In this document: one piece after another, positions 1 through 64,000 of the stretch | Position numbering within the stretch: the first letter of the stretch is position 1 | How the letters are laid out: each line of letters begins with the position of its first letter | Assembly (NCBI GenBank): GCA_963978895.1 | Contig: OZ022238.1 | Coordinates: forward strand, 45,886,358 to 45,950,357 | Source: Erpobdella octoculata | Taxonomy: Eukaryota; Annelida; Clitellata; Hirudinida; Erpobdellidae | Direction of reading: 5' to 3' | DNA: 64,000 nucleotides | Made by a program: the position numbers and the translations under genes | The notes under the pieces: generated by a model | Database searches by the model: none | Seen by the model: only the letters and a program-made list of their open reading frames with translations | What the model was told of the DNA's origin: nothing

Positions 1-1195
1 TGACTCAGATAAAGAAGCCAATAAAAGCATTTTTAAATGAATTTATTTTTTATCTTTACTTGTTTTTATACACGTATTTTAATTTTTCTGAGTTATGCTT
101 TGAATAACTTTTATTGTTTGACTTACTAAAACGTGAGTTGCAATGCCTATGCATATCTCTTTGTTTTAAAAAATCATATGTTGTATAAGAAACGCTAAGG
201 AGTAAAAAAGAAAATATCGCGCACAGGCATATAACGCGCTAAGGGGTGCGCGGTATGCATAGACTTAAATATAAGTCTATGGCGGTATGTAACCAGTGAA
301 GCAAAAACAAAGTTTTTTAAAAACACACTTTTATATTTTTACTACATAAACAAAAAACATATTAGCATAAACAATAAATAGTTCGACGAAAATATCACAA
401 ATGGTTATTTATTTATATTCTGTCCAATCGATCCGAAAATTTGATAGAATGCATTGTTAATCAGTTCGGAGCTATGTTTATATTTTTAAGTCTTTAGCTC
501 ATCGGGAAGTTAGTTTAAAATCATCATCATCATCATTATTTTTACAGCGCTCTTGTGATGACTATTCCATTGTACTGCGCTATATAAATAATCCATATTA
601 TTATTATTATTTATTTTTGAAACGTCCCTATTCCACGCTATGCTAGGGTTGGACGTTTTTCCATATCAGGCCCCTCCACAAGTCACGATCCAGGGCAGAC
701 TGCCGCTTCAAGCCGAGCTCATCCATGTCTTTCTTCACACATTCCCACCAAGTCTTACTACTTCTACCTTTACTTTTCACTCCTACAACATCCACATCTC
801 TAATTGCCGAAACCCAATCATCTGCACTTTTACGCTACAAATGTCCAAACCACCTTAGTCTTCCACGCCTCACCACATCAGCTACACAAGGAACATTCAG
901 AAAGCTACACAAAATGTGTAAAAACGCATATAACGCACGCGTTATATGCGAAGAAACATGGTAACTGACGCAAGTGCCGCCTGGTGAATAATTTAAAGTG
1001 CGTTACGAAATAAATTGAGATAATTTGAAATAATGATTAAATCGCTTCCGAAAGTATTGAATATTGTTTTGGTGAATGGGTTAAGTCGATGCTGGAAGTT
1101 TCAAAGTTTTAACTTGTCCAAAAGTTGGTGAAAATCAATTTAAAGATTTTGTGCTGTATAAAATAGATCAATATTACTAGAAATTTGGACACTTT
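1..1195. repeat. Fragment of a third copy of the duplicated unit
   Basis: This stretch is collinear with 13780-16440 in unit A and 36930-40990 in unit B, without the insertions those copies carry. Shared landmarks are the GC-rich segment around 215-300 with a short hairpin (AGACTTAAATATAAGTCT), the minus-strand reverse-transcriptase fragment at 612-912, and the segment ending in ...ATTTGGACACTTTACTTTTT. Homology stops near 1195, where a different dispersed repeat begins. The window edge cuts the left side, so the full extent is unknown. Confidence 0.8.
612..912 (-). pseudogene. LINE reverse-transcriptase C-terminal fragment
   Basis: Read on the minus strand this matches the C-terminal tail of the longer non-LTR retrotransposon fragments at 15508-16185 and 39838-40690, including the segment corresponding to KWFGHLERKSADDW. 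This copy is the most truncated of the three: it ends near 912 where the others continue upstream for several hundred bases, and it contains in-frame differences. It is a dead fragment carried inside the duplicated unit, not an independent insertion. Confidence 0.65.
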
Positions 1196-1560
1196 ACTTT
1201 TTATTTCGAATGTTTGCTTACAAAAGTTTTTTGTTGACCAGCTGATTGATTGACTCAAAGACAATGCTTGTTTCCTCAAAAGGAGAGACAGTTTAGTACA
1301 ACACAACATACCTAGACTATAAGAAAAGCTAATAATGTTATTTGTCAAATGAATGTTACGCCTTATAACTGCAAATGACCATCGATAAATTATTTACTTA
1401 ACCTAATATAATAAATCATTTATATGAATAAATGCAAATAAATACTTGTATTATTTATTTATTTATCTACTCATTGACCTAATTAATTAATCAACTTAAT
1501 AGAATAATTAAATAAAGCAATAAATAAATAAATAAATTGGTCTTCGAGATTGATTGATTT
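1196..1560 (+). repeat. Dispersed repeat family, copy 1 (GTTGACCAGCTGATTGA type)
   Basis: The core GTTGACCAGCTGATTGA, the following CTCAAAAGGA(A/G)AGA block and the later segment CAAATGACCATCGATAAATT recur at 4400-4745 and 23300-23618. Each copy finishes in TTTA/AAAT-rich simple sequence. No coding domain is recognisable, although short peptides in the core read similarly in all copies. It could be a SINE-like or MITE-like element; ends and target-site duplications are not resolved. Confidence 0.65.
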
Positions 1561-1787
1561 TTTTAAATTGTCATAATTTTGTACATTAAACTTTTAATAA
1601 AAAGACCAAAATAATTTAAAAGGCAAAACAACGTTTGCTTGGTCAGCTAGTATATATAGATAAATTAAAAATTTAATTTAATCCAACTAATTTCAAAATA
1701 TAAAAACATATTATTATTTTAATCTATTTTTTTTTATTTGCTTTGGAATGCATACGAACGATAAAACAATTTTTTCATTGTAATGTT

Positions 1788-3950
1788 ATAAATAAATAAA
1801 TGAATAAATGAATAAATGAATAAATGAATAAATGAATAAATGAATAAATGAATAAATGAATAAATGAATAAATGAATAAATGAATAAATGAATAAATGAA
1901 TAAATGAATAAATGAATAAATGAATAAATGAATAAATGAATAAATGAATAAATGAATAAATGAATAAATGAATAAATGAATAAATGAATAAATGAATAAA
2001 TGAATAAATGAATAAATGAATAAATGAATAAATGAATAAATGAATAAATGAATAAATGAATAAATGAATAAATGAATAAATGAATAAATGAATAAATGAA
2101 TAAATGAATAAATGAATAAATGAATAAATGAATAAATGAATAAATGAATAAATGAATAAATGAATAAATGAATAAATGAATAAATGAATAAATGAATAAA
2201 TGAATAAATGAATAAATGAATAAATGAATAAATGAATAAATGAATAAATGAATAAATGAATAAATGAATAAATGAATAAATGAATAAATGAATAAATGAA
2301 TAAATGAATAAATGAATAAATGAATAAATGAATAAATGAATAAATGAATAAATGAATAAATGAATAAATGAATAAATGAATAAATGAATAAATGAATAAA
2401 TGAATAAATGAATAAATGAATAAATGAATAAATGAATAAATGAATAAATGAATAAATGAATAAATGAATAAATGAATAAATGAATAAATGAATAAATGAA
2501 TAAATGAATAAATGAATAAATGAATAAATGAATAAATGAATAAATGAATAAATGAATAAATGAATAAATGAATAAATGAATAAATGAATAAATGAATAAA
2601 TGAATAAATGAATAAATGAATAAATGAATAAATGAATAAATGAATAAATGAATAAATGAATAAATGAATAAATGAATAAATGAATAAATGAATAAATGAA
2701 TAAATGAATAAATGAATAAATGAATAAATGAATAAATGAATAAATGAATAAATGAATAAATGAATAAATGAATAAATGAATAAATGAATAAATGAATAAA
2801 TGAATAAATGAATAAATGAATAAATGAATAAATGAATAAATGAATAAATGAATAAATGAATAAATGAATAAATGAATAAATGAATAAATGAATAAATGAA
2901 TAAATGAATAAATGAATAAATGAATAAATGAATAAATGAATAAATGAATAAATGAATAAATGAATAAATGAATAAATGAATAAATGAATAAATGAATAAA
3001 TGAATAAATGAATAAATGAATAAATGAATAAATGAATAAATGAATAAATGAATAAATGAATAAATGAATAAATGAATAAATGAATAAATGAATAAATGAA
3101 TAAATGAATAAATGAATAAATGAATAAATGAATAAATGAATAAATGAATAAATGAATAAATGAATAAATGAATAAATGAATAAATGAATAAATGAATAAA
3201 TGAATAAATGAATAAATGAATAAATGAATAAATGAATAAATGAATAAATGAATAAATGAATAAATGAATAAATGAATAAATGAATAAATGAATAAATGAA
3301 TAAATGAATAAATGAATAAATGAATAAATGAATAAATGAATAAATGAATAAATGAATAAATGAATAAATGAATAAATGAATAAATGAATAAATGAATAAA
3401 TGAATAAATGAATAAATGAATAAATGAATAAATGAATAAATGAATAAATGAATAAATGAATAAATGAATAAATGAATAAATGAATAAATGAATAAATGAA
3501 TAAATGAATAAATGAATAAATGAATAAATGAATAAATGAATAAATGAATAAATGAATAAATGAATAAATGAATAAATGAATAAATGAATAAATGAATAAA
3601 TGAATAAATGAATAAATGAATAAATGAATAAATGAATAAATGAATAAATGAATAAATGAATAAATGAATAAATGAATAAATGAATAAATGAATAAATGAA
3701 TAAATGAATAAATGAATAAATGAATAAATGAATAAATGAATAAATGAATAAATGAATAAATGAATAAATGAATAAATGAATAAATGTATAAATGAATAAA
3801 TGAATAATTGAATAAATGAATAAATGAATAAATAAATAAAAGAATAAATGAATTAATGAATAAATGAATAAATGAATAAATGAATAAATGAATAAATGAA
3901 TAAATGAATAAATAAATAAAGGAATAAATGAATAAATGAATAAATTCATT
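1788..3950. repeat. 8-bp satellite array (TGAATAAA)n, about 2.1 kb
   Basis: The unit TGAATAAA repeats essentially without error from about 1797 to 3780 (close to 250 units), then becomes imperfect (TGTATAAA, TGAATAAT, AAATAAAA) to about 3950. It is followed by a short inverted stretch of TTCATTCATT at 3946-3970. Because the unit contains no stop on the minus strand, long spurious reading frames of over 700 codons appear; these are not genes. The left flank (1735-1795) is the reverse complement of 57540-57610, which also abuts TTTA/TTCA repeats, so the array sits at the end of a dispersed element. Confidence 0.97.
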
Positions 3951-3970
3951 CATTCATTCATTTATTCATT

Positions 3971-4399
3971 CAATAAATTATTTACATTATTTACATTAGA
4001 AAACATTTCCAACTAATTTAAAATTGAAATTTTTTTTTTAAATTTTTTTCGTGATCCCCGCGGCGGGTCGCACTGGCATTAAACTTCGATATTAAGTGGG
4101 CGCTACAAAATATCATTCAGCGGGTCGCGTGTTTGCCACCAATGGTTTAGACCCTAGTTAAAGAAACCGCTACTAATTTTAAAAAAATACTTTTTTCAGT
4201 TGAAACAAACATAAAAAACTTATTACAAACTGGCAGGGTTACCCTGCGTTTCCCGGGGGTTTTTTACAGGTTTTCTCGTTGTTTCTTTTTTTTGCTTTTT
4301 TTTCTCTTCTTTGTTTTTTTCTCTTGTTTTATTTGTTCACTCTCTTTGTTAATTTTAAAAGAGAAAGAAATGACCAAAAAAGAAAAAAATAATTTTTTT
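3971..4399. other. No gene seen
   Basis: Holds a GC-rich island at about 4050-4150 with CGCGGCGGGTCGC and GCGGGTCGCGTG motifs, possibly a transposon-end fragment, and a pyrimidine-rich tract at 4270-4330. No reading frame with recognisable content. Confidence 0.5.
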
Positions 4400-4745
4400 A
4401 TTAAAGATATTACAAAACTAACATTTAGGTCGTATTTTGTTGACCAGCTGATTGACCGACTCCATGCTTGTTTCCTCAAAAGGAAAGATAGTTTAGCACT
4501 GTATGTGTCTTAAAACTTCCCTTTTCAATGTTTTCTTTAATCTTCTTCCAATATACAGTGGCTCCGAAGCTCGTTCGACCGTGGGGCCACTTTAAAAAAT
4601 TCTTTTTCAAATTTTTCAACGTTCAACTGCAAATGAACATTGATAAATTATTTAGGTTAACCTAAGATAATAATTTATTTGTATGAATTACTGCAAATAA
4701 ATATTTGTATTTATTTATTTAAATAAATGAATAAATAAATAAAAA
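4400..4745 (+). repeat. Dispersed repeat family, copy 2
   Basis: Second copy of the family described at 1196-1560. The core GTTGACCAGCTGATTGA is at about 4438-4455, and the AACTGCAAATGAACATTGATAAATTATTTA block is diverged. It ends in a short TTTA/AAATAAATGAAT tract, the unexpanded counterpart of the long arrays beside the other two copies. Confidence 0.6.
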
Positions 4746-5505
4746 AGTAATAAACTTCGGGCAGCTTCAACCAGCTCAGCTTCTTCTTTAAATTTTGTTA
4801 CGCAAATTAAATTTGAATTGTGTTACGCAATAATCCTTTATGTTTGTACATTTGCATTATTTTCTGAGATACTTTTAGCCATAAAAAGTAAATAGAAACT
4901 TTTCTAATACTTTTCCTATCTTGTTGTCATCTTTAAAAACTACTTTCATGCCAAAAGTTCTTTCAACTTGTCTAGTGGTTTAGATTTGTATAGTGTATAG
5001 AAGAAAAACAAACAAATAAAGAAACAAACAGTCAGTTTTAAATAAAGAGAATATTTATACCCCTGTAGGTTAGAAAATCAGAAAAGTGTTATTTAAAAAT
5101 GTATGTTCTTATTGATATGTCTTTAAATAAGAGCCGTCCTCAAGTGACGTCATGCTCTTAAGGGAAAAGTCAGAATTTTTGGCGAAGGGGTGCTGGGGAG
5201 AATTGAAAAATGTGAATTCACAAAGAAAAATAAAATTATTATTTAAACTTGTCAATTTAAATGTAAAATTTTTTTAGTTTTAATAATTTAAATTTTGTTA
5301 AATATTTATTTGATAACTTTTTGATCACAAACAATTCTCTTTTATTCACTACTTGTAAATAGCATAAAATGTAAAATGAAAGTTACCTAAAATTGCTGAG
5401 ACAATAAATTTCTCTGTATATACGTCTATGTTTTTTATTTTATTTAAGTTTTATTTTTGAAAAACATCAGCTCTAAAGATTTTTGTATTTTAATATTTAC
5501 TTTAT
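4746..5505. other. No gene seen
   Basis: AT-rich. A stretch at 4790-4860 with two TTACGCAA motifs around AAATTTGAATT resembles part of the (TA)n-CTAG repeat at 6690-6740. The rest shows no coding signal or repeat I can identify. Confidence 0.4.
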
Positions 5506-6470
5506 TTTTCTAGTCGCTTTTCTCAAAATAATTTTCCTTTGTCTTAAATTTTTTGAGCTCAATTATGTTTTTAATTTTTAATTAATCAACGAAAAATTAT
5601 TCATTTAATTTCAGTTTCTAAATGTTCACTTTTATTTACGTTTTATTTTATTTGTTATCTTATTATTTTGAACTGATTTATCAATGGTCATTAGTCATTG
5701 TAAGTTATAACAGCCAAATGTCGTAGTAGGTTATATCGTGTTGTATCGAAGACTTGCGATGTTCCGCAATAATAAACTTTATTCTCTTTTCAGGAAACGA
5801 TCATGGCCTGTTAATCGATTGATTGGCACGTTTGCAAAAAACAACTTATATGTTAGTTTTCTTTTGTTTTGTATATTTATTCATTAATAAGTTTCTTAGT
5901 TTTCTCATTTCTTATCCTTAAGATATTTAGATTTTTTTGGAAAGCTTGCGTTATTCATGATACTCTCGTTAGTTTATTGGGGTCTGTAAAAACTTTTTTA
6001 ATGTCCCTTTGAATATAAATGCATCAGTTGAATTATAAAATAAATCAGTTCAAACGTGTTATTAAAAAGATAAATTAATAGCAAAATACATTCTATTTGA
6101 TTGAACTACTTAAGTTAGTTTTAAAATTTACGAAAATAACTAGTTGATATTAACTAAGCACTTAATTCTAATTATTTCAATATTTTGTGTGTGTATTTAT
6201 GCACATGCATGAAGCACATTGAAAACATTATAGTATAGTCGGTGCGGGGTAACCGATCACTGAGCGAGTTCGCGTACAGTTCGCGTTTTAGAGGTTCGCC
6301 TTTTACAGACACCCAATTTTAACAAAAAAATGACTTGCTGGCCATATATACATTCCAATCCAAAAGCTGAGCGTGTCAAACTGTTTTTAAAAGTAGCGAC
6401 GATTCAGCAAAACCTTAGGGGGGGGGGTGAATTTAATTTAATTAATTTAACCTGGAGAATCTTAAAACTT

Positions 6471-6506
<36 letters not shown>

Positions 6507-7066
6507 CTAGCGGGGTTGCTCGGGGTTTTCAGAGGTTTTTTATCCTTTTTCTCTCTTGCTCCCGTTTCCTTTCCCGCTTGCTCTTCCGTTTCCGTTCCCG
6601 CTCGCGCTCATTTTTTCTTTTTCACTCTTTTAGCCCATAAAACGTAAAATAGATTTGCTAAAAGTTGCTTGAAGCCTTCAAACGTTATTACGTAAACAAA
6701 ATTTGAATTTTATTACGCAATTACCTCCGATGGTCGTACATAGGAACCTTTGGCCTGGAAAGTTAAGAAGGGGAAAAAGTTAAGAGGGTTAGGAATCCTT
6801 CTCCGATCCCCCGGCTCAGGGGGCCAAAATACCTTCCGGGCCAAAAGTGCCTATACATGATCATTGCATAAGTTTTCGAAGCACTGTTTACAATTGAGTA
6901 GCAGGCATTACTTGCTAATGGACTTTTTAATATTAAGAAGTCCATGACTTGCTTCCAAGTCTTGCATAATGTGACCGATTGCGCGTTATTACAAATTATT
7001 AAGAGATAGATGGCGCGGGAAAGCGACCGGAATCGGGAAAGTGACTCTACCAGAGCTCAGAGGCAC

Positions 7067-7105
<39 letters not shown>

Positions 7106-8258
7106 ACAAAAAGTTTAGTTCCATACACTTGATATTATTATAGTACATTTGTATACAAACGTTGTTTTAACAAAATATTTGTTTCATTTTTTATTATTGT
7201 TAATACAACGTTTTACTCAACTCGTCCAAATAAATCTAACAATCAAAATTTAGACCAATGGTTTTAACCTTTTTTCCCGCGCACCTTTTGGATGAACTCA
7301 ATTTGACCGCAATTTCATACAAAACAAAAATCAAAAAATGTTATTGTCTTGTTTCAAGTTTTTTGCTCAATATATATTTTTTATTTTTCACCAAAGAACA
7401 AAAAGCCAATCTTGCACAAGTAGGTAGTAACTCAAAATGACGAATGCCAACAAACGTTTAGCTCAAGCTGGATAGCTATCTTGAAAAAATGTGAGACTTT
7501 TAACTTCTGGCAATTCGATAAGGAGCTTGGTAAGAAGCAAGGAGGATTGGTTTGACCTTGATAGGCCGAAATCTTAGTTAAACTAAAATTGCTGTACCGT
7601 CACACCAAACTCTTTTCTGCTCAAGAACGTTAATCGATCGGTTTCAAATTGTCATTTGACAGGACTTTGACACACAAAAAACACTTGGGTCGTTGTGTGT
7701 CGTTTAAGGACGTCATTTCAGCAAAATCTAGGGGGGAACTTGCTCTCATGACTCCCAATTTTCGAAAACCCCTTTCCTCCAACAAGAACCCTTGCTAAAA
7801 TTGAAGATTTAAATGTATTTCTAATTACTTTTAATAAAAAATTAAAAATGCATAAAATAGTTTTCATATTCAAAAGTTTTATTTTTCGCACTCCTCAAAA
7901 TTAGAACAACCTCCCATCGGTTAAGAACCCCTTTTTAAGAACATTTTTCGACAAGTTAAAGCTTTGAAACTTTTAATATAGCTCTAAAAAGTTAAAACTT
8001 TGAAACTTTTAATATAGCTCTAAACACAAGGACAATGCAATATTCTACCAATGACGTCATTTGTGGAGACAGGGTTGCCTCCCAAATACGAAGTTTTAGA
8101 AAAGTTTTGTAATGGGGAAGGGGGCGGGGAGCGGTTTCTTTCTAACTTTGTCTCTTCTTATGAAAATGTTAAAACTTTTATTTTTACTTTTTGATTTTTA
8201 TAATTATATATATAAAACAAAAATATAATTAAACTATTTTGGAATGATTTTTTATCAG
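5506..8258. other. Noncoding left part of unit A
   Basis: Duplicated at 25798-28575. Contains the (TA)n-CTAG repeat (6470-6880), an (ATT)n tract at 7067-7103, and conserved but apparently noncoding sequence. The first exon of the Hsp70-like gene, with its start codon, should lie somewhere here, but I cannot identify it. Short open frames here are not supported by any domain. Confidence 0.5.
6470..6880 (+). repeat. (TA)n-CTAG dispersed repeat, copy in unit A
   Basis: Begins with (TA)n followed by ACTAGCGGGGTTGCTCGGGG, then a pyrimidine-rich segment (repeated CTTCCGTTTCC / CCCGCTCGCGCTC) and a region with TTACGTAA...TTACGCAATTACC and GGTCGTACATAGG. Repeated at 26764-27190 in unit B and, reversed and diverged, at 21640-22100. 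The nature of the element is unknown; it has no coding capacity. Confidence 0.6.
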
Positions 8259-10801
8259 GATGAGTCTGTGAGTCATATCTATTCAGCAGAGATGTTGCGA
8301 GTACTTATGGTCCGAGTACGAGTACGAGTACGAGTACCATGGTATCGAGTACGAGTACGAGTACGAGTACCATGGTATCAAGTTATCGAGTACGAGTACG
8401 AGTACGAGTACTGAGGTCTCGAGTACAAGTACGAGTACGAGTACAAGACATTTTTAGCGAGTACTTTTCGAGATGAACGGTACGAGTACGAGTACCAAGT
8501 ACTACATCTCTGTATACTAGATTTCAGCAAGTATAAACGAAATATTATCCCAAACAACTGTTTAGTAAACAAGCAAACTTTTTTTAGAGAAGGTGTCGCA
8601 TATGCGAGTACGAGTACGAGTACTTAGTGGAATAACGAGTACGAGTACGAGTACGAGTACTGAGTGGAATAACGAGTACGAGTACGAGTACGAGTACCAA
8701 GGTTTCGAGTACAAGTACGAGTACGAGTACTTGAAAACGGTACTCGAGTTGTACTCGAGTACGAGTACGAGTACCAAGTACTACATCTCTGCTATTCAGT
8801 TGAAAAAACTCCTAGGTATGGTTTGTTTAATTCACATATAGACAACACAAATATATTTATAATAAATGAACTTGTTGTAGTTGCATCAACAAAGAAAAAT
8901 TTGTTGGGATTGATTTTGGAAGAACAAACACTCGTGTAGCCGTCAGTGACAAAAATGGTTTTAAAATCTTAAAAGAAACCCGTTCGCTTGTATATACAAT
9001 AGAGGATGGAGAAATTGTCGATGAAAACACAGAGTGGGACATTTATGGTAGGCCCAAGGAACCTATAGATGGAGTAAAGAAACTTCTGTTTGGTAAATTT
9101 GACGATAAAGATGTCCAAGAATACATGTAAGTGTTTTTTCTCAACATTATACAGTTTCATATTTATTTAGTAAAGCTATAAAAAAGAAAAAAGATTGAAG
9201 AAAAATTCAACAAATTAAACTTAAAATAAATCATTAAATTTTTTAAATTAAGGAAAACCACTGATTTCGAAGTTGTAAAGGGACCCAAAAAACGTCCTTT
9301 AATTAAACTAGAAAAGTTCGACAGACTTTATAAACCATGTGAAGCTGCTGCACCTCTTTTGAGAAATATGAAAAAATCAGCTGGTTGATTTTAATTTTGT
9401 AAAATAATTAAAAATTTGTTTACTTAAAAAGTATAAATTGAATTATTAACAGATTTGTATTTTAATGAAGAAGTTAATAACGCTGTTATAGCTGTTCCAA
9501 CTGGTGCAAATGATTTTGAGGTATTTATTAATAAAAGTTGTGCAAATATTTTTTGGCATTTTCAGTTACACTGTTTCTCAAATAAATAGGAACTTAAAGA
9601 AGCTGGCAGACTTGCTGGATTTGAACGAATTGATGTTGTCAAAGAACCAATTGCTGCTGTACTTGCACTCGATTCATTGGATTCCCAAGAATCTACTTCT
9701 GGTGATAAAGTGTTAGTTGTAATCTGTGCCCTTTTATTAGGAAATTATAAATTTTTGTGATTTTATAGTTGAATGAATTCAAAATTATACTTTTGTGGTT
9801 TCAGGACTGCTGTGTACGATTTTGGTGATGACAAATTTGAGGTCTCAATAATTAAATCCAAAAATGGGCTTATGCATCTTTATTCATACGGTGACTTAAT
9901 GCTTAATGGACGTCTTGTTGACAATGTTCTCATCAATTATTTCAACCAAAAATTAAGAGAACAGGTTAATATACCTAATTTTTAACAAGTAAAACATATA
10001 AACTGGAAAATGTCAAATAAATTCTACGATAAAAACAACACCATTATAATTAATCAGTGGCGTTCTTAGAGTGTCACCCAGTGTTATGATTGGAAAAAAA
10101 CGGCAATAGGCCACCATATCATAAAAATGTTTTTTATTTTGGTGTCACACTATTTCCTAGTGATACCACTGCAATAAATAATATTTCGAATAAATTTCCA
10201 TTGATTATAGACAATACAATCTTTGTTTGATGATACTATTATTAATTTGTATATTTACAGAATGGTGACAATATTGAAAAATCGAGACATGATGATTTTT
10301 TACTTAGAGAACATATAGCTGATGTAAAAATGAAGCTATGCAATGTTACTAAAGTAAATATAAACTTTCAATACTATTGTAATGGTCACTTTGGCCATTT
10401 TGGAATGGAACTAACAAGGAAAGAGTTGGAAAACAGAACTGATGAGTTGTTAAGGAGGACAATTCCTCTGTGTGAAAAAAGCATGAAAAGGTCTGGCATT
10501 AGTAAGAAAGACATTGATGAAGTTTTGTTAGTTGGTGGAATGACAAAAATGCCAAAGGTAATTAAAACTATGTTAATATCAAGCATTTTATAACAACAAT
10601 AGCACATTGATCATGATAACATGAGATGTGAGCTCTAGATTTAATAAAATATGAATATTTATTTTAATTACTATTTGAAAGGTTAAAGAAGTGGTTGAAG
10701 AAATATTTGGAAAAGCCCCGAACAATAAAATTGATTCGCGTGAAATACTTGCTATTGGAGCTGCTGCTGCTGCCAGAAGATCCAAATATTATTTTGAATA
10801 A
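8259..10801 (+). pseudogene. Hsp70-like gene (ATPase domain only), copy 1, interrupted by a hAT element
   Basis: Eight exons with conserved splice sites: 8259-8286 plus 8800-8815 (one exon split by an insertion), 8881-9126, 9253-9383, 9453-9520, 9590-9711, 9805-9964, 10261-10557 and 10682-10801 (stop TAA). They encode an Hsp70 nucleotide-binding domain: phosphate-1 loop VGIDFGRTNTRVAVS, linker region EPIAAVLAL, phosphate-2 loop VYDFGDDKFEVSI, and adenosine loop VLLVGGMTKMPKV followed by EEIFGKAP...AIGAAAAA. The reading frame stops right after this, so there is no substrate-binding domain. The adenosine-loop region is closest in style to DnaK/mitochondrial Hsp70. The canonical phosphate-1 Thr is Arg, and the phosphate-2 GGGT is GDDK, so ATP hydrolysis is doubtful. 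A 505-bp hAT insertion breaks the first recognised exon, so this copy is probably not functional unless that exon is skipped. The true first exon was not found. Confidence 0.82.
8287..8791. mobile_element. hAT-type MITE made largely of GAGTAC repeats
   Basis: A 505-bp insertion absent from the otherwise identical site in unit B (around 28604). It is bounded by inverted ends CAGAGATG...CATCTCTG and by a perfect 8-bp target-site duplication CTATTCAG (8279-8286 and 8792-8799), the hAT signature. Most of the body is tandem GAGTAC (reverse GTACTC). An internal copy of the right end (AGTACTACATCTCTG, 8498-8512) is followed by about 90 bp of non-repetitive sequence, so the element may be a composite of two. 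No transposase is present. Confidence 0.92.
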
Positions 10802-11420
10802 AATGTTCTTTCGGTGATAAAAGTTATTATTGGATTTAAATTAAAAACAGCTTCAAGTCAAGACAGCCACCTGGCTAACTGGCTAGGTAGGCCAAAGCAC
10901 TCGCTAGAAAAAAATTGGTCAATTTAAACTTGTAAAAGAATTCACCACCTTCTTAGGGTATCCAATTTCTCTAGAGGAAACGTTGATTAGGTTTTACTCA
11001 TTTGTTTCTGTCGGCCAAAATTTTATCGCCAAAATTTGATACTGAATTATTTAATTTTGCAAACGCTTTCTTTAATTTTTTAAATAATTAAATAAACAAT
11101 TATAAGATAAAAAGAATATTACCACAAGAAAACTAAAAAAGTCAACAGAATTTGCATGACAGACCACTTTAGTTCTAGACTTGGACTCCTAATTTAAATG
11201 AAATAAAAGGCTCTCCTTGTATTAAACAGGAGAGATCAGTCGATGTCGCGATGTGCTGTTTACAAACATATGCCGCGCGATACGCTATAAATTTAAGTAT
11301 ACCCAATGCACATTTCTAATGTTTACATTCATATTTTTTTGGGTCTGTTTATGTCTGCATTGCAGTGCCCACAAGTACATAGTAGTAAACCGGGCACAAA
11401 AGCGAAAACTGTTAAGAAAA
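10802..11420. other. Region downstream of Hsp70 copy 1
   Basis: Matches 30620-30975 and 32873-33220 in unit B. It includes a broken version of the 91-codon open frame found at 30632-30907; small substitutions and length changes around 10905-10945 and 11010 disrupt it here. The unit B telomere-like 70-85 bp segment (32918-33003) is missing here. Confidence 0.6.
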
Positions 11421-12160
11421 CTCTTATCTCAACTGACTTTCAGCGAACACGTTGCAAAATTGGTCAACACCAGTTACTACCATCTACGACAGATGAGGTC
11501 AGTTCGCAAATCCCTCACGGTCAATTCTTCGCATGCACTTGCCCGCGCTTTGATCTTGTCTAGACTTGATTATTGTAATTGTCTACTCAGTGGAATACCG
11601 GATCTGTTAATGAGGCGGCTTGATGGTGTCATGCGTGCCACGGCTAGGCTGATTCTCCGATTGCCTCGATACGGTCATGTCACTAAAGCGATTCACGACC
11701 GACTACACTGGCTGAACATGCAGGCGCGTATCGACTTCAAGCTATCTCTCACTGCGTACCGATGCCTCCATGGTTCTGCGCCGTCATACCTTTCCGGTCT
11801 GTGCATTCCGGTGACTTAGTTTCCTGGCCGATCTCACCTTCGCTCGGCTTCTTCCGGTCAGCTTCTTGTTCCTTCCTGCGGAACCAGGACGTTTGGACCG
11901 AGGGCTTTTGCAGTTTCTTGTCCAACTACCTGGAACAATCTACCGATTGAACTTACCGATCCGGCGTGTGTCGATAGCGTTTATGTTTTTCGGAAACGAC
12001 TTAAAACTCATTTTTTTCTTCGTATGACGAACGGATATTGACCCTTTTTGTTTCTGATGTGTGATTCTGTTCGTTCGTTTATTTTGGCACTGCCGCCTCG
12101 TGCTCTGAGAAATTTTTCTTATTAGAGAGCACGTTAAATAAATAATAATAATAAATAATA
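11421..12160 (+). mobile_element. 5'-truncated CR1/L2-like LINE, 3' end
   Basis: The C-terminal end of a non-LTR retrotransposon ORF2: LARALILSRLDYCNCLLSG, then RLILRLPRYGHVTKAI and LHWLNMQARIDFK, a pattern typical of CR1/L2/Rex-type elements. A frameshift near 11816 moves the remaining protein (TTWNNLPIEL, RLKTHFF) into another frame. The element ends in a TAAATAATAATAA-type tail. Unit B has an uninterrupted version of the flanks at about 33218 (CTCTTATCTTTAAC...ATAAATAAAATACTC), so this inserted into unit A only, or after the duplication. No obvious target-site duplication. Confidence 0.8.
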
Positions 12161-12514
12161 AATAAAATACTCAATTTATTCCACACTGGAATGTGGCTGC
12201 AGTTTTTGAAAACGTTATAGTGCCAGTGAAAAAAACTAAATAGAATAGTGTCTAGGAAAGTTTTTAAAGTGTGGGTTTTAAAAACATTTGCCTTTTCAGC
12301 TTTATGCTGAACTGACGCTCCTGTCCTCCAATAATTTTCAAATATCATCTCAAAGTCAAGTGGTTTGAATGAAACACTACTGGCAATATTTTTCAGGGGT
12401 TATATTTCTAAGGAAAAAAGGTTGTAGGAGGGAAAAAGTCGAAAGCACCAAGAACTAACGTCTCATGAGAAGAATGTGCAAAAAATTTTAAAATGTTGAG
12501 AAACTTTTCCAGAT

Positions 12515-12715
12515 AAAAAATCAGGGATGAAAACCGGAAGGAAATTTTCCCAGGGACAAAAAACTGAGAGTCAAAAACTGGGAGCCAAAAATTGGGGGCG
12601 AAAAAACGGGACGAAAAACTGGGGGCGAAAAATCAAGGGTGAACTTTCCCAGGGGCAAAATAAACGGGGCGAAAAGACGGGGGCGAAAAACGGGGGCAAA
12701 CTTTCCGTAAACCGT
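12515..12715 (+). repeat. Purine-rich minisatellite (GGGGGCGAAAAAC-like units)
   Basis: Irregular tandem units of about 13-15 bp (variants of GGGGCGAAAAACTG and CCCAGGGGCAAAA) on a strand that is almost all G and A, ending in GAACTTTCCGTAAACCGTT-type sequence. The same block is at 35680-35870 in unit B. A longer, more degenerate copy in opposite orientation is at 34530-34990. Open frames through it are low-complexity shadows. Confidence 0.75.
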
Positions 12716-13643
12716 TATCAACCCTATTTTAAACCAAGGGCCCCAATGTTTACTCTAAGATGTTTGCTGGTTTGTTACTTTATGCTCAGCAGTTCCGTTC
12801 AGTAATCCGGCATTGGTCAAGGGATTCCAACCTTTGGCTCAGGCAAGCAGGCACACATATACGGTAAAGTTAGTATAATGGATTTAACAAGTGAACCGTA
12901 AAAACTTTGTTGTTTTTTTTTAAATCGGCGTAATTTTTATAATACTTAGTGTTTGTAAATTATTTCTTTATGATACTAATTTTAAAAAATAGAAAGTAAA
13001 TTGACCAACGTTTTCTTGAAACCCAATGTGAGATGTATTTGAGAATGGAAAATATAAGAAACTTTTAAAGCAATATGAAAAAACCAATGTTGCATAATTA
13101 ATTTTTAAATTTGTTTAAATAAGTCTATAAAAAAACATTGATTACCATAACATGATATGTGAAAAAATAAGTGAACCTTTATTTAATTGCTCTTAATTTG
13201 TTTTTGTTTTCAAACATAAATAATTATTATCCTAAATATTAAAAAAAATTTCCAGAATGCATTGTTTTAAGGAGTGAGCCTATATTTCAAAATTCAACTC
13301 AAGGTTTGCAAACATTCAAGCAAACAAGCAATCGAGACTGGTGGGGAAATTATTAGAAAATAATTCAAAATATTGAAAAAATTCACATTTTCAATTTTTT
13401 ACTAGACTTTTCTAAGTAGCAGGTGTTCACAATGCTAAACTTTGTAAAAATCCTTTTATTGGTTCTGGGGTTAAATAATTACAAGCATTACAAATTTGGG
13501 CTGTATATATTAGATCAATATTAGTAGAAATTTGGACGACACTTAACTCATTTTTTTTTCAAATGTTTTCTAAAAGAAGATGTTTCAAAAATTAAAAAAA
13601 TCTGTTTATTTTTATTGTTGTTAGCAGAGCAAAATAAACATAT
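12716..13643. other. No gene seen; shared with unit B
   Basis: Collinear with 35871-36798. AT-rich noncoding sequence. A stretch at 13255-13345 (CAAGGTTTGCAAACATTCAAGCAAACAA) recurs diverged near 49270-49330. Confidence 0.5.
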
Positions 13644-13780
13644 TTATGATATCAAGTTTCTTCTGGCAGCAACAGAAGCTCCAATAGCAAGTATATCTTG
13701 TGGATCAAATTTTTGGTTTGGTGCTCGTCCAAATATTTCTTCAACCATATATTTCTGGCTTTGATAATAGAAACCTCAAA
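13644..13780 (-). pseudogene. Hsp70-like terminal-exon remnant in unit A
   Basis: On the minus strand this reads as the last exon of the Hsp70-like gene (MVEEIFGRAPNQKFD, then ILAIGASVAARRN, stop at 13644-13646). Immediately upstream it is joined directly to a piece of a different exon (the FEVSIIK segment), so two exons and their introns are missing. The same fusion is present at 36799-36935, so the deletion is older than the duplication. Confidence 0.8.
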
Positions 13781-14045
13781 TAAAAGTATTTTAAATAAAT
13801 TTATTTTTTATCTTTTCTTGTTTTTATACACGTATTTTAAATTTTCTGAGTTATGCATTGAATAACTTTTATTGTTTGACTTACTAAAACCTGAGTTGCA
13901 ATGCCTCTGCATATCTCTTTGTTTTAAAAAATCATATGTTGTATAAGAAACGCTAAGGAAGTAAAAAAGAAAATAACGCGCACAGGCATATAACGCGCTA
14001 AGGGGTGCGCGGTATGCATAGACTTATATATAAGTCTATGGCGGT

Positions 14046-15248
14046 CAGTGATGGGTAGTAACAAATTACAAGTAACGAAATCACAGTAACAAATTACTTT
14101 TTTCAGTAACAAGTAACGTAACAGATTACTTTTCAAAATTGTAACAAAGTAACAGTAACAAATTACTTTTTTAAAGTAACAGATTTTTAAAAATTGTTAC
14201 TTGTTACTTTTTATTTTCAAGCATTGGATCAAGCGTAAGATGGCGCGAGTCTGGACCAAAAGGAGCAAATTGTGTCACTGGATTCATGATCGCGTTCATT
14301 TTAACAACGCGCCATATCAGGGCAAACAAACTTCCTTTTTATTATCGTTTACTCTTTCGGAAACGTTTGCGTGTTCACAGATCGTGTTTTGGGATCATGG
14401 AAGTTAATAAAGAGTTAAATTATGAAAGAAACTGGTAATGAAATCGGATGGGTGCATCAGCTAAAAAAATATTTTAAAATAACTGAAAAATGACGGAAAG
14501 AACGTCAATGTGTTGTGTCTACAGTGTCTGTCTAAGAAAGTGTATCTAATTTGTTATATGAGCAAGTGCTTGCTGTACAGCAGATTGAAATGCAGGCTGA
14601 ACAACAAAATGGTTCAGCTGAGATGCCTCAGCCAGATGATTTTCTTATATTTGACAAATATTATTTGTTACAGATACATTTAAGCAAACTGATGAAACTG
14701 CGGAGGTGGATATGTATCTTAGCGATACTTCTCGTGATATTGAATCATTACTCAAATTTCCATGTATCTTGAAATGGTTCAAAAGATATAATACTTCTCT
14801 TTCATCAAGTGCTCCTGTTGAACGGCTGATAGTCATTTTCAACGACAACTGCTGCTCAGAGATAATAAAGCTTTTTGTAGCTCAATCAAAGATCTTCATC
14901 ATTTGACTGATTAGTTATAACTCTTGATTTTTATAATAAAGTTGTGTTCATATTTTAAAAACAAAATAAAGTATCGAGTTATGGGGTGTTGCATCTGTTT
15001 GTAAACAACTTTTTGTAAAGTAACAAAAATGTAATAAGTTACTTTCAAAACCAAAAAGTAACAGTAACAAATTACTTTTGAAAAAATGTAACAAGTAACA
15101 GTAACAAATTACTTTTGAAAAATGTAACAAGTAACAGTAACAAATTACTTTTGAAAAAATGTAACAAGTAACAGTAACAAATTACTTTTTCATCATGTAA
15201 CAAGTTACAGTAACAAATTACAAAAGTAAAGTAACAAACCCAACACTG
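14046..15248. mobile_element. Non-autonomous hAT element with GTAACA subterminal repeats
   Basis: A 1203-bp insertion with ends CAGTGATGGGT...ACCCAACACTG flanked by a perfect 8-bp duplication ATGGCGGT (14038-14045 and 15249-15256). The insertion is absent at the matching site of unit B (about 39582). Both ends consist of short repeats of AAGTAACA/GTAACAAATTACTTTT. The interior keeps a decayed hAT C-terminal dimerisation segment around 14700-14910 (KWFKRYNTSLSSSAPVERL), the rest of the transposase being lost. Confidence 0.93.
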
Positions 15249-15507
15249 ATGGCGGTATGTAACAATTGAAGCAAAAACAAAGTTTTTTAAAAATACACTT
15301 TTATATTTTTACTACATAAACAAAAAACATATTAGCATAAACAATAAATAGTTCGAAGAAAATATCACAAATGAGTATTTATTTAAATTTTGTCCAATCG
15401 ATCCGAAAATTTATTAGAATGCATTATTAATCAGTTCGGAGGTATGTTTATATTTTTAAGTCTCTAGCTCATCGGGAAGTTAGTTTAAAATCATTATCAT
15501 TTATTTT

Positions 15508-16185
15508 TGAAACGTCCCTATTCCACGCTATGCTAGGGTTGGACGTTTTTTCCATATCAGGCCCCTCCACAAGTCACGATCCAGGGCAGACTGCCGCTTC
15601 AGGCCGAGCTCATCCATGTCTTTCTTCACACAATCCTACCAAGTCTTTCTACTTTTCACTCCTACAACATCCACATCTCTAATTGCCGAAACCCAATCAT
15701 CTGCACTTTTACGCTCCAAATGTCCAAACCACTTTAGTTTTCCACGCTTAACCACATCAGCCACACAAGGAACATTCAGAAAGCTATACAAATCCACACT
15801 ACGTGCACGATCATTCAACGAAACACCACACACCCATCTAACCATCATATGCTCTGCCCTTTCTAAACTTCTTCGATTCTCCACCTTCATAGACCATGTT
15901 TCAGTGTCATAAACAAGGACACTTTGAACACATGCCCTATACACCCTTCCTTTCACATGAAAGGATGCACCACGGGTGGTCAAGATAGGTGATAACTCTT
16001 TGAATTTAGCCCAGGCAGAACGCACTCTAGCTCTCACAGCCTCTTCTACACCTCCTCCTGCACCTAATGTGTCACCTAGGTAACAGAACTTGGTCACACT
16101 TTCCACCTTTACGCCTGGCTCAAAATCGATTGCAAATTTTGATTACAGATCGAGAGACAGAGAAGTCAAGTTAAGTAAAAGTGTG
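15508..16185 (-). pseudogene. LINE reverse-transcriptase C-terminal fragment
   Basis: Minus-strand frame of about 156 codons (16106-15636) with FCYLGDTLGAGG, RVRSAWAKFKEL, YDTETWSMKVEN and KWFGHLERKSADDW, the C-terminal region of a non-LTR retrotransposon ORF2. It shifts frame near 15636 and the 3' part continues to about 15508. The catalytic RT core is absent. Fragments of the same element are at 612-912 and 39838-40690 at corresponding positions of the duplicated unit. Confidence 0.75.
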
Positions 16186-16651
16186 TAAAACGCATATAAC
16201 GCGAAGAAACATGGTAACTGACGCAAGTGCCGCCTGGTGAATAATTTAGAGTGCGTTACGAAATAAATTGAGATAATTTGAAATAATGATTAAATCGCTT
16301 CGGAAAATTTTGAATATTGTTTTGGCAAATGGGTTAAGTCTATGCTGGAAGTTTCAAAGTTTTAACTTGTCCAAAAGTTGGTGAAAATCAATTTAAAGAT
16401 TTTGTGCTGTATATAATAGATCAATATTACTAGAAATACGTACACTTTACTTTTTTTCAAATGTTTTCTAAAAAAAAATTTTAACTTGTCCAAAAGTTGG
16501 TGAAAATCAAATTTGGACACTTTACTTATTTTTTTTTTCAAATGTTTTCTAAAAAAAGTTTTAACTTGTCCGAAAGTTGGTGAAAAATGATGATTGAAAA
16601 TTAAAAAATCTGTTTATTTTTATTGTTGATAGTATAGAAGAATAAACTTAT
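16186..16651. repeat. Tandem direct repeats downstream of the minus-strand Hsp70 gene
   Basis: The motif AACTTGTCCAAAAGTTGGTG with its neighbours (AATTTGGACACTTTACTT, AAATGTTTTCTAAAAAA) is repeated three times here (from about 16363), four times in unit B (40905-41250) and once in the 1-1195 fragment. Noncoding. Confidence 0.7.
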
Positions 16652-19600
16652 TTATAATATTAAGTTTTTTCTGGCAGCAACAGAAGCTCCAATAGCAAGT
16701 ATTTCTCTTGGATCAAATTTTTGGTTTGGTGCTCGTCCAAATATTTCTTCAACCATATCTTTGACCTTTAAAAAAGTAAATTTTAGTTACAAATATGCTT
16801 TTCTGCAGATTTAAGTTATATCAAAGAAATGCTTATAATAAAGTTCCGCTTGCTAAAAATGTCTTTCTTACTTTGGCACCGTTAATACAAAAAACACTCT
16901 GATATAACTAGATTTTTTGTGGTTATCATAAAAAGAACTTGAATACCTTTGGCATTTTCGTAATTCCACCAACTAACAAAACTTCATCAATGTCCTTCTT
17001 AGTAATTTTGGCTAATTCAGTGGCCTTTTTAATGCTCTCTTCACACAAAAGAATTGTCCTTTTAAGCAAATCATCGACAAGGTTTTCAAATTCTTTTCTT
17101 GTTATCTCCGTTTTAAAATTTTTATAAACACCATCTAAATCTTTTCCCCATGTCTCGAATTCTCTTATTTCAGTATCTTCCGATAATCGGATTTTAATAT
17201 TTTTTACTTTAGCGAGATCCGAGAGTGACTGCAAATTTAGAATTAGAAGCTTTAATTGAAAACATTCATCACCGAATTACTTCAAATTTTCATAAATGAC
17301 ACTAATAATCTAATATTTATTAGGACTAGGTAAAAACTGTTTAACTATTTAACATCAAAATTCTATAACATGAAAATGTTTTCTAAATAAACAATTAATT
17401 AACCTGTAGTCCAAGTTTTTTCTTACAAAGGTCTATTAAGCGATCGTCAAAAGCTTTTCCATTGAGCATCAAGTCACCAGTCGAATAAGCTTCCATAACC
17501 CCATTTTTGGATTTGATAATAGAAACCTCAAATTTTCCTCCACCAAAATCATAAACAGCAATCCTAAAAAACCAAAGTATAATAATTATCTGATGTATCA
17601 AACATTAATAATAATAATAATAACTTGTAACTAACACTCTATCACTAGAAGTAGTTTCATTTGACTCAAGCGCAAGTGCAGCAGCAATTGGTTCTCTGAT
17701 CACATCAATTCGTTCAAATCCAGCAAGTTTGCTAGCTTTTTTTAGTTGCTATTTATTTTAAAAATAATTTAATTTGAATTATTAACATTTTTTATAACAA
17801 AACGTAGATAGTTACCTTATAATCAGAACTATAACTTGGAACAGTGACGACAGCATAATTAACTTTATCTTTAAGATCCTCTTCTGTTGACGAATAAAAT
17901 TGAATTTTATTATATTTTTTATATACAATTTTTTAGTAAAATGTTTAATTACACAACATTAACCAGCTGAATGTTTCATTTTTTTAAAAAGTTGTGCAGC
18001 AATTTCATATGGTTGATATATTCCAATGTCTGGGACTTTGACCATCGGTATATCATTTTTTCCTTCTATGACTTCGAGTTGTCTGGTTTTCCTTTTTTTA
18101 AATGATGGTAAATGTTTAAAATTGTAATAATGTTAAGTTATCGAAAGTTTCTGATGTACCGTAAAACGGGAAGTAATTTTGGCCCAAATTAAATTTTTTG
18201 TTTAAATTGCTTTGACCTTCCATAAAACCGAACAAAAAGGTTTTTCACCCAAACCAACTTCGGGATGTTAATTTTTATTTTGGTACTTCAGGGAGATTTT
18301 GGCCATTGAGAGCCGCATTTGAAAGTATACTATTACAAATTTCTTCGTAATTGTTGTGTGTTGAAATGTGGAAATTTATTGAGTTTTTCCTATAGCGCAA
18401 TTTTTACACAGTTTTATTTAATTTTATTTCTCTGTGTTGTGAAGATATTTTTTTTATAAATTTATAATTTATTTTTCACCACCTTTTAAACAAGTTAAAA
18501 CTTTGAAACTTTTAGCATAGACTTTAGACACCCACCAAAACATTTTTCAATAGTTTTAGAAACAATTTAATCATGATTTAGAATAATTTAAATAATTATT
18601 TTCTAACAAATTCAAAATTATTCACTAGATAGCGCTTACGTCAATTAAATGAACTTTTAAGTAATCATGACTTTGTCAAAAACTTATTAAATAATTGACT
18701 GAAGTATTACTATAAACAATGGTAAAACTATTATTTCATTTAGAGATCGATTTGCATAATGTTAAAATATAAAAGTTTGATTTAAAAATAAAGATTCACG
18801 CTTGGACTTGTTTTACATGCCCCACAGAGAGAAACGATCTACCCGCTAAGTTTTCCGTTAACATGGACTACTAGGCAGTGTTGGATAAAATCATTTTTGA
18901 AAAAATTTGAAATCAAAATCATCAGAAAAAATATGATTTCAAATCAAAATCAATAATTATGAAATGATTTTAAATCAAAACCACTTTTAAAAAGTAATTC
19001 AAATCATGAAATCAAAATCTTTTTTCTTAAATTTATTAATACACGGTTTGGTTTAATTTAACATAGTTTTGTTCATTAAATTACTAGCTCGTCAAATATG
19101 AAAGTTTTTTTGTTTTATAAAACGCTCAGATTATAAATAATTAACGATTTCCTTCTCTACCATTATTAAATGCTTTGGATCAAACCTGGTTCAAGCAAAT
19201 TAAAATTACTAAATTTCATGCATGCATTCGTAAGACATCTTCATTATCTAGCGATGTTTTCTTTTGAACAATAAATCCAACATTGTTTGATGCAATCGGA
19301 TAACCTCTTGCATAAAACCCTTCAAAAACGAAGGAGTTGATAGTACGTCACCCCAGAACAAAGGCAAACACACTACCTACCCCTTTGGTCGGAATGGAAA
19401 GGGTAAATACAATGAATGTGCTGGGAGTCCTGATCGACGGAAAACTCTCATTCCGGGAACACGTTGACTGGATCAACACAAAATGTGCACAGACTTTGTG
19501 TGCTCTAAGAAACTTACGGGCTCACGGGCTGTGTGGCCGGGAGCTCTGGACGGTCACGGAGGCGACACTGATATCCAGGATCACCTACGCCTCTCAATCA

Positions 19601-22600
19601 TGGTGGGGCTTCATTGGTTTGGGAGATCTTCAACGCATCGAGTCGGTCATTAGGAGGGTAACACTCCAGGGTTTCTTGGATCCCGACCGCCCTGATTTTG
19701 TGCACCGCTGCGCCGTGGCGGGTTCAACTCTGTTCAACCAGGTTTTGTCTAACCGCCTTCACATCCTTCACCATCTTGTCCCAGACGTCAAGAAATCAGG
19801 ATATCACCTTCTTCATCGAGCTCACGACAGAGCTATTCCGCATGCAGATTCCATACTCAGAAAAACCTTTATCCATAGATCGTTGAACTCAAAATAACTT
19901 AAACAATGCCGAACGTTATATTACATTTCTGAAAAAGGCAAGTTAGAGATTTTATTTTAAGTCTTTAACTTTAGATTGTCAAAACTCGCATTCATTTTTA
20001 TTTAATTCTTATTTTTATTATTTTATTATTTAAATGTAAACCGCTGTGCGTCATTGTCAGGCTGGATAATAAAGATTTACTTACTTACTTAATAAGCTTA
20101 GGAAAAACGTTTTTGATCTTTAGGACTGACAGTGTACAATTGCATAATAACCTTTACTACATGCAATCTGATAACCTCTTGCATAATAAACTTAAGGAAA
20201 ACGTTTTGGATCTTTAAGACTGATACTGTACAACTTTTATCATACGCCTGCGTGCACTAATTTTAGCAACTGCTTAAGGCTCTGCGGACGCCACGTTATG
20301 CGAAATTGCTAACATACATACATACATACATACATAGGAAATTATAAATGTAGATGTTTTCAATCAACTTCGATCTAATATCACTTAAACGATGAAATGT
20401 AACTATTGTTTATTTATTTATTTTTCTAAAGAGTTTCAACAAGAGGACTATGTTGCTCTTTGCATTATGTTTTGTAAATTGCGTTTTTGTGTAAGCTTCT
20501 CTTTTCTTGGTTGCACGTTTTATGAGAAAACACGCTAATTGCGCTAAAACGTGTTTTCTTTTTAATCCTATTAGATGAGTTTGTAATCTTGACATTTAAG
20601 TAGCGATTAACGGCTGATAAATTACATAATTGAATTGGATAAGAGATTTAGCCAAAACAGAAATGTCAGATTCAGAAAATAATGACGCAATAAATAGGAC
20701 AATTTTTACTCTAGCCGATAAAGGAACCAATAATATTATTATGTTTACGGCGATGTAACACAGAAAAACTAATTTTTAACACTTCTTTTGCTGATTTGTT
20801 GAAAGAAGTAAATTCAGTTGAAACAATGGTGCAAAAAATCAGTATCGTCAATATTCAAACTGGTTAACATAGCAATCGAGATAATTTATAGTCAAGAAGG
20901 AAAAATTAGGCTTTTACAAGAAAGGTTACATGGCCAAAAAATCCAAATAAACATTGTACAAGAAAAACTGGATTATTCCAAGCTCTCAATAAAATTGAAA
21001 AGTGGTACTCCATCATATGCAGTAATTGCCGCAAAATGATTGTTTGTTAATGAAAAACAATAAAGGTGTTATAAAATAAAAAAATCTGACCATAAAAAGG
21101 GATGGAAAAAGATATAGCTGCCGTTGTGAACATTTTAGAAATTCAAGATACCGGATTGGATAATCAAAAAATTAGATCAATGACTGAACATTCTAAAAGA
21201 CTTGAAAAAATCATACCTAATTTTGGGTATATTTCAATTTTCGTAAAATGTAAAAAAAGGTCACTAAGGAATAAACTGTTGGAAGCATGGAAAATACCAA
21301 ATGAGGAGAATTCAAAATTAGTAATGGAACTAAATACATAGTATAACCAAACCTTACAATTGAACAAATAAAAATGTATAGTGAAATGTAACTCATGGAA
21401 ACGCGAAATGGGTTGTCTATGGTCCCATGGACAGCCCAAGAAAATGAAAGGAAGGAGAGATAAAATCAAATCAAGTTCCTCAGTTACAAAAGTAAAACAA
21501 ATTAGTTTTGCCAAAAATTTGTACACCAATATTGATTGCATGACAAATTTCAGGAACTAAAAATACGTGCATCGGCACAAGATCCTGAAGTGGATCTAAT
21601 TGTGTTGACTGAAATTAATCCAAAACAAAGGCAATCAGGGGGGCCAAAAACCTTTCCAGGCCAAAAATGCCTATGTACGACCATAAAAAGTAATCTAAAC
21701 CGCTGGTGTGATCTTGATGAAATTTGGCAACACAGGGGAAAAAGTTAAGAAAGTTTGAACTCCCAAACTCGATCCCCCGGTTTAGAAGGGGCAAAAAACT
21801 TTCCAGGCCATCAAAGGTAATTGTGTAATAAAATTCAAATTTGGTTTACATAACAAGATTTGAAGGTTTCAAACAACTTTTAGTAAATCTATTTTACGTT
21901 TTATAGGCTAAAAGAAGTTAGGAAAGAGTATTTGATCTAGAGGGGGGGGCAACTGAGAGCGAAAGAGTGAGCGAGAAAGCGACAGGGAACGGATAACGAC
22001 CGGTAGCGAGAGCGCAAGCGGGGAAGGAAACGGAAGCGAAAAAGACAAACATTAGAAGAACCATGAGCAACGCCGGGTACCCCGCATATATTAATCTATA
22101 ATTTGAGAACTCAGTTTTTTGCATTTTTTATTATAACTCTATTAAATATTTACCACGCGATTCTAAATACTTGATATGTAAAGCATGCGATAGAAAATTC
22201 TATGTTTTTATTATAAATTTTTTCTTATAAAAAGATTTATAAATTTTTAAAATTCATTAAACTTTTATTGAATTTTTAAATATAGATTGACTTATTTTTA
22301 AACTGGACCAAAGTTTTGCGAAAGGACTTAAATACAAATACTCAAGTACACCTATTGTACTTAAGTACATATGTACTCAAGTACTCGTCATCATTGGACC
22401 AAAAAATCTCCCATTTTATGGTAGTTTCAAATAGATATTAAATTATTAACATTATGTTTTTCAGTATTAACTTACATTAATTCCTGGAAGTCAATATCAC
22501 TGAATTTACGAAACAGTAATTTCTTTATGTCCCATACGCTTTCAGCAACACATCGTTCTTGACACTTATCATATATATCATCTGAATTTATATCCACAAT

Positions 22601-22801
22601 TGAAGAACTTCCTCCTAAAATTGTATGATCTGTATTGTTGCTTACAGCCACACAAGTTTTTGTTGTTCCAAGATCAATCCCAACAGCGGAACTAAAACAG
22701 TAAGTAAACTCGTCATCTTATAATTGTATTCAATTTTACAAAATAATATAAACATACCTTGGTGATTTACAATTTGAGTAGATTAAACTCACAGGTTCAT
22801 C
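16652..22801 (-). CDS. Hsp70-like protein, ATPase domain only, copy 3 (apparently intact)
   Basis: Eight minus-strand exons, all with GT/AG sites and compatible phases: 22801-22758, 22691-22476, 18091-17964, 17883-17816, 17748-17635, 17563-17404, 17228-16947 and 16765-16652 (stop TAA). The product is an Hsp70 nucleotide-binding domain. Phosphate-1 loop VGIDLGTTKTCVAVS is canonical. The phosphate-2 loop VYDFGGGKFEVSI keeps GGG but has Lys for Thr and Glu for Asp. The adenosine loop is VLLVGGITKMPKV. The protein ends about 35 residues later (RAPNQKFDPREILAIGASVAA), so the substrate-binding domain is absent, as in HSPA13-type truncated Hsp70s, though sequence style is nearer DnaK/mitochondrial Hsp70. 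The 4.4 kb intron between exons 2 and 3 is packed with LINE and hAT fragments. The initial exon with the start codon was not identified; an in-frame stop just upstream of 22801 shows that this exon begins at a splice acceptor. Confidence 0.82.
18092..18875. other. Intron sequence of Hsp70 copy 3
   Basis: AT-rich, no coding signal. A diverged copy of the segment at 18690-18760 (TAAAGTATTACTATAAACAATGGTAAAACTATT) recurs at 23015-23060. Confidence 0.45.
18876..19060 (+). mobile_element. hAT-type left end with AAATCAAAATC repeats
   Basis: Starts CAGTGTTGGATAAAATC and continues with repeated AATCAAAATC / ATTTCAAATC motifs, the layout of hAT ends in this window (compare CAGTGATGGGT at 14046). No right end or transposase was recognised, so this is probably a truncated terminus. 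Confidence 0.45.
19325..20095 (+). mobile_element. 5'-truncated LINE with (TTAC)n tail
   Basis: Encodes the end of a non-LTR retrotransposon ORF2 (MNVLGVLIDGKLSFREHVDW, ISRITYASQSWWG, then RKTFIHRSLNSK and stop at about 19897). A roughly 200-bp 3' UTR containing CCGCTGTGCGTCATTGTCAG follows, and a terminal TTACTTACTTACTTA repeat. Two shorter minus-strand copies of the same 3' end are at 40337-40508 and 45768-46150. It sits inside the large intron of Hsp70 copy 3. Confidence 0.85.
20096..20659. other. No gene seen
   Basis: Two diverged copies of GATAACCTCTTGCATAA...GGAAAACGTTTT around 20100-20230 and one at 19297, which the LINE interrupts; a (CATA)n tract at 20311-20336. No coding signal. 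Confidence 0.45.
20660..21640 (+). mobile_element. Degenerate LINE fragment: ORF1-like region and endonuclease start
   Basis: Broken plus-strand frames: a coiled-coil-like stretch (KIRLLQERLHGQKIQINIVQ, about 20905-20965), a second frame with SKRLEKIIPNFGYISIF and KCKKRSLRNKLLEAWKIP (about 21185-21300), and a third (NLYTNIDCM, KFQELKIRA, then DLIVLTEINPKQ, about 21510-21630) like the first motifs of an apurinic-type LINE endonuclease. The order fits ORF1 followed by the start of ORF2. It is cut off by the reversed repeat beginning near 21640. Confidence 0.5.
21640..22100 (-). repeat. (TA)n-CTAG dispersed repeat, diverged reversed copy
   Basis: Reverse complement resembles 6505-6870: a GGGTACCCGGCGTTGCTC start, pyrimidine-rich CTTCCGTTTCC segments, AAATCTATTTTACGTTTTATAGGC, and the GGCCTGGAAAG-like blocks, here in two partial copies (around 21650 and 21800). 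Noncoding. Confidence 0.5.
22101..22475. other. Intron sequence with an AAGTAC-rich segment
   Basis: Positions 22325-22390 contain repeated AAGTAC/TACTCAAGTAC motifs resembling the hAT ends elsewhere in the window; no clear ends. The rest is AT-rich noncoding. Confidence 0.4.
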
Positions 22802-23299
22802 CTAATAAATAATTTAAAACATATCACTGGAAAATTAACTTATAAAAATTGATTACAACAAGAATCTTTTAAATACAAGAATTCTGAAAAGTTATCGATA
22901 AAATTTCTAACGGTTTAGGACGGCTTTACCGTTCACAGACAATAAAATATTTCCTTTATTTATTAAGTTATTCAACGTGCCTTCTAAAATTTCTCATTCA
23001 TCCATTTAACAAAAGGATAACTAAAGTATTACTATAAACAATGGTAAAACTATTTTTGCATTTAAAAATTGATTTGCATAATTTAACAAATAGCCGTTTT
23101 AACCAAAAAATTAATTTCAATTTTCTTCTTAGCTTGTAATTTCATTTCAACTAAAACCTGAAGCTTTATCTTTACTAAATAGCGTGAAATTTAAAGCCTT
23201 TGCACAAACTAAACAGTTAATAAGCTTGTTGAGGCTATAGTATAACAAAAATAGGTTTTGTTTCTCACAGATTTATAATTTAATCGAAATGAAAAAGAA
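22802..23299. other. No gene seen upstream of Hsp70 copy 3
   Basis: Expected to hold the promoter and first exon of the minus-strand Hsp70-like gene, but I cannot recognise either. Confidence 0.35.
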
Positions 23300-23618
23300 A
23301 CAATTTTGTTTAATAAAAAAGACTACAAAACTAACATTTAGGTCATACGTTGTTGACCAGCTGATTGATCGACTCAAAGACCATGCTGGTCTCCTCAAAA
23401 GGAAAGACAGCTTAGTACTGGACAACATAACGATACTTTAAGAAAGGTTGATAATGTTCTTTGTCAATTGAATGTTACGCCTTATAACTGCAAATAACCA
23501 TCGATAAATTATTTACGTTAACCTAATATAATAAATCATTTATATGAATAAATGAAAATGAATACTTGTATTATTTATTTATTTATTCACTCATTAACTT
23601 AATTAATAAACCTAATAG
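23300..23618 (+). repeat. Dispersed repeat family, copy 3
   Basis: Third copy of the GTTGACCAGCTGATTGA family: the core at about 23350, ATGTTACGCCTTATAACTGC, and CATCGATAAATTATTTACG. It runs directly into the tetranucleotide array at 23619. Confidence 0.65.
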
Positions 23619-23620
23619 AA

Positions 23621-23659
<39 letters not shown>

Positions 23660-23660
23660 G

Positions 23661-23731
<71 letters not shown>

Positions 23732-24544
23732 ATGAATGAATGAATGAATGAATGAATGAATGAATGAATGAATGAATGAATGAATGAATGAATGAATGAA
23801 TGAATGAATGAATGAATGAATGAATGAATGAATGAATGAATGAATGAATGAATGAATGAATGAATGAATGAATGAATGAATGAATGAATGAATGAATGAA
23901 TGAATGAATGAATGAATGAATGAATGAATGAATGAATGAATGAATGAATGAATGAATGAATGAATGAATGAATGAATGAATGAATGAATGAATGAATGAA
24001 TGAATGAATGAATGAATGAATGAATGAATGAATGAATGAATGAATGAATGAATGAATGAATGAATGAATGAATGAATGAATGAATGAATGAATGAATGAA
24101 TGAATGAATGAATGAATGAATGAATGAATGAATGAATGAATGAATGAATGAATGAATGAATGAATGAATGAATGAATGAATGAATGAATGAATGAATGAA
24201 TGAATGAATGAATGAATGAATGAATGAATGAATGAATGAATGAATGAATGAATGAATGAATGAATGAATGAATGAATGAATGAATGAATGAATGAATGAA
24301 TGAATGAATGAATGAATGAATGAATGAATGAATGAATGAATGAATGAATGAATGAATGAATGAATGAATGAATGAATGAATGAATGAATGAATGAATGAA
24401 TGAATGAATGAATGAATGAATGAATGAATGAATGAATGAATGAATGAATGAATGAATGAATGAATGAATGAATGAATGAATGAATGAATGAATGAATGAA
24501 TGAATGAATGAATGAATGAATGAATGAATGAATGAATGAATGAA
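23619..24544. repeat. Tetranucleotide arrays (AAAT)n then (GAAT)n
   Basis: (AAAT)n with one substitution (AAGT) from 23619 to 23732, switching abruptly to a perfect (GAAT)n array to 24544 (about 200 units). The minus strand has no stop and yields a spurious His-Ser-Phe-Ile reading frame. Confidence 0.97.
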
Positions 24545-24760
24545 CTATAATTAATAAATTCAAACTAGAATTAATAAATGCAAACTATAATTAATAAATG
24601 CAAACTATAACTAATAAATGCAAACTGTAATTAATAAATGCAAACTATAATTAATAATAGCAAACTGTAATTAATATTAACTAACTATAATTAATATTTG
24701 CTAACTATAATTAATATTTGCTAACTATAAAATAATATTTGCGAACTATAATTAATCATT
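24545..24760. repeat. 20-bp tandem repeat
   Basis: About ten imperfect units of AACTATAATTAATAAATGCA directly adjoining the GAAT array; later units are diverged (AATATTTGCT). Confidence 0.85.
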
Positions 24761-24769
24761 CTTTTATAT

Positions 24770-25430
24770 TTTACCAAATACTTCTCTGCTAAATGGCTTA
24801 ATTCAAATAAGAATTGGTTTGAAGGTGCCAACAAACTTACACGAAGCACAAACAATGCTCTCGAAGCATTCAACAGAGTTATGAAAGATGAAGATTCTTT
24901 GAGAGAAAGAGTTTCATTATCACGATTTACTGTTGGACTGATTGAATGGATTGAAAAATAGTCCCAAAATTATGAATCGAGAATTAAGGAATTCAAAGCT
25001 TTTCCAGAAATTGACTTGGAACTGTGGACTAGCTCTTACCAGTGAGCAAAAATGAAAAAGACCATAAAGCCAAAATCAACTGAGAGTGGAGTTGTGTACA
25101 ACATTGTTGCAAAAGATTTGACAGAAAGCTCTAATGACATTACCAACTGGGAAACTTTTGATGAGTTTAAAATCAATGCTTTTTGTTCTTGGACCACAAT
25201 TTTACCAAAAGATCAAAATGACTGGCTGAACGGAGAATGCAACTGCCCTGCATTCTTCAAAAAAATGTTTTGGAAACACATTGTTGGTTTAGCTATTCGA
25301 CTGAAGCTGGCAGTCCCACCACCTGCAGCATAAAACATCCCAATTGGAATCAAAAGAAAAAGAGGTCGCCCAGCCAAAGCAACAAAAGTACTATTGGTGC
25401 AATAGATTTTGAGGTTTTTTAAACATTTCA
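24770..25430 (+). pseudogene. Mutator-like (MULE) transposase C-terminal remnant
   Basis: Plus-strand frames read FSAKWLNSNKNWFEGANKL, NNALEAFNRVMKDEDSLRER, then a stop, LELWTSSYQ, a second stop, and further on CNCPAFFKKMFWKHIVGLAI and KRKRGRPAKATK. The central NNALE..NR pattern and the terminal C-x-C...K-H SWIM-like zinc finger with a GRP-type AT-hook are typical of MULE transposases. One expected zinc-binding Cys is Trp here. At least two in-frame stops and no catalytic domain: a dead fragment. Confidence 0.65.
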
Positions 25431-25519
25431 ATCTCATACAACAACATACCATGAAATCATTTGCAACAATTTTTAATTTCTTTAAAAAATAAATAGTGAC
25501 CAAAATACAGTATGCAAAA

Positions 25520-25797
25520 ATTAAAGTTATAGTGTGTAAAATTTTTTTATAGTGTGCAAAATATAGTGTGCAAAAACTTTTTTTATAGTGTGCAAAATAT
25601 AGTGTACAAAAATTATTTTTATAGTATGCAAAAATGAATTTTGTAGTGTGCAAAAATTATTTTTATAGTAAGCAAAAATGAATTTTGTAGTGTGCAAAAA
25701 TTATTTTTATAGTTTGCAAAATTGAATTATATAGTTTGCAAAATTGATTTATATAGTTTGCAAAATTGAATTATTTAGTTTGCATTTAATTGTGACC
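25520..25797. repeat. Degenerate tandem repeat (ATAGTGTGCAAAAATTATTTTT)
   Basis: Irregular units of about 22-35 bp containing ATAGTGTGCAAAA or ATAGTTTGCAAAATTGA, running up to the left edge of duplicated unit B. Confidence 0.8.
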
Positions 25798-26759
25798 CTT
25801 TTTCTAGTCGCTTTTCTCAAAATAATTTTCCATTGTCTTAAATTTTTTGAGCTCAATTATGTTTTTAATATTTAATTAATCAACGAAAAATTATTCATTT
25901 AATTTCCGTTTCTAAATGTTCACTTTTATTTACGTTTTATTTCATTTGTTATCTTATTATTTTGAACTGATTTATCAATGGTCATTAGTCGTTGTAAGTT
26001 ATAACAGCCAAATGTCGTAGTAGGTTATATCGTGTTGTATCGAAGACTTGCGATGTTCCGCAATAATAAACTTTATTCTCTTTTCAGGAAACGATTATGG
26101 CCTGTTAATCGATTGATTGGCACGTTTGCAAAAAACAACTTATATGTTAGTTTTCTTTTGTTTTGTATATTTATTCATTAATAAGTTTCTTAGTTTTCTC
26201 ATTTCTTATCGTTAAGATATTTAGATTTTTTTGGAAAGCTTGCGTTATTCATGATACTCTCGTTAGTTTATTGGGGTCTGTAAAAACTTTTTAAATGTCC
26301 CTTTGAATATAAATGCATCAGTTGAATTATAAAATAAATCAGTTCAAACGTGTTATTAAAAAGATAAATTAATAGCAAAATACATTCTATTTGATTGAAC
26401 TACTTAAGTTAGTTTTAAAATTTACGAAAATAACTAGTTGATATTAACTAAGCACTTAATTCTAATTATTTCAATATTTTGTGTGTGTATTTATGCACAT
26501 GCATGAAGCACATTGAAAACATTATAGTATAGTCGGTGCGGGGTAACCGATCACTGAGCGAGTTCGCGTACAGTTTGCGTTTTAGAGGTTCGCCTTTTAC
26601 AGACACCCAATTTTAAGAAAAAAATGACTTGCTGGCCATATATACATTCCAATCCAAAAACTGAGCGTGTCACACTGTTTTTAAAAGTAGCGACGATTCA
26701 GCAAAACCTTAGGGGGGGGGTGAATTTAATTTAAATAATTTAACCTGGAGAATCTTAAA

Positions 26760-26763
<4 letters not shown>

Positions 26764-26824
<61 letters not shown>

Positions 26825-27190
26825 TAGCGGGGTTGCTCGGGGTTTTCAGAGGTTTTTTATCCTTTTTCTCTCTTGCTCCCGTTTCCTTTCCCGCTTGCTC
26901 TTCCGTTTCCGTTCCCGCTCGCGCTCATTTTTTCTTTTTCACTCTTTTAGCCCATAAAACGTAAAATAGATTTGCTAAAAGTTGCTTGAAGCCTTCAAAC
27001 GTTATTACGTAAACAAAATTTGAATTTTATTACGCAATTACCTCCGATGGTCGTACATAGGAACCTTTGGCCTGGAAAGTTAAGAAGGGGAAAAAGTTAA
27101 GAGGGTTTGGAATCCTTCTCCGATCCCCCGGCTCAGGGGGCCAAAATACCTTCCGGGCCAAAAGTGCCTATAAATGATCATTGCATAAGT
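26764..27190 (+). repeat. (TA)n-CTAG dispersed repeat, copy in unit B
   Basis: Same as 6470-6880, with the (TA)n tract expanded to about 60 bp (26764-26823). The remainder is almost identical to unit A. The rest of 25798-28575 is the noncoding counterpart of 5506-8258, including an (ATT)n tract at 27384-27420. Confidence 0.65.
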
Positions 27191-27383
27191 TTTCGAAGCA
27201 CTGTTTACAATTGAGTAGCAGGCATTACTTGCTAATGGACTTTTTAATATTAAGAAGTCCATGACTTGCTTCCAAGTCTTGCATAATGTGACCGATTGCG
27301 CGTTATTACAAATTATTAAGAGATAGATGGCGCGGGAAAGCGACCGGAATCGGGAAAGTGACTCTACCAGAGCTCAGAGGCAC

Positions 27384-27422
<39 letters not shown>

Positions 27423-28575
27423 ACAAAAAGTTTAGTTCCATACACTTGATATTATTATAGTACATTTGTATACAAACGTTGTTTTAACAAAATATTTGTT
27501 TCATTTTTTATTATTGTTAATACAACGTTTTACTCAACTCGTCCAAATAAATCTAACAATCAAAATTTAGACCAATGGTTTTAACCTTTTTTCCCGCGCA
27601 CCTTTTGGATGAACTCAATTTGACCGCAATTTCATACAAAACAAAAATCAAAAAATGTTATTGTCTTGTTTCAAGTTTTTTGCTCAATATATATTTTTTA
27701 TTTTTCACCAAAGAACAAAAAGCCAATCTTGCACAAGTAGGTAGTAACTCAAAATGACGAATGCCAACAAACGTTTAGCTCAAGCTGGATAGCTATCTTG
27801 AAAAAATGTGAGACTTTTAACTTCTGGCAATTCGATAAGGAGCTTGGTAAGAAGCAAGGAGGATTGGTTTGACCTTGATAGGCCGAAATCTTAGTTAAAC
27901 TAAAATTGCTGTACCGTCACACCAAACTCTTTTCTGCTCAAGAACGTTAATCGATCGGTTTCAAATTGTCATTTGACAGGACTTTGACACACAAAAAACA
28001 CTTGGGTCGTTGTGTGTCGTTTAAGGACGTCATTTCAGCAAAATCTAGGGGGGAACTTGCTCTCATGACTCCCAATTTTCGAAAACCCCTTTCCTCCAAC
28101 AAGAACCCTTGCTAAAATTGAAGATTTAAATGTATTTCTAATTACTTTTAATAAAAAATTAAAAATGCATAAAATAGTTTTCATATTCAAAAGTTTTATT
28201 TTTCGCACTCCTCAAAATTAGAACAACCTCCCATCGGTTAAGAACCCCTTTTTAAGAACATTTTTCGACAAGTTAAAGCTTTGAAACTTTTAATATAGCT
28301 CTAAAAAGTTAAAACTTTGAAACTTTTAATATAGCTCTAAACACAAGGACAATGCAATATTCTACCAATGACGTCATTTGTGGAGACAGGGTTGCCTCCC
28401 AAATACGAAGTTTTAGAAAAGTTTTGTAATGGGGAAGGGGGCGGGGAGCGGTTTCTTTCTAACTTTGTCTCTTCTTATGAAAATGTTAAAACTTTTATTT
28501 TTACTTTTTGATTTTTATAATTATATATATAAAACAAAAATATAATTAAACTATTTTGGAATGATTTTTTATCAG

Positions 28576-30619
28576 GATGAGTCTGTGAGTCATATCTATT
28601 CAGTTGAAAAAACTCCTAGGTATGGTTTGTTTAATTCACATATAGACAACACAAATATATTTATAATAAATGAACTTGTTGTAGTTGCATCAACAAAGAA
28701 AAATTTGTTGGGATTGATTTTGGAAGAACAAACACTCGTGTAGCCGTCAGTGACAAAAATGGTTTTAAAATCTTAAAAGAAACCCGTTCGCTTGTATATA
28801 CAATAGAGGATGGAGAAATTGTCGATGAAAACACAGAGTGGGACATTTATGGTAGGCCCAAGGAACCTATAGATGGAGTAAAGAAACTTCTGTTTGGTAA
28901 ATTTGACGATAAAGATGTCCAAGAATACATGTAAGTGTTTTTTCTCAACATTATACAGTTTCATATTTATTTAGTAAAGCTATAAAAAAGAAAAAAGATT
29001 GAAGAAAAATTCAACAAATTAAACTTAAAATAAATCATTAAATTTTTTAAATTAAGGAAAACCACTGATTTCGAAGTTGTAAAGGGACCCAAAAAACGTC
29101 CTTTAATTAAACTAGAAAAGTTCGACAGACTTTATAAACCATGTGAAGCTGCTGCACCTCTTTTGAGAAATATGAAAAAATCAGCTGGTTGATTTTAATT
29201 TTGTAAAATAATTAAAAATTTGTTTACATAAAAAGTATAAATTGAATTATTAACAGATTTGTATTTTAATGAAGAAGTTAATAACGCTGTTATAGCTGTT
29301 CCAACTGGTGCAAATGATTTTGAGGTATTTATTAATAAAAGTTGTGCAAATATTTTTTGGCATTTTCAGTTACACTGTTTCTCAAATAAATAGGAACTTA
29401 AAGAAGCTGGCAGACTTGCTGGATTTGAACGAATTGATGTTGTCAAAGAACCAATTGCTGCTGTACTTGCACTCGATTCATTGGATTCCCAAGAATCTAC
29501 TTCTGGTGATAAAGTGTTAGTTGTAATCTGTGCCATTTTATTAGGAAATTATAAATTTTTGTGATTTTTATAGTTGAATGAATTCAGAATTATACTTTTG
29601 TGGTTTCAGGACTGCTGTGTACGATTTTGGTGATGACAAATTTGAGGTTTCCATAATTAAATCCAAAAATGGACGTATGCATCTTTATTCATACGGTGAC
29701 TTAATGCTTAATGGACGTCTTGTTGACAATGTTCTCATCAATTATTTCAACCAAAAATTAAGAGAACAGGTTAATATACCTAATTTTTAACAAGTAAAAC
29801 ATACAAACTGGAAAGTGTAAATTAACTTAATTATAATAAATCCGTGGCGTCACTAATTCTGGTGTCACCTAGTGTTAGGATTGAAAAAAAAACAGTGGGC
29901 AACCAAATCATGGTAATGTTTTTTATTTTGGTGTCACACTATGTGAGTGTGTCACTCGGTGCAGACAGTACCTTCTAGTGATAACACTGCAATAAATAAT
30001 AATTCAAATAAATTTTTGATTGATTTTAGACATTACAATATTTGTATGATAATATTTTTATTTATTTGTATATTTACAGACTGGTGACAATATTGAAAAA
30101 TCGAGACATAATGATTTTTTACTTAGAGATCATATAGCTGATACAAAAATGGAACTATGCAATGTTACTAAAGTAAATATACACTTTCAATACCAATGTA
30201 ATGGTCAATATAACCATTTTAAAATGGAACTAACAAGGAAAGAGTTGGAAAACAGAACTGATGAGTTGTTAAGGAGGACAATTCCTCTGTGTGAAAAAAG
30301 CATGAAAAGGTCTGGCATTAGTAAGAAAGACATTGATGAAGTTTTGTTAGTTGGTGGAATGACAAAAATGCCAAAGGTAATTAAAACTATGTTAATATCA
30401 AGCATTTTATAACAACAATAGCACATTGATCATGACACCATGAGATGTGAGCTCTAAATTTAATAAATATGAATATTTATTTTAATTACTATTTGAAAGG
30501 TTAAAGAAGTGGTTGAAGAAATATTTGGAAAAGCCCCGAACAATAAAATTGATTCGCGTGAAATACTTGCTATTGGAGCTGCTGCTGCTGCCAGAAGATC
30601 CAAATATTATTTTGAATAA
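28576..30619 (+). CDS. Hsp70-like protein, ATPase domain only, copy 2 (apparently intact)
   Basis: Eight exons with conserved GT/AG sites and phases: 28576-28619, 28685-28930, 29057-29187, 29257-29324, 29394-29515, 29610-29769, 30080-30376 and 30500-30619 (stop TAA), giving about 395 codons without a frameshift. The domain layout is as in copy 1: phosphate-1 VGIDFGRTNTRVAVS, EPIAAVLAL, phosphate-2 VYDFGDDKFEVSI, adenosine loop VLLVGGMTKMPKV, ending at AIGAAAAARRSKYYFE. There is no substrate-binding domain. The Thr-to-Arg change in loop 1 and the loss of two Gly in loop 2 suggest weak or absent ATP hydrolysis; it may be a pseudo-ATPase. An ATG at 28561, in frame, could serve as a start, but the paralogue at 22801 has a stop there and a clear acceptor, so a separate upstream first exon is more likely. 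Confidence 0.82.
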
Positions 30620-30631
30620 AATGTTTTTTCT

Positions 30632-30907
30632 GTGATAAAAGTTATTATTGGATTTAAATTAAAAACAGCTTCATGTCAAGACAGCCACCTGGCTAACTGG
30701 CTAGGTAGGCCAAAGCACTCGCTAGACAAAAATTGGTTAAATAAACTTGTAAAAGACTTCACCACCTTCTTAGGTTATCCAATTTCTCTAGAGGAAACGT
30801 TGATTAGGTTTTACTCATTTGTTTTGTCGGCCAAAATTTTATCGCCAAAATTTGATTCTGAAATATTTAATTTTGCAAACGCTTTCTTTAATTTTTTAAA
30901 TAATTAA
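30632..30907 (+). other. Open frame without ATG downstream of Hsp70 copy 2
   Basis: A 91-codon open frame starting at a GTG just after the Hsp70 stop, with no internal Met in its first part. It contains LVKDFTTFLGYPISLEETLI and IFNFANAFFNFLNN. I do not recognise a domain. The equivalent in unit A (about 10815-11090) is broken by small changes. It may be a decayed exon of another gene or chance. Confidence 0.3.
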
Positions 30908-30980
30908 ATAAACAATTATAAGATAAAAAGAATATTACCACAAGAAAACCAAAAAAGTCAACAGAATTTGCATGACAGAC

Positions 30981-32872
30981 CAGTGGTCATTCCGACTCGC
31001 AGCTGTTTAATTTAGAACATTCATGAAATGTATGAATCCCATAAAAAACAATTGATAGAGTCCTTTAAGGATGTTCTATGGATGTCCGCGACAGCTGATA
31101 TTTGGTCAGCCCACAAGAGAGCATTTATGGGTATCACGTTGCACTATGTGTGCTCACGAACATTGCAGATGAAGTTTTGATTTGTCGTCGATTAAAAGGG
31201 TCTCACACAGCTGAATCTATTGCAAAGATGTTAAATGACACTTTTGATGAATTTCAAATCACCAAACAAATTCTAAACATTGTCACAGACAATGCAGCTA
31301 ATTTTGTTAAGGCATTTTCATTGGTGGCTGACAAAAACTCTATAGATGATGAAACTGAAGCGGACGAGCCTGTAAATGATATTTATGAAAAAGATGAAGA
31401 AATAAAAGGTGAAGGTATAGCAGATTTTATAGAAAGTGAGCATGATAATGATAATTCTGATGATGTGCTTCTTTTACCTCCTCATAAGCGCTGTGGTAAT
31501 CATACATTAAATCTCGTGGCGAGTGTTGATGCATTGAGAGCTAGAGATAACTTGGAGTACAAACGACTTTATGATAGATCAATGGCAAAAGTTGTATCTT
31601 TATCAAACTCCATTCATCGCAGTGTAAAAAATGCTGAGGTTGTGAAAGACATTACAGGTTCAACATTTATAAAGCCAAATGTTACAAGATGGTGCTCAGA
31701 ATTTTATTCCGTTGAAAGGGTTGTTAATATAGGTTTTGAAAAGGTTTGTGATTGTCAGAAGAAATTAGAACAAGCTACATTTAAAGAGATTGAGTTTGAA
31801 TTTTTGAAATCATTTCTTCCGATTATGAAACCAATAGTCACTGCAATGGATATCTTCCAAAGCGAGAAGTCATATATTGGCCACATAATTCCGACCATCA
31901 TTGGAATACAAAAAAAATTACATTCCTGTTCAGAAAAAACCATCAAACCTCTTATACAAGCACTATCTCGGGGTATAGAGAAACGATTTGGTCCTGTTTT
32001 AGAAAATGAAGAGTATCTGCTAGCAACAACGATAATTCCCCAATTCAAATTGAATTTTTTGTCCGATGAGCAAAAAAAATATTTGATTAAAGAAAAATTA
32101 TTGGCTTACATAAAAGAGATGAATCAAGAGCTTGAAAAATCAGGTTTATTTAACTTGTATTTAATTGCAAATGTTAAAAGGTTTTTTTTGGTTAACAATT
32201 AACAATACACAGCATTATTGTTTAATTATTGTTTATTAATTATTGTTTTTATAACTATCTTTGCAGGTTGTAAATCTAGAAGCTCTACCTCAAAAACAAT
32301 CACCTCTGTTGACAATGATCAGTGCAGTGAAAATGACGATTTGTACGACTATATGGATACCATACCAAACTCCTTTGACAATGTATTGGCTGAACAGCTT
32401 AATGATTATTTATCAAACCCGTCCAAGAACATCCAAAGTCTCTTCCATTATCCAGATGTTTGTGCAGCATTTATAAAGCTCAATTCAACCTTGCCAAGTT
32501 CAGCAGCAGTTGAAAGACTTTTTAGTGTAGCAGGACAAATTTTATCTGACAGATGAAGTAAATTGTCTGATAACCATATCGATATGATGATTTTTTAAGA
32601 GATCATCTTAGATATTCTGTAAATGCTTTTGATAGTATCATTTTGTAAATAATTGTGTAAATAAAAATGTAAATAATTATATTCTGTTCTTGGAAATTAC
32701 ATTTGTTTAAAATTTTAATGTTAAAAAGTAGTTAACTACTAGGAAGTAGTTAAGTAGGTAGTTAATAACTACTGCTTTTAAAAGTAGTTAGGAAATAGTT
32801 ACTAACTACTTTTTTTGTGAGTAGTTAAATAAAGTAGTTAACTACTTTTAAAATAGTTAAAAACCATCACTG
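30981..32872 (+). mobile_element. hAT element with decayed transposase
   Basis: An insertion relative to unit A (empty site at about 11160). Ends are CAGTGGTCATT...AACCATCACTG; the flanks share CAGACCA, with the left 8-bp duplication apparently shortened. The transposase frame (31026-32580) has a DIWSAHKRAFMGITLHYV region, a frameshift near 31130-31160, NIVTDNAANFVKAF, a CGNHTLNLVASVDAL catalytic-domain stretch, a gap at 32203-32265, and the C-terminal hAT dimerisation region SLFHYPDVCAAFIKLNSTLP, AAVERLFSVAG with a stop at 32554-32556 inside it. The N-terminal BED finger is missing. The right end has TAGTTAACTACT-type palindromic repeats. Non-autonomous. Confidence 0.9.
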
Positions 32873-32917
32873 CAGACCACTTTAGTTCTAGACTTAGACT
32901 CCTAATTTAAATGAAAT

Positions 32918-33003
32918 AATAATAATAATAATTTAATCATTTGATTAGGCGCTCCCTTATCGACAAAGTCCATTACGGGTTAGGGTTAGGGTTAGGTGAC
33001 CCC
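32918..33003 (+). repeat. Short segment with telomere-like repeats
   Basis: GGGTTAGGGTTAGGGTTAGG at 32977-32996 lies in about 70-85 bp present in unit B but not at the corresponding site in unit A (about 11196-11215). Confidence 0.8.
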
Positions 33004-33639
33004 CTTGTATTAAACAGGAGAGATCAGTCGATGTCACGATGTGCTGTTTTCAAACATATAGCCGCGCGATACGCTATAAATTTAAGTTTACCCAATACAC
33101 CTTTCTAATATTTACATTTGTTTTTTTTTTGGGTCTGTCTATGTCTGCATTGCAGTGCCCACAAGTACATATTAGTAAACCGGGCACAAAAGCGAAAACT
33201 GTTAAGAAAACTCTTATCTTTAACTATAAATAAAATACTCAATTTATTCCACACTGGAATGTGGCTGCAGTGTTAGAAAAAGTTATAGTGCCAGTGAAAA
33301 AAACTAAATAGAATTTAGTATCAGGTATTCTGAATAGAGCCTGGGATCAATTAACGTTATTTTCTGACTGTCACAAGCAATAATTCAAATAAAACTTGAA
33401 AATAGTTAAGTTTAAACGGTTCAAGTTAATTAGTAATTGTTACAGTTAAATAATGAAATGAAGCAAATCACCACACGTGAAGTCCAATGTTACATTTGCT
33501 AAATACATGTATAGCTTTTATCAACACAAACCGCATCGTCGCTGGGTGTCTCCTTGAGCAATCATGTGATTTTAGCCGTCGTATTGAACGCGAAAAATAT
33601 AAACGCGGTAGCTTATATTTTTAGGACGACCAAGTGGAG

Positions 33640-33965
33640 TGCCAACAGTCAATCTATTAATGCCATACTGACAAATGTACGAAGCAGTCAATCTATTAAT
33701 TCCATATTGACAAATGTACGAAGCAGTCAATCTATTAATTCCATATTGACAAATGTACGAAGCAGTCAATCTATTAATTCCATATTGACAAATGTACGAA
33801 GCAGTCAATCTATTAATGCCATATTGACAAATGTACGAAGCAGTCAATCTATTAATTCCATATTGACAAATGTACGAAGCAGTCAATCTATTAATGCCAT
33901 ATTGACAAATGTACGAAGCAGTCAATCTATTAATGCCATACTGACAAATGTACGAAGCAGTCTCA
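33640..33965. repeat. 39-bp minisatellite, about eight units
   Basis: Unit AGTCAATCTATTAATTCCAT + ATTGACAAATGTACGAAGC, differing between copies mainly at a T/G in TTCCATA/TGCCATA and at ATA/ATACTG. Since 39 is a multiple of three and the unit lacks stops in one frame on each strand, both strands appear open for about 150 codons. No start context, domain or conservation supports a protein. Confidence 0.93.
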
Positions 33966-34529
33966 GAACGTTTAAACTGCAGTTTAGTGATGTTTTGTGA
34001 CCTTGCATCATTTTTAAAAAAAAGAAAACACATTTATTTATTTAATTTGCATGTACTGGCTGTTCAAGTTTTGCATACAAACAACTTTGAATAAATACAA
34101 GTTCAATTAAATTACTGCTATAATTTCGCTGGTTTCTACATTTTTGTTTCCGCCTGTAATTTATTTATTTACTATGATTTTAAACATAATAATAAATAGG
34201 GTTATAGAGACCCACAAAATTAATTGCCCCTGGCCCCGTTCATCCTCTCACAGACCTGTACGAGACTGTACAAGTTCTTAATAAGAACTTCTTATGATAT
34301 TAGGGGAAATTGGGCGCGAATTAACAAGATTATTATTTTCAAAAGTACGTTTACGGGCAAAATTTGAGGCAAAAATATCAATGGTAAGTGGTCAAAAATT
34401 GATTACAACCTCATGTGATACTGATATGAGCGTAGTAAACATACTTAGAAACAACTTGACTGGATTTCTCAATTACCGTTAAACTGATACATATTGACTC
34501 TACTACTCTAATATTCGTTGACTTGCCAG

Positions 34530-34990
34530 TTATCAACGGGATGCGGAAAGTTCGCCCCCGGCTTTTCCACCGTCTTTTCGCCCCCATCTTTTTGCCCCCG
34601 TTTTTACGTCCCCGGGGAAGTTTTGCACCCGGTTTTTTGCCCTTGGGAAAGTTTGCCCCCGCGCTTTTTGCCCCTGGAAAAGTTCGCTCCCGATTTTTCA
34701 CCCCAGTTTTTTCGTCCCCATTTTTTCGCCCCATTTTTCGCTCCCGGCATAATTTGCTCCCAGTTTTTTACCCCCGGTTTTTCGTTCCTGGTTTTTTGCC
34801 CTTAGTTTTTTACTTCTGGTTTTTGTCCTCAGTGGTGTGCTCTCGAGAAAGTTTGCTCCCGGATTTTGGCCTTTTTAAAAGTAAGTCTTCTGGTTTTTGC
34901 TTCTGATTTTTTACCAAAAACTTGGTTCCGAGAATGTTAGCTTTTGTTCTAGGGAAAATCTGCTACTTCGACTTTTGCCCCAGATTTTTT
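34530..34990 (-). repeat. Pyrimidine-rich minisatellite, long degenerate copy
   Basis: Reverse-orientation relative of 12515-12715: repeated CGCCCCCGTTTTT / TTTTGCCCCTGGGAAAGTT units, opening with GATGCGGAAAGTTCGCCCCC (the mirror of the other copies' GGGGGCGAACTTTCCG end) and decaying rightwards. Low-complexity frames through it are not genes. Confidence 0.7.
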
Positions 34991-35679
34991 TCACTTAACG
35001 TTTGTTACAGGAAAAACTTTCTCTCGCTTTTGCATTTTCAGCTTCTTCTTCTTTCCTTTTTTTCCAGTATTTACCCCAAGAACATTCCACTGGGCTTTTC
35101 GTCGCTCTAAAAATTTAGAGCTTCCCTGGAAAGACTCACTATTTAATATAACTATTTGCTTATGCAAAAATTAAATCCCAGTTTCACGCTCTGTGGAAGA
35201 TTTGACTCTATATCCGTTTTTGAGTAAAAAAGTAACAACCTTTTGAAGAAAAGTAAAAATATTTTTGGAGAAGTTTTGCAAAAAACATCAACAATCTCTG
35301 GTCATCAGCTATTTTAAGAAAAAAATGTTTATAAGATTTTAGAGAAGTATCTACGATTACCCCCCCCCCCCCTTAACTCGACTATCTGGTATTGTGAGAG
35401 GGAAAGTGTCTAGGAAAGTTTTTAAAGTGTGGGTTTTAAAAACATTTGCCTTCTCAGCTTTATGCTGAAATGACGCTCCTGCCCTCCAATAATTTTCAAA
35501 TATCACCTCAAAGTCAAGTGGTCTGGATGAAACACTACTGGCAATATTTTTCAGGGGTTATATTTCTAAGGAAAAAAAGGTTGTAGGAGGGAAAAAGTCG
35601 AAAGCACCAAGAACTAACGTCTCATGAGAAGAATGTGCAAAAAATTTTAAAATGTTGAGAAACTTTTCCAGATAAAAAA

Positions 35680-35870
35680 TCAGGGATGAAAACCGGAAGG
35701 AAATTTTCCCAGGGACAAAAAACTGAGAGTCAAAAACTAGGAGCCAAAAATTGGGGGCGAAAAAACGGGTACGAAAAACTGGGGGCGAAAAATTGGGGGT
35801 GAACTTTCCCAGGGGCAAAAAAACGGGGCGAAAAGACGGGGGCAAAAAACGGGGGCGAACTTTCCGTAAA
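35680..35870 (+). repeat. Purine-rich minisatellite, unit B copy
   Basis: Counterpart of 12515-12715 with a few base differences; flanks are collinear with unit A. The interval 35871-36798 is noncoding and matches 12716-13643. Confidence 0.75.
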
Positions 35871-36798
35871 CCGTTATCAACCCTATTTTAAACCAGGCGC
35901 CCCAATGTTTACTCTAAGATGTTTGCTGGTTTGTTACTTTATGCTCAGCAGTTCCGTTCAGTAATCCGGCCTTGGTCAAGGGATTCCAACCTTTGGCTCA
36001 GGCAAGCAGGCACACATATACGGTAAAGTTAGTATAATGGATTTAACAAGTGAACCGTAAAAACTGTTTTTTTTTTAAATCGTCGTAATTTTTATAATAC
36101 TTAGTGTTTGTAAATTATTTCTTTATGATACTAATTTTAAAAAATAGAAAGTAAATTGACCAACGTTTTCTTGAAACCCAATGTGAGATGTATTTGAAAA
36201 TGGAAAATATAAGAAACTTTTAAAGCAATATGAAAAAAACAATGTTGCATAATTAATTTTTAAATTTGTTTAAATAAGTCTATAAAAAAACATTGATTAC
36301 CATAACATGATATGTGAAAAAATGAGTGAACCTTTATTTAATTGCTCTTAATTTGTTTTTGTTTTCAAACATAAATAATTATTATCCTAAATATTAAAAA
36401 AAAATTTCCAGAATGCATTGTTTTAAGGAGTGAGCCTATATTTCAAAATTCAACTCAAGGTTTGCAAACATTCAAACAAACAAGCAATTGAGACTGGTGG
36501 GGAAATTAATAGAAAATAATTCAAAATATTGAAAAAATTTACTTTTTCAATTTTTTACTAGACTTTTCTAAGTAGCAGGTGTTCACAATGCTAAATTTTG
36601 TAAAGATCCTTTTATTGGTTCTGGGGTTAAATAATTACAAGCATTACAAATTTGGGCTGTATATATTAGATCAATATTAGTAGAAATTTGGACGACACTT
36701 AACTCATTTTTCTTCAAATGTTTTCTAAAAGAAGATGTTTCAAAAATTAAAAAAATCTGTTTATTTTTTTTGTTGTTAGCAGAGCAAAATAAACTTAT

Positions 36799-36935
36799 TT
36801 ATGATATCAAGTTTCTTCTGGCAGCAACAGAAGCTCCAATAGCAAGTATTTCTTGTGGATCAAATTTTTGGTTTGGTGCTCGTCCAAATATTTCTTCAAC
36901 CATATATTTCTGGCTTTGATAATAGAAACCTCAAA
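36799..36935 (-). pseudogene. Hsp70-like terminal-exon remnant in unit B
   Basis: Same structure as 13644-13780: last exon (MVEEIFGRAPNQKFD..., stop at 36799-36801) fused to a short piece of the FEVSIIK exon. No other exons of this copy remain nearby. Confidence 0.8.
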
Positions 36936-37806
36936 TAAAAGCATTTTTAAATAAATTTATTTTTTATCTTTACTTGTTTTTATACACGTATTTTAAATTT
37001 TCTGAGTTATGCATTGAATAACTTTTATTGTTTGACTTACTAAAACGTGAGTTGCAATGCCTCTGCATATCTCTTTGTTTTAAAAAATCATATGTTGTAT
37101 AAGAAACGCTTTAAGGCGAGCGCACACGAACAACAAATTTGAGCAATTTAGTTGCACAACTAAATTTCTTGAGCAACTTTTGCGCGCACACGCTTAGAGT
37201 AACAGTTGGTATTTTTCGTTGAAATTCTTTAATAAATTAATTTATTACATTAAATCAAATTCCATCACAATATTTTCTCGCAAGTTTTCTATTTTTTTCA
37301 ATAATCAAGTCATAAAACTTTGTGCAAATTACTAAAATTTTTCATTAAAATTTATCAAATTCATAACAGAATCGGTTGTTCATTCTATTTTTATATTTTT
37401 CTTATAAAAAAAAACTATTTAACTAATTACAGAAAGACGGGTGACTAAAAGTTGTCCAAAATTTTCAAACGAATTTGAAAACTAAACTAGTTGGGCAACT
37501 GAGTTGACAACTTAAAAAGTTGCTCAACTCATGGCGCGCACACGGGCAATTTGGCTGCACAACTCGAGTTGCACAACTTAATTGCACAACTTAAGGCGGG
37601 CGCACACGAACAACAAAGTTGTGCAACTAAGTTGTGCAACTCGAGTTGTGCAGCCAAATTGCTCGTGTGCGCACCTCGAGTTGGACAACTTTTCAAGTTG
37701 TCAACTCAGTTGCCCAACTGGTTTAGTTTTCAAATTCGTTTGAAAACTTCGAGACACACATTGCACTGTGATTGGTTGATCACTTTTGTTTATAAAAAAT
37801 ATTAAA

Positions 37807-38588
37807 ATGGAAGTAGAGTGGACGAGCGAAGCGATCACAAATTTAATAAACTACTATGAAGAAAATAGTAGTTTGTACGATATTTGTTCGCCGGATTATA
37901 GAAACCGTGAAAAAAAACGTGTTCTTGTGCAAAAATGTGCGGACTCGCTCGGGAAGAATGGTGAAAATAATATTTTTTATGCATTTGCCTTAAATTGTAT
38001 TTTAAATTTTAAGCGTGGTCAATGACTAGTATTGGGATATTTAAGCATTTTAGTTTTAAAAGAGATTTGGCGTCGCATTGTCAATAATACTCAATAGCAA
38101 TTTCCCTTAGTCAATAGTCTAGCTAGCCTAGCTACTAGTGCTTATTTTATTATAGCAATTTATAGTGTATAGTCTAGTTATAATTATAGTCTAGTTATTA
38201 TAGCAATTTATAGTGTATAGTCTAGTTACAAGACTCTAGCATGTACTAGATTCCAGTACATGCTAATATTCATTTCCAGAATGTGGTAAAAAAAATTTTT
38301 TTCTCAGTTTTGGAGGTGGAGAGAAAATGGGCAAATTTAAGAACCCAGTTTTTTAAAGAGCTAAGGTTGGCAAATCAAAAAGGCAAATCAGGAGCTGGGG
38401 GAGGAGCAAAAAGTGAAAGCAAGTGGCGCTACTTTAATGCTCTTTCATTCCTAGAAAAACACAGTGAAAGAAGGAGAACAATCACTAATCTTCAGGTTTT
38501 TACTAAATTTTATTTCATCTACACACACAGCAATAAAAAACAAACAACACACTTCATCAAACAAACAAATGTATGCCAAACTGCTTAA
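37807..38588 (+). CDS. Harbinger-associated MADF/Myb-like DNA-binding protein
   Basis: Two exons: 37807-37960 (ATG at 37807, EVEWTSEAITNLINYYEENS) and 38308-38588, joined by an intron with GT at 37961 and AG at 38306-38307, phase-compatible. The second exon gives VLEVERKWANLRTQFFKELR and ESKWRYFNALSFL, the W...LR..F..EL and W.....L.FL pattern of MADF/SANT-like domains. In PIF/Harbinger elements the second protein of this type helps bring the transposase to the nucleus and the element ends. The last approximately 30 codons may be intron, because GT follows NLQ at about 38493. It ends tail-to-tail with the transposase, overlapping at TTAA. Confidence 0.7.
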
Positions 38589-39370
38589 TTGATTATTTCT
38601 TCCTGCCAACTCACAGCCCTAACTGTGCTGTTAACGTAGGAGCAAAACTGGTCTCGCACTTGTGTCGATTCGACGGAAACCCGATTTGCCCCAATTTTGT
38701 GTGTTAGAGGCAATAAGTTGGAGACAGGAACTTCATCTGGCCCAATGTAGTTTGAGGTAGAAGTGAAACTTCGAAGGAGAAAATTGTGCAAACAACACGT
38801 AGCCATAACTACAATATCCACTTTTTCAGGTGCTAAAGCTATGGGGCGTCCAAAAACTTTGAATCGGTTGCTTAAGATACCGAAAGCATTTTCAACAATC
38901 CTTCGCGCTCTACTAAGTCTGTAGTTAAAGATTCTTTGTTGGGGCGACAACCCTCTGCTGCAATAAGGCTTCATAATATAAGTCTTCAACGCAAATGGAT
39001 CATCAGCAACAATAACATAAGGTAAGACGTTGGTGGATCCTGGAGGTCGGCAAGCAGCAAGAATATTTAACATGTTATTGCTTAAGCCTATTGCCAATGA
39101 GCAACTGTTAAGCACACCTCCACCGGCAACACGTCCATAATTTCCAATGTCGACAAATAGAAATTTGTACGAGGCATCAACAAGTGCCAACAATACAATA
39201 ATGTTAAAATGTTTGTAATTGTAGTATTGTGATCCGCTGTTTGAGGGTGCTGCAACTGCCACATGTTTCCCATCTAATGCCCCGATGCAGTTGGGAAAAT
39301 TCCACTGCTTCCAAAACTCAGCAGCCACAGTTTTCCATTTTTGTTCGGTGCTAGGAACCTTTGTATAAAT
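38585..39370 (-). CDS. PIF/Harbinger DDE transposase, N-terminus missing
   Basis: About 260 codons without a stop, beginning after a likely acceptor near 39362 (VPSTEQKWKTVAAEFWKQW). The catalytic triad is visible: NFPNCIGALDGKHV (first Asp), LPYVIVADDPFALK (second Asp) and RARRIVENAFGIL (Glu), with IGNYGRVAGG and CCLHNFL motifs typical of the HARBI1-like family. The family usually has 350-400 residues; the upstream N-terminal helix-turn-helix exon is absent because the element ends at about 39490. The catalytic domain looks intact but the protein cannot be complete here. Confidence 0.82.
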   Translation of the reverse strand: MYTKVPSTEQKWKTVAAEFWKQWNFPNCIGALDGKHVAVAAPSNSGSQYYNYKHFNIIVLLALVDASYKFLFVDIGNYGRVAGGGVLNSCSLAIGLSNNMLNILAACRPPGSTNVLPYVIVADDPFALKTYIMKPYCSRGLSPQQRIFNYRLSRARRIVENAFGILSNRFKVFGRPIALAPEKVDIVVMATCCLHNFLLRSFTSTSNYIGPDEVPVSNLLPLTHKIGANRVSVESTQVRDQFCSYVNSTVRAVSWQEEIIN

Positions 39371-39837
39371 AAAAATGTTCACATTATTGTAAGAGTGAAA
39401 TTAAAAAAGCAATCCTATCGATTACTATAAGCACATAGAATTTTATTCTTAGTTTTGTTTTCTAATAAATCTTACAACTTTTTTCCAGCTACCCACAAAG
39501 TAAAAAAGAAAATAACGCGCACAGGCATATAACGCGCTAAGGGGTGCGCGGTATGCATAGACTTATATATATAAGTCTATGGCGGTATGTAACAAGTAAA
39601 GCAAAAACAAAGTTTTTTTAAAAATACACTTTTATATTTTTACTACATAAACAAAAAACATATTAGCATAAACAATAAATAGTTCGACGAAAATATCACA
39701 AATGAGTATTTATTTAAATTTTGTCCAATTGATCCGAAAATTTGATAGAATGCATTATTAATCAGTTCGGAGGTATGTTTATATTTTTAAGTCTCTAGCT
39801 CATCGGTAAGTTAGTTTAAAATCATCATCATCATCAT

Positions 39838-40690
39838 TTATTTTTGAAACGTCCCTATTCCACGCTATGCTAGGGTTGGACGTTTTTCCATATCAGGCTC
39901 CTCCACAAGTCACGATCCAGGGCTGACTGCCGCTTCAGGCCGAGCTCATCCATGTCTTTCTTCACACAATCCCACCAAGTCTTCCTACTTCTACCTTTAC
40001 TTTTCACTCCTACAACATCCACATCTCTAATTGCCGAAACCCAATCATCTGCACTTTTACGCTCCAAATGTCCAAACCACTTTAGTTTTCCACGCCTAAC
40101 CACATCAGCCACACAAGGAACATTCAGAAAGCTATACAAATCAACACTACGTGCACGATCATTCAACGAAACAACACACACCCATCTAACCATCATACGC
40201 TCTGCCCTTTCTAAACTTCTTAGATTCTCCACCTTCATAGACCATGTTTCAGTGTCATAAACAAGGACACTTTGAACACATGTCCTATACACCTTTCCTT
40301 TCACATGAAAGGATGCACCACGGGTGGTCAAGATAGTAAGTAAGTAAGTAAGTAAATCTTTATTAACCAGCCTGACAATGACGCACAGCGGTTTACACAT
40401 AGATATGGTTTACATTTAAATAATAATAATAAAAAAAAAGAATTAAATAAAAATGAATACAATCGACAATCTAAAGTTAAAGACTTAAAATAAAAATCTA
40501 TATAAAATAAGATAGGAGATAACTCTTTGAATTTAGCCCAGGCAGAACGCACTCTAGCTCTCATCGCCTCTTCTACATCTCCCCCTGCACCCAATGTGTC
40601 ACCTAGGTAACAGAACTTGGTCACACTCTCCACCTTTACGCCTGGCTCAAAATCGATTGCAAATTTTGATTACAGATCGAGAGACAGAGA
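39838..40690 (-). pseudogene. LINE reverse-transcriptase C-terminal fragment, split by another LINE
   Basis: Unit B counterpart of 15508-16185. The minus-strand protein (FCYLGDTLGAGGDVEEA..., then YDTETWSMKVEN, KWFGHLERKSADDW, GRSRKTWWDCVKKDMDELGL) is interrupted at 40337-40508 by an insertion flanked by AAGATAG on both sides. The C-terminal part is more complete here than in unit A. Confidence 0.78.
40337..40508 (-). mobile_element. 3' end fragment of the (TTAC)n-tailed LINE
   Basis: Reverse complement of the 3' UTR at 19920-20095, beginning TAAGTAAGTAAGTAAG (the tail) and containing CTGACAATGACGCACAGCGG. Perfect 7-bp target-site duplication AAGATAG (40330-40336 and 40509-40515). The empty site is seen in unit A at about 15988. 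Confidence 0.92.
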
Positions 40691-41313
40691 AGTCAAGTTA
40701 AGTAAAAGTGTGTAAAAACGCATATAACGCACGCGTTATATGCGAAGAAACATGGTAACTGACGCAAGTGCCGCCTGGTGAATAATTTAAAGTGCGTTAC
40801 GAAATAAATTGAGATAATTTTAAATAACGATTAAATCGCTTCGGAAAGTTTTGAATATTGTTTTGGCGAATGGGTTAAGTCTATGCTGGAAGTTTCAAAG
40901 TTTTAACTTGTCCAAAAGTTGGTGAAAATCAATTTAAAGATTTTGTGCTGTATATAATAGATCAATATTACTAGAAATTTGGACACTTTACTTTTTTTTA
41001 AAAATGTTTTCTAAAAAAGTTTTAACTTGTCCAAAAGTTGGTGAAAATAAAATTTGGACACTTTACTTATTTTTTTTTCAAATGTTTTCTAAAAAAAGTT
41101 TTAACTTGTCCAAAAGTTGGTGAAAATCAATTTAAAGATTTTGTACTGTATATAATAGATCAATATTACTAGAAATTTGGACACTTTACTTATTTTTTTT
41201 CAAATGTTTTCTAAAAAAAGTTTTAACTTGTCCGAAAGTTGGTGAAAAATGATGATTGAAAATTAAAAAATCTGTTTATTTTTATTGTTGATAGTATAGA
41301 AGAATAAACTTAT
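40691..41313. repeat. Tandem direct repeats, four copies
   Basis: Unit B version of 16186-16651. The AACTTGTCCAAAAGTTGGTG block occurs four times (about 40905, 41025, 41100, 41222), one more than in unit A. Confidence 0.7.
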
Positions 41314-41592
41314 TTATAATATTAAGTTTTTTCTGGCAGCAACAGGAGCTCCAATAGCAAGTATTTTTTCTGGATCAAATTTTTGGTTTGGTGCTCGTCC
41401 AAATATTTCTTCAACCATATCTTTGACCTGGTAAAAATTTATATTACTGAACTTGTCTCAATACAAGCTAACTATTGGTACAAAATTTATCTGATTTTGA
41501 TACCTGGTTTTGTCAAATACTGTTGAATAGTTTAGTGAGTTTAGTTCTGTTGTCGTTTGTTGCCACTCCTGTAAGTTGTACTACATACTGTG

Positions 41593-42351
41593 ATGTCACG
41601 TAAAAGGCAAGAGGAGGTTCTGGACTTGTTAATGGAAGGTAAAACAATCGAAGCATTATCGGATAAGATTAAAGAAAAGATACTTCCCAGTCTGGAACAT
41701 GGCATTAAAGAAATGATGAAGAACTTAATGTTGGAGACAGTGACAAAACTGATAAAGGACGAAATTAAGCCGCTGGTTGATAAAATAAAGTCCATAACGG
41801 AGGAAAACAAAACTCTACAGATTCGAGTTGACAGACTGGAGATGCAATTGAGAAGCAACGATCTCGTCATTCACGGAATCCCTGAATCGTCCTACGCTGA
41901 GGTGGCTTCGGGTGTGACTGCTGGAGAAGGTGATTCCTCTAAACATATTATGTCTCGGCAGGATACAATGAGTGCTGTCGTGGAGTGCTGCAGGACGAAG
42001 TTAGATCTCGACATATCGATGAAGGATATCACTGCCGGGTACAGAATACCTGGCATTAAAAACGCACCACGACCGATAGTTATAACTCTCGCTTCAAAGA
42101 CAGTCAGAGACCGAATTTACTCTTCAAGACGCCTACTTCACAAACAAGAAGATAAACATAAAATTTATATCAACGAGCATTTAACTAAGAGGTGCTCAGA
42201 AATCTTTTCGAGAGGCAGGAGACTACTCAAAGAAAAGAAAATCTCCTCCATCTGGACATGGAATGGCGTTGTTTTTGCAAAAAGAGTTGAATCTGACAAG
42301 CCAATTAAAATCCTAAGTCTCGAGGAGGTTGAAAAGTTACAGACTTGTTAA
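41593..42351 (+). CDS. LINE ORF1 protein (coiled coil, RNA-binding type)
   Basis: 252 codons from ATG at 41593 (a GTG directly precedes it). The N-terminal half is a charged amphipathic helix (DKIKSITEENKTLQIRVDRL and neighbours, residues about 60-95) likely to form a coiled coil. The C-terminal half (NDLVIHGIPES ... RPIVITLASKTVRDRIYSSR ... INEHLTKRCSEIFSRGRRLL) resembles the RRM and C-terminal domains of L1-type ORF1 proteins found in several CR1-group elements. Expected role: RNA binding and nucleic-acid chaperone for the retrotransposon particle. The stop is followed one base later by the ORF2 start, suggesting reinitiation. Confidence 0.82.
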   Translation: MSRKRQEEVLDLLMEGKTIEALSDKIKEKILPSLEHGIKEMMKNLMLETVTKLIKDEIKPLVDKIKSITEENKTLQIRVDRLEMQLRSNDLVIHGIPESSYAEVASGVTAGEGDSSKHIMSRQDTMSAVVECCRTKLDLDISMKDITAGYRIPGIKNAPRPIVITLASKTVRDRIYSSRRLLHKQEDKHKIYINEHLTKRCSEIFSRGRRLLKEKKISSIWTWNGVVFAKRVESDKPIKILSLEEVEKLQTC

Positions 42352-42352
42352 A

Positions 42353-45300
42353 ATGGCTTATGATACGACGAACACTGAAGAAGAACGTTTAAGTTTACTG
42401 AAGTCTATAAGAAGCTGTTCTTTGTTTGATTATAACATTGATCCTGATGAAAATATCTTCCACCCAATCTATGATAATAGAAATGTTTATGTTACTTCTG
42501 ATGAGTTAAACGAGTTAACCGGTCGATTAGCTTCTGATCATTTTTCATTTCTTCACGTCAATTGCAGAAGCTTAAAAAATAAATTGCATGACTTAGCAAT
42601 ATTACTTCACTGGAGTAGATCTAGGATTTTGGCGGTTACAGAGACCTGGCTGGATGACAATTCATCCTTGAGCGTGGAAATACCGGGCTTTGTTTTCGTA
42701 TCTAGACATAGAGTTATGAAAAAAGGTGGCGGAGTTGGTTTTTTTATTGACTCTGACTTAAAATATTCTGTTCTTGATGTTAGTTCCTGGACTGTTGATA
42801 TTACTTCATTTGAAATTCTCTTGATATCTGCGGAGTGTCGAGGAATTGGAAGTTTTACTGTTGGAGTAATCTATCGCCCACCGGATACCAATATACGTGT
42901 TTTTAATGCAGAGCTGAGTAACATCTTGGATTACGTTGACAGAAAAAATATGAAGATATTTCTACTGGGCGACTTCAACATTGATTTTCTCGACAAAGAA
43001 TGGAACTCACTCACAGCTGAGTTTTTTAATTTACTAGCTTCCCACTGCCTTCTTCCAGCCTTTACAACGCCAACTAGAAAATGCCCCTCAACCGCCACCG
43101 CAATTGATAATATATTTACTAATTATCCACTACAGAAGACTCTCGCCAGGATTGTACTCGATGATGTCTCGGACCACTTCCCTATTTTTCTCTCTGCCAC
43201 ATTATCGACACCTGATTGCGTCGGAAAAAATCATGTCTTTTCTTTAAGAAGGAGTTTCGTTAATAAAGAAATTTTTGAGCAAACGCTGCATGGAGCCGAT
43301 TGGTCTAGGGTAATAGAGGTGGCCGAGTGTGGCGACGCGTCATCCGCCTATTCAATGTTTATCAATAGATACCTTGAGATATATAATAATTCCTTTCCTC
43401 TGGTGAGCTGCAGCGGCAAATCTAACGGACCTAACAAGTTTGATAAAGAATGGATGACACCTGAACTTATGAAAAGCTGCAAGAAAAAAAATGCGCTTTA
43501 CCGAGCATACACCAGGAATCCATCTCCGTCTAACAAACAGAAATTTACTACATTTAGAAACCTCTTCAAATCAACTAAGGTAAAAACCATCAAACAATTC
43601 TACTCCGAAAAATTTAAATTAAACAACAACAACATGAAAGGAACATGGAAGTTAATTGGGAACATTTTAAATAAAAAGACCAACATGGAACAATGCAAGA
43701 CTTTCTGTACGGATGACGGTAGTCTATTGACATCTTCCTCTGTTATTGCTGAGTCATTTAATAATTACTTTTCTAATATTGGCTCCAACCTCGCAAGAAA
43801 GATATCCCCACCGGATACAACGTTTGAAAAATATCTTGGCAATCCTGTGACTCACTCTTTTTTTTTTGCACCCACTACGCCCGATGAGATTATCAAAATA
43901 GCTTCAGACTTAAAGATCTCTCACAGCTGCGGATCCGATGGAGTCGACCCATGCATCGCACGAAATTCAATTACGGCGATCGCTAGTCCTCTGTCTGCCA
44001 TAATAAATTGCTCAATAACTTCAGGAGTATTCCCCGCTCAACTAAAAACAGCCAAAGTCATTCCAATTTACAAATCTGGGAAAAAAAGAAAACTTTTCTA
44101 ATTACCGGCCAATATCTGTCTTGTGCTATTTCTCAAAGTTTTTTGAAAGAGTGATGCACTCCAGACTTTATAATTATCTTGATAAATTTTCCATTATTAC
44201 ACCAAATCAGTTTGGATTTAGAAAAAATCACTCAACTTATATGCCACTGGTCATGTTACATTCAAAGATTGCCGAGGCCATGGACCGTGGGAAATATGTA
44301 GTTGGCATCTTCCTGGACCTAGCTAAAGCCTTCGATACGGTTGATCACGGCATTCTGGTGGAAAAATTGAGGTACTATGGAATCCGGGGAACTCCACTAT
44401 CATGGTTCAGTGACTATCTTAGCTGCAGATCACAATGCGTCCAGTACAGCAACTCTATCTCTTCGATGAAGCAGGTAACTTGTGGGGTGCCTCAAGGGTC
44501 GGTGCTGGGACCGCTTCTATTCCTCATCTATATTAACGACCTATGCTCAGTTTCAGATCGCCTTGAATTTGTTTTGTTTGCGGACGATACTAACCTCTTT
44601 GCGACTGGCGATAACTTAGAAAATTTATATTACGATACCAACAGTGAATTACTTTCTGTTTCTAAATGGTTCTCTGCTAGTAGACTTTCCTTAAATGTTA
44701 GCAAAACGAATTACATTTTATTTCACCATATAAACAAAAATACTTTCTGTAATTGTCAGCTGAAGATTGATGATATACCAATTTTGCGGGTTCCTTATTG
44801 CAAGTTCTTAGGCGTGCTGCTTGATGAACACCTTACATTAAAAACTCACATTGAACATGTTACATCTAAGGTTGCAAAAAATTGTGGAGTGCTATCTCGT
44901 ATACATCAGTTTGTTGATGCCAATATTTCTATGATGTTATACCATGCACTTATATTTCCGTACTTATCATACTGCAATATTGTCTGGGCCTCAAATTATT
45001 CAACTCGTTTAAAGCCTCTTCATATTTTGCAAAAGCGAATTATTCGAATTATTTTTCACATGCCTCCCACATCGTCTTGTAAAATTCAAATGGCTAACAA
45101 CAACATTCTTAATATTTATCAGATTAATTTCTTCCAAACTGGCATTTTCATGTATAAATATGATAATTTTATATTACCCTCATCATTCGATAACATGTTT
45201 GTAAAATTATCTGATGTTCATTCCTATGATCTGCGCCCCGGTCGCTGTTTTCGAACGGATTTTGCTCGGACAACTCTTAAAACATTCTCTATTAAATGCT

Positions 45301-45407
45301 CTGGCCCTCGTATTTATTCAATCATTCCAATATCTGTCTCCTCCTTGAAACGTATTTCGCTATTTAAGCAAGCTCTGAAATCTTACTTGTTATTGTCTCA
45401 CACATAA
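42353..45407 (+). pseudogene. LINE ORF2: endonuclease and reverse transcriptase, one frameshift
   Basis: Starts at ATG 42353, one base after ORF1 ends. The N-terminal endonuclease domain shows HVNCRSLKNK, TETWLDD (catalytic Glu), GDFNIDFLD and VSDHFPIF. The reverse transcriptase shows FLDLAKAFDTVDH, GVPQGSVLGPLLFLIYINDL and FADDTNLF (catalytic Asp pair), followed by a C-terminal region ending RISLFKQALKSYLL. A single extra base in the A7 run at about 44079-44085 shifts the frame, giving a stop at 44099-44101; the rest reads open from there to the stop at 45405-45407. No other lesion is seen, so the element is one base from a continuous frame of about 1018 codons. This may be a true mutation or a homopolymer sequencing error. 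Confidence 0.88.
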
Positions 45408-45767
45408 CTACTCAATGCCTATTACCTTAGCATACCAATTTCAGTCTCTTCCTTGATAAGTTTATTGAACTACTATTTGAAATGTCTTAACTCAACCAGC
45501 TCATTTGGTTTTTTTTGTAAAGGTTGTCCATTAAGCGGGAAGGAATTCCCTTCGGACGAACCTTTTGGGCACCTTATTTCTTTCTCAACCAATCGATTTT
45601 TTTTTCTTTTTCTGAAATTTTGGTTCTATATTTTTTCTTGTCGTTTTGGTTATTTTCTTTTGTTTACGTTTAATACTTATGTTGGTGCTCAATAAATAAA
45701 TGAAATGAAATGAAATAAAAAAGTAAATTTTAGTTACAAATATGCTTTTCTGCAGATTTAAGTTATA

Positions 45768-46150
45768 TCAAGTAAGTAAGTAAGTAAATCTTTATTAACC
45801 AGCCTGACAATGACGCACAGCGGTTTACATTTAAATAATAATACAAAAAATAAGAATTAAATAAAAATGAATACAATCGACAATCTAAAGTTAAAGACTT
45901 AAATTAAAAATCTAAAAACTTGTTTTTATCAGAGATTTAAAATAGAGTTCGGCATTGTTTAAGTTATTTTGAGTTATTTTGAGTGCAGCGATCTATAGAT
46001 AAAAGTTTTTCTAAGTAAGGAATCGGCATGCGGAATAACTCTGTCGTGAGCTCGAGGACGAAGGTGATATTCCAATTTCTTGACGTCTGGGAGAAGATGG
46101 TGAAGGACGTGAAGGCGGTTAGACAGAACCTGGTTGAACAGGGTTGAATC
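45768..46150 (-). mobile_element. 3' fragment of the (TTAC)n-tailed LINE
   Basis: Minus-strand copy of the element at 19325-20095, longer than the one at 40337: tail at 45768, 3' UTR, then the end of ORF2 (FNQVLSNRLHVLHHLLPDVK ... RKTFIYRSLHSK). It lies in the same Hsp70 intron as the full LINE, between TTATATCA and CAAAGAAATGC (adjacent in unit A near 16820). Confidence 0.88.
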
Positions 46151-46719
46151 CGCCAAAGAAATGCTTATAACAAAGTTCCGCTTGCTAAAAATTTCTTTCT
46201 TACTTTGGCACCATTAATACAAAAAACACTCTGATATAACTAGATTTTTTGTGGTTATCATAAAAAGAGCTTGAATATTGAATACCTTTGGCATTTTCGT
46301 AATTCCACCAACTAACAAAACTTCATCAATGTCCTTCTTAGTAATTTTGGCTAATTCAGTGGCCTTTTTAATGCTCTCTTCACACAAAAAAATTGTCCTT
46401 TTAAGCAAATCATCGACAAGGTTTTCAAATTCTTTTCTTGTTATCTCCGTTTTAAAATTTTTATAAACACCATCTAAATCTTTTCCCCATGTCTCGAAAT
46501 CTCTTATTTCAGTATCTTCCGATAATCGGATTTTAATATTTTCTACTTTAGCGAGATCCGAGAATGACTGCAAATTTAGAATTAGAAGCTTTAATTGAAA
46601 ACATTCCTCATCCAATTACTTTAAATTTTCATAAATGACACTAATAATCTAATATTTATTAGGACTAGGTAAAAACTGTTTAACTATTTAACATCAAAAT
46701 TCTATAACATGAAAATGTT

Positions 46720-46870
46720 AAATATGCCGGCGTCACCAGCACTCGAGCAACCGGGGTAGGGGAGTAAACATCCTGGATGGGTGACTTTCTTGTTATTACC
46801 AAATAGCCGGTGAGTAGAGAGTGATCGGTTCACCCCATGCTTAAGTTGTTGACTCATTTAAAGTTCGAGA
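46720..46870 (+). other. Possible 5S rRNA-derived fragment
   Basis: Immediately right of the duplication breakpoint. TGGATGGGTGAC at 46774-46785, preceded by GAGCAACCGGGGTAGGGGAGTA, resembles the 5S rRNA internal promoter C-box and the region before it, but the 5' half and the closing stem do not match well. It could be a 5S-derived SINE or chance. Confidence 0.22.
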
Positions 46871-49380
46871 TAGAGTTAGCTGGATCATGTGTATGGAAAT
46901 ACTTTCCCTTCGATCGATAAATTAATTAAATTTTTTAATTGAAGAAATAACAAAACGACGGTCCTGTCCAAAGTGCACTTTATAATAATCTTAACATTTT
47001 ATCTAATTTAGTTGGTTATATGAATATCAAAGTTTTGAAACATTCGTCCACGTAAGACTGAATTTTTTTAAAATTTTTCATATTTAAATATATATGAATT
47101 TTTTTTAAATTTTATATATTTAAATATATATGAATTTTTTTTAAATTTTATATATTTAAATATATATGAATTTTTTTTTAAATTTTATATATATAAATAT
47201 ATACGTTAACGAAATAGTAATAACATTAAACAATAACATCACAAATCGAAATAGTCCCAAACCGTAGAAGAGGAAAATGTTAAACAAACGTTCTTGGCAA
47301 ATAGTAACAATTAATTAACAGTAAAACATGTTTTTTCTCTGTGAAAAAAATCAAAGTTTTTTTATTTTTTCGTTTTACAAATTTGAGATTAGCTGAAGCC
47401 ATCATGCAATGTTGTCTCACCACCGTAACATTGGATATGTGTGTATGTAACCATACCATTTTCTATGAACCTTCACAATCACGGTAAATCTCTTATATAA
47501 GCCAGAGCCATTTCAGAATGATAACATGAACAGATAACTGGTCGGTGTGTGCAAATGAGAATATTAAAAATCATCATCTTTTTAATAAAGTACTTTCATC
47601 ATCCCCGAAATAATTATTTACAAAAATATAAAAATCATTTAAACGCATTAAAATTAAACGTTCGAATGAAATAGCTAACCAGGTTGGTGAGCGAGCGATG
47701 TGAGTTGAGTAGATTGCTTGATGAGCGATACTCTGTAGAAATAATTATGCCAGAACATCTCTTCTTTGATTCTAAAAGAATTCAGATGGAAATAAATTAA
47801 TTTATGCAATGCAAATAAATGACTATCTTACAATGCAAATAAACGACTATCTATAAAATGCAAATAAATGACAGTATGCAATGCAAATAAATGAACTCAT
47901 GAAATGCAGACAAATGACTATTTATGCAATGCAAATAAGAGTCATTCTATGAAATGCAATTAAATACACTTATCCAAGGAAAAAAGTCTTAAAATTGGAA
48001 ATAATTTTGTCCCGATGAAACCTTAAAAACACCCCCCCAAAAAAGCAGTGTTACAAGATATTAATTGAGTTTATTTTATTAGCTGGAGTTAATTAGTTTA
48101 TAAACAAGTTAGACTTGGTGCTTTGCATAATCAAAAATAAGAATAGAAGTTGAATTGGAAGTTACAAGTCTGTTAAAAATATCTTCACAAGAACAATATT
48201 TTATATTTGAAATTAAATTTAAAAACCAATCAAACTGCAATCTATAACTGTATGAGTCGTAAACTCTTATAATTGTTGTCTTTACCGCAAAAACATTTAA
48301 AACTTAATTTAATAAAAACAAATTATTTCATTTCGTTTCCAATTCCCATAATCCAATCAGTCTGCCTAAAACTTGGTTGATATACTAATGATGATAATAA
48401 TGCATTCTAATAAATTTTTAATTATCATGTCTCTTGTCTTATTACAAATAATTTTAAAGCCTTTACAAAGAATTAAATGTGAATCAAAATAACGGGTAAC
48501 AATTAAGACCTAGAGAAACCATTGTGACAGTCACTGTATATTTATGTAAGTCATTGGTTAACTTTTAATTAATAACTGCCTGAAGGATATGTGAGACGTT
48601 TGAGCCTCTCAATAAACTGTTTTTATAACGATTTTATGATCTTTGGAACTTTTTTTTACCTTTTCCTGAGATGTATCGTTAAAAGCATGAATAACTTAAC
48701 TTGGTCAGCTGTGCCTCGCTAAGGATGAAAAAGGAAGTTTTTGCGGTTAATAACACAACACTTTTAATAGAAGAAATAATTCAACTTTTCACTCTAATTT
48801 ATTTAGGCTCAAAATCCTGAAGAGAATCATTAGAGATTAGCATGGTAAATTTAAGTTGTGCAATGCAAATAAATTATCTCGTGAAAACATGAACAAAAAT
48901 TAACTTGAAACAGATTCATCGATGGTGCCCATTTTAACTTAAAAATCCTAATTAGCAATTAACTACAAAACAAGTAAGCCATAAAAAAGCAGGTTTTTTT
49001 TAAACAAATCCCTTATATTTCTGAATTTGCCCGCATTTCAATTATTGCCAACAAAAATTTTTTAACGAAATTTTTTGGAATTTATACATGTAAACACTCA
49101 TTTAATTGTATTTTATTTAATTTAAAACAGAGATAATTATTATTTTTAATCAAAAATTTGTTTTCCAAAAAATGTCGAAACCTTAATAGCTGCATTGTCA
49201 TGAGGAGCGAGCTCCTATTTCGAATTTCAGCTCGATTGGATGACAAGAAACTAGTTAATTTTCACTTTCAAGGTTTGCAAACATTCAAGCAAGCAAACAA
49301 TCAAGAAAGTAAGCATGCAAGACTGGCAGGATTTAAAAAATATATAAGCATTATCAGAGAACATAAAAGAATACTAGAGA
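46871..49380. other. No gene seen; local tandem repeats
   Basis: AT-rich. About four 48-50 bp units of ATATATTTAAATATATATGAA + TTTTTTTT-type sequence at 47062-47206. Degenerate approximately 30-bp repeats built on ATGCAAATAAATGA at 47790-47960. Segment 49160-49340 contains CAAGGTTTGCAAACATTCAAG shared with 13300 and 36455. The downstream exons of SYAP1 would be expected here but I could not find them. Confidence 0.5.
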
Positions 49381-49429
49381 GGCTGAATAAATGAACAAAA
49401 GAGAAAATAAAATACAAACTGCTTAGGAA

Positions 49430-51689
49430 CAAGTTCAAATCTCAAGTCCTTGAGGCGTTCATCTTCTTCGAGCATGACCAACGCGATCGGGAAACTGTTC
49501 TCAAAGTCGAAATGAAACTGAATGCCAGATGTAGGATTTCTCAGGACATTTCTCTTGTCCTGAAAAGATGGGTAGATAATATGATATGATGTGTAGATAA
49601 TATGATATGATGTGTAGATAATATGATATGATGTGTAGATAATATGATATAATGTGATGTGTAGATAATATAGTCAATGCTGAATTTTATAATATGATAC
49701 GATATGATGTGTAGATAATATGGTCAACACTGAATTTTACTTAAATGACTTAAAAATGACAAATGTACAATGCATGCATTGTGTACGTTTGTATACAATG
49801 TAAAATCTTCAATTTGTAGCTTATCTTGTAGAGTAAATGTATGCTAACACCACCATGTATAAACAAGTTGAGTGTTTTCTTTCTTACTCTCACTATACAA
49901 TCATACAAATCAAACTCAATGACAGTTTCTAATCCTCATTTTTACTAGTATTGCTGCATTTCAGTACATCCTTTTCCTGTCAGCACTTTACAACAAGATG
50001 AACGCATCACTCAAACAATTCCCATCTCAGACTAAAATGTAATATATACATTAACGCAATGAATAAAGTTCATCATAAAATATCTAACTGTGGAAACAAC
50101 AAGTTGATAACAAAATCTAAAACACATCACATATATGAGTAAGTAAATTTGAAAACAAAACCATGCAATGTCAATGATACGAAACAAAATGCAAACCTTA
50201 GACAAGTCCAGTATCTGAGTTTTCATGAGTTCTTCCTCATTGTAGCCAACCCAGGGGGGCACCGCGGCATCGGCCATCTTTCGTTTCTCACGGTTGACAT
50301 TCAAAAACTTTTCTTGCTCTTTAGAGAAATCACCAATGATCGTCTGAAAAAATAAGCCCACGAAGATCAGGCGTTCCGTCCTCACTATGTAACAGAAAAG
50401 AGACTATGAAAGGAGTCTTTCATGGTTTTTTTACAACACTAAGTGGTACGTCAACATTATTCCGGAATCCTTGGAGAGGATAGCAAATCATCTCCAATAC
50501 TTAAGCCACTTCTTAACACTCGAGCACTATATTGGACTTTTTTTGCTATCTTAAGCTCCTCTGCTAAACCTTGGTTCAACGTCGGGTTTCAGAAATAAAA
50601 AATGGAATAAAATCACACCCATGCAAATATCACTTGCGTGATCCGTGAAAAAATGCTACTGAAACATGCTTCCGTAATACAAATAAAACATTGAATTTAT
50701 GTACAGTAACAGATGTTTTATGTACACCCAGTTTCAAAATTTTATCAAGTAGCAGCAGATTCAACAACAACAACAAATGTACTTTTAAAAATAAATAATA
50801 TTTTAAATTAACCTTTTCTTCAATGGTTTCTTTCAACTGCTTGGCAGTTTTTGCAACCTGCTCGGAGTAAGTTTTACCGAGACTAAAGAAGTAGCCTGTT
50901 AGAAATATAAATCAATAAATCTCTTATAATACGTTTGTTCCTTTGTTATACAGTACTGAGTACTAAGGCTAATTTATTATCCCTTAACAGCAATTTATCT
51001 GAATCACACTTGTTTACTCAATAATGTCCATTAATTGTTAAATATTTCTGCTGTTAACTTTTGAAACTTGGTATAATTTATAATTTTACAAATAATATGA
51101 CACCATCAAAGGACACAGTAAATAATAATATAAATATAAATCACCCATAATAAGTAAACTCATTTATAAAATGCCAAAGATTAAACCAATTACCAAGCAA
51201 TACCTTAAAGTATAAATTTATATGAAACAACAAATAAAACTGAATAAAGTGCAGTAACTAAACTTAAACTGGAGTAAAACAGAACTGATTAGCAAACTAT
51301 AAATTAAGCATAAAATAAAAATATTCCTATTACTAGCAAATCGGCAAAAATTATGAAAATTAGAGAAATATAATTATTTTGATTTTAAGGAAAAATTTCA
51401 TTACTTACTTCCTATGTCTTTAGCTATTATAAGCCAAATTTGAGACTTCTTCTAAATCTTTTTCCAACGAATGTTTATTCTCCTCTTCTGGAGCCTTTTC
51501 ATCTTTGACATCTTTTACTTTTTCTTCTCCAGTACCTGTTTCATGCACAACTTCATCTTCAGTAGAGTCAGTAGAAATATCAACCTCTTTGTCTTTGTTT
51601 TTCTCATTATTTTCGTCTGATGAGATTAAAATTTCTTCTTTTTTGCCAGACGAAAACCAATTCGCCATATTGCCGAGAACAAATGTCAT
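49430..51689 (-). CDS. SYAP1: Synapse-associated protein 1 (BSD-domain protein), 5' exons
   Basis: Minus-strand exons: 51689-51409 (ATG at 51689 or 51668, [12 protein letters not shown]..., acidic low-complexity stretch), 50895-50813 ([20 protein letters not shown]), 50343-50197 ([15 protein letters not shown] ... [20 protein letters not shown]) and 49559 to about 49430 ([37 protein letters not shown]). The TIIGDF.KEQ..F, AAVPPW and RF.LVPK blocks are the SYAP1 signature, and the last exon covers the first half of the BSD domain. Mammalian SYAP1 promotes Akt phosphorylation. Exon 1 ends AKDIGS in a frame one base off from the upstream acidic region, so there is a one-base discrepancy around 51425-51440. 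The second half of the BSD domain and the C-terminus are not found in the window; a small exon before TIIGDF may also be missing. Confidence 0.8.
49565..49735. repeat. 19-bp tandem repeat in a SYAP1 intron
   Basis: Units of GTGTAGATAATATGATATGAT, four near-perfect, then diverged copies. Confidence 0.85.
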
Positions 51690-51948
51690 GATTTCTTTAA
51701 AAAAAAACCTAACTCTTAAGAGTTTTAGTTAATAAATCGATGAAATCGTCAAATTGAACAATAACAAACAGTCAGCAGTTGTTGTGTTGAACCTGCTTTT
51801 TATTTTAATAGATCTAGCTTCTGATTCGACGACAGCTACCTTGGGTTACAAAGCGCTTTGTCAGTTATATAAAATTTCAAAAAGGGCCAAGGTTGTTTAA
51901 CTTTGCAGAAGATGTTGTGGTTATAATATATATACATATATATGTATA

Positions 51949-53681
51949 GGGGAGAACCGGACTGAATAGACACTGTACAAAACGGCCACTGAGATTTTTT
52001 CATTTGTTAAATTATTTTTTACGCCCATCTCTTTTTTAAAATGCGTATATATATGAACTCTTTGTTCCGTGATGTTCTTTTGTGTCTCGTGTATTTCGTT
52101 CAGCATTTATAGAGCTTTTTGTTTTTTCGCACGAAAAAGTGAAAACGAGTCAGGTCAGAACTATTCTATTCTTATCAAATACTTAAGTTTATATTTTGCA
52201 AGATTTTTTTAGTAAATAAAGAGATGTTTGATTAATATTTTAATCTAAAGTTTGGATGTCAAAAATTATTATTTTGCTCGTTGCAGACTAAAATGCTCGT
52301 ACATCTCGGTTCGTACTAAATGACCACTGTAAGGTCGTACTTAATGACCATAGTTATTCAATATTGCTGAATGTTTAAATGTTCATAAATGTGTTTAGGT
52401 TCATTATTGATCAAAATGTTAATGTAATATAATGAAATTGTTTAATATATTAAAGACATATACATATTAATCACTACTTAATGTTGTTATGGTTATGTTT
52501 CAGAATGAGAAACAGACTATCTACAGCTGTGAAGGGGGGATGGTCCCAGAAAAACATGGAAAGAGCTTCCAAATCCAGATCCTCTTGCTACAGACATCTT
52601 GTTTACACCACAACAGCTTGTTTATGGAATAGTGACTAAAGAAGAAGTTCAAACTCCCAACAGCTCTATGGTCGTTGTCGAACCCAGTGGATCAGAGTTA
52701 TCGGCAACGCTTCAGATGATCCGCCCTTTTCCGAAAGCTGCAGCTCGCAAACGAGGCGGGGGTCGGAAGAAACTGTCTTCTACCATATTGACAGATACTC
52801 CTGTAAAGAATGTTTTGCAGAAAGAAAGGACAGAAAGAGATTTGAGGAGATGCAAGTTAAAAACATCAAAACTTGTAGCAAGAAGGGATATTTCTAACAG
52901 CTTCCCAGACATCAAGCCTGACGGGAAATCAACATTCAAAAATATGCTCACCAGTAAAGATCCTCATTTTAACATTGACAGCGCCAAAATAGAAATAGGG
53001 GATTGGTGTCTTTTTGAATATTTTTTTGACTCAAAAACCTATTATGTAGGCAAAATTGTTGAAGTAAAAGAGGATAAAGTTTCGGCTGATTTTCTGAAAT
53101 TTGTATACAAAGATAAAGACACAGAAGAGGCCAAATTTTTATCTAAAGATAAAGGGATTTGTGAGGCTGATATGGATCAGATTGTTGTAAAAATAGGAGA
53201 TCCAATCCTTCAAAAATTGAAACGCAGAAATGGACATATAAAATTTTCTTTTGACTTTTCAGCATATAGTCTTGGTTTATAGACTACAACTTTTTAATAA
53301 AATGACAAAAAAAATTTTTTTTTTTAATTAACAATAATAAAGATTTTTCCGTGAAATAAAATATTTTGCCTTACCATTTGTTGAGAATTGTGTCTTCTAT
53401 AATAAAAATTGCATGAGTGACTATTGAGTATTTGGGGCTGGCCATTCAATACTACCAGGTTGTACTGAATGGCCAGCCAGAAATTTTGGAAGAGGTTGCG
53501 TTATTTATCGTTTTTTTTTAAATTGTTATAATATGCAAATTTTTAATGAGCGGTTTTCAGTAGTGGAATGTTTTTGCTTTCATTATGTGAAAAATTTTTA
53601 TTTCTATCACTTATAGTTTTTTTGTATGATTGATTTGAATAAAAGTGTAAAATTGTGTGACCATTTGGTACCACTCTCCCC
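51949..53681 (+). mobile_element. Internally deleted pogo/Tigger-like DNA transposon
   Basis: Bounded by GGGGAGA...TCTCCCC and flanked by TA on both sides (51947-51948, 53682-53683), the Tc1/mariner-pogo target. Subterminal motifs around TGACCAC/GTACTTAATGACC and CTGAATGGCCAGCC recur inside both ends. It contains the start and C-terminal part of a pogo-type transposase but lacks the catalytic DDE core, so it is non-autonomous. It lies between SYAP1 and PRMT1 in intergenic DNA. Confidence 0.75.
52505..53282 (+). pseudogene. Pogo-like transposase remnant: N-terminal tip joined to C-terminal tail
   Basis: From ATG 52505, after a TTTCAG acceptor-like sequence, the frame reads MRNRLSTAVKGGWSQKNMER, like the start of the psq-type helix-turn-helix of pogo transposases. 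About 30 codons on, the open frame changes to one running to 53282: MIRPFPKAAARKRGGGRKK, ILTDTPVKNVLQKERTERDL and a C-terminal tail IGDWCLFEYFFDSKTYYVGK. The PFPKA..RK..RGRKK...L TDTP block normally follows the DDE domain of pogo-like transposases. The whole DDE domain is therefore deleted. The C-terminal frame has no stop for about 225 codons and no obvious decay. Confidence 0.68.
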
Positions 53682-53689
53682 TATATATT

Positions 53690-54659
53690 CATCATAGCAG
53701 CAAAGAATTATGTCAAATGCTCGCTGCTATAATATTTTACCGGGTGATTCGCGGATCATATACATGGACAAGAAAAACAATCAAATTATTGATATATATG
53801 GACGTGGAAAACAATCAAATTATTGGTGGAGAGAGTTGGTAGGTAAAATGGCTTTGCCCATTTGCCCCACTCACAACTTCGAAAGAAAAATTTGTCAATG
53901 TTCGATCCCCTTCCAGTCAACGACTACGAGGACAATTTGCTGATTTTTCACACTCATCCTCATCGACTACCTATAACCTAATATTTAACACAAATTGCCG
54001 CTATTGATTTGTATAAAATCTTCCCAATTTTTTAATTAAAGACCATATGGCTCTTAGTACAGGGAAACGTCGAGTTGAGCCAGCTATGTGCTTTAAGCAG
54101 TTATTACAAAATTAGCTTTATTCTATAAAAAGTAAATGATTATTTAAAATTGATTACATTTTACCATAAAAGAGACTTTCGATTTCAAGTGTATTAGCTA
54201 AATTTTAATGTATTCAACTGATAAACCAATCAATACAAATTATGAGAAATCTGAATGGGATTGATCCCCAGGATTAATAATATCAGATCTACTATCATTC
54301 CAAGACAGCTAAATAATAAGCAACATTCAGCACCCGATCTAACAAACCTGGTAACTTTTTAAAGGAAGTGACTTTCAAACTATGTACAACGAAATGACGA
54401 TGCCACTATTATTCACACATTTGGATTAAAAATAAGAAATAAAAAACACATTGTGCAAGTTTATTTAGTATCGACAAGCAAGTTTCGTTTGTTTGTAAAG
54501 ATGCTGAATAAATAACAGTGAATGCACATCGACAAAAAAAGTTTTCAAAGTTTTATATGAAAAAAAGAGAAAATACTGTTCCATCTCATATCTGTACAGC
54601 ACACACAAAAAAAGCTGGTTAAGAGTGTGATGATTAACAGTCTATAGAAGAGTGCTCAT
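53690..54659. other. No gene seen
   Basis: A short direct repeat, GGAAAACAATCAAATTATTG, at about 53772-53830. The rest is AT-rich 3' flank of PRMT1. Small open frames lack recognisable content. Confidence 0.45.
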
Positions 54660-56396
<1,737 letters not shown>

Positions 56397-57229
56397 ATGC
56401 AGAATTCTCCTCCTCGTTATCATGGAGTGCATGCCAGTTGATCGTCTTCTTGCAGCTCAACCCAACTTCCCGGAAAACTTTACACAAGTCGTACAGACAC
56501 GGCATGAAAACCTCCGACTTTATTAACTGTTCGCAAAGAATAACAAATCTCTTTTTAATTACTATAAATTATTTTTTATTAAAAATAAAGTAAAAAAAAT
56601 GAGTTTTTTTTCAAATTAATTCATATCTTATACATACAAGCAATAAAATCTTTCAAGTGAAAATCCCGACTTAAAAATCATGGAAAATACAAGACGAACT
56701 TTGCATAAATCGGGAAACTGTTGGAATTTTCCATTGCCAGTGCCGGAGCACAGCTCTATGTAGCCGAAAACTTTCGTGAATGCGTTGTTGTGAACAATGC
56801 TCGCATAATGCATCAGTAGCTGATCAACTGCAACCTGCACGAGAAAATAAAAAATTGGTTAATAATAGTTTATAGTTCTTTACACCAGGTGTTTTAAGAC
56901 TGAAATGGCTACATCATAAGTACTTCCTTTCATGAATAATAATTTAACTTTTCCCCCTCCTTTTTCCAGGATTTGGGACTGGCTTGCAAAAGCAAACCAG
57001 AGTTCAAAATTAACTAAACTAAATTTAGAAATGTATATATATGCCAAAATTTTTATCAATCATATCATGTCTGTCACTCTCGATTGACGATGAAACTAAT
57101 TTGAACAAACTGAACATTTTAGAGAAATAAATAAAATTCAAAAAATTAAATTAATTAATCATTTCTACCTGAGTGTTTCCGAGCAATTGATAGGCTTGAA
57201 GGATCCTTCTGTAGTAGTCGACGTCAAAA
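56397..57229 (-). CDS. VPS50: Syndetin (VPS50/CCDC132), three internal exons
   Basis: Minus-strand exons 57229-57169 (FDVDYYRRILQAYQLLGNTQ), 56834-56700 (VAVDQLLMHYASIVHNNAFT, KVFGYIELCSGTGN, KFQQFPDLCK) and 56517-56397 (SEVFMPCLYDLCKVFREVGL, INWHALHDNEEENSA). In order and content they follow the central part of syndetin, the EARP-complex subunit that tethers recycling endosome vesicles: the YxLLG(K/N)TQ, A.DQL.MH(F/Y), GY.ELC.G and WH..HDNE motifs are specific. Splice sites are GT/AG. Exons that should precede (above 57229) and follow (below 56397) are not found in the window; instead PRMT1 3' exons follow on the same strand. This is either a gene fragment or part of a gene with very large introns. 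Confidence 0.82.
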
Positions 57230-58744
57230 CTTTGAAGAAGAAAGAAAAAACAATTTTTTATGATTATTATTAAAATATAATATATTAAAATAAAGGATTG
57301 TATTCAATACAAACATAACAAAAATCAATAAAGTAATAGTTTATGATGATTATTATTATTATTAAAATATATAAAAAATGAATTAAAACAAATTTTTATG
57401 ATTATTATTAAAATACTAGTGGTTTTGCCCGTACCAAGGACGGATGTTTTGAAATTATGATGAACTTTTGGATACATTTTTTAGATTAATAAAACTTTAT
57501 TATTTATTTATTTATTTATTTGTTTGTTCGTTCGTTCATTCATTTATTTATTTATAACATTACAATGAAAAATTGGTTTATCGTTCGTAGTCATTTCAAA
57601 ACAAATGAAAAGAAAAAAAATATTAATAATTTTTATAACTTGAATTTAAGTAAGGTAAATATTTTTTAATTTATTTAATTATATAAAAATATGTAAGAAA
57701 ATGTTTTTATATAATTATTTATTATATTTAAATTAATTTGCCGTAGTTATCAGATCGTCACATAAAAACGTCTTACACAGACATCTTACACAGACATGGG
57801 CTATTATATATATTAATAATATATACAAATAAATGATTATATGCATGTATCTATTGGCATCGACTTTGAACCGCTGAATGTATTTTACTGGAATTTGACA
57901 CACTAGAGTAGGAGCATGGTGTAGTTGGGGGTTGGAGTCCAATTGTCAAAAAATTACTGTCGACCGATTGGTATTTTGTATAACCAAAAACCTCTAAAAA
58001 AAGCCTGAGCAATACCGGCTGTGTATATATACCAGCTAGCTATTAATAAAAATTATTAAGAAAATAATAACTTTCATTATCAAAAATTAAAAATAAAACA
58101 ATTCAATTCGTGGCCTAGAAGTCATCAGACTAATGCCACGTTGAAGATCGTCAAAATGAAATATCTTTTTCACCAACTTACCCCCGTCCTTCACTGGAGT
58201 GAAGCTAGCCGACGGTCGTAGTATGGCGATAGGTGTATCTTAATGTATGGGTGAAACTAGCAGACGCTCAAATGAATTTATTTTTTTAAAAAGAAAAAGT
58301 ATCAGTAATAGAAGAAATATACTTTATATAATCTTATATGTAAACAGAATTGTGACACAAGTGTTATTTACAGTCAAAAATTGACTTTGATGAAATGTAA
58401 ACAAATAATGGAAGCGCTTCTGTTGACGTATATTTCGATAACTTAGATTTACATGATATTCTTTTAACTTTTTGTATTCATCTATGGAGATATTATAAAT
58501 GTGCAAAGTTTTGTTTTGACACAAGTTGTTTTAATATCTGGTCGACTCAAAAGAAAATGTACGAGTTTGGTCGTTTCCATAGTGAAACACCGCTGAACTT
58601 TCTCTTGTTTTCCCGAAGTTTATATATCTTGCCAAATTCTCAACGCTGCGAAACGCGGGAGAAAAACGAATATTATCGGGTTTGTCAGTCATTTTATTTC
58701 AGAGGCTGACTGCAGTTTCGGAAAAAATCCATCAGCAGGGTCAG
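57230..58744. other. No gene seen; repeat fragments
   Basis: 57415-57620 starts ACTAGTGGTTTTGCCCGTA and runs into TTTA/TTCG/TTCA repeats followed by ATAACATTACAATGAAAAAT; the latter part is the reverse complement of the left flank of the 8-bp satellite (1735-1795). 57970-58040 has an AGCAATACCGGCTG...CCAGCTAGC motif like a reversed (TA)n-CTAG end. A 66-codon minus-strand frame at 58324-58524 is not recognised. Confidence 0.5.
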
Positions 58745-59290
58745 GTTATTTGTTTTTTAAAGTAACTGCTACTCAAAAACTGTAAATATCACAGATGTAA
58801 AAATTAGTATTTAGTTTCTATTCTAAAAATAAAGATATACGTGTTTTACCATTTTTTAAAAATTTGGTTTCCAGGACCTCAAATATGGGGTGGAAAATAA
58901 GGTTAGTTGGTTTTTGATGTAACTGCTACTCGAAAACTGTAGATGCGACAGGAGTAAAAATTAGTATTTGGTTTCTACTCCAGAAATAATGATATACGTG
59001 TTTTAGCATTTTTTGAAAATTTGGTTTCCAGGACTTCAAATATGGGGTGGAATATAGGATTACTTGGTTTTTAAAGTTGCTGCTACTCAAAAACTGTAAA
59101 TGCTACAAAAGTAAAATTAGTATTTAGTTTCTACTCTAAAAATAATGATATACATGTTTCACCATTTTTTGAAAGTTTGGTTTCCAGGACCTCAAATGTG
59201 AAGTGGAAAAAGGGTTATTTGATTTTAAAATAACTGCTACTCAAAAACTGTAAGTGCTACAGATGTGAAAATTAGTATTTTGAGGTTTTG
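58745..59290. repeat. Satellite-like tandem repeat of about 155 bp, 3.4 units
   Basis: Each unit contains AACTGCTACTCAAAAACTGT (at about 58763, 58921, 59079, 59232), AAAATTAGTATTTAGTTTCTA, and TTTGGTTTCCAGGACCTCAA(A). Units differ by roughly 10 percent. No coding signal. Confidence 0.88.
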
Positions 59291-59364
59291 TGCAGGTTAA
59301 AAGTAGATGAGTTCAGTTTATCACCGGACGTACGGGCCAAGCCGTTATTTTAGGGCATTCATAC

Positions 59365-60520
59365 CAGTGATTATTTCGTTAACGGTAATAGAAATTAAAA
59401 CGATAATTATTAATTCTTGTTAACGAAAACTGAAACGAAAACTAGAATAGAAAGTCAAAACGAAACTGAAATAAAAATAAAAATTAGTTAGTTAGAACAA
59501 AATAGAAATAAAAAAATTTTTTTCTCGAAACGAAATAGAAATAGAAATAAAAATTAATTTTTTTTTGAAACGAAATAGAAATGAAATAAAAATTATTTTT
59601 TTTTAGAAACGAAATAGAAATAAAAAATAATTTGTTAAAACGAAATAAAAACAAAAAATATTAAAAACAAAACAAAAATTAATTTCGCTTCTCTGGTACT
59701 TCCTTTTAACATGCCTTTGCCGCTACGAGATTGTTTATTCCTTTTCTATTGTATTCGTGTTTTGGCTTGTCGTTATTTATTGAGTCAGAAATGTTGAAAG
59801 CTGGCGTTGGTTTGTCGAAAATGTTTGCTGGTCGTAATCGCAAAAGTTTAGTTTGGAATTATTTTAAATATGATGTCACTACGAATAAAAGTGTTTGTCT
59901 AGCAAAAAAAGATAGTAACGTCGATGGTGCTATAAACCAGTGCGGTTTTCAACTGGCCGGTAAAAATCCAACGAACCTAAAGGTTAGTTAGGATATGGAA
60001 GACTTGGCAGAAGATGTGATACAGTTTTGCATTGCTCGACAGTCTATATATCCGCAACTTTCCCTCTAGGCATATGTGGAGAGGATTTTTTCATTATGTG
60101 GCCTTTTAAGCGGAGGGAAGAGACATAGACCGAAAAAAAACTTAGAAATGAGAGTTTTTTTAAAATTGAATAATCAGTTTCTCAATTGACTTGTGTTTAG
60201 TTAAAACTGCAAAATAGAGAGGTTACAAACGAAACTGAAATTAAAACTAAAACTATTATACATTGAAAACGGTAATAATAATTACTGATGCAAAACTAAA
60301 CTGAAATTAAAATTATTGAAAAATTCAAAACTATAACGAAACGGTAATAATAATTCCTGATGCAAAACTAAACTGAAATTAAAATTATTGAAAAATTCAA
60401 AACGAAAACGAAACGGTAATAATAATTACTGATAATTACTGATTCAAAACTAAATTGAAATTAAAATTATTGAAAAATTCAAAACTAAAACGAAACTGTA
60501 ATAATAATTCATGATGCCAA
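59365..60520 (+). mobile_element. Internally deleted hAT element
   Basis: The left end is CAGTGATTATTTCGTTAACGG. Both ends are filled with AACGAAA(A/T)-type and AAATAGAAATAAAAAT repeats. The right side has four approximately 65-70 bp tandem units ending GGTAATAATAATTACTG. Inside are a BED-finger-like start (MFAGRNRKSLVWNYFKYD, about 59820-59985) and, past a deletion and in another frame, the end of a hAT dimerisation domain (AYVERIFSLCGLLSGGKRHR, about 60068-60130). The catalytic part is missing. The exact right end and target-site duplication are uncertain. Confidence 0.7.
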
Positions 60521-60641
<121 letters not shown>

Positions 60642-61029
60642 CTTCCCAGGTTATGACATTTCCTCCCATCTGAAAAATGAAAATAAATAAAATAATGCAT
60701 TAGTATGAATTTGTTGTTTTGCAAGAGTTTCTTTCATGTTAAGGTGCAGGAGCTGAGGCTCTCAAAAGTTTATAAAGAGAAAAATGCGGTAAGCATTTTT
60801 GCCGAATGTTGGATGCCCTTGTTTAACTGCCGGTGAACGAAGTAGCCAGTGTGATGCTAACTCTAACCCTAATCCTAGCCCTAACTATAACGATAATAAG
60901 CGATGTTATGTTCTAGTGCATCAGTACATCTATCACGTTTTATTTAAATATCTTTTATTTCTTTAAATTGGCATTTTTACATCGGAAGATTATTTGGGAT
61001 CTAATGTATCAAATTTGCAGACACTAAAG

Positions 61030-61225
61030 GATTGAATTCAACTGCGCGCGTTCATAAAATCAAATTCTTCGCTTCCCAACAGCGCAGCCTTTGAACGTTT
61101 ATTTAGTATTGCTGGCATGATATTGACGCCACAGAGATGCAAAATGGCTGACACTTTGTTTGATCTTATGGTATTTTTGAAGAGCCGTTTCAGTGTTAAC
61201 AATTTTTCTACATCTTTGTGATTCA
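61030..61225 (+). pseudogene. hAT transposase C-terminal remnant
   Basis: Plus-strand frame FIKSNSSLPNSAAFERLFSI followed by AGMILTPQRCKMADTLFDLM and VFLKSRF, the dimerisation region of hAT transposases. Only about 60 codons remain; ends of the element are not recognised. The region 60640-61030 between this and the TA tract is noncoding and has a degenerate CTAACCCTAA-like stretch at 60858-60890. Confidence 0.72.
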
Positions 61226-61343
61226 AATTTTATGTATGATTAAAATAACACTTTGTTTTCATTATTAAATTTTATTTTATATCAATTAAATGCAAATTTG
61301 TTTTGTTTTTAGTTGCATGAGTATATATATATATATATATATA

Positions 61344-63311
61344 ATGTATGCTGCCTCTCAACTACGTAAAAATACTCAGATAATTATCCGTAAAGCTGAC
61401 AAATCACCTACGTACGTCATTTTAAATCGTGACAATTATTTTTCCAAACTCAATACAATTCTTTCTGACAGCTCTAAATTTCAAAAAGTGAAAGCTGATC
61501 CTACTGTTAAGATCAGATCTAAACTAAATAAGATCATTGCGACTCTTATTAAAAAGAAGATAACAATTTTTTCTAAAATAATAGGTGACTATAAACCTGG
61601 TTATATTTATGGTAATGTTAAAATACATAAGAAAGATAACTCATTAAGACCTATTATTTCACAATGTCCTGCTGTTACTTATAATGTTGCTAAAGAAATT
61701 AATAAAATTATTTCTCCTTATTGTCCTTCTCAATATAGTCTTAAATCTTCTTATGATTTTGTTGATCTTATTCATAGTAATGGAAGTTCTAATATAATTG
61801 CGTCTTTAGATGTTGAAAGTTTGTTTACCAACGTACCTGTTATAGACACTATAAATATAATTTGTAAGTGTGTTTATTCACATCCTAGTATTCAACCTCC
61901 TCAAATCAGCCCTGAAGTCTTGAAAGAATTACTTTATATATGTACAACGCAATCTCCTTTTTTATCACCTAATGGAGACTTATATGTACAAATTGACGGT
62001 GTAGCTATGGGGTCCCCGTTGGGCCCGACTTTCGCTAATTTTTATATGGGTGATCTTGAAGCACGTGTATTTGAAAATCACACCAAACCTTTTCTGTATT
62101 GCCGTTATGTTGACGATATATTTGTTTCAGTTGATAACTTAGAAGAACTATTTAAACTGAAAGATGCATTTGTAAAAAATTCTAAACTACAATTTACTTA
62201 TGAACTTGCTAATAATAAACATCAAATTCATTTTTTGGATACTTTAGTTACTCGAAATGTATCAAAACTATCTTGCCAGGTCTATACTAAACCCACAAAC
62301 ACAGGCAATTGTCTTAATTATAATAGCGATTGCCCTGAAAGATATAAACTAAATGTTATTAATAATTATATAAATAGGGCCTATAAATTTTCAGAAACAT
62401 GGTCTGAATTTCACAATGAAATTCTACAAGTGAAACAACTTTTGATAAATAATAATTATTCTAATTCTATTGTTGATGCAACTATAAATAAATTTATGTC
62501 ACGTATTACTGATAAAAAACATGTTTCAAAACCTAATACCAATAACTCATCAAATTCTTGTATAATTCCATTATATTATGCTAATCAGATGTCTAATAAT
62601 TATAAAATAGATGAAAAAGTGTTGAAAAACATTGTGTATGATAATATTAAGGTTGTAAATAAAGATAATACACTCAAGTTACACATCTATTATAATAATG
62701 GAAAAACTCATAATCTTTTAATTAAAAATAGTATAAATAATGTTTCTAGCCCTGTAGCACAAACCAACCTAGTGTACCAATTTTCGTGTCCGTTTCCACA
62801 TGGTCAGGTGGAAAATTACATTGGTCATACTAGAACTACTCTGTCTCGTAGATTGACTATGCATTGTCAAAGTGGTGCCATATACCAACATATGTCAACA
62901 CAACATTCAATCAAACCATCACATAAATTTCTAATTGATAACACCAGTATACTAATGAAAGAAAATCAACCCATTAAGTTAAAATTAAAAGAAGCTTTAG
63001 CTATTAATAAATGTAAGCCTTTAATTAATAAACAATGGTATTCTTTTGATTTAACTCTTAAACTTTTTGGTTCTCTAAATAGTAATAAAACTAATAATAA
63101 TAATAATAATAAATGTTTTAAGTCATTTACAACTTCTGTTAAAAATATGCATGTTAATAGTGCCAATGTTTCTTCAGGTATTTCTTCGTTGAATGAATGT
63201 TTTGTACCAGACGTTTGTGTTTCAAAGGTTATAGATAATGTATGTGATTCTTCTTCCAGTCACGTCCTTGAAGTTGACTGTAATTCCGTTGTTAAAGGCT
63301 TTACTAACTGA
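61344..63311 (+). CDS. Penelope-like element polyprotein (reverse transcriptase and GIY-YIG-like domain)
   Basis: About 655 codons from ATG 61344, open through to 63309-63311; the frame extends a little upstream into a TA repeat. Near the start is IIRKADKSPTYVILN, then PGYIYGNVKIHK (about residue 85), LDVESLFTNVP (about 155), GVAMGSPLGPTFANFYMGDL (about 220) and the catalytic CRYVDDIF (about 254), all Penelope-type RT motifs. The C-terminal part has LVYQFSCPFPHGQVENYIGH, then LSRRLTMH (about 475-505), a variant GIY-YIG endonuclease pattern, followed by ALAINKCKPLINKQ. Penelope elements use these for target-primed reverse transcription. The N-terminus is probably 5'-truncated by tens of residues, but RT and endonuclease look undamaged. 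Confidence 0.88.
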   Translation: MYAASQLRKNTQIIIRKADKSPTYVILNRDNYFSKLNTILSDSSKFQKVKADPTVKIRSKLNKIIATLIKKKITIFSKIIGDYKPGYIYGNVKIHKKDNSLRPIISQCPAVTYNVAKEINKIISPYCPSQYSLKSSYDFVDLIHSNGSSNIIASLDVESLFTNVPVIDTINIICKCVYSHPSIQPPQISPEVLKELLYICTTQSPFLSPNGDLYVQIDGVAMGSPLGPTFANFYMGDLEARVFENHTKPFLYCRYVDDIFVSVDNLEELFKLKDAFVKNSKLQFTYELANNKHQIHFLDTLVTRNVSKLSCQVYTKPTNTGNCLNYNSDCPERYKLNVINNYINRAYKFSETWSEFHNEILQVKQLLINNNYSNSIVDATINKFMSRITDKKHVSKPNTNNSSNSCIIPLYYANQMSNNYKIDEKVLKNIVYDNIKVVNKDNTLKLHIYYNNGKTHNLLIKNSINNVSSPVAQTNLVYQFSCPFPHGQVENYIGHTRTTLSRRLTMHCQSGAIYQHMSTQHSIKPSHKFLIDNTSILMKENQPIKLKLKEALAINKCKPLINKQWYSFDLTLKLFGSLNSNKTNNNNNNKCFKSFTTSVKNMHVNSANVSSGISSLNECFVPDVCVSKVIDNVCDSSSSHVLEVDCNSVVKGFTN

Positions 63312-63656
63312 TCTTAATTATTTAGTTATTACTGTTATTGTTATAATTATTTTAATTTAAATATTTTTTATGTTGTTACATTTGTATATAATGAATTTAA
63401 ATTTTATTTAAATTGTATTTTAATTCCTTTCAATTAGTTGTATCTTTTACCATTTAGTCACTGCATTTTATTTTAAAAAGTTAAACGGCTCTGATGATGG
63501 CAAAAAATTGCCGAAATAGATCTATTAGCCTATAAGATTATGGAGTTTGTGTTTGGGAATAAATTATTTTTAAACCGATTTAGAGTATTGGAAAAAATTA
63601 AAAATAAAATCGATTCAGCCAAGTGCGCCACTTTTTTCAATCGAGTTTGCCTAAAA
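63312..63656 (+). mobile_element. 3' region of the Penelope-like element
   Basis: AT-rich trailer between the polyprotein stop and the terminal (TA)n tract, containing the hammerhead ribozyme at 63487-63530. No second coding region. Confidence 0.65.
63487..63530 (+). ncRNA. Hammerhead ribozyme (Penelope type)
   Basis: All conserved parts are present in order: stem I 5' strand GGCT (63487-63490), core CTGATGA (63491-63497), one extra T, stem II GGCAA/TTGCC (63499-63503 with 63508-63512, AAAA loop), core GAA plus A15.1 (63513-63516), a short stem III ATA/TAT with GATC loop (63516-63525), the cleavage-site U (63526), and the stem I 3' strand AGCC (63527-63530), which pairs perfectly with GGCT. 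The short stem III is the minimal form known from Penelope-like elements. Predicted self-cleavage is after 63526. The bulged T before stem II is the only irregularity. Confidence 0.85.
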
Positions 63657-63722
<66 letters not shown>

Positions 63723-64000
63723 TAGCGGATCTAGGGAGGGGCCCGTGGGGCCCGGGTCCCCTCCTTAGAGTTTTCAAAAAATAAAAAACTTGTACTTTTT
63801 AACTTAAAGTTTTTGTCTCTGTATCCTGAGGCTTTATCTCAACTAAATTCACTTCTGGACCATCAATAGTTCTGATAATTGGCAGATATTTAAGAATTTC
63901 GGGCCTTTTTCAAACCGATTCAATACAAAATATAATTCAAATAATATCTCAAAAAACATTTAGACTTTCACGGGCAGGTCCAGCAAAAAAGTTGAAAATG
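63657..64000. repeat. (TA)n tract and start of a GC-rich element
   Basis: (TA)n from 63658 to 63720, then ACTAGCGGATCTAGGGAGGG and GGGGCCCGTGGGGCCCGGG, resembling the end of certain hAT-type elements and sharing the (TA)n-CTAGCGG junction with 6505 and 26822. The remainder to the window edge shows no coding signal. Confidence 0.45.

Follow-up and report, generated by a model that had tools for sequence, protein, structure and literature searches.

An ATPase-only family of truncated mitochondrial Hsp70 duplicates in Erpobdella octoculata

Results

The principal observation is that the window (the whole stretch of DNA analysed, 64 kb) carries members of a gene family which, by sequence comparison, is a lineage-specific, truncated duplicate of the organism's own mitochondrial Hsp70 (mtHsp70, mortalin/HSPA9-type) gene. 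We see about an even chance that the encoded proteins are mitochondria-targeted pseudo-ATPase domains, serving as non-catalytic modules that bind partners.

Genes and gene remnants in the window

Two intron-rich genes, for which an earlier note had given exons 2-9 (22801-16652, minus strand, in gene A and 28576-30619, plus strand, in gene B), are indeed intact, with GT-AG introns throughout and open joined reading frames. The first exon, which that note lacked, was found for both (23428-23336, minus; 26053-26145, plus) and encodes a basic presequence of 31 residues. Gene A thus extends over 23428-16652 (minus strand; 9 exons, 405 aa) and gene B over 26053-30619 (plus strand; 9 exons, 426 aa). 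They had been described as a convergent pair, but they are arranged head-to-head (divergent), with 2.6 kb between the start codons. The restriction to the ATPase domain is confirmed by the Pfam HSP70 profile, which matches far above chance over model positions 1-372 of 599 in A (E 1.7e-69) and 2-372 of 599 in B (E 2.9e-71), and in each gene a stop codon follows directly past the last ATPase-domain helix.

Gene A
23336..23428, minus: exon 1, presequence of 31 codons with predicted targeting to mitochondria, GTTAGT donor at its end, phase 0
22758..22801, minus: exon 2
22476..22691, minus: exon 3, GIDLGTT and K71; subdomain IB shortened
17964..18091, minus: exon 4
17816..17883, minus: exon 5
17636..17748, minus: exon 6, E175
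17404..17563, minus: exon 7, DFGGGKFE loop
16947..17228, minus: exon 8, subdomain IIB and beginning of the last ATPase segment
16652..16765, minus: exon 9, stop included; 3' of the family-specific intron MPK|VK

Gene B
26053..26145, plus: exon 1, 31-codon presequence, K/R = 7, D/E = 0
28576..28619, plus: exon 2
28685..28930, plus: exon 3, GIDFGRT (T13R), K71 retained
29057..29187, plus: exon 4
29257..29324, plus: exon 5, F150 and R155 equivalents altered
29394..29515, plus: exon 6, E175
29610..29769, plus: exon 7, DFGDDKFE loop
30080..30376, plus: exon 8, hypervariable IIB patch in its first half (aa 257-305 of the protein encoded by exons 2-9)
30500..30619, plus: exon 9, stop included

Six broken copies or pieces accompany these genes. 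The damaged copies reported before were recovered at 8.3-10.8, 13.65-13.75, 36.8-36.9, and 41.3 plus 46.3-46.6 kb, together with two orphan copies of exon 1. The insert that splits exon 2 of the second B-type copy measures ~505 bp (~8287-8791) and is flanked by an 8-bp direct repeat.

Damaged copies and fragments
5759..5851, plus: second B-type copy, exon 1
8279..10801, plus: exons 2-9 of the second B-type copy, all open apart from exon 2, which an insert interrupts
4423..4500, minus: orphan A-type exon 1; matched part without start codon
1232..1309, minus: orphan A-type exon 1
13650..13754, minus: orphan A-type exon 9
36805..36909, minus: orphan A-type exon 9, within a 1.7-kb duplicate of 12247-13954
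41317..41430, minus: broken copy, A-type exon 9
46283..46627, minus: broken copy, A-type exon 8

The family in the genome

Genome-wide, family matches (fragments included) number at least 55 loci on contig C1, nine on C4 and two on C2. The C1 copies lie at distinct places along one 52.9-Mb contig and form several old clades; 20 of the 29 loci examined there are open over exons 2-9 and nine are not cleanly open, among them L040, which is cut by the stretch fetched. Splice sites are conserved, and exon places and phases agree among comparable copies, as had been asserted, with exons 2 and 3 read as one in L013 and L015. The shared introns rule out retrocopies and establish a real gene family. 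Near 47.0-47.2 Mb, six copies on the plus strand and five on the minus strand score identically, and the only differences between L032 and L033 are 2 nonsynonymous changes.

The linker and substrate-binding domain that characterise a functional Hsp70 chaperone are absent. No substrate-binding domain spliced on from further exons was found on C1, where profile matches never pass model position 378 (73 of 620 candidates scored). Nor was a co-expansion of partners seen, GrpE and zf-DNL (Hep/Zim17) having one match each.

Descent from mitochondrial Hsp70

The organism's own full-length mtHsp70 (locus L018, contig C4; 666 aa) has an exon 1 of 31 codons in phase 0 and an exon 2 in phase 2. All 7 comparable introns occur in the family at the corresponding place and in the same phase, with some variation in the length of exon 2 and of the first part of exon 3. 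The family copies end at the position of mtHsp70's intron after its last ATPase-domain exon, so that linker, substrate-binding domain and lid are gone. One family intron (MPK|VK) is absent from the own mtHsp70, and as it is common to the family we infer a single origin event.

Sequence similarity points the same way. The closest solved relative is mitochondrial Stress-70 (2.3e-53), followed by DnaK (from 2e-47) and cytosolic/ER Hsp70 (from 1.2e-45). Against the own mtHsp70, genes A and B score 248 and 241 bits, against the own cytosolic Hsp70 160 and 132. A tree of the ATPase domain, computed without eight reference mtHsp70s (Xenia, Montipora and Acropora among them) and without the family members W_46k, L016, L014r (the second L014 gene, cut by the stretch) and L011, contains a 100/100 branch that unites the family with the own mtHsp70 to the exclusion of 11 other mtHsp70s, one DnaK and the own cytosolic Hsp70.

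Residues of the ATPase site

The intact Hsp70 ATPase site (D10, T13, K71, E175, D199, GGGT, D206) is not found in the family. All 21 aligned members carry Thr204Lys and lack Asp206; D10, K71, E175, D199 and G201 are retained in all 21. The equivalents of F150 and R155, a motif with a J-domain/linker role, are changed throughout (R155 by a gap in L006). Gly202Asp+Gly203Asp (GDDK) occurs in 10 of the 21, which form a clade, and also in L031, L034, L037 and L038, whose models are partial, odd or frameshifted. Judging from the codon changes, this double replacement is under purifying selection: exon 7 has 7 nonsynonymous versus 18 synonymous changes within the clade and is its most conserved exon. 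The earlier idea that one lineage has a fixed defect in its phosphate loop while another keeps GGG is thus upheld. Thr13Arg, which had been taken for a feature of the plus-strand copies, is confined to 4 of the 21, T13 being retained in 17.

Gene A has both GIDLGTT and GGG, as previously noted. That it is the more active copy is not clear, given that the Thr204Lys replacement and the loss of Asp206 affect it as well. Weak hydrolysis would be expected from the T204K replacement and D206 loss in all aligned members, and the retention of D10, K71, E175 and D199 may leave GGG members, at least, with a residual capacity to bind or hydrolyse nucleotide. The roles of the phosphate site and the face bound by nucleotide exchange factors are treated in PMC2940730 and PMC12406271.

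Selection and the IIB patch

Whole-gene dN/dS of paralogs is mostly 0.42-0.91 among the pairs listed (dS <0.9), with extremes of 0.18 and 1.09, and so is mostly below 1 and not near 1 in all copies. Most pairs listed have a dS of 0.05-0.9, many of 0.4-0.9. When neutral change was simulated with substitutions only, 0 of 400 frames were still open at 0.1 per site. The codon alignment leaves out W_46k, L016, L014r, L011, L007, L031, L034, L037, L038, L040 and L042, and the C4 members L019-L024 were modelled and are absent from the rate calculations.

A hypervariable patch of 49 codons lies in subdomain IIB, on the exchange-factor face, and corresponds to Hsc70 248-294. The patch has diverged more than the introns (71/582 vs 89/3103, p 1e-18, in a comparison that skipped intron pairs differing by >150 bases), and its divergence is uncorrelated with that of the rest of the gene (rho -0.03); the nine-copy set takes in the broken B copy of the window. 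Outside the patch the N/S ratio is 0.29 (p 1e-8), while within it the ratio is 1.37 (79/13), which alone is not significantly above neutral (p 0.21). One of four pairs, L032/L033, has no significant patch excess. In L012 synonymous divergence is raised in the patch as well, which indicates that gene conversion contributes.

The presequence exon

Exon 1 was detected at 12 places (one partial). None of the 10 copies listed has an acidic residue in the first 25 presequence positions, and the similarity between the family and mtHsp70 presequences was matched by 12 of 2000 shuffles. Simple composition of this kind is not rare here, as the same filter admits 64 of the window's 396 ATG frames. The family proteins are predicted to enter mitochondria. 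Exon 1 was not found in the 2.7 to 3.3 kb fetched upstream of L006, L012, L014 and L017; for L028-L038 the upstream stretch examined was mostly 0.1-0.2 kb, and the presequence of most GDDK copies was therefore not seen.

An in-frame ATG directly before exon 2 of gene B was considered as a general start and rejected: of the 24 members listed, 23 have a YAG splice acceptor abutting exon 2, L006 has it three bases further upstream, and in the A-type members this site holds either a stop codon or no Met. It is a possible start for the recent B clade.

Discussion

The family would have arisen by partial duplication of the own mtHsp70 gene, in which the presequence exon and the whole ATPase domain were kept, and its proteins would be imported by mitochondria and fold as Hsp70 nucleotide-binding domains. 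The usual chaperone cycle should be impossible for proteins without substrate domain and linker and with changed F150 and R155. In the GDDK branch a pair of acidic residues would occupy the site at which the phosphates are cradled by backbone amides, so that no ATP cycling is expected. Selection seems to retain the folded domain together with variability of the face at the exchange factor site, and the most likely mode is therefore that of a non-catalytic binding module; inside mitochondria the proteins may serve as decoys, titrators or adaptors, with IB and IIB as the surfaces that contact partners of mtHsp70 or foreign ligands.

Plant restorer-of-fertility PPR clusters are mitochondria-targeted, clustered and expanding, with a fast-evolving contact surface. 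It is a rather improbable proposal that the family is an animal counterpart of such restorer-type clusters, consisting of conflict-driven, mitochondria-targeted pseudo-chaperones whose ATPase fold would be kept constant by gene conversion and purifying selection, with the exchange-factor-binding face (IIB, and IB in the other branch) diversified for recognising or blocking changing mitochondrial or foreign partners. The likeness is one of analogy only, the protein being unrelated and no mitochondrial conflict being shown here.

Of the other explanations, a possible if not favoured one is that the family consists of slow but working regulators. GGG members would still bind and turn over ATP, acting in the manner of isolated nucleotide-binding domains with, for instance, GrpE or Hep-like proteins as partners, and the GDDK members would be a derived branch. 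The residues retained in all aligned members, and T13 in most, are in accord with this, as is the account of DnaK T199A in PMC12406271, where ATPase is lowered and allostery is not. However, T204K, D206 loss and the F150/R155 changes are universal among the aligned members, the linker is gone, and GrpE and Hep have a single match each. We consider it unlikely that the cluster is decaying, that is, composed of non-functional duplicates spread by segmental duplication under relaxed constraint. The high paralog dN/dS, the six broken copies or pieces in the window and the nine C1 loci that are not cleanly open would suit such a process, but the other 20 are open despite a dS of 0.4-0.9 in many pairs, whereas no frame in the substitution-only simulation was open at 0.1 per site, and the conserved splice sites, the low N/S ratio outside the patch and the synonymous excess in GDDK exon 7 also argue against it.

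That uncollapsed haplotypes or repeats in the assembly have swollen the family is very improbable as a general explanation. The near-identity of L032 and L033 and the 11 identically scoring copies would be compatible with it; given the divergence of most pairs, their distinct places on one contig and the several old clades, such an artefact is possible for the youngest copies only. HSPA13 (Stch) is an ATPase-only Hsp70 of ER/microsomal location that is not known to derive from mtHsp70. Membership in this ER-type group, which has the same domain content, has a negligible chance of being correct and was dropped, as comparisons with mtHsp70, DnaK and cytosolic/ER Hsp70 by database matches, tree and bit scores place the family closest to mtHsp70, with which it shares its introns and presequence exon. 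The present family also differs from HSPA13 in being large.

Our preferred reading, a truncated mtHsp70 lineage of binding modules, has partial parallels. HSPA12, a distant Hsp70 branch, has undergone lineage-specific expansions of Hsp70-like ATPase domains in bivalves, a likeness in an invertebrate, whereas the present family is close to mtHsp70. With mtHsp70 itself (mortalin, HSPA9, Hsc70-5; DnaK kin) it shares ATPase domain, presequence exon and seven introns, and differs in lacking linker, substrate-binding domain and lid and in having an extra intron, T204K, a lost D206 and a changed J-domain/linker motif. Stch is named the first truncated Hsp70 in PMC10687569, which also describes plant Hsp70T, variable truncated copies of all four plant forms including the mitochondrial one. 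What defines these is the absence of a C-terminal motif, and in the T1 lineage the lid or the C-terminal domain carries deletions; unlike the present family they do not, as described there, lack the entire substrate-binding domain. Among the 125 animal and yeast members of the Hsp70 family surveyed in PMC8423806, only one mitochondrial lineage is reported, and no report of an ATPase-only mtHsp70 family was found in the literature searched. Two protein-database searches (~8000 candidates scored each) gave only DnaK/mtHsp70-like proteins among the best 120 of 1466 and the best 120 of 1454. Two of the latter 120 fall below 500 aa in length, namely P0313 (unnamed, 418 aa) and P0333 (marked partial), both 32-33% identical.

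A large, coding-constrained side lineage with address tag and ATPase fold and without the chaperone half would, if true, represent a separation of function that has come about in nature. Such a lineage would allow a lone Hsp70 ATPase domain in mitochondria, and pseudo-ATPase domains as regulators, to be tested, and would raise the question of why the exchange-factor face is under such pressure to change.

Some minor observations may be added. The best protein match for the own mtHsp70 is from Xenia, and in a full-length mtHsp70 tree, computed with a gene model that had wrong first exons, the own sequence forms a long row. A cnidarian origin was considered and rejected in view of the mitochondrial gene order. 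One strand of contig C94 (19,123 bp) bears the blocks nad4L-nad4, nad1-nad3-nad2-cox1-cox2 and cox3-tRNA-Gln-nad6-cob, and mitochondrial gene blocks of this kind are listed as conserved in annelids in PMC2667193. In the nad4 frame of C94, AGA corresponds to Ser, as read by eye.

Gene models

The window covers bases 45,886,358-45,950,357 of contig C1, in a 386-Mb genome assembled in 94 contigs. Exons were located by tblastn and a purpose-written spliced aligner, and the joined reading frames were then verified directly, giving two genes:

23428 to 16652, minus strand: gene A, nine exons, 405 aa
26053 to 30619, plus strand: gene B, nine exons, 426 aa

All introns of the joined models have GT-AG borders, and the Pfam HSP70 match of both genes ends at model position 372 of 599. 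The earlier note was right that both genes are real, while the first exon, which its reader had not found, is now located as a conserved 31-codon exon; its position shows that A and B are arranged head-to-head, with 2.6 kb between them.

Exon 1 emerged from a comparison of the upstream frames of paralogs and ends in phase 0 at a GTTAGT-type donor. A profile built on five copies matched 12 places, one of them partially, with six clear matches outside the profile-building set (3e-21 to 2.5e-10). In 10 of the 10 copies listed, the exon opens with Met, carries 3–7 Lys/Arg and has no acidic residue in its first 25 positions. Such a composition is common here (64 of 396 ATG frames in the AT-rich window); what argues for the exon is its conservation across distant copies, its correct phase and its likeness to exon 1 of the mitochondrial Hsp70 (mtHsp70) gene, not composition alone. 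It was not found in the 2.7–3.3 kb of upstream sequence of each of loci L006, L012, L014 and L017, and, with almost no upstream sequence covered for most copies of the GDDK branch (G202D and G203D in phosphate loop 2), its presence in every copy cannot be claimed. Nearly perfect, very long simple repeats at 1788-3945 (ATAAATGA, 270 copies) and 23618-24544 (GAAT, 232 copies) both lie close to exon 1 copies resembling that of gene A.

Probable origin from mitochondrial Hsp70

The species' own mtHsp70 gene (L018, contig C4) has a product of 666 aa. Its exon 1 is a presequence exon of 31 codons in phase 0, and a short exon 2 in phase 2 comes next. All 7 comparable introns occur at the corresponding place and in the same phase in the family, the length of exon 2 and of the start of exon 3 being variable, and the family has one additional intron, at MPK|VK, that mtHsp70 lacks. 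Directly after AIGAAIQ, mtHsp70 has an intron, whereas in the family the frame runs through a few more codons (ARKNLIL or ARRSKYYFE) before it meets a stop. We infer a partial duplication in which exons 1–8 were retained and the next intron was turned into a new 3' end. In agreement with this, a 100/100 branch separates the family and the species' own mtHsp70 from 11 other mtHsp70s, one DnaK and the own cytosolic Hsp70 (eight further references were dropped from the tree by trimming), and gene A scores 248 bits against the own mtHsp70 vs 160 bits against the cytosolic protein. The extra intron is present in rough models of 6 of 6 diverged loci close to mtHsp70 on C4 (L019-L024, 0.33–0.45 and 1.03 Mb), which fits a start of the family by local duplication.

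L044 (C1:48824200-48826300) is an intronless open frame of 498 aa that is mtHsp70-like across the ATPase domain, at 37% identity to the species' mtHsp70, and whose loop 2 is altered (CEFGYRAF); it looks like a separate, still open mtHsp70 retrocopy.

Family size and integrity

At least 55 loci on C1 match exon 8 (counted by hand, fragments included), of which 54 fall in the 2.2 Mb around the window, with at least nine more on C4 and at least two on C2. These are rough lower bounds, as scoring in the search is limited to the top candidates; the loci on C2 and three on C4 are counted from their matches. No C1 match among the 73 of 620 first-look candidates scored extends past Pfam HSP70 position 378, while canonical Hsp70 genes do yield substrate-domain matches in the same search. 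Four canonical Hsp70 matches are clustered at C3:35083045-35112179.

In a sample of 29 C1 loci (27 fetched, plus A and B), 20 are open over exons 2–9 (9/12 and 9/15 in the two fetched batches, 2/2 in the window). Among the nine remaining loci, a frameshift is present in both L034 and L038, L040 is cut by the fetched stretch, and the others gave partial or odd models. This tally does not include the second B copy in the window (8279..10801, plus strand), which forms row 21 of the alignment used below; that copy is interrupted in exon 2 by a ~505-bp insert (8287-8791) with an 8-bp direct repeat, containing two ~200-bp repeats that are 80% alike. A tandem array at C1 47.01–47.20 Mb has a period of ~32–37 kb and one plus-strand and one minus-strand family gene per unit, and at least six plus and at least five minus copies score identically. 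Since no family member occurs among the DnaK/mtHsp70-like protein database matches listed (best 120 of 1466 and best 120 of 1454), the family looks restricted to this lineage, or else is unannotated elsewhere.

The ATP site

In an alignment of 21 members (Hsc70 numbering), D10, K71, E175, D199 and G201 are retained throughout. Equally invariant are T204K, the replacement of D206 by E, Q or R, and alterations of F150 and R155 (a gap at R155 in L006). G202D and G203D occur together in 10 of 21, and T13R in four (both window B copies, L028 and L029). For DnaK, PMC12406271 describes phosphate binding by the backbone amides of G197, G198 and T199, sensing of the gamma phosphate by T11 and K70, and a T199A mutant with lowered ATPase and unaffected allostery. 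Given these roles, the altered residues predict poor ATP hydrolysis in all members and probably none in the GDDK branch.

A variable patch in subdomain IIB

Whole-gene dN/dS of paralog pairs is mostly 0.42–0.91, but selection is not uniform along the gene. Among nine recent GDDK copies, including the broken window copy, a 49-codon patch in exon 8 has 79 nonsynonymous and 13 synonymous changes (ratio 1.37), compared with 46 and 43 elsewhere (ratio 0.29, p 1e-8; Fisher p 9e-7 for patch vs rest), the patch ratio by itself not being above neutral (p 0.21). Summed over four non-overlapping pairs, differences occur at 71 of 582 patch sites, against 89 of 3103 intron sites (p 1e-18; for the individual pairs 0.03, 1e-5, 1e-16 and 0.15). 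Pairwise distances in the patch and elsewhere (means 0.13 and 0.023) are uncorrelated (rho -0.03), so the backbone is young or homogenised and the patch has a history of its own. In the pair L012/L035, synonymous divergence within the patch is raised too, which points to gene conversion there.

The patch corresponds to Hsc70 248–294, strongest at 277–289, and coincides with the part of the IIB surface (helix 8/9 and sheet E) that, according to PMC2940730, is contacted by all four exchange factors examined. Within the GDDK clade, conservation is highest in exon 7, which carries the GDDK residues (7 nonsynonymous, 18 synonymous). For L039/L041, a pair of A type, the excess is in exons 3–4, which we take to be mainly subdomain IB.

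The family appears to retain an address tag (where seen), the fold and a changing contact face, but no longer has the substrate half and has probably lost the ATP cycle as well. Its simplest mode of action would be that of a non-catalytic binding module inside mitochondria, for which mtHsp70's own partners are candidates. Co-expansion with these is not the explanation, as the searches for GrpE and for Hep/Zim17 yielded a single match each; a partner that itself changes, whether foreign or mitochondrial, might suit the patch better.

Other elements

Long open frames of transposable elements lie in the window at:

41590-45407
61290-63311
31102-32202
38585-39382

These presumably represent a CR1/L2-like reverse transcriptase, a Penelope-like element, and hAT-like and Harbinger-like transposases. 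Contig C94 (19,123 bp; L026, L027) is a mitochondrial genome; in the 11.5 kb read, gene blocks and order are annelid-type by comparison with arrangements described in PMC2667193.
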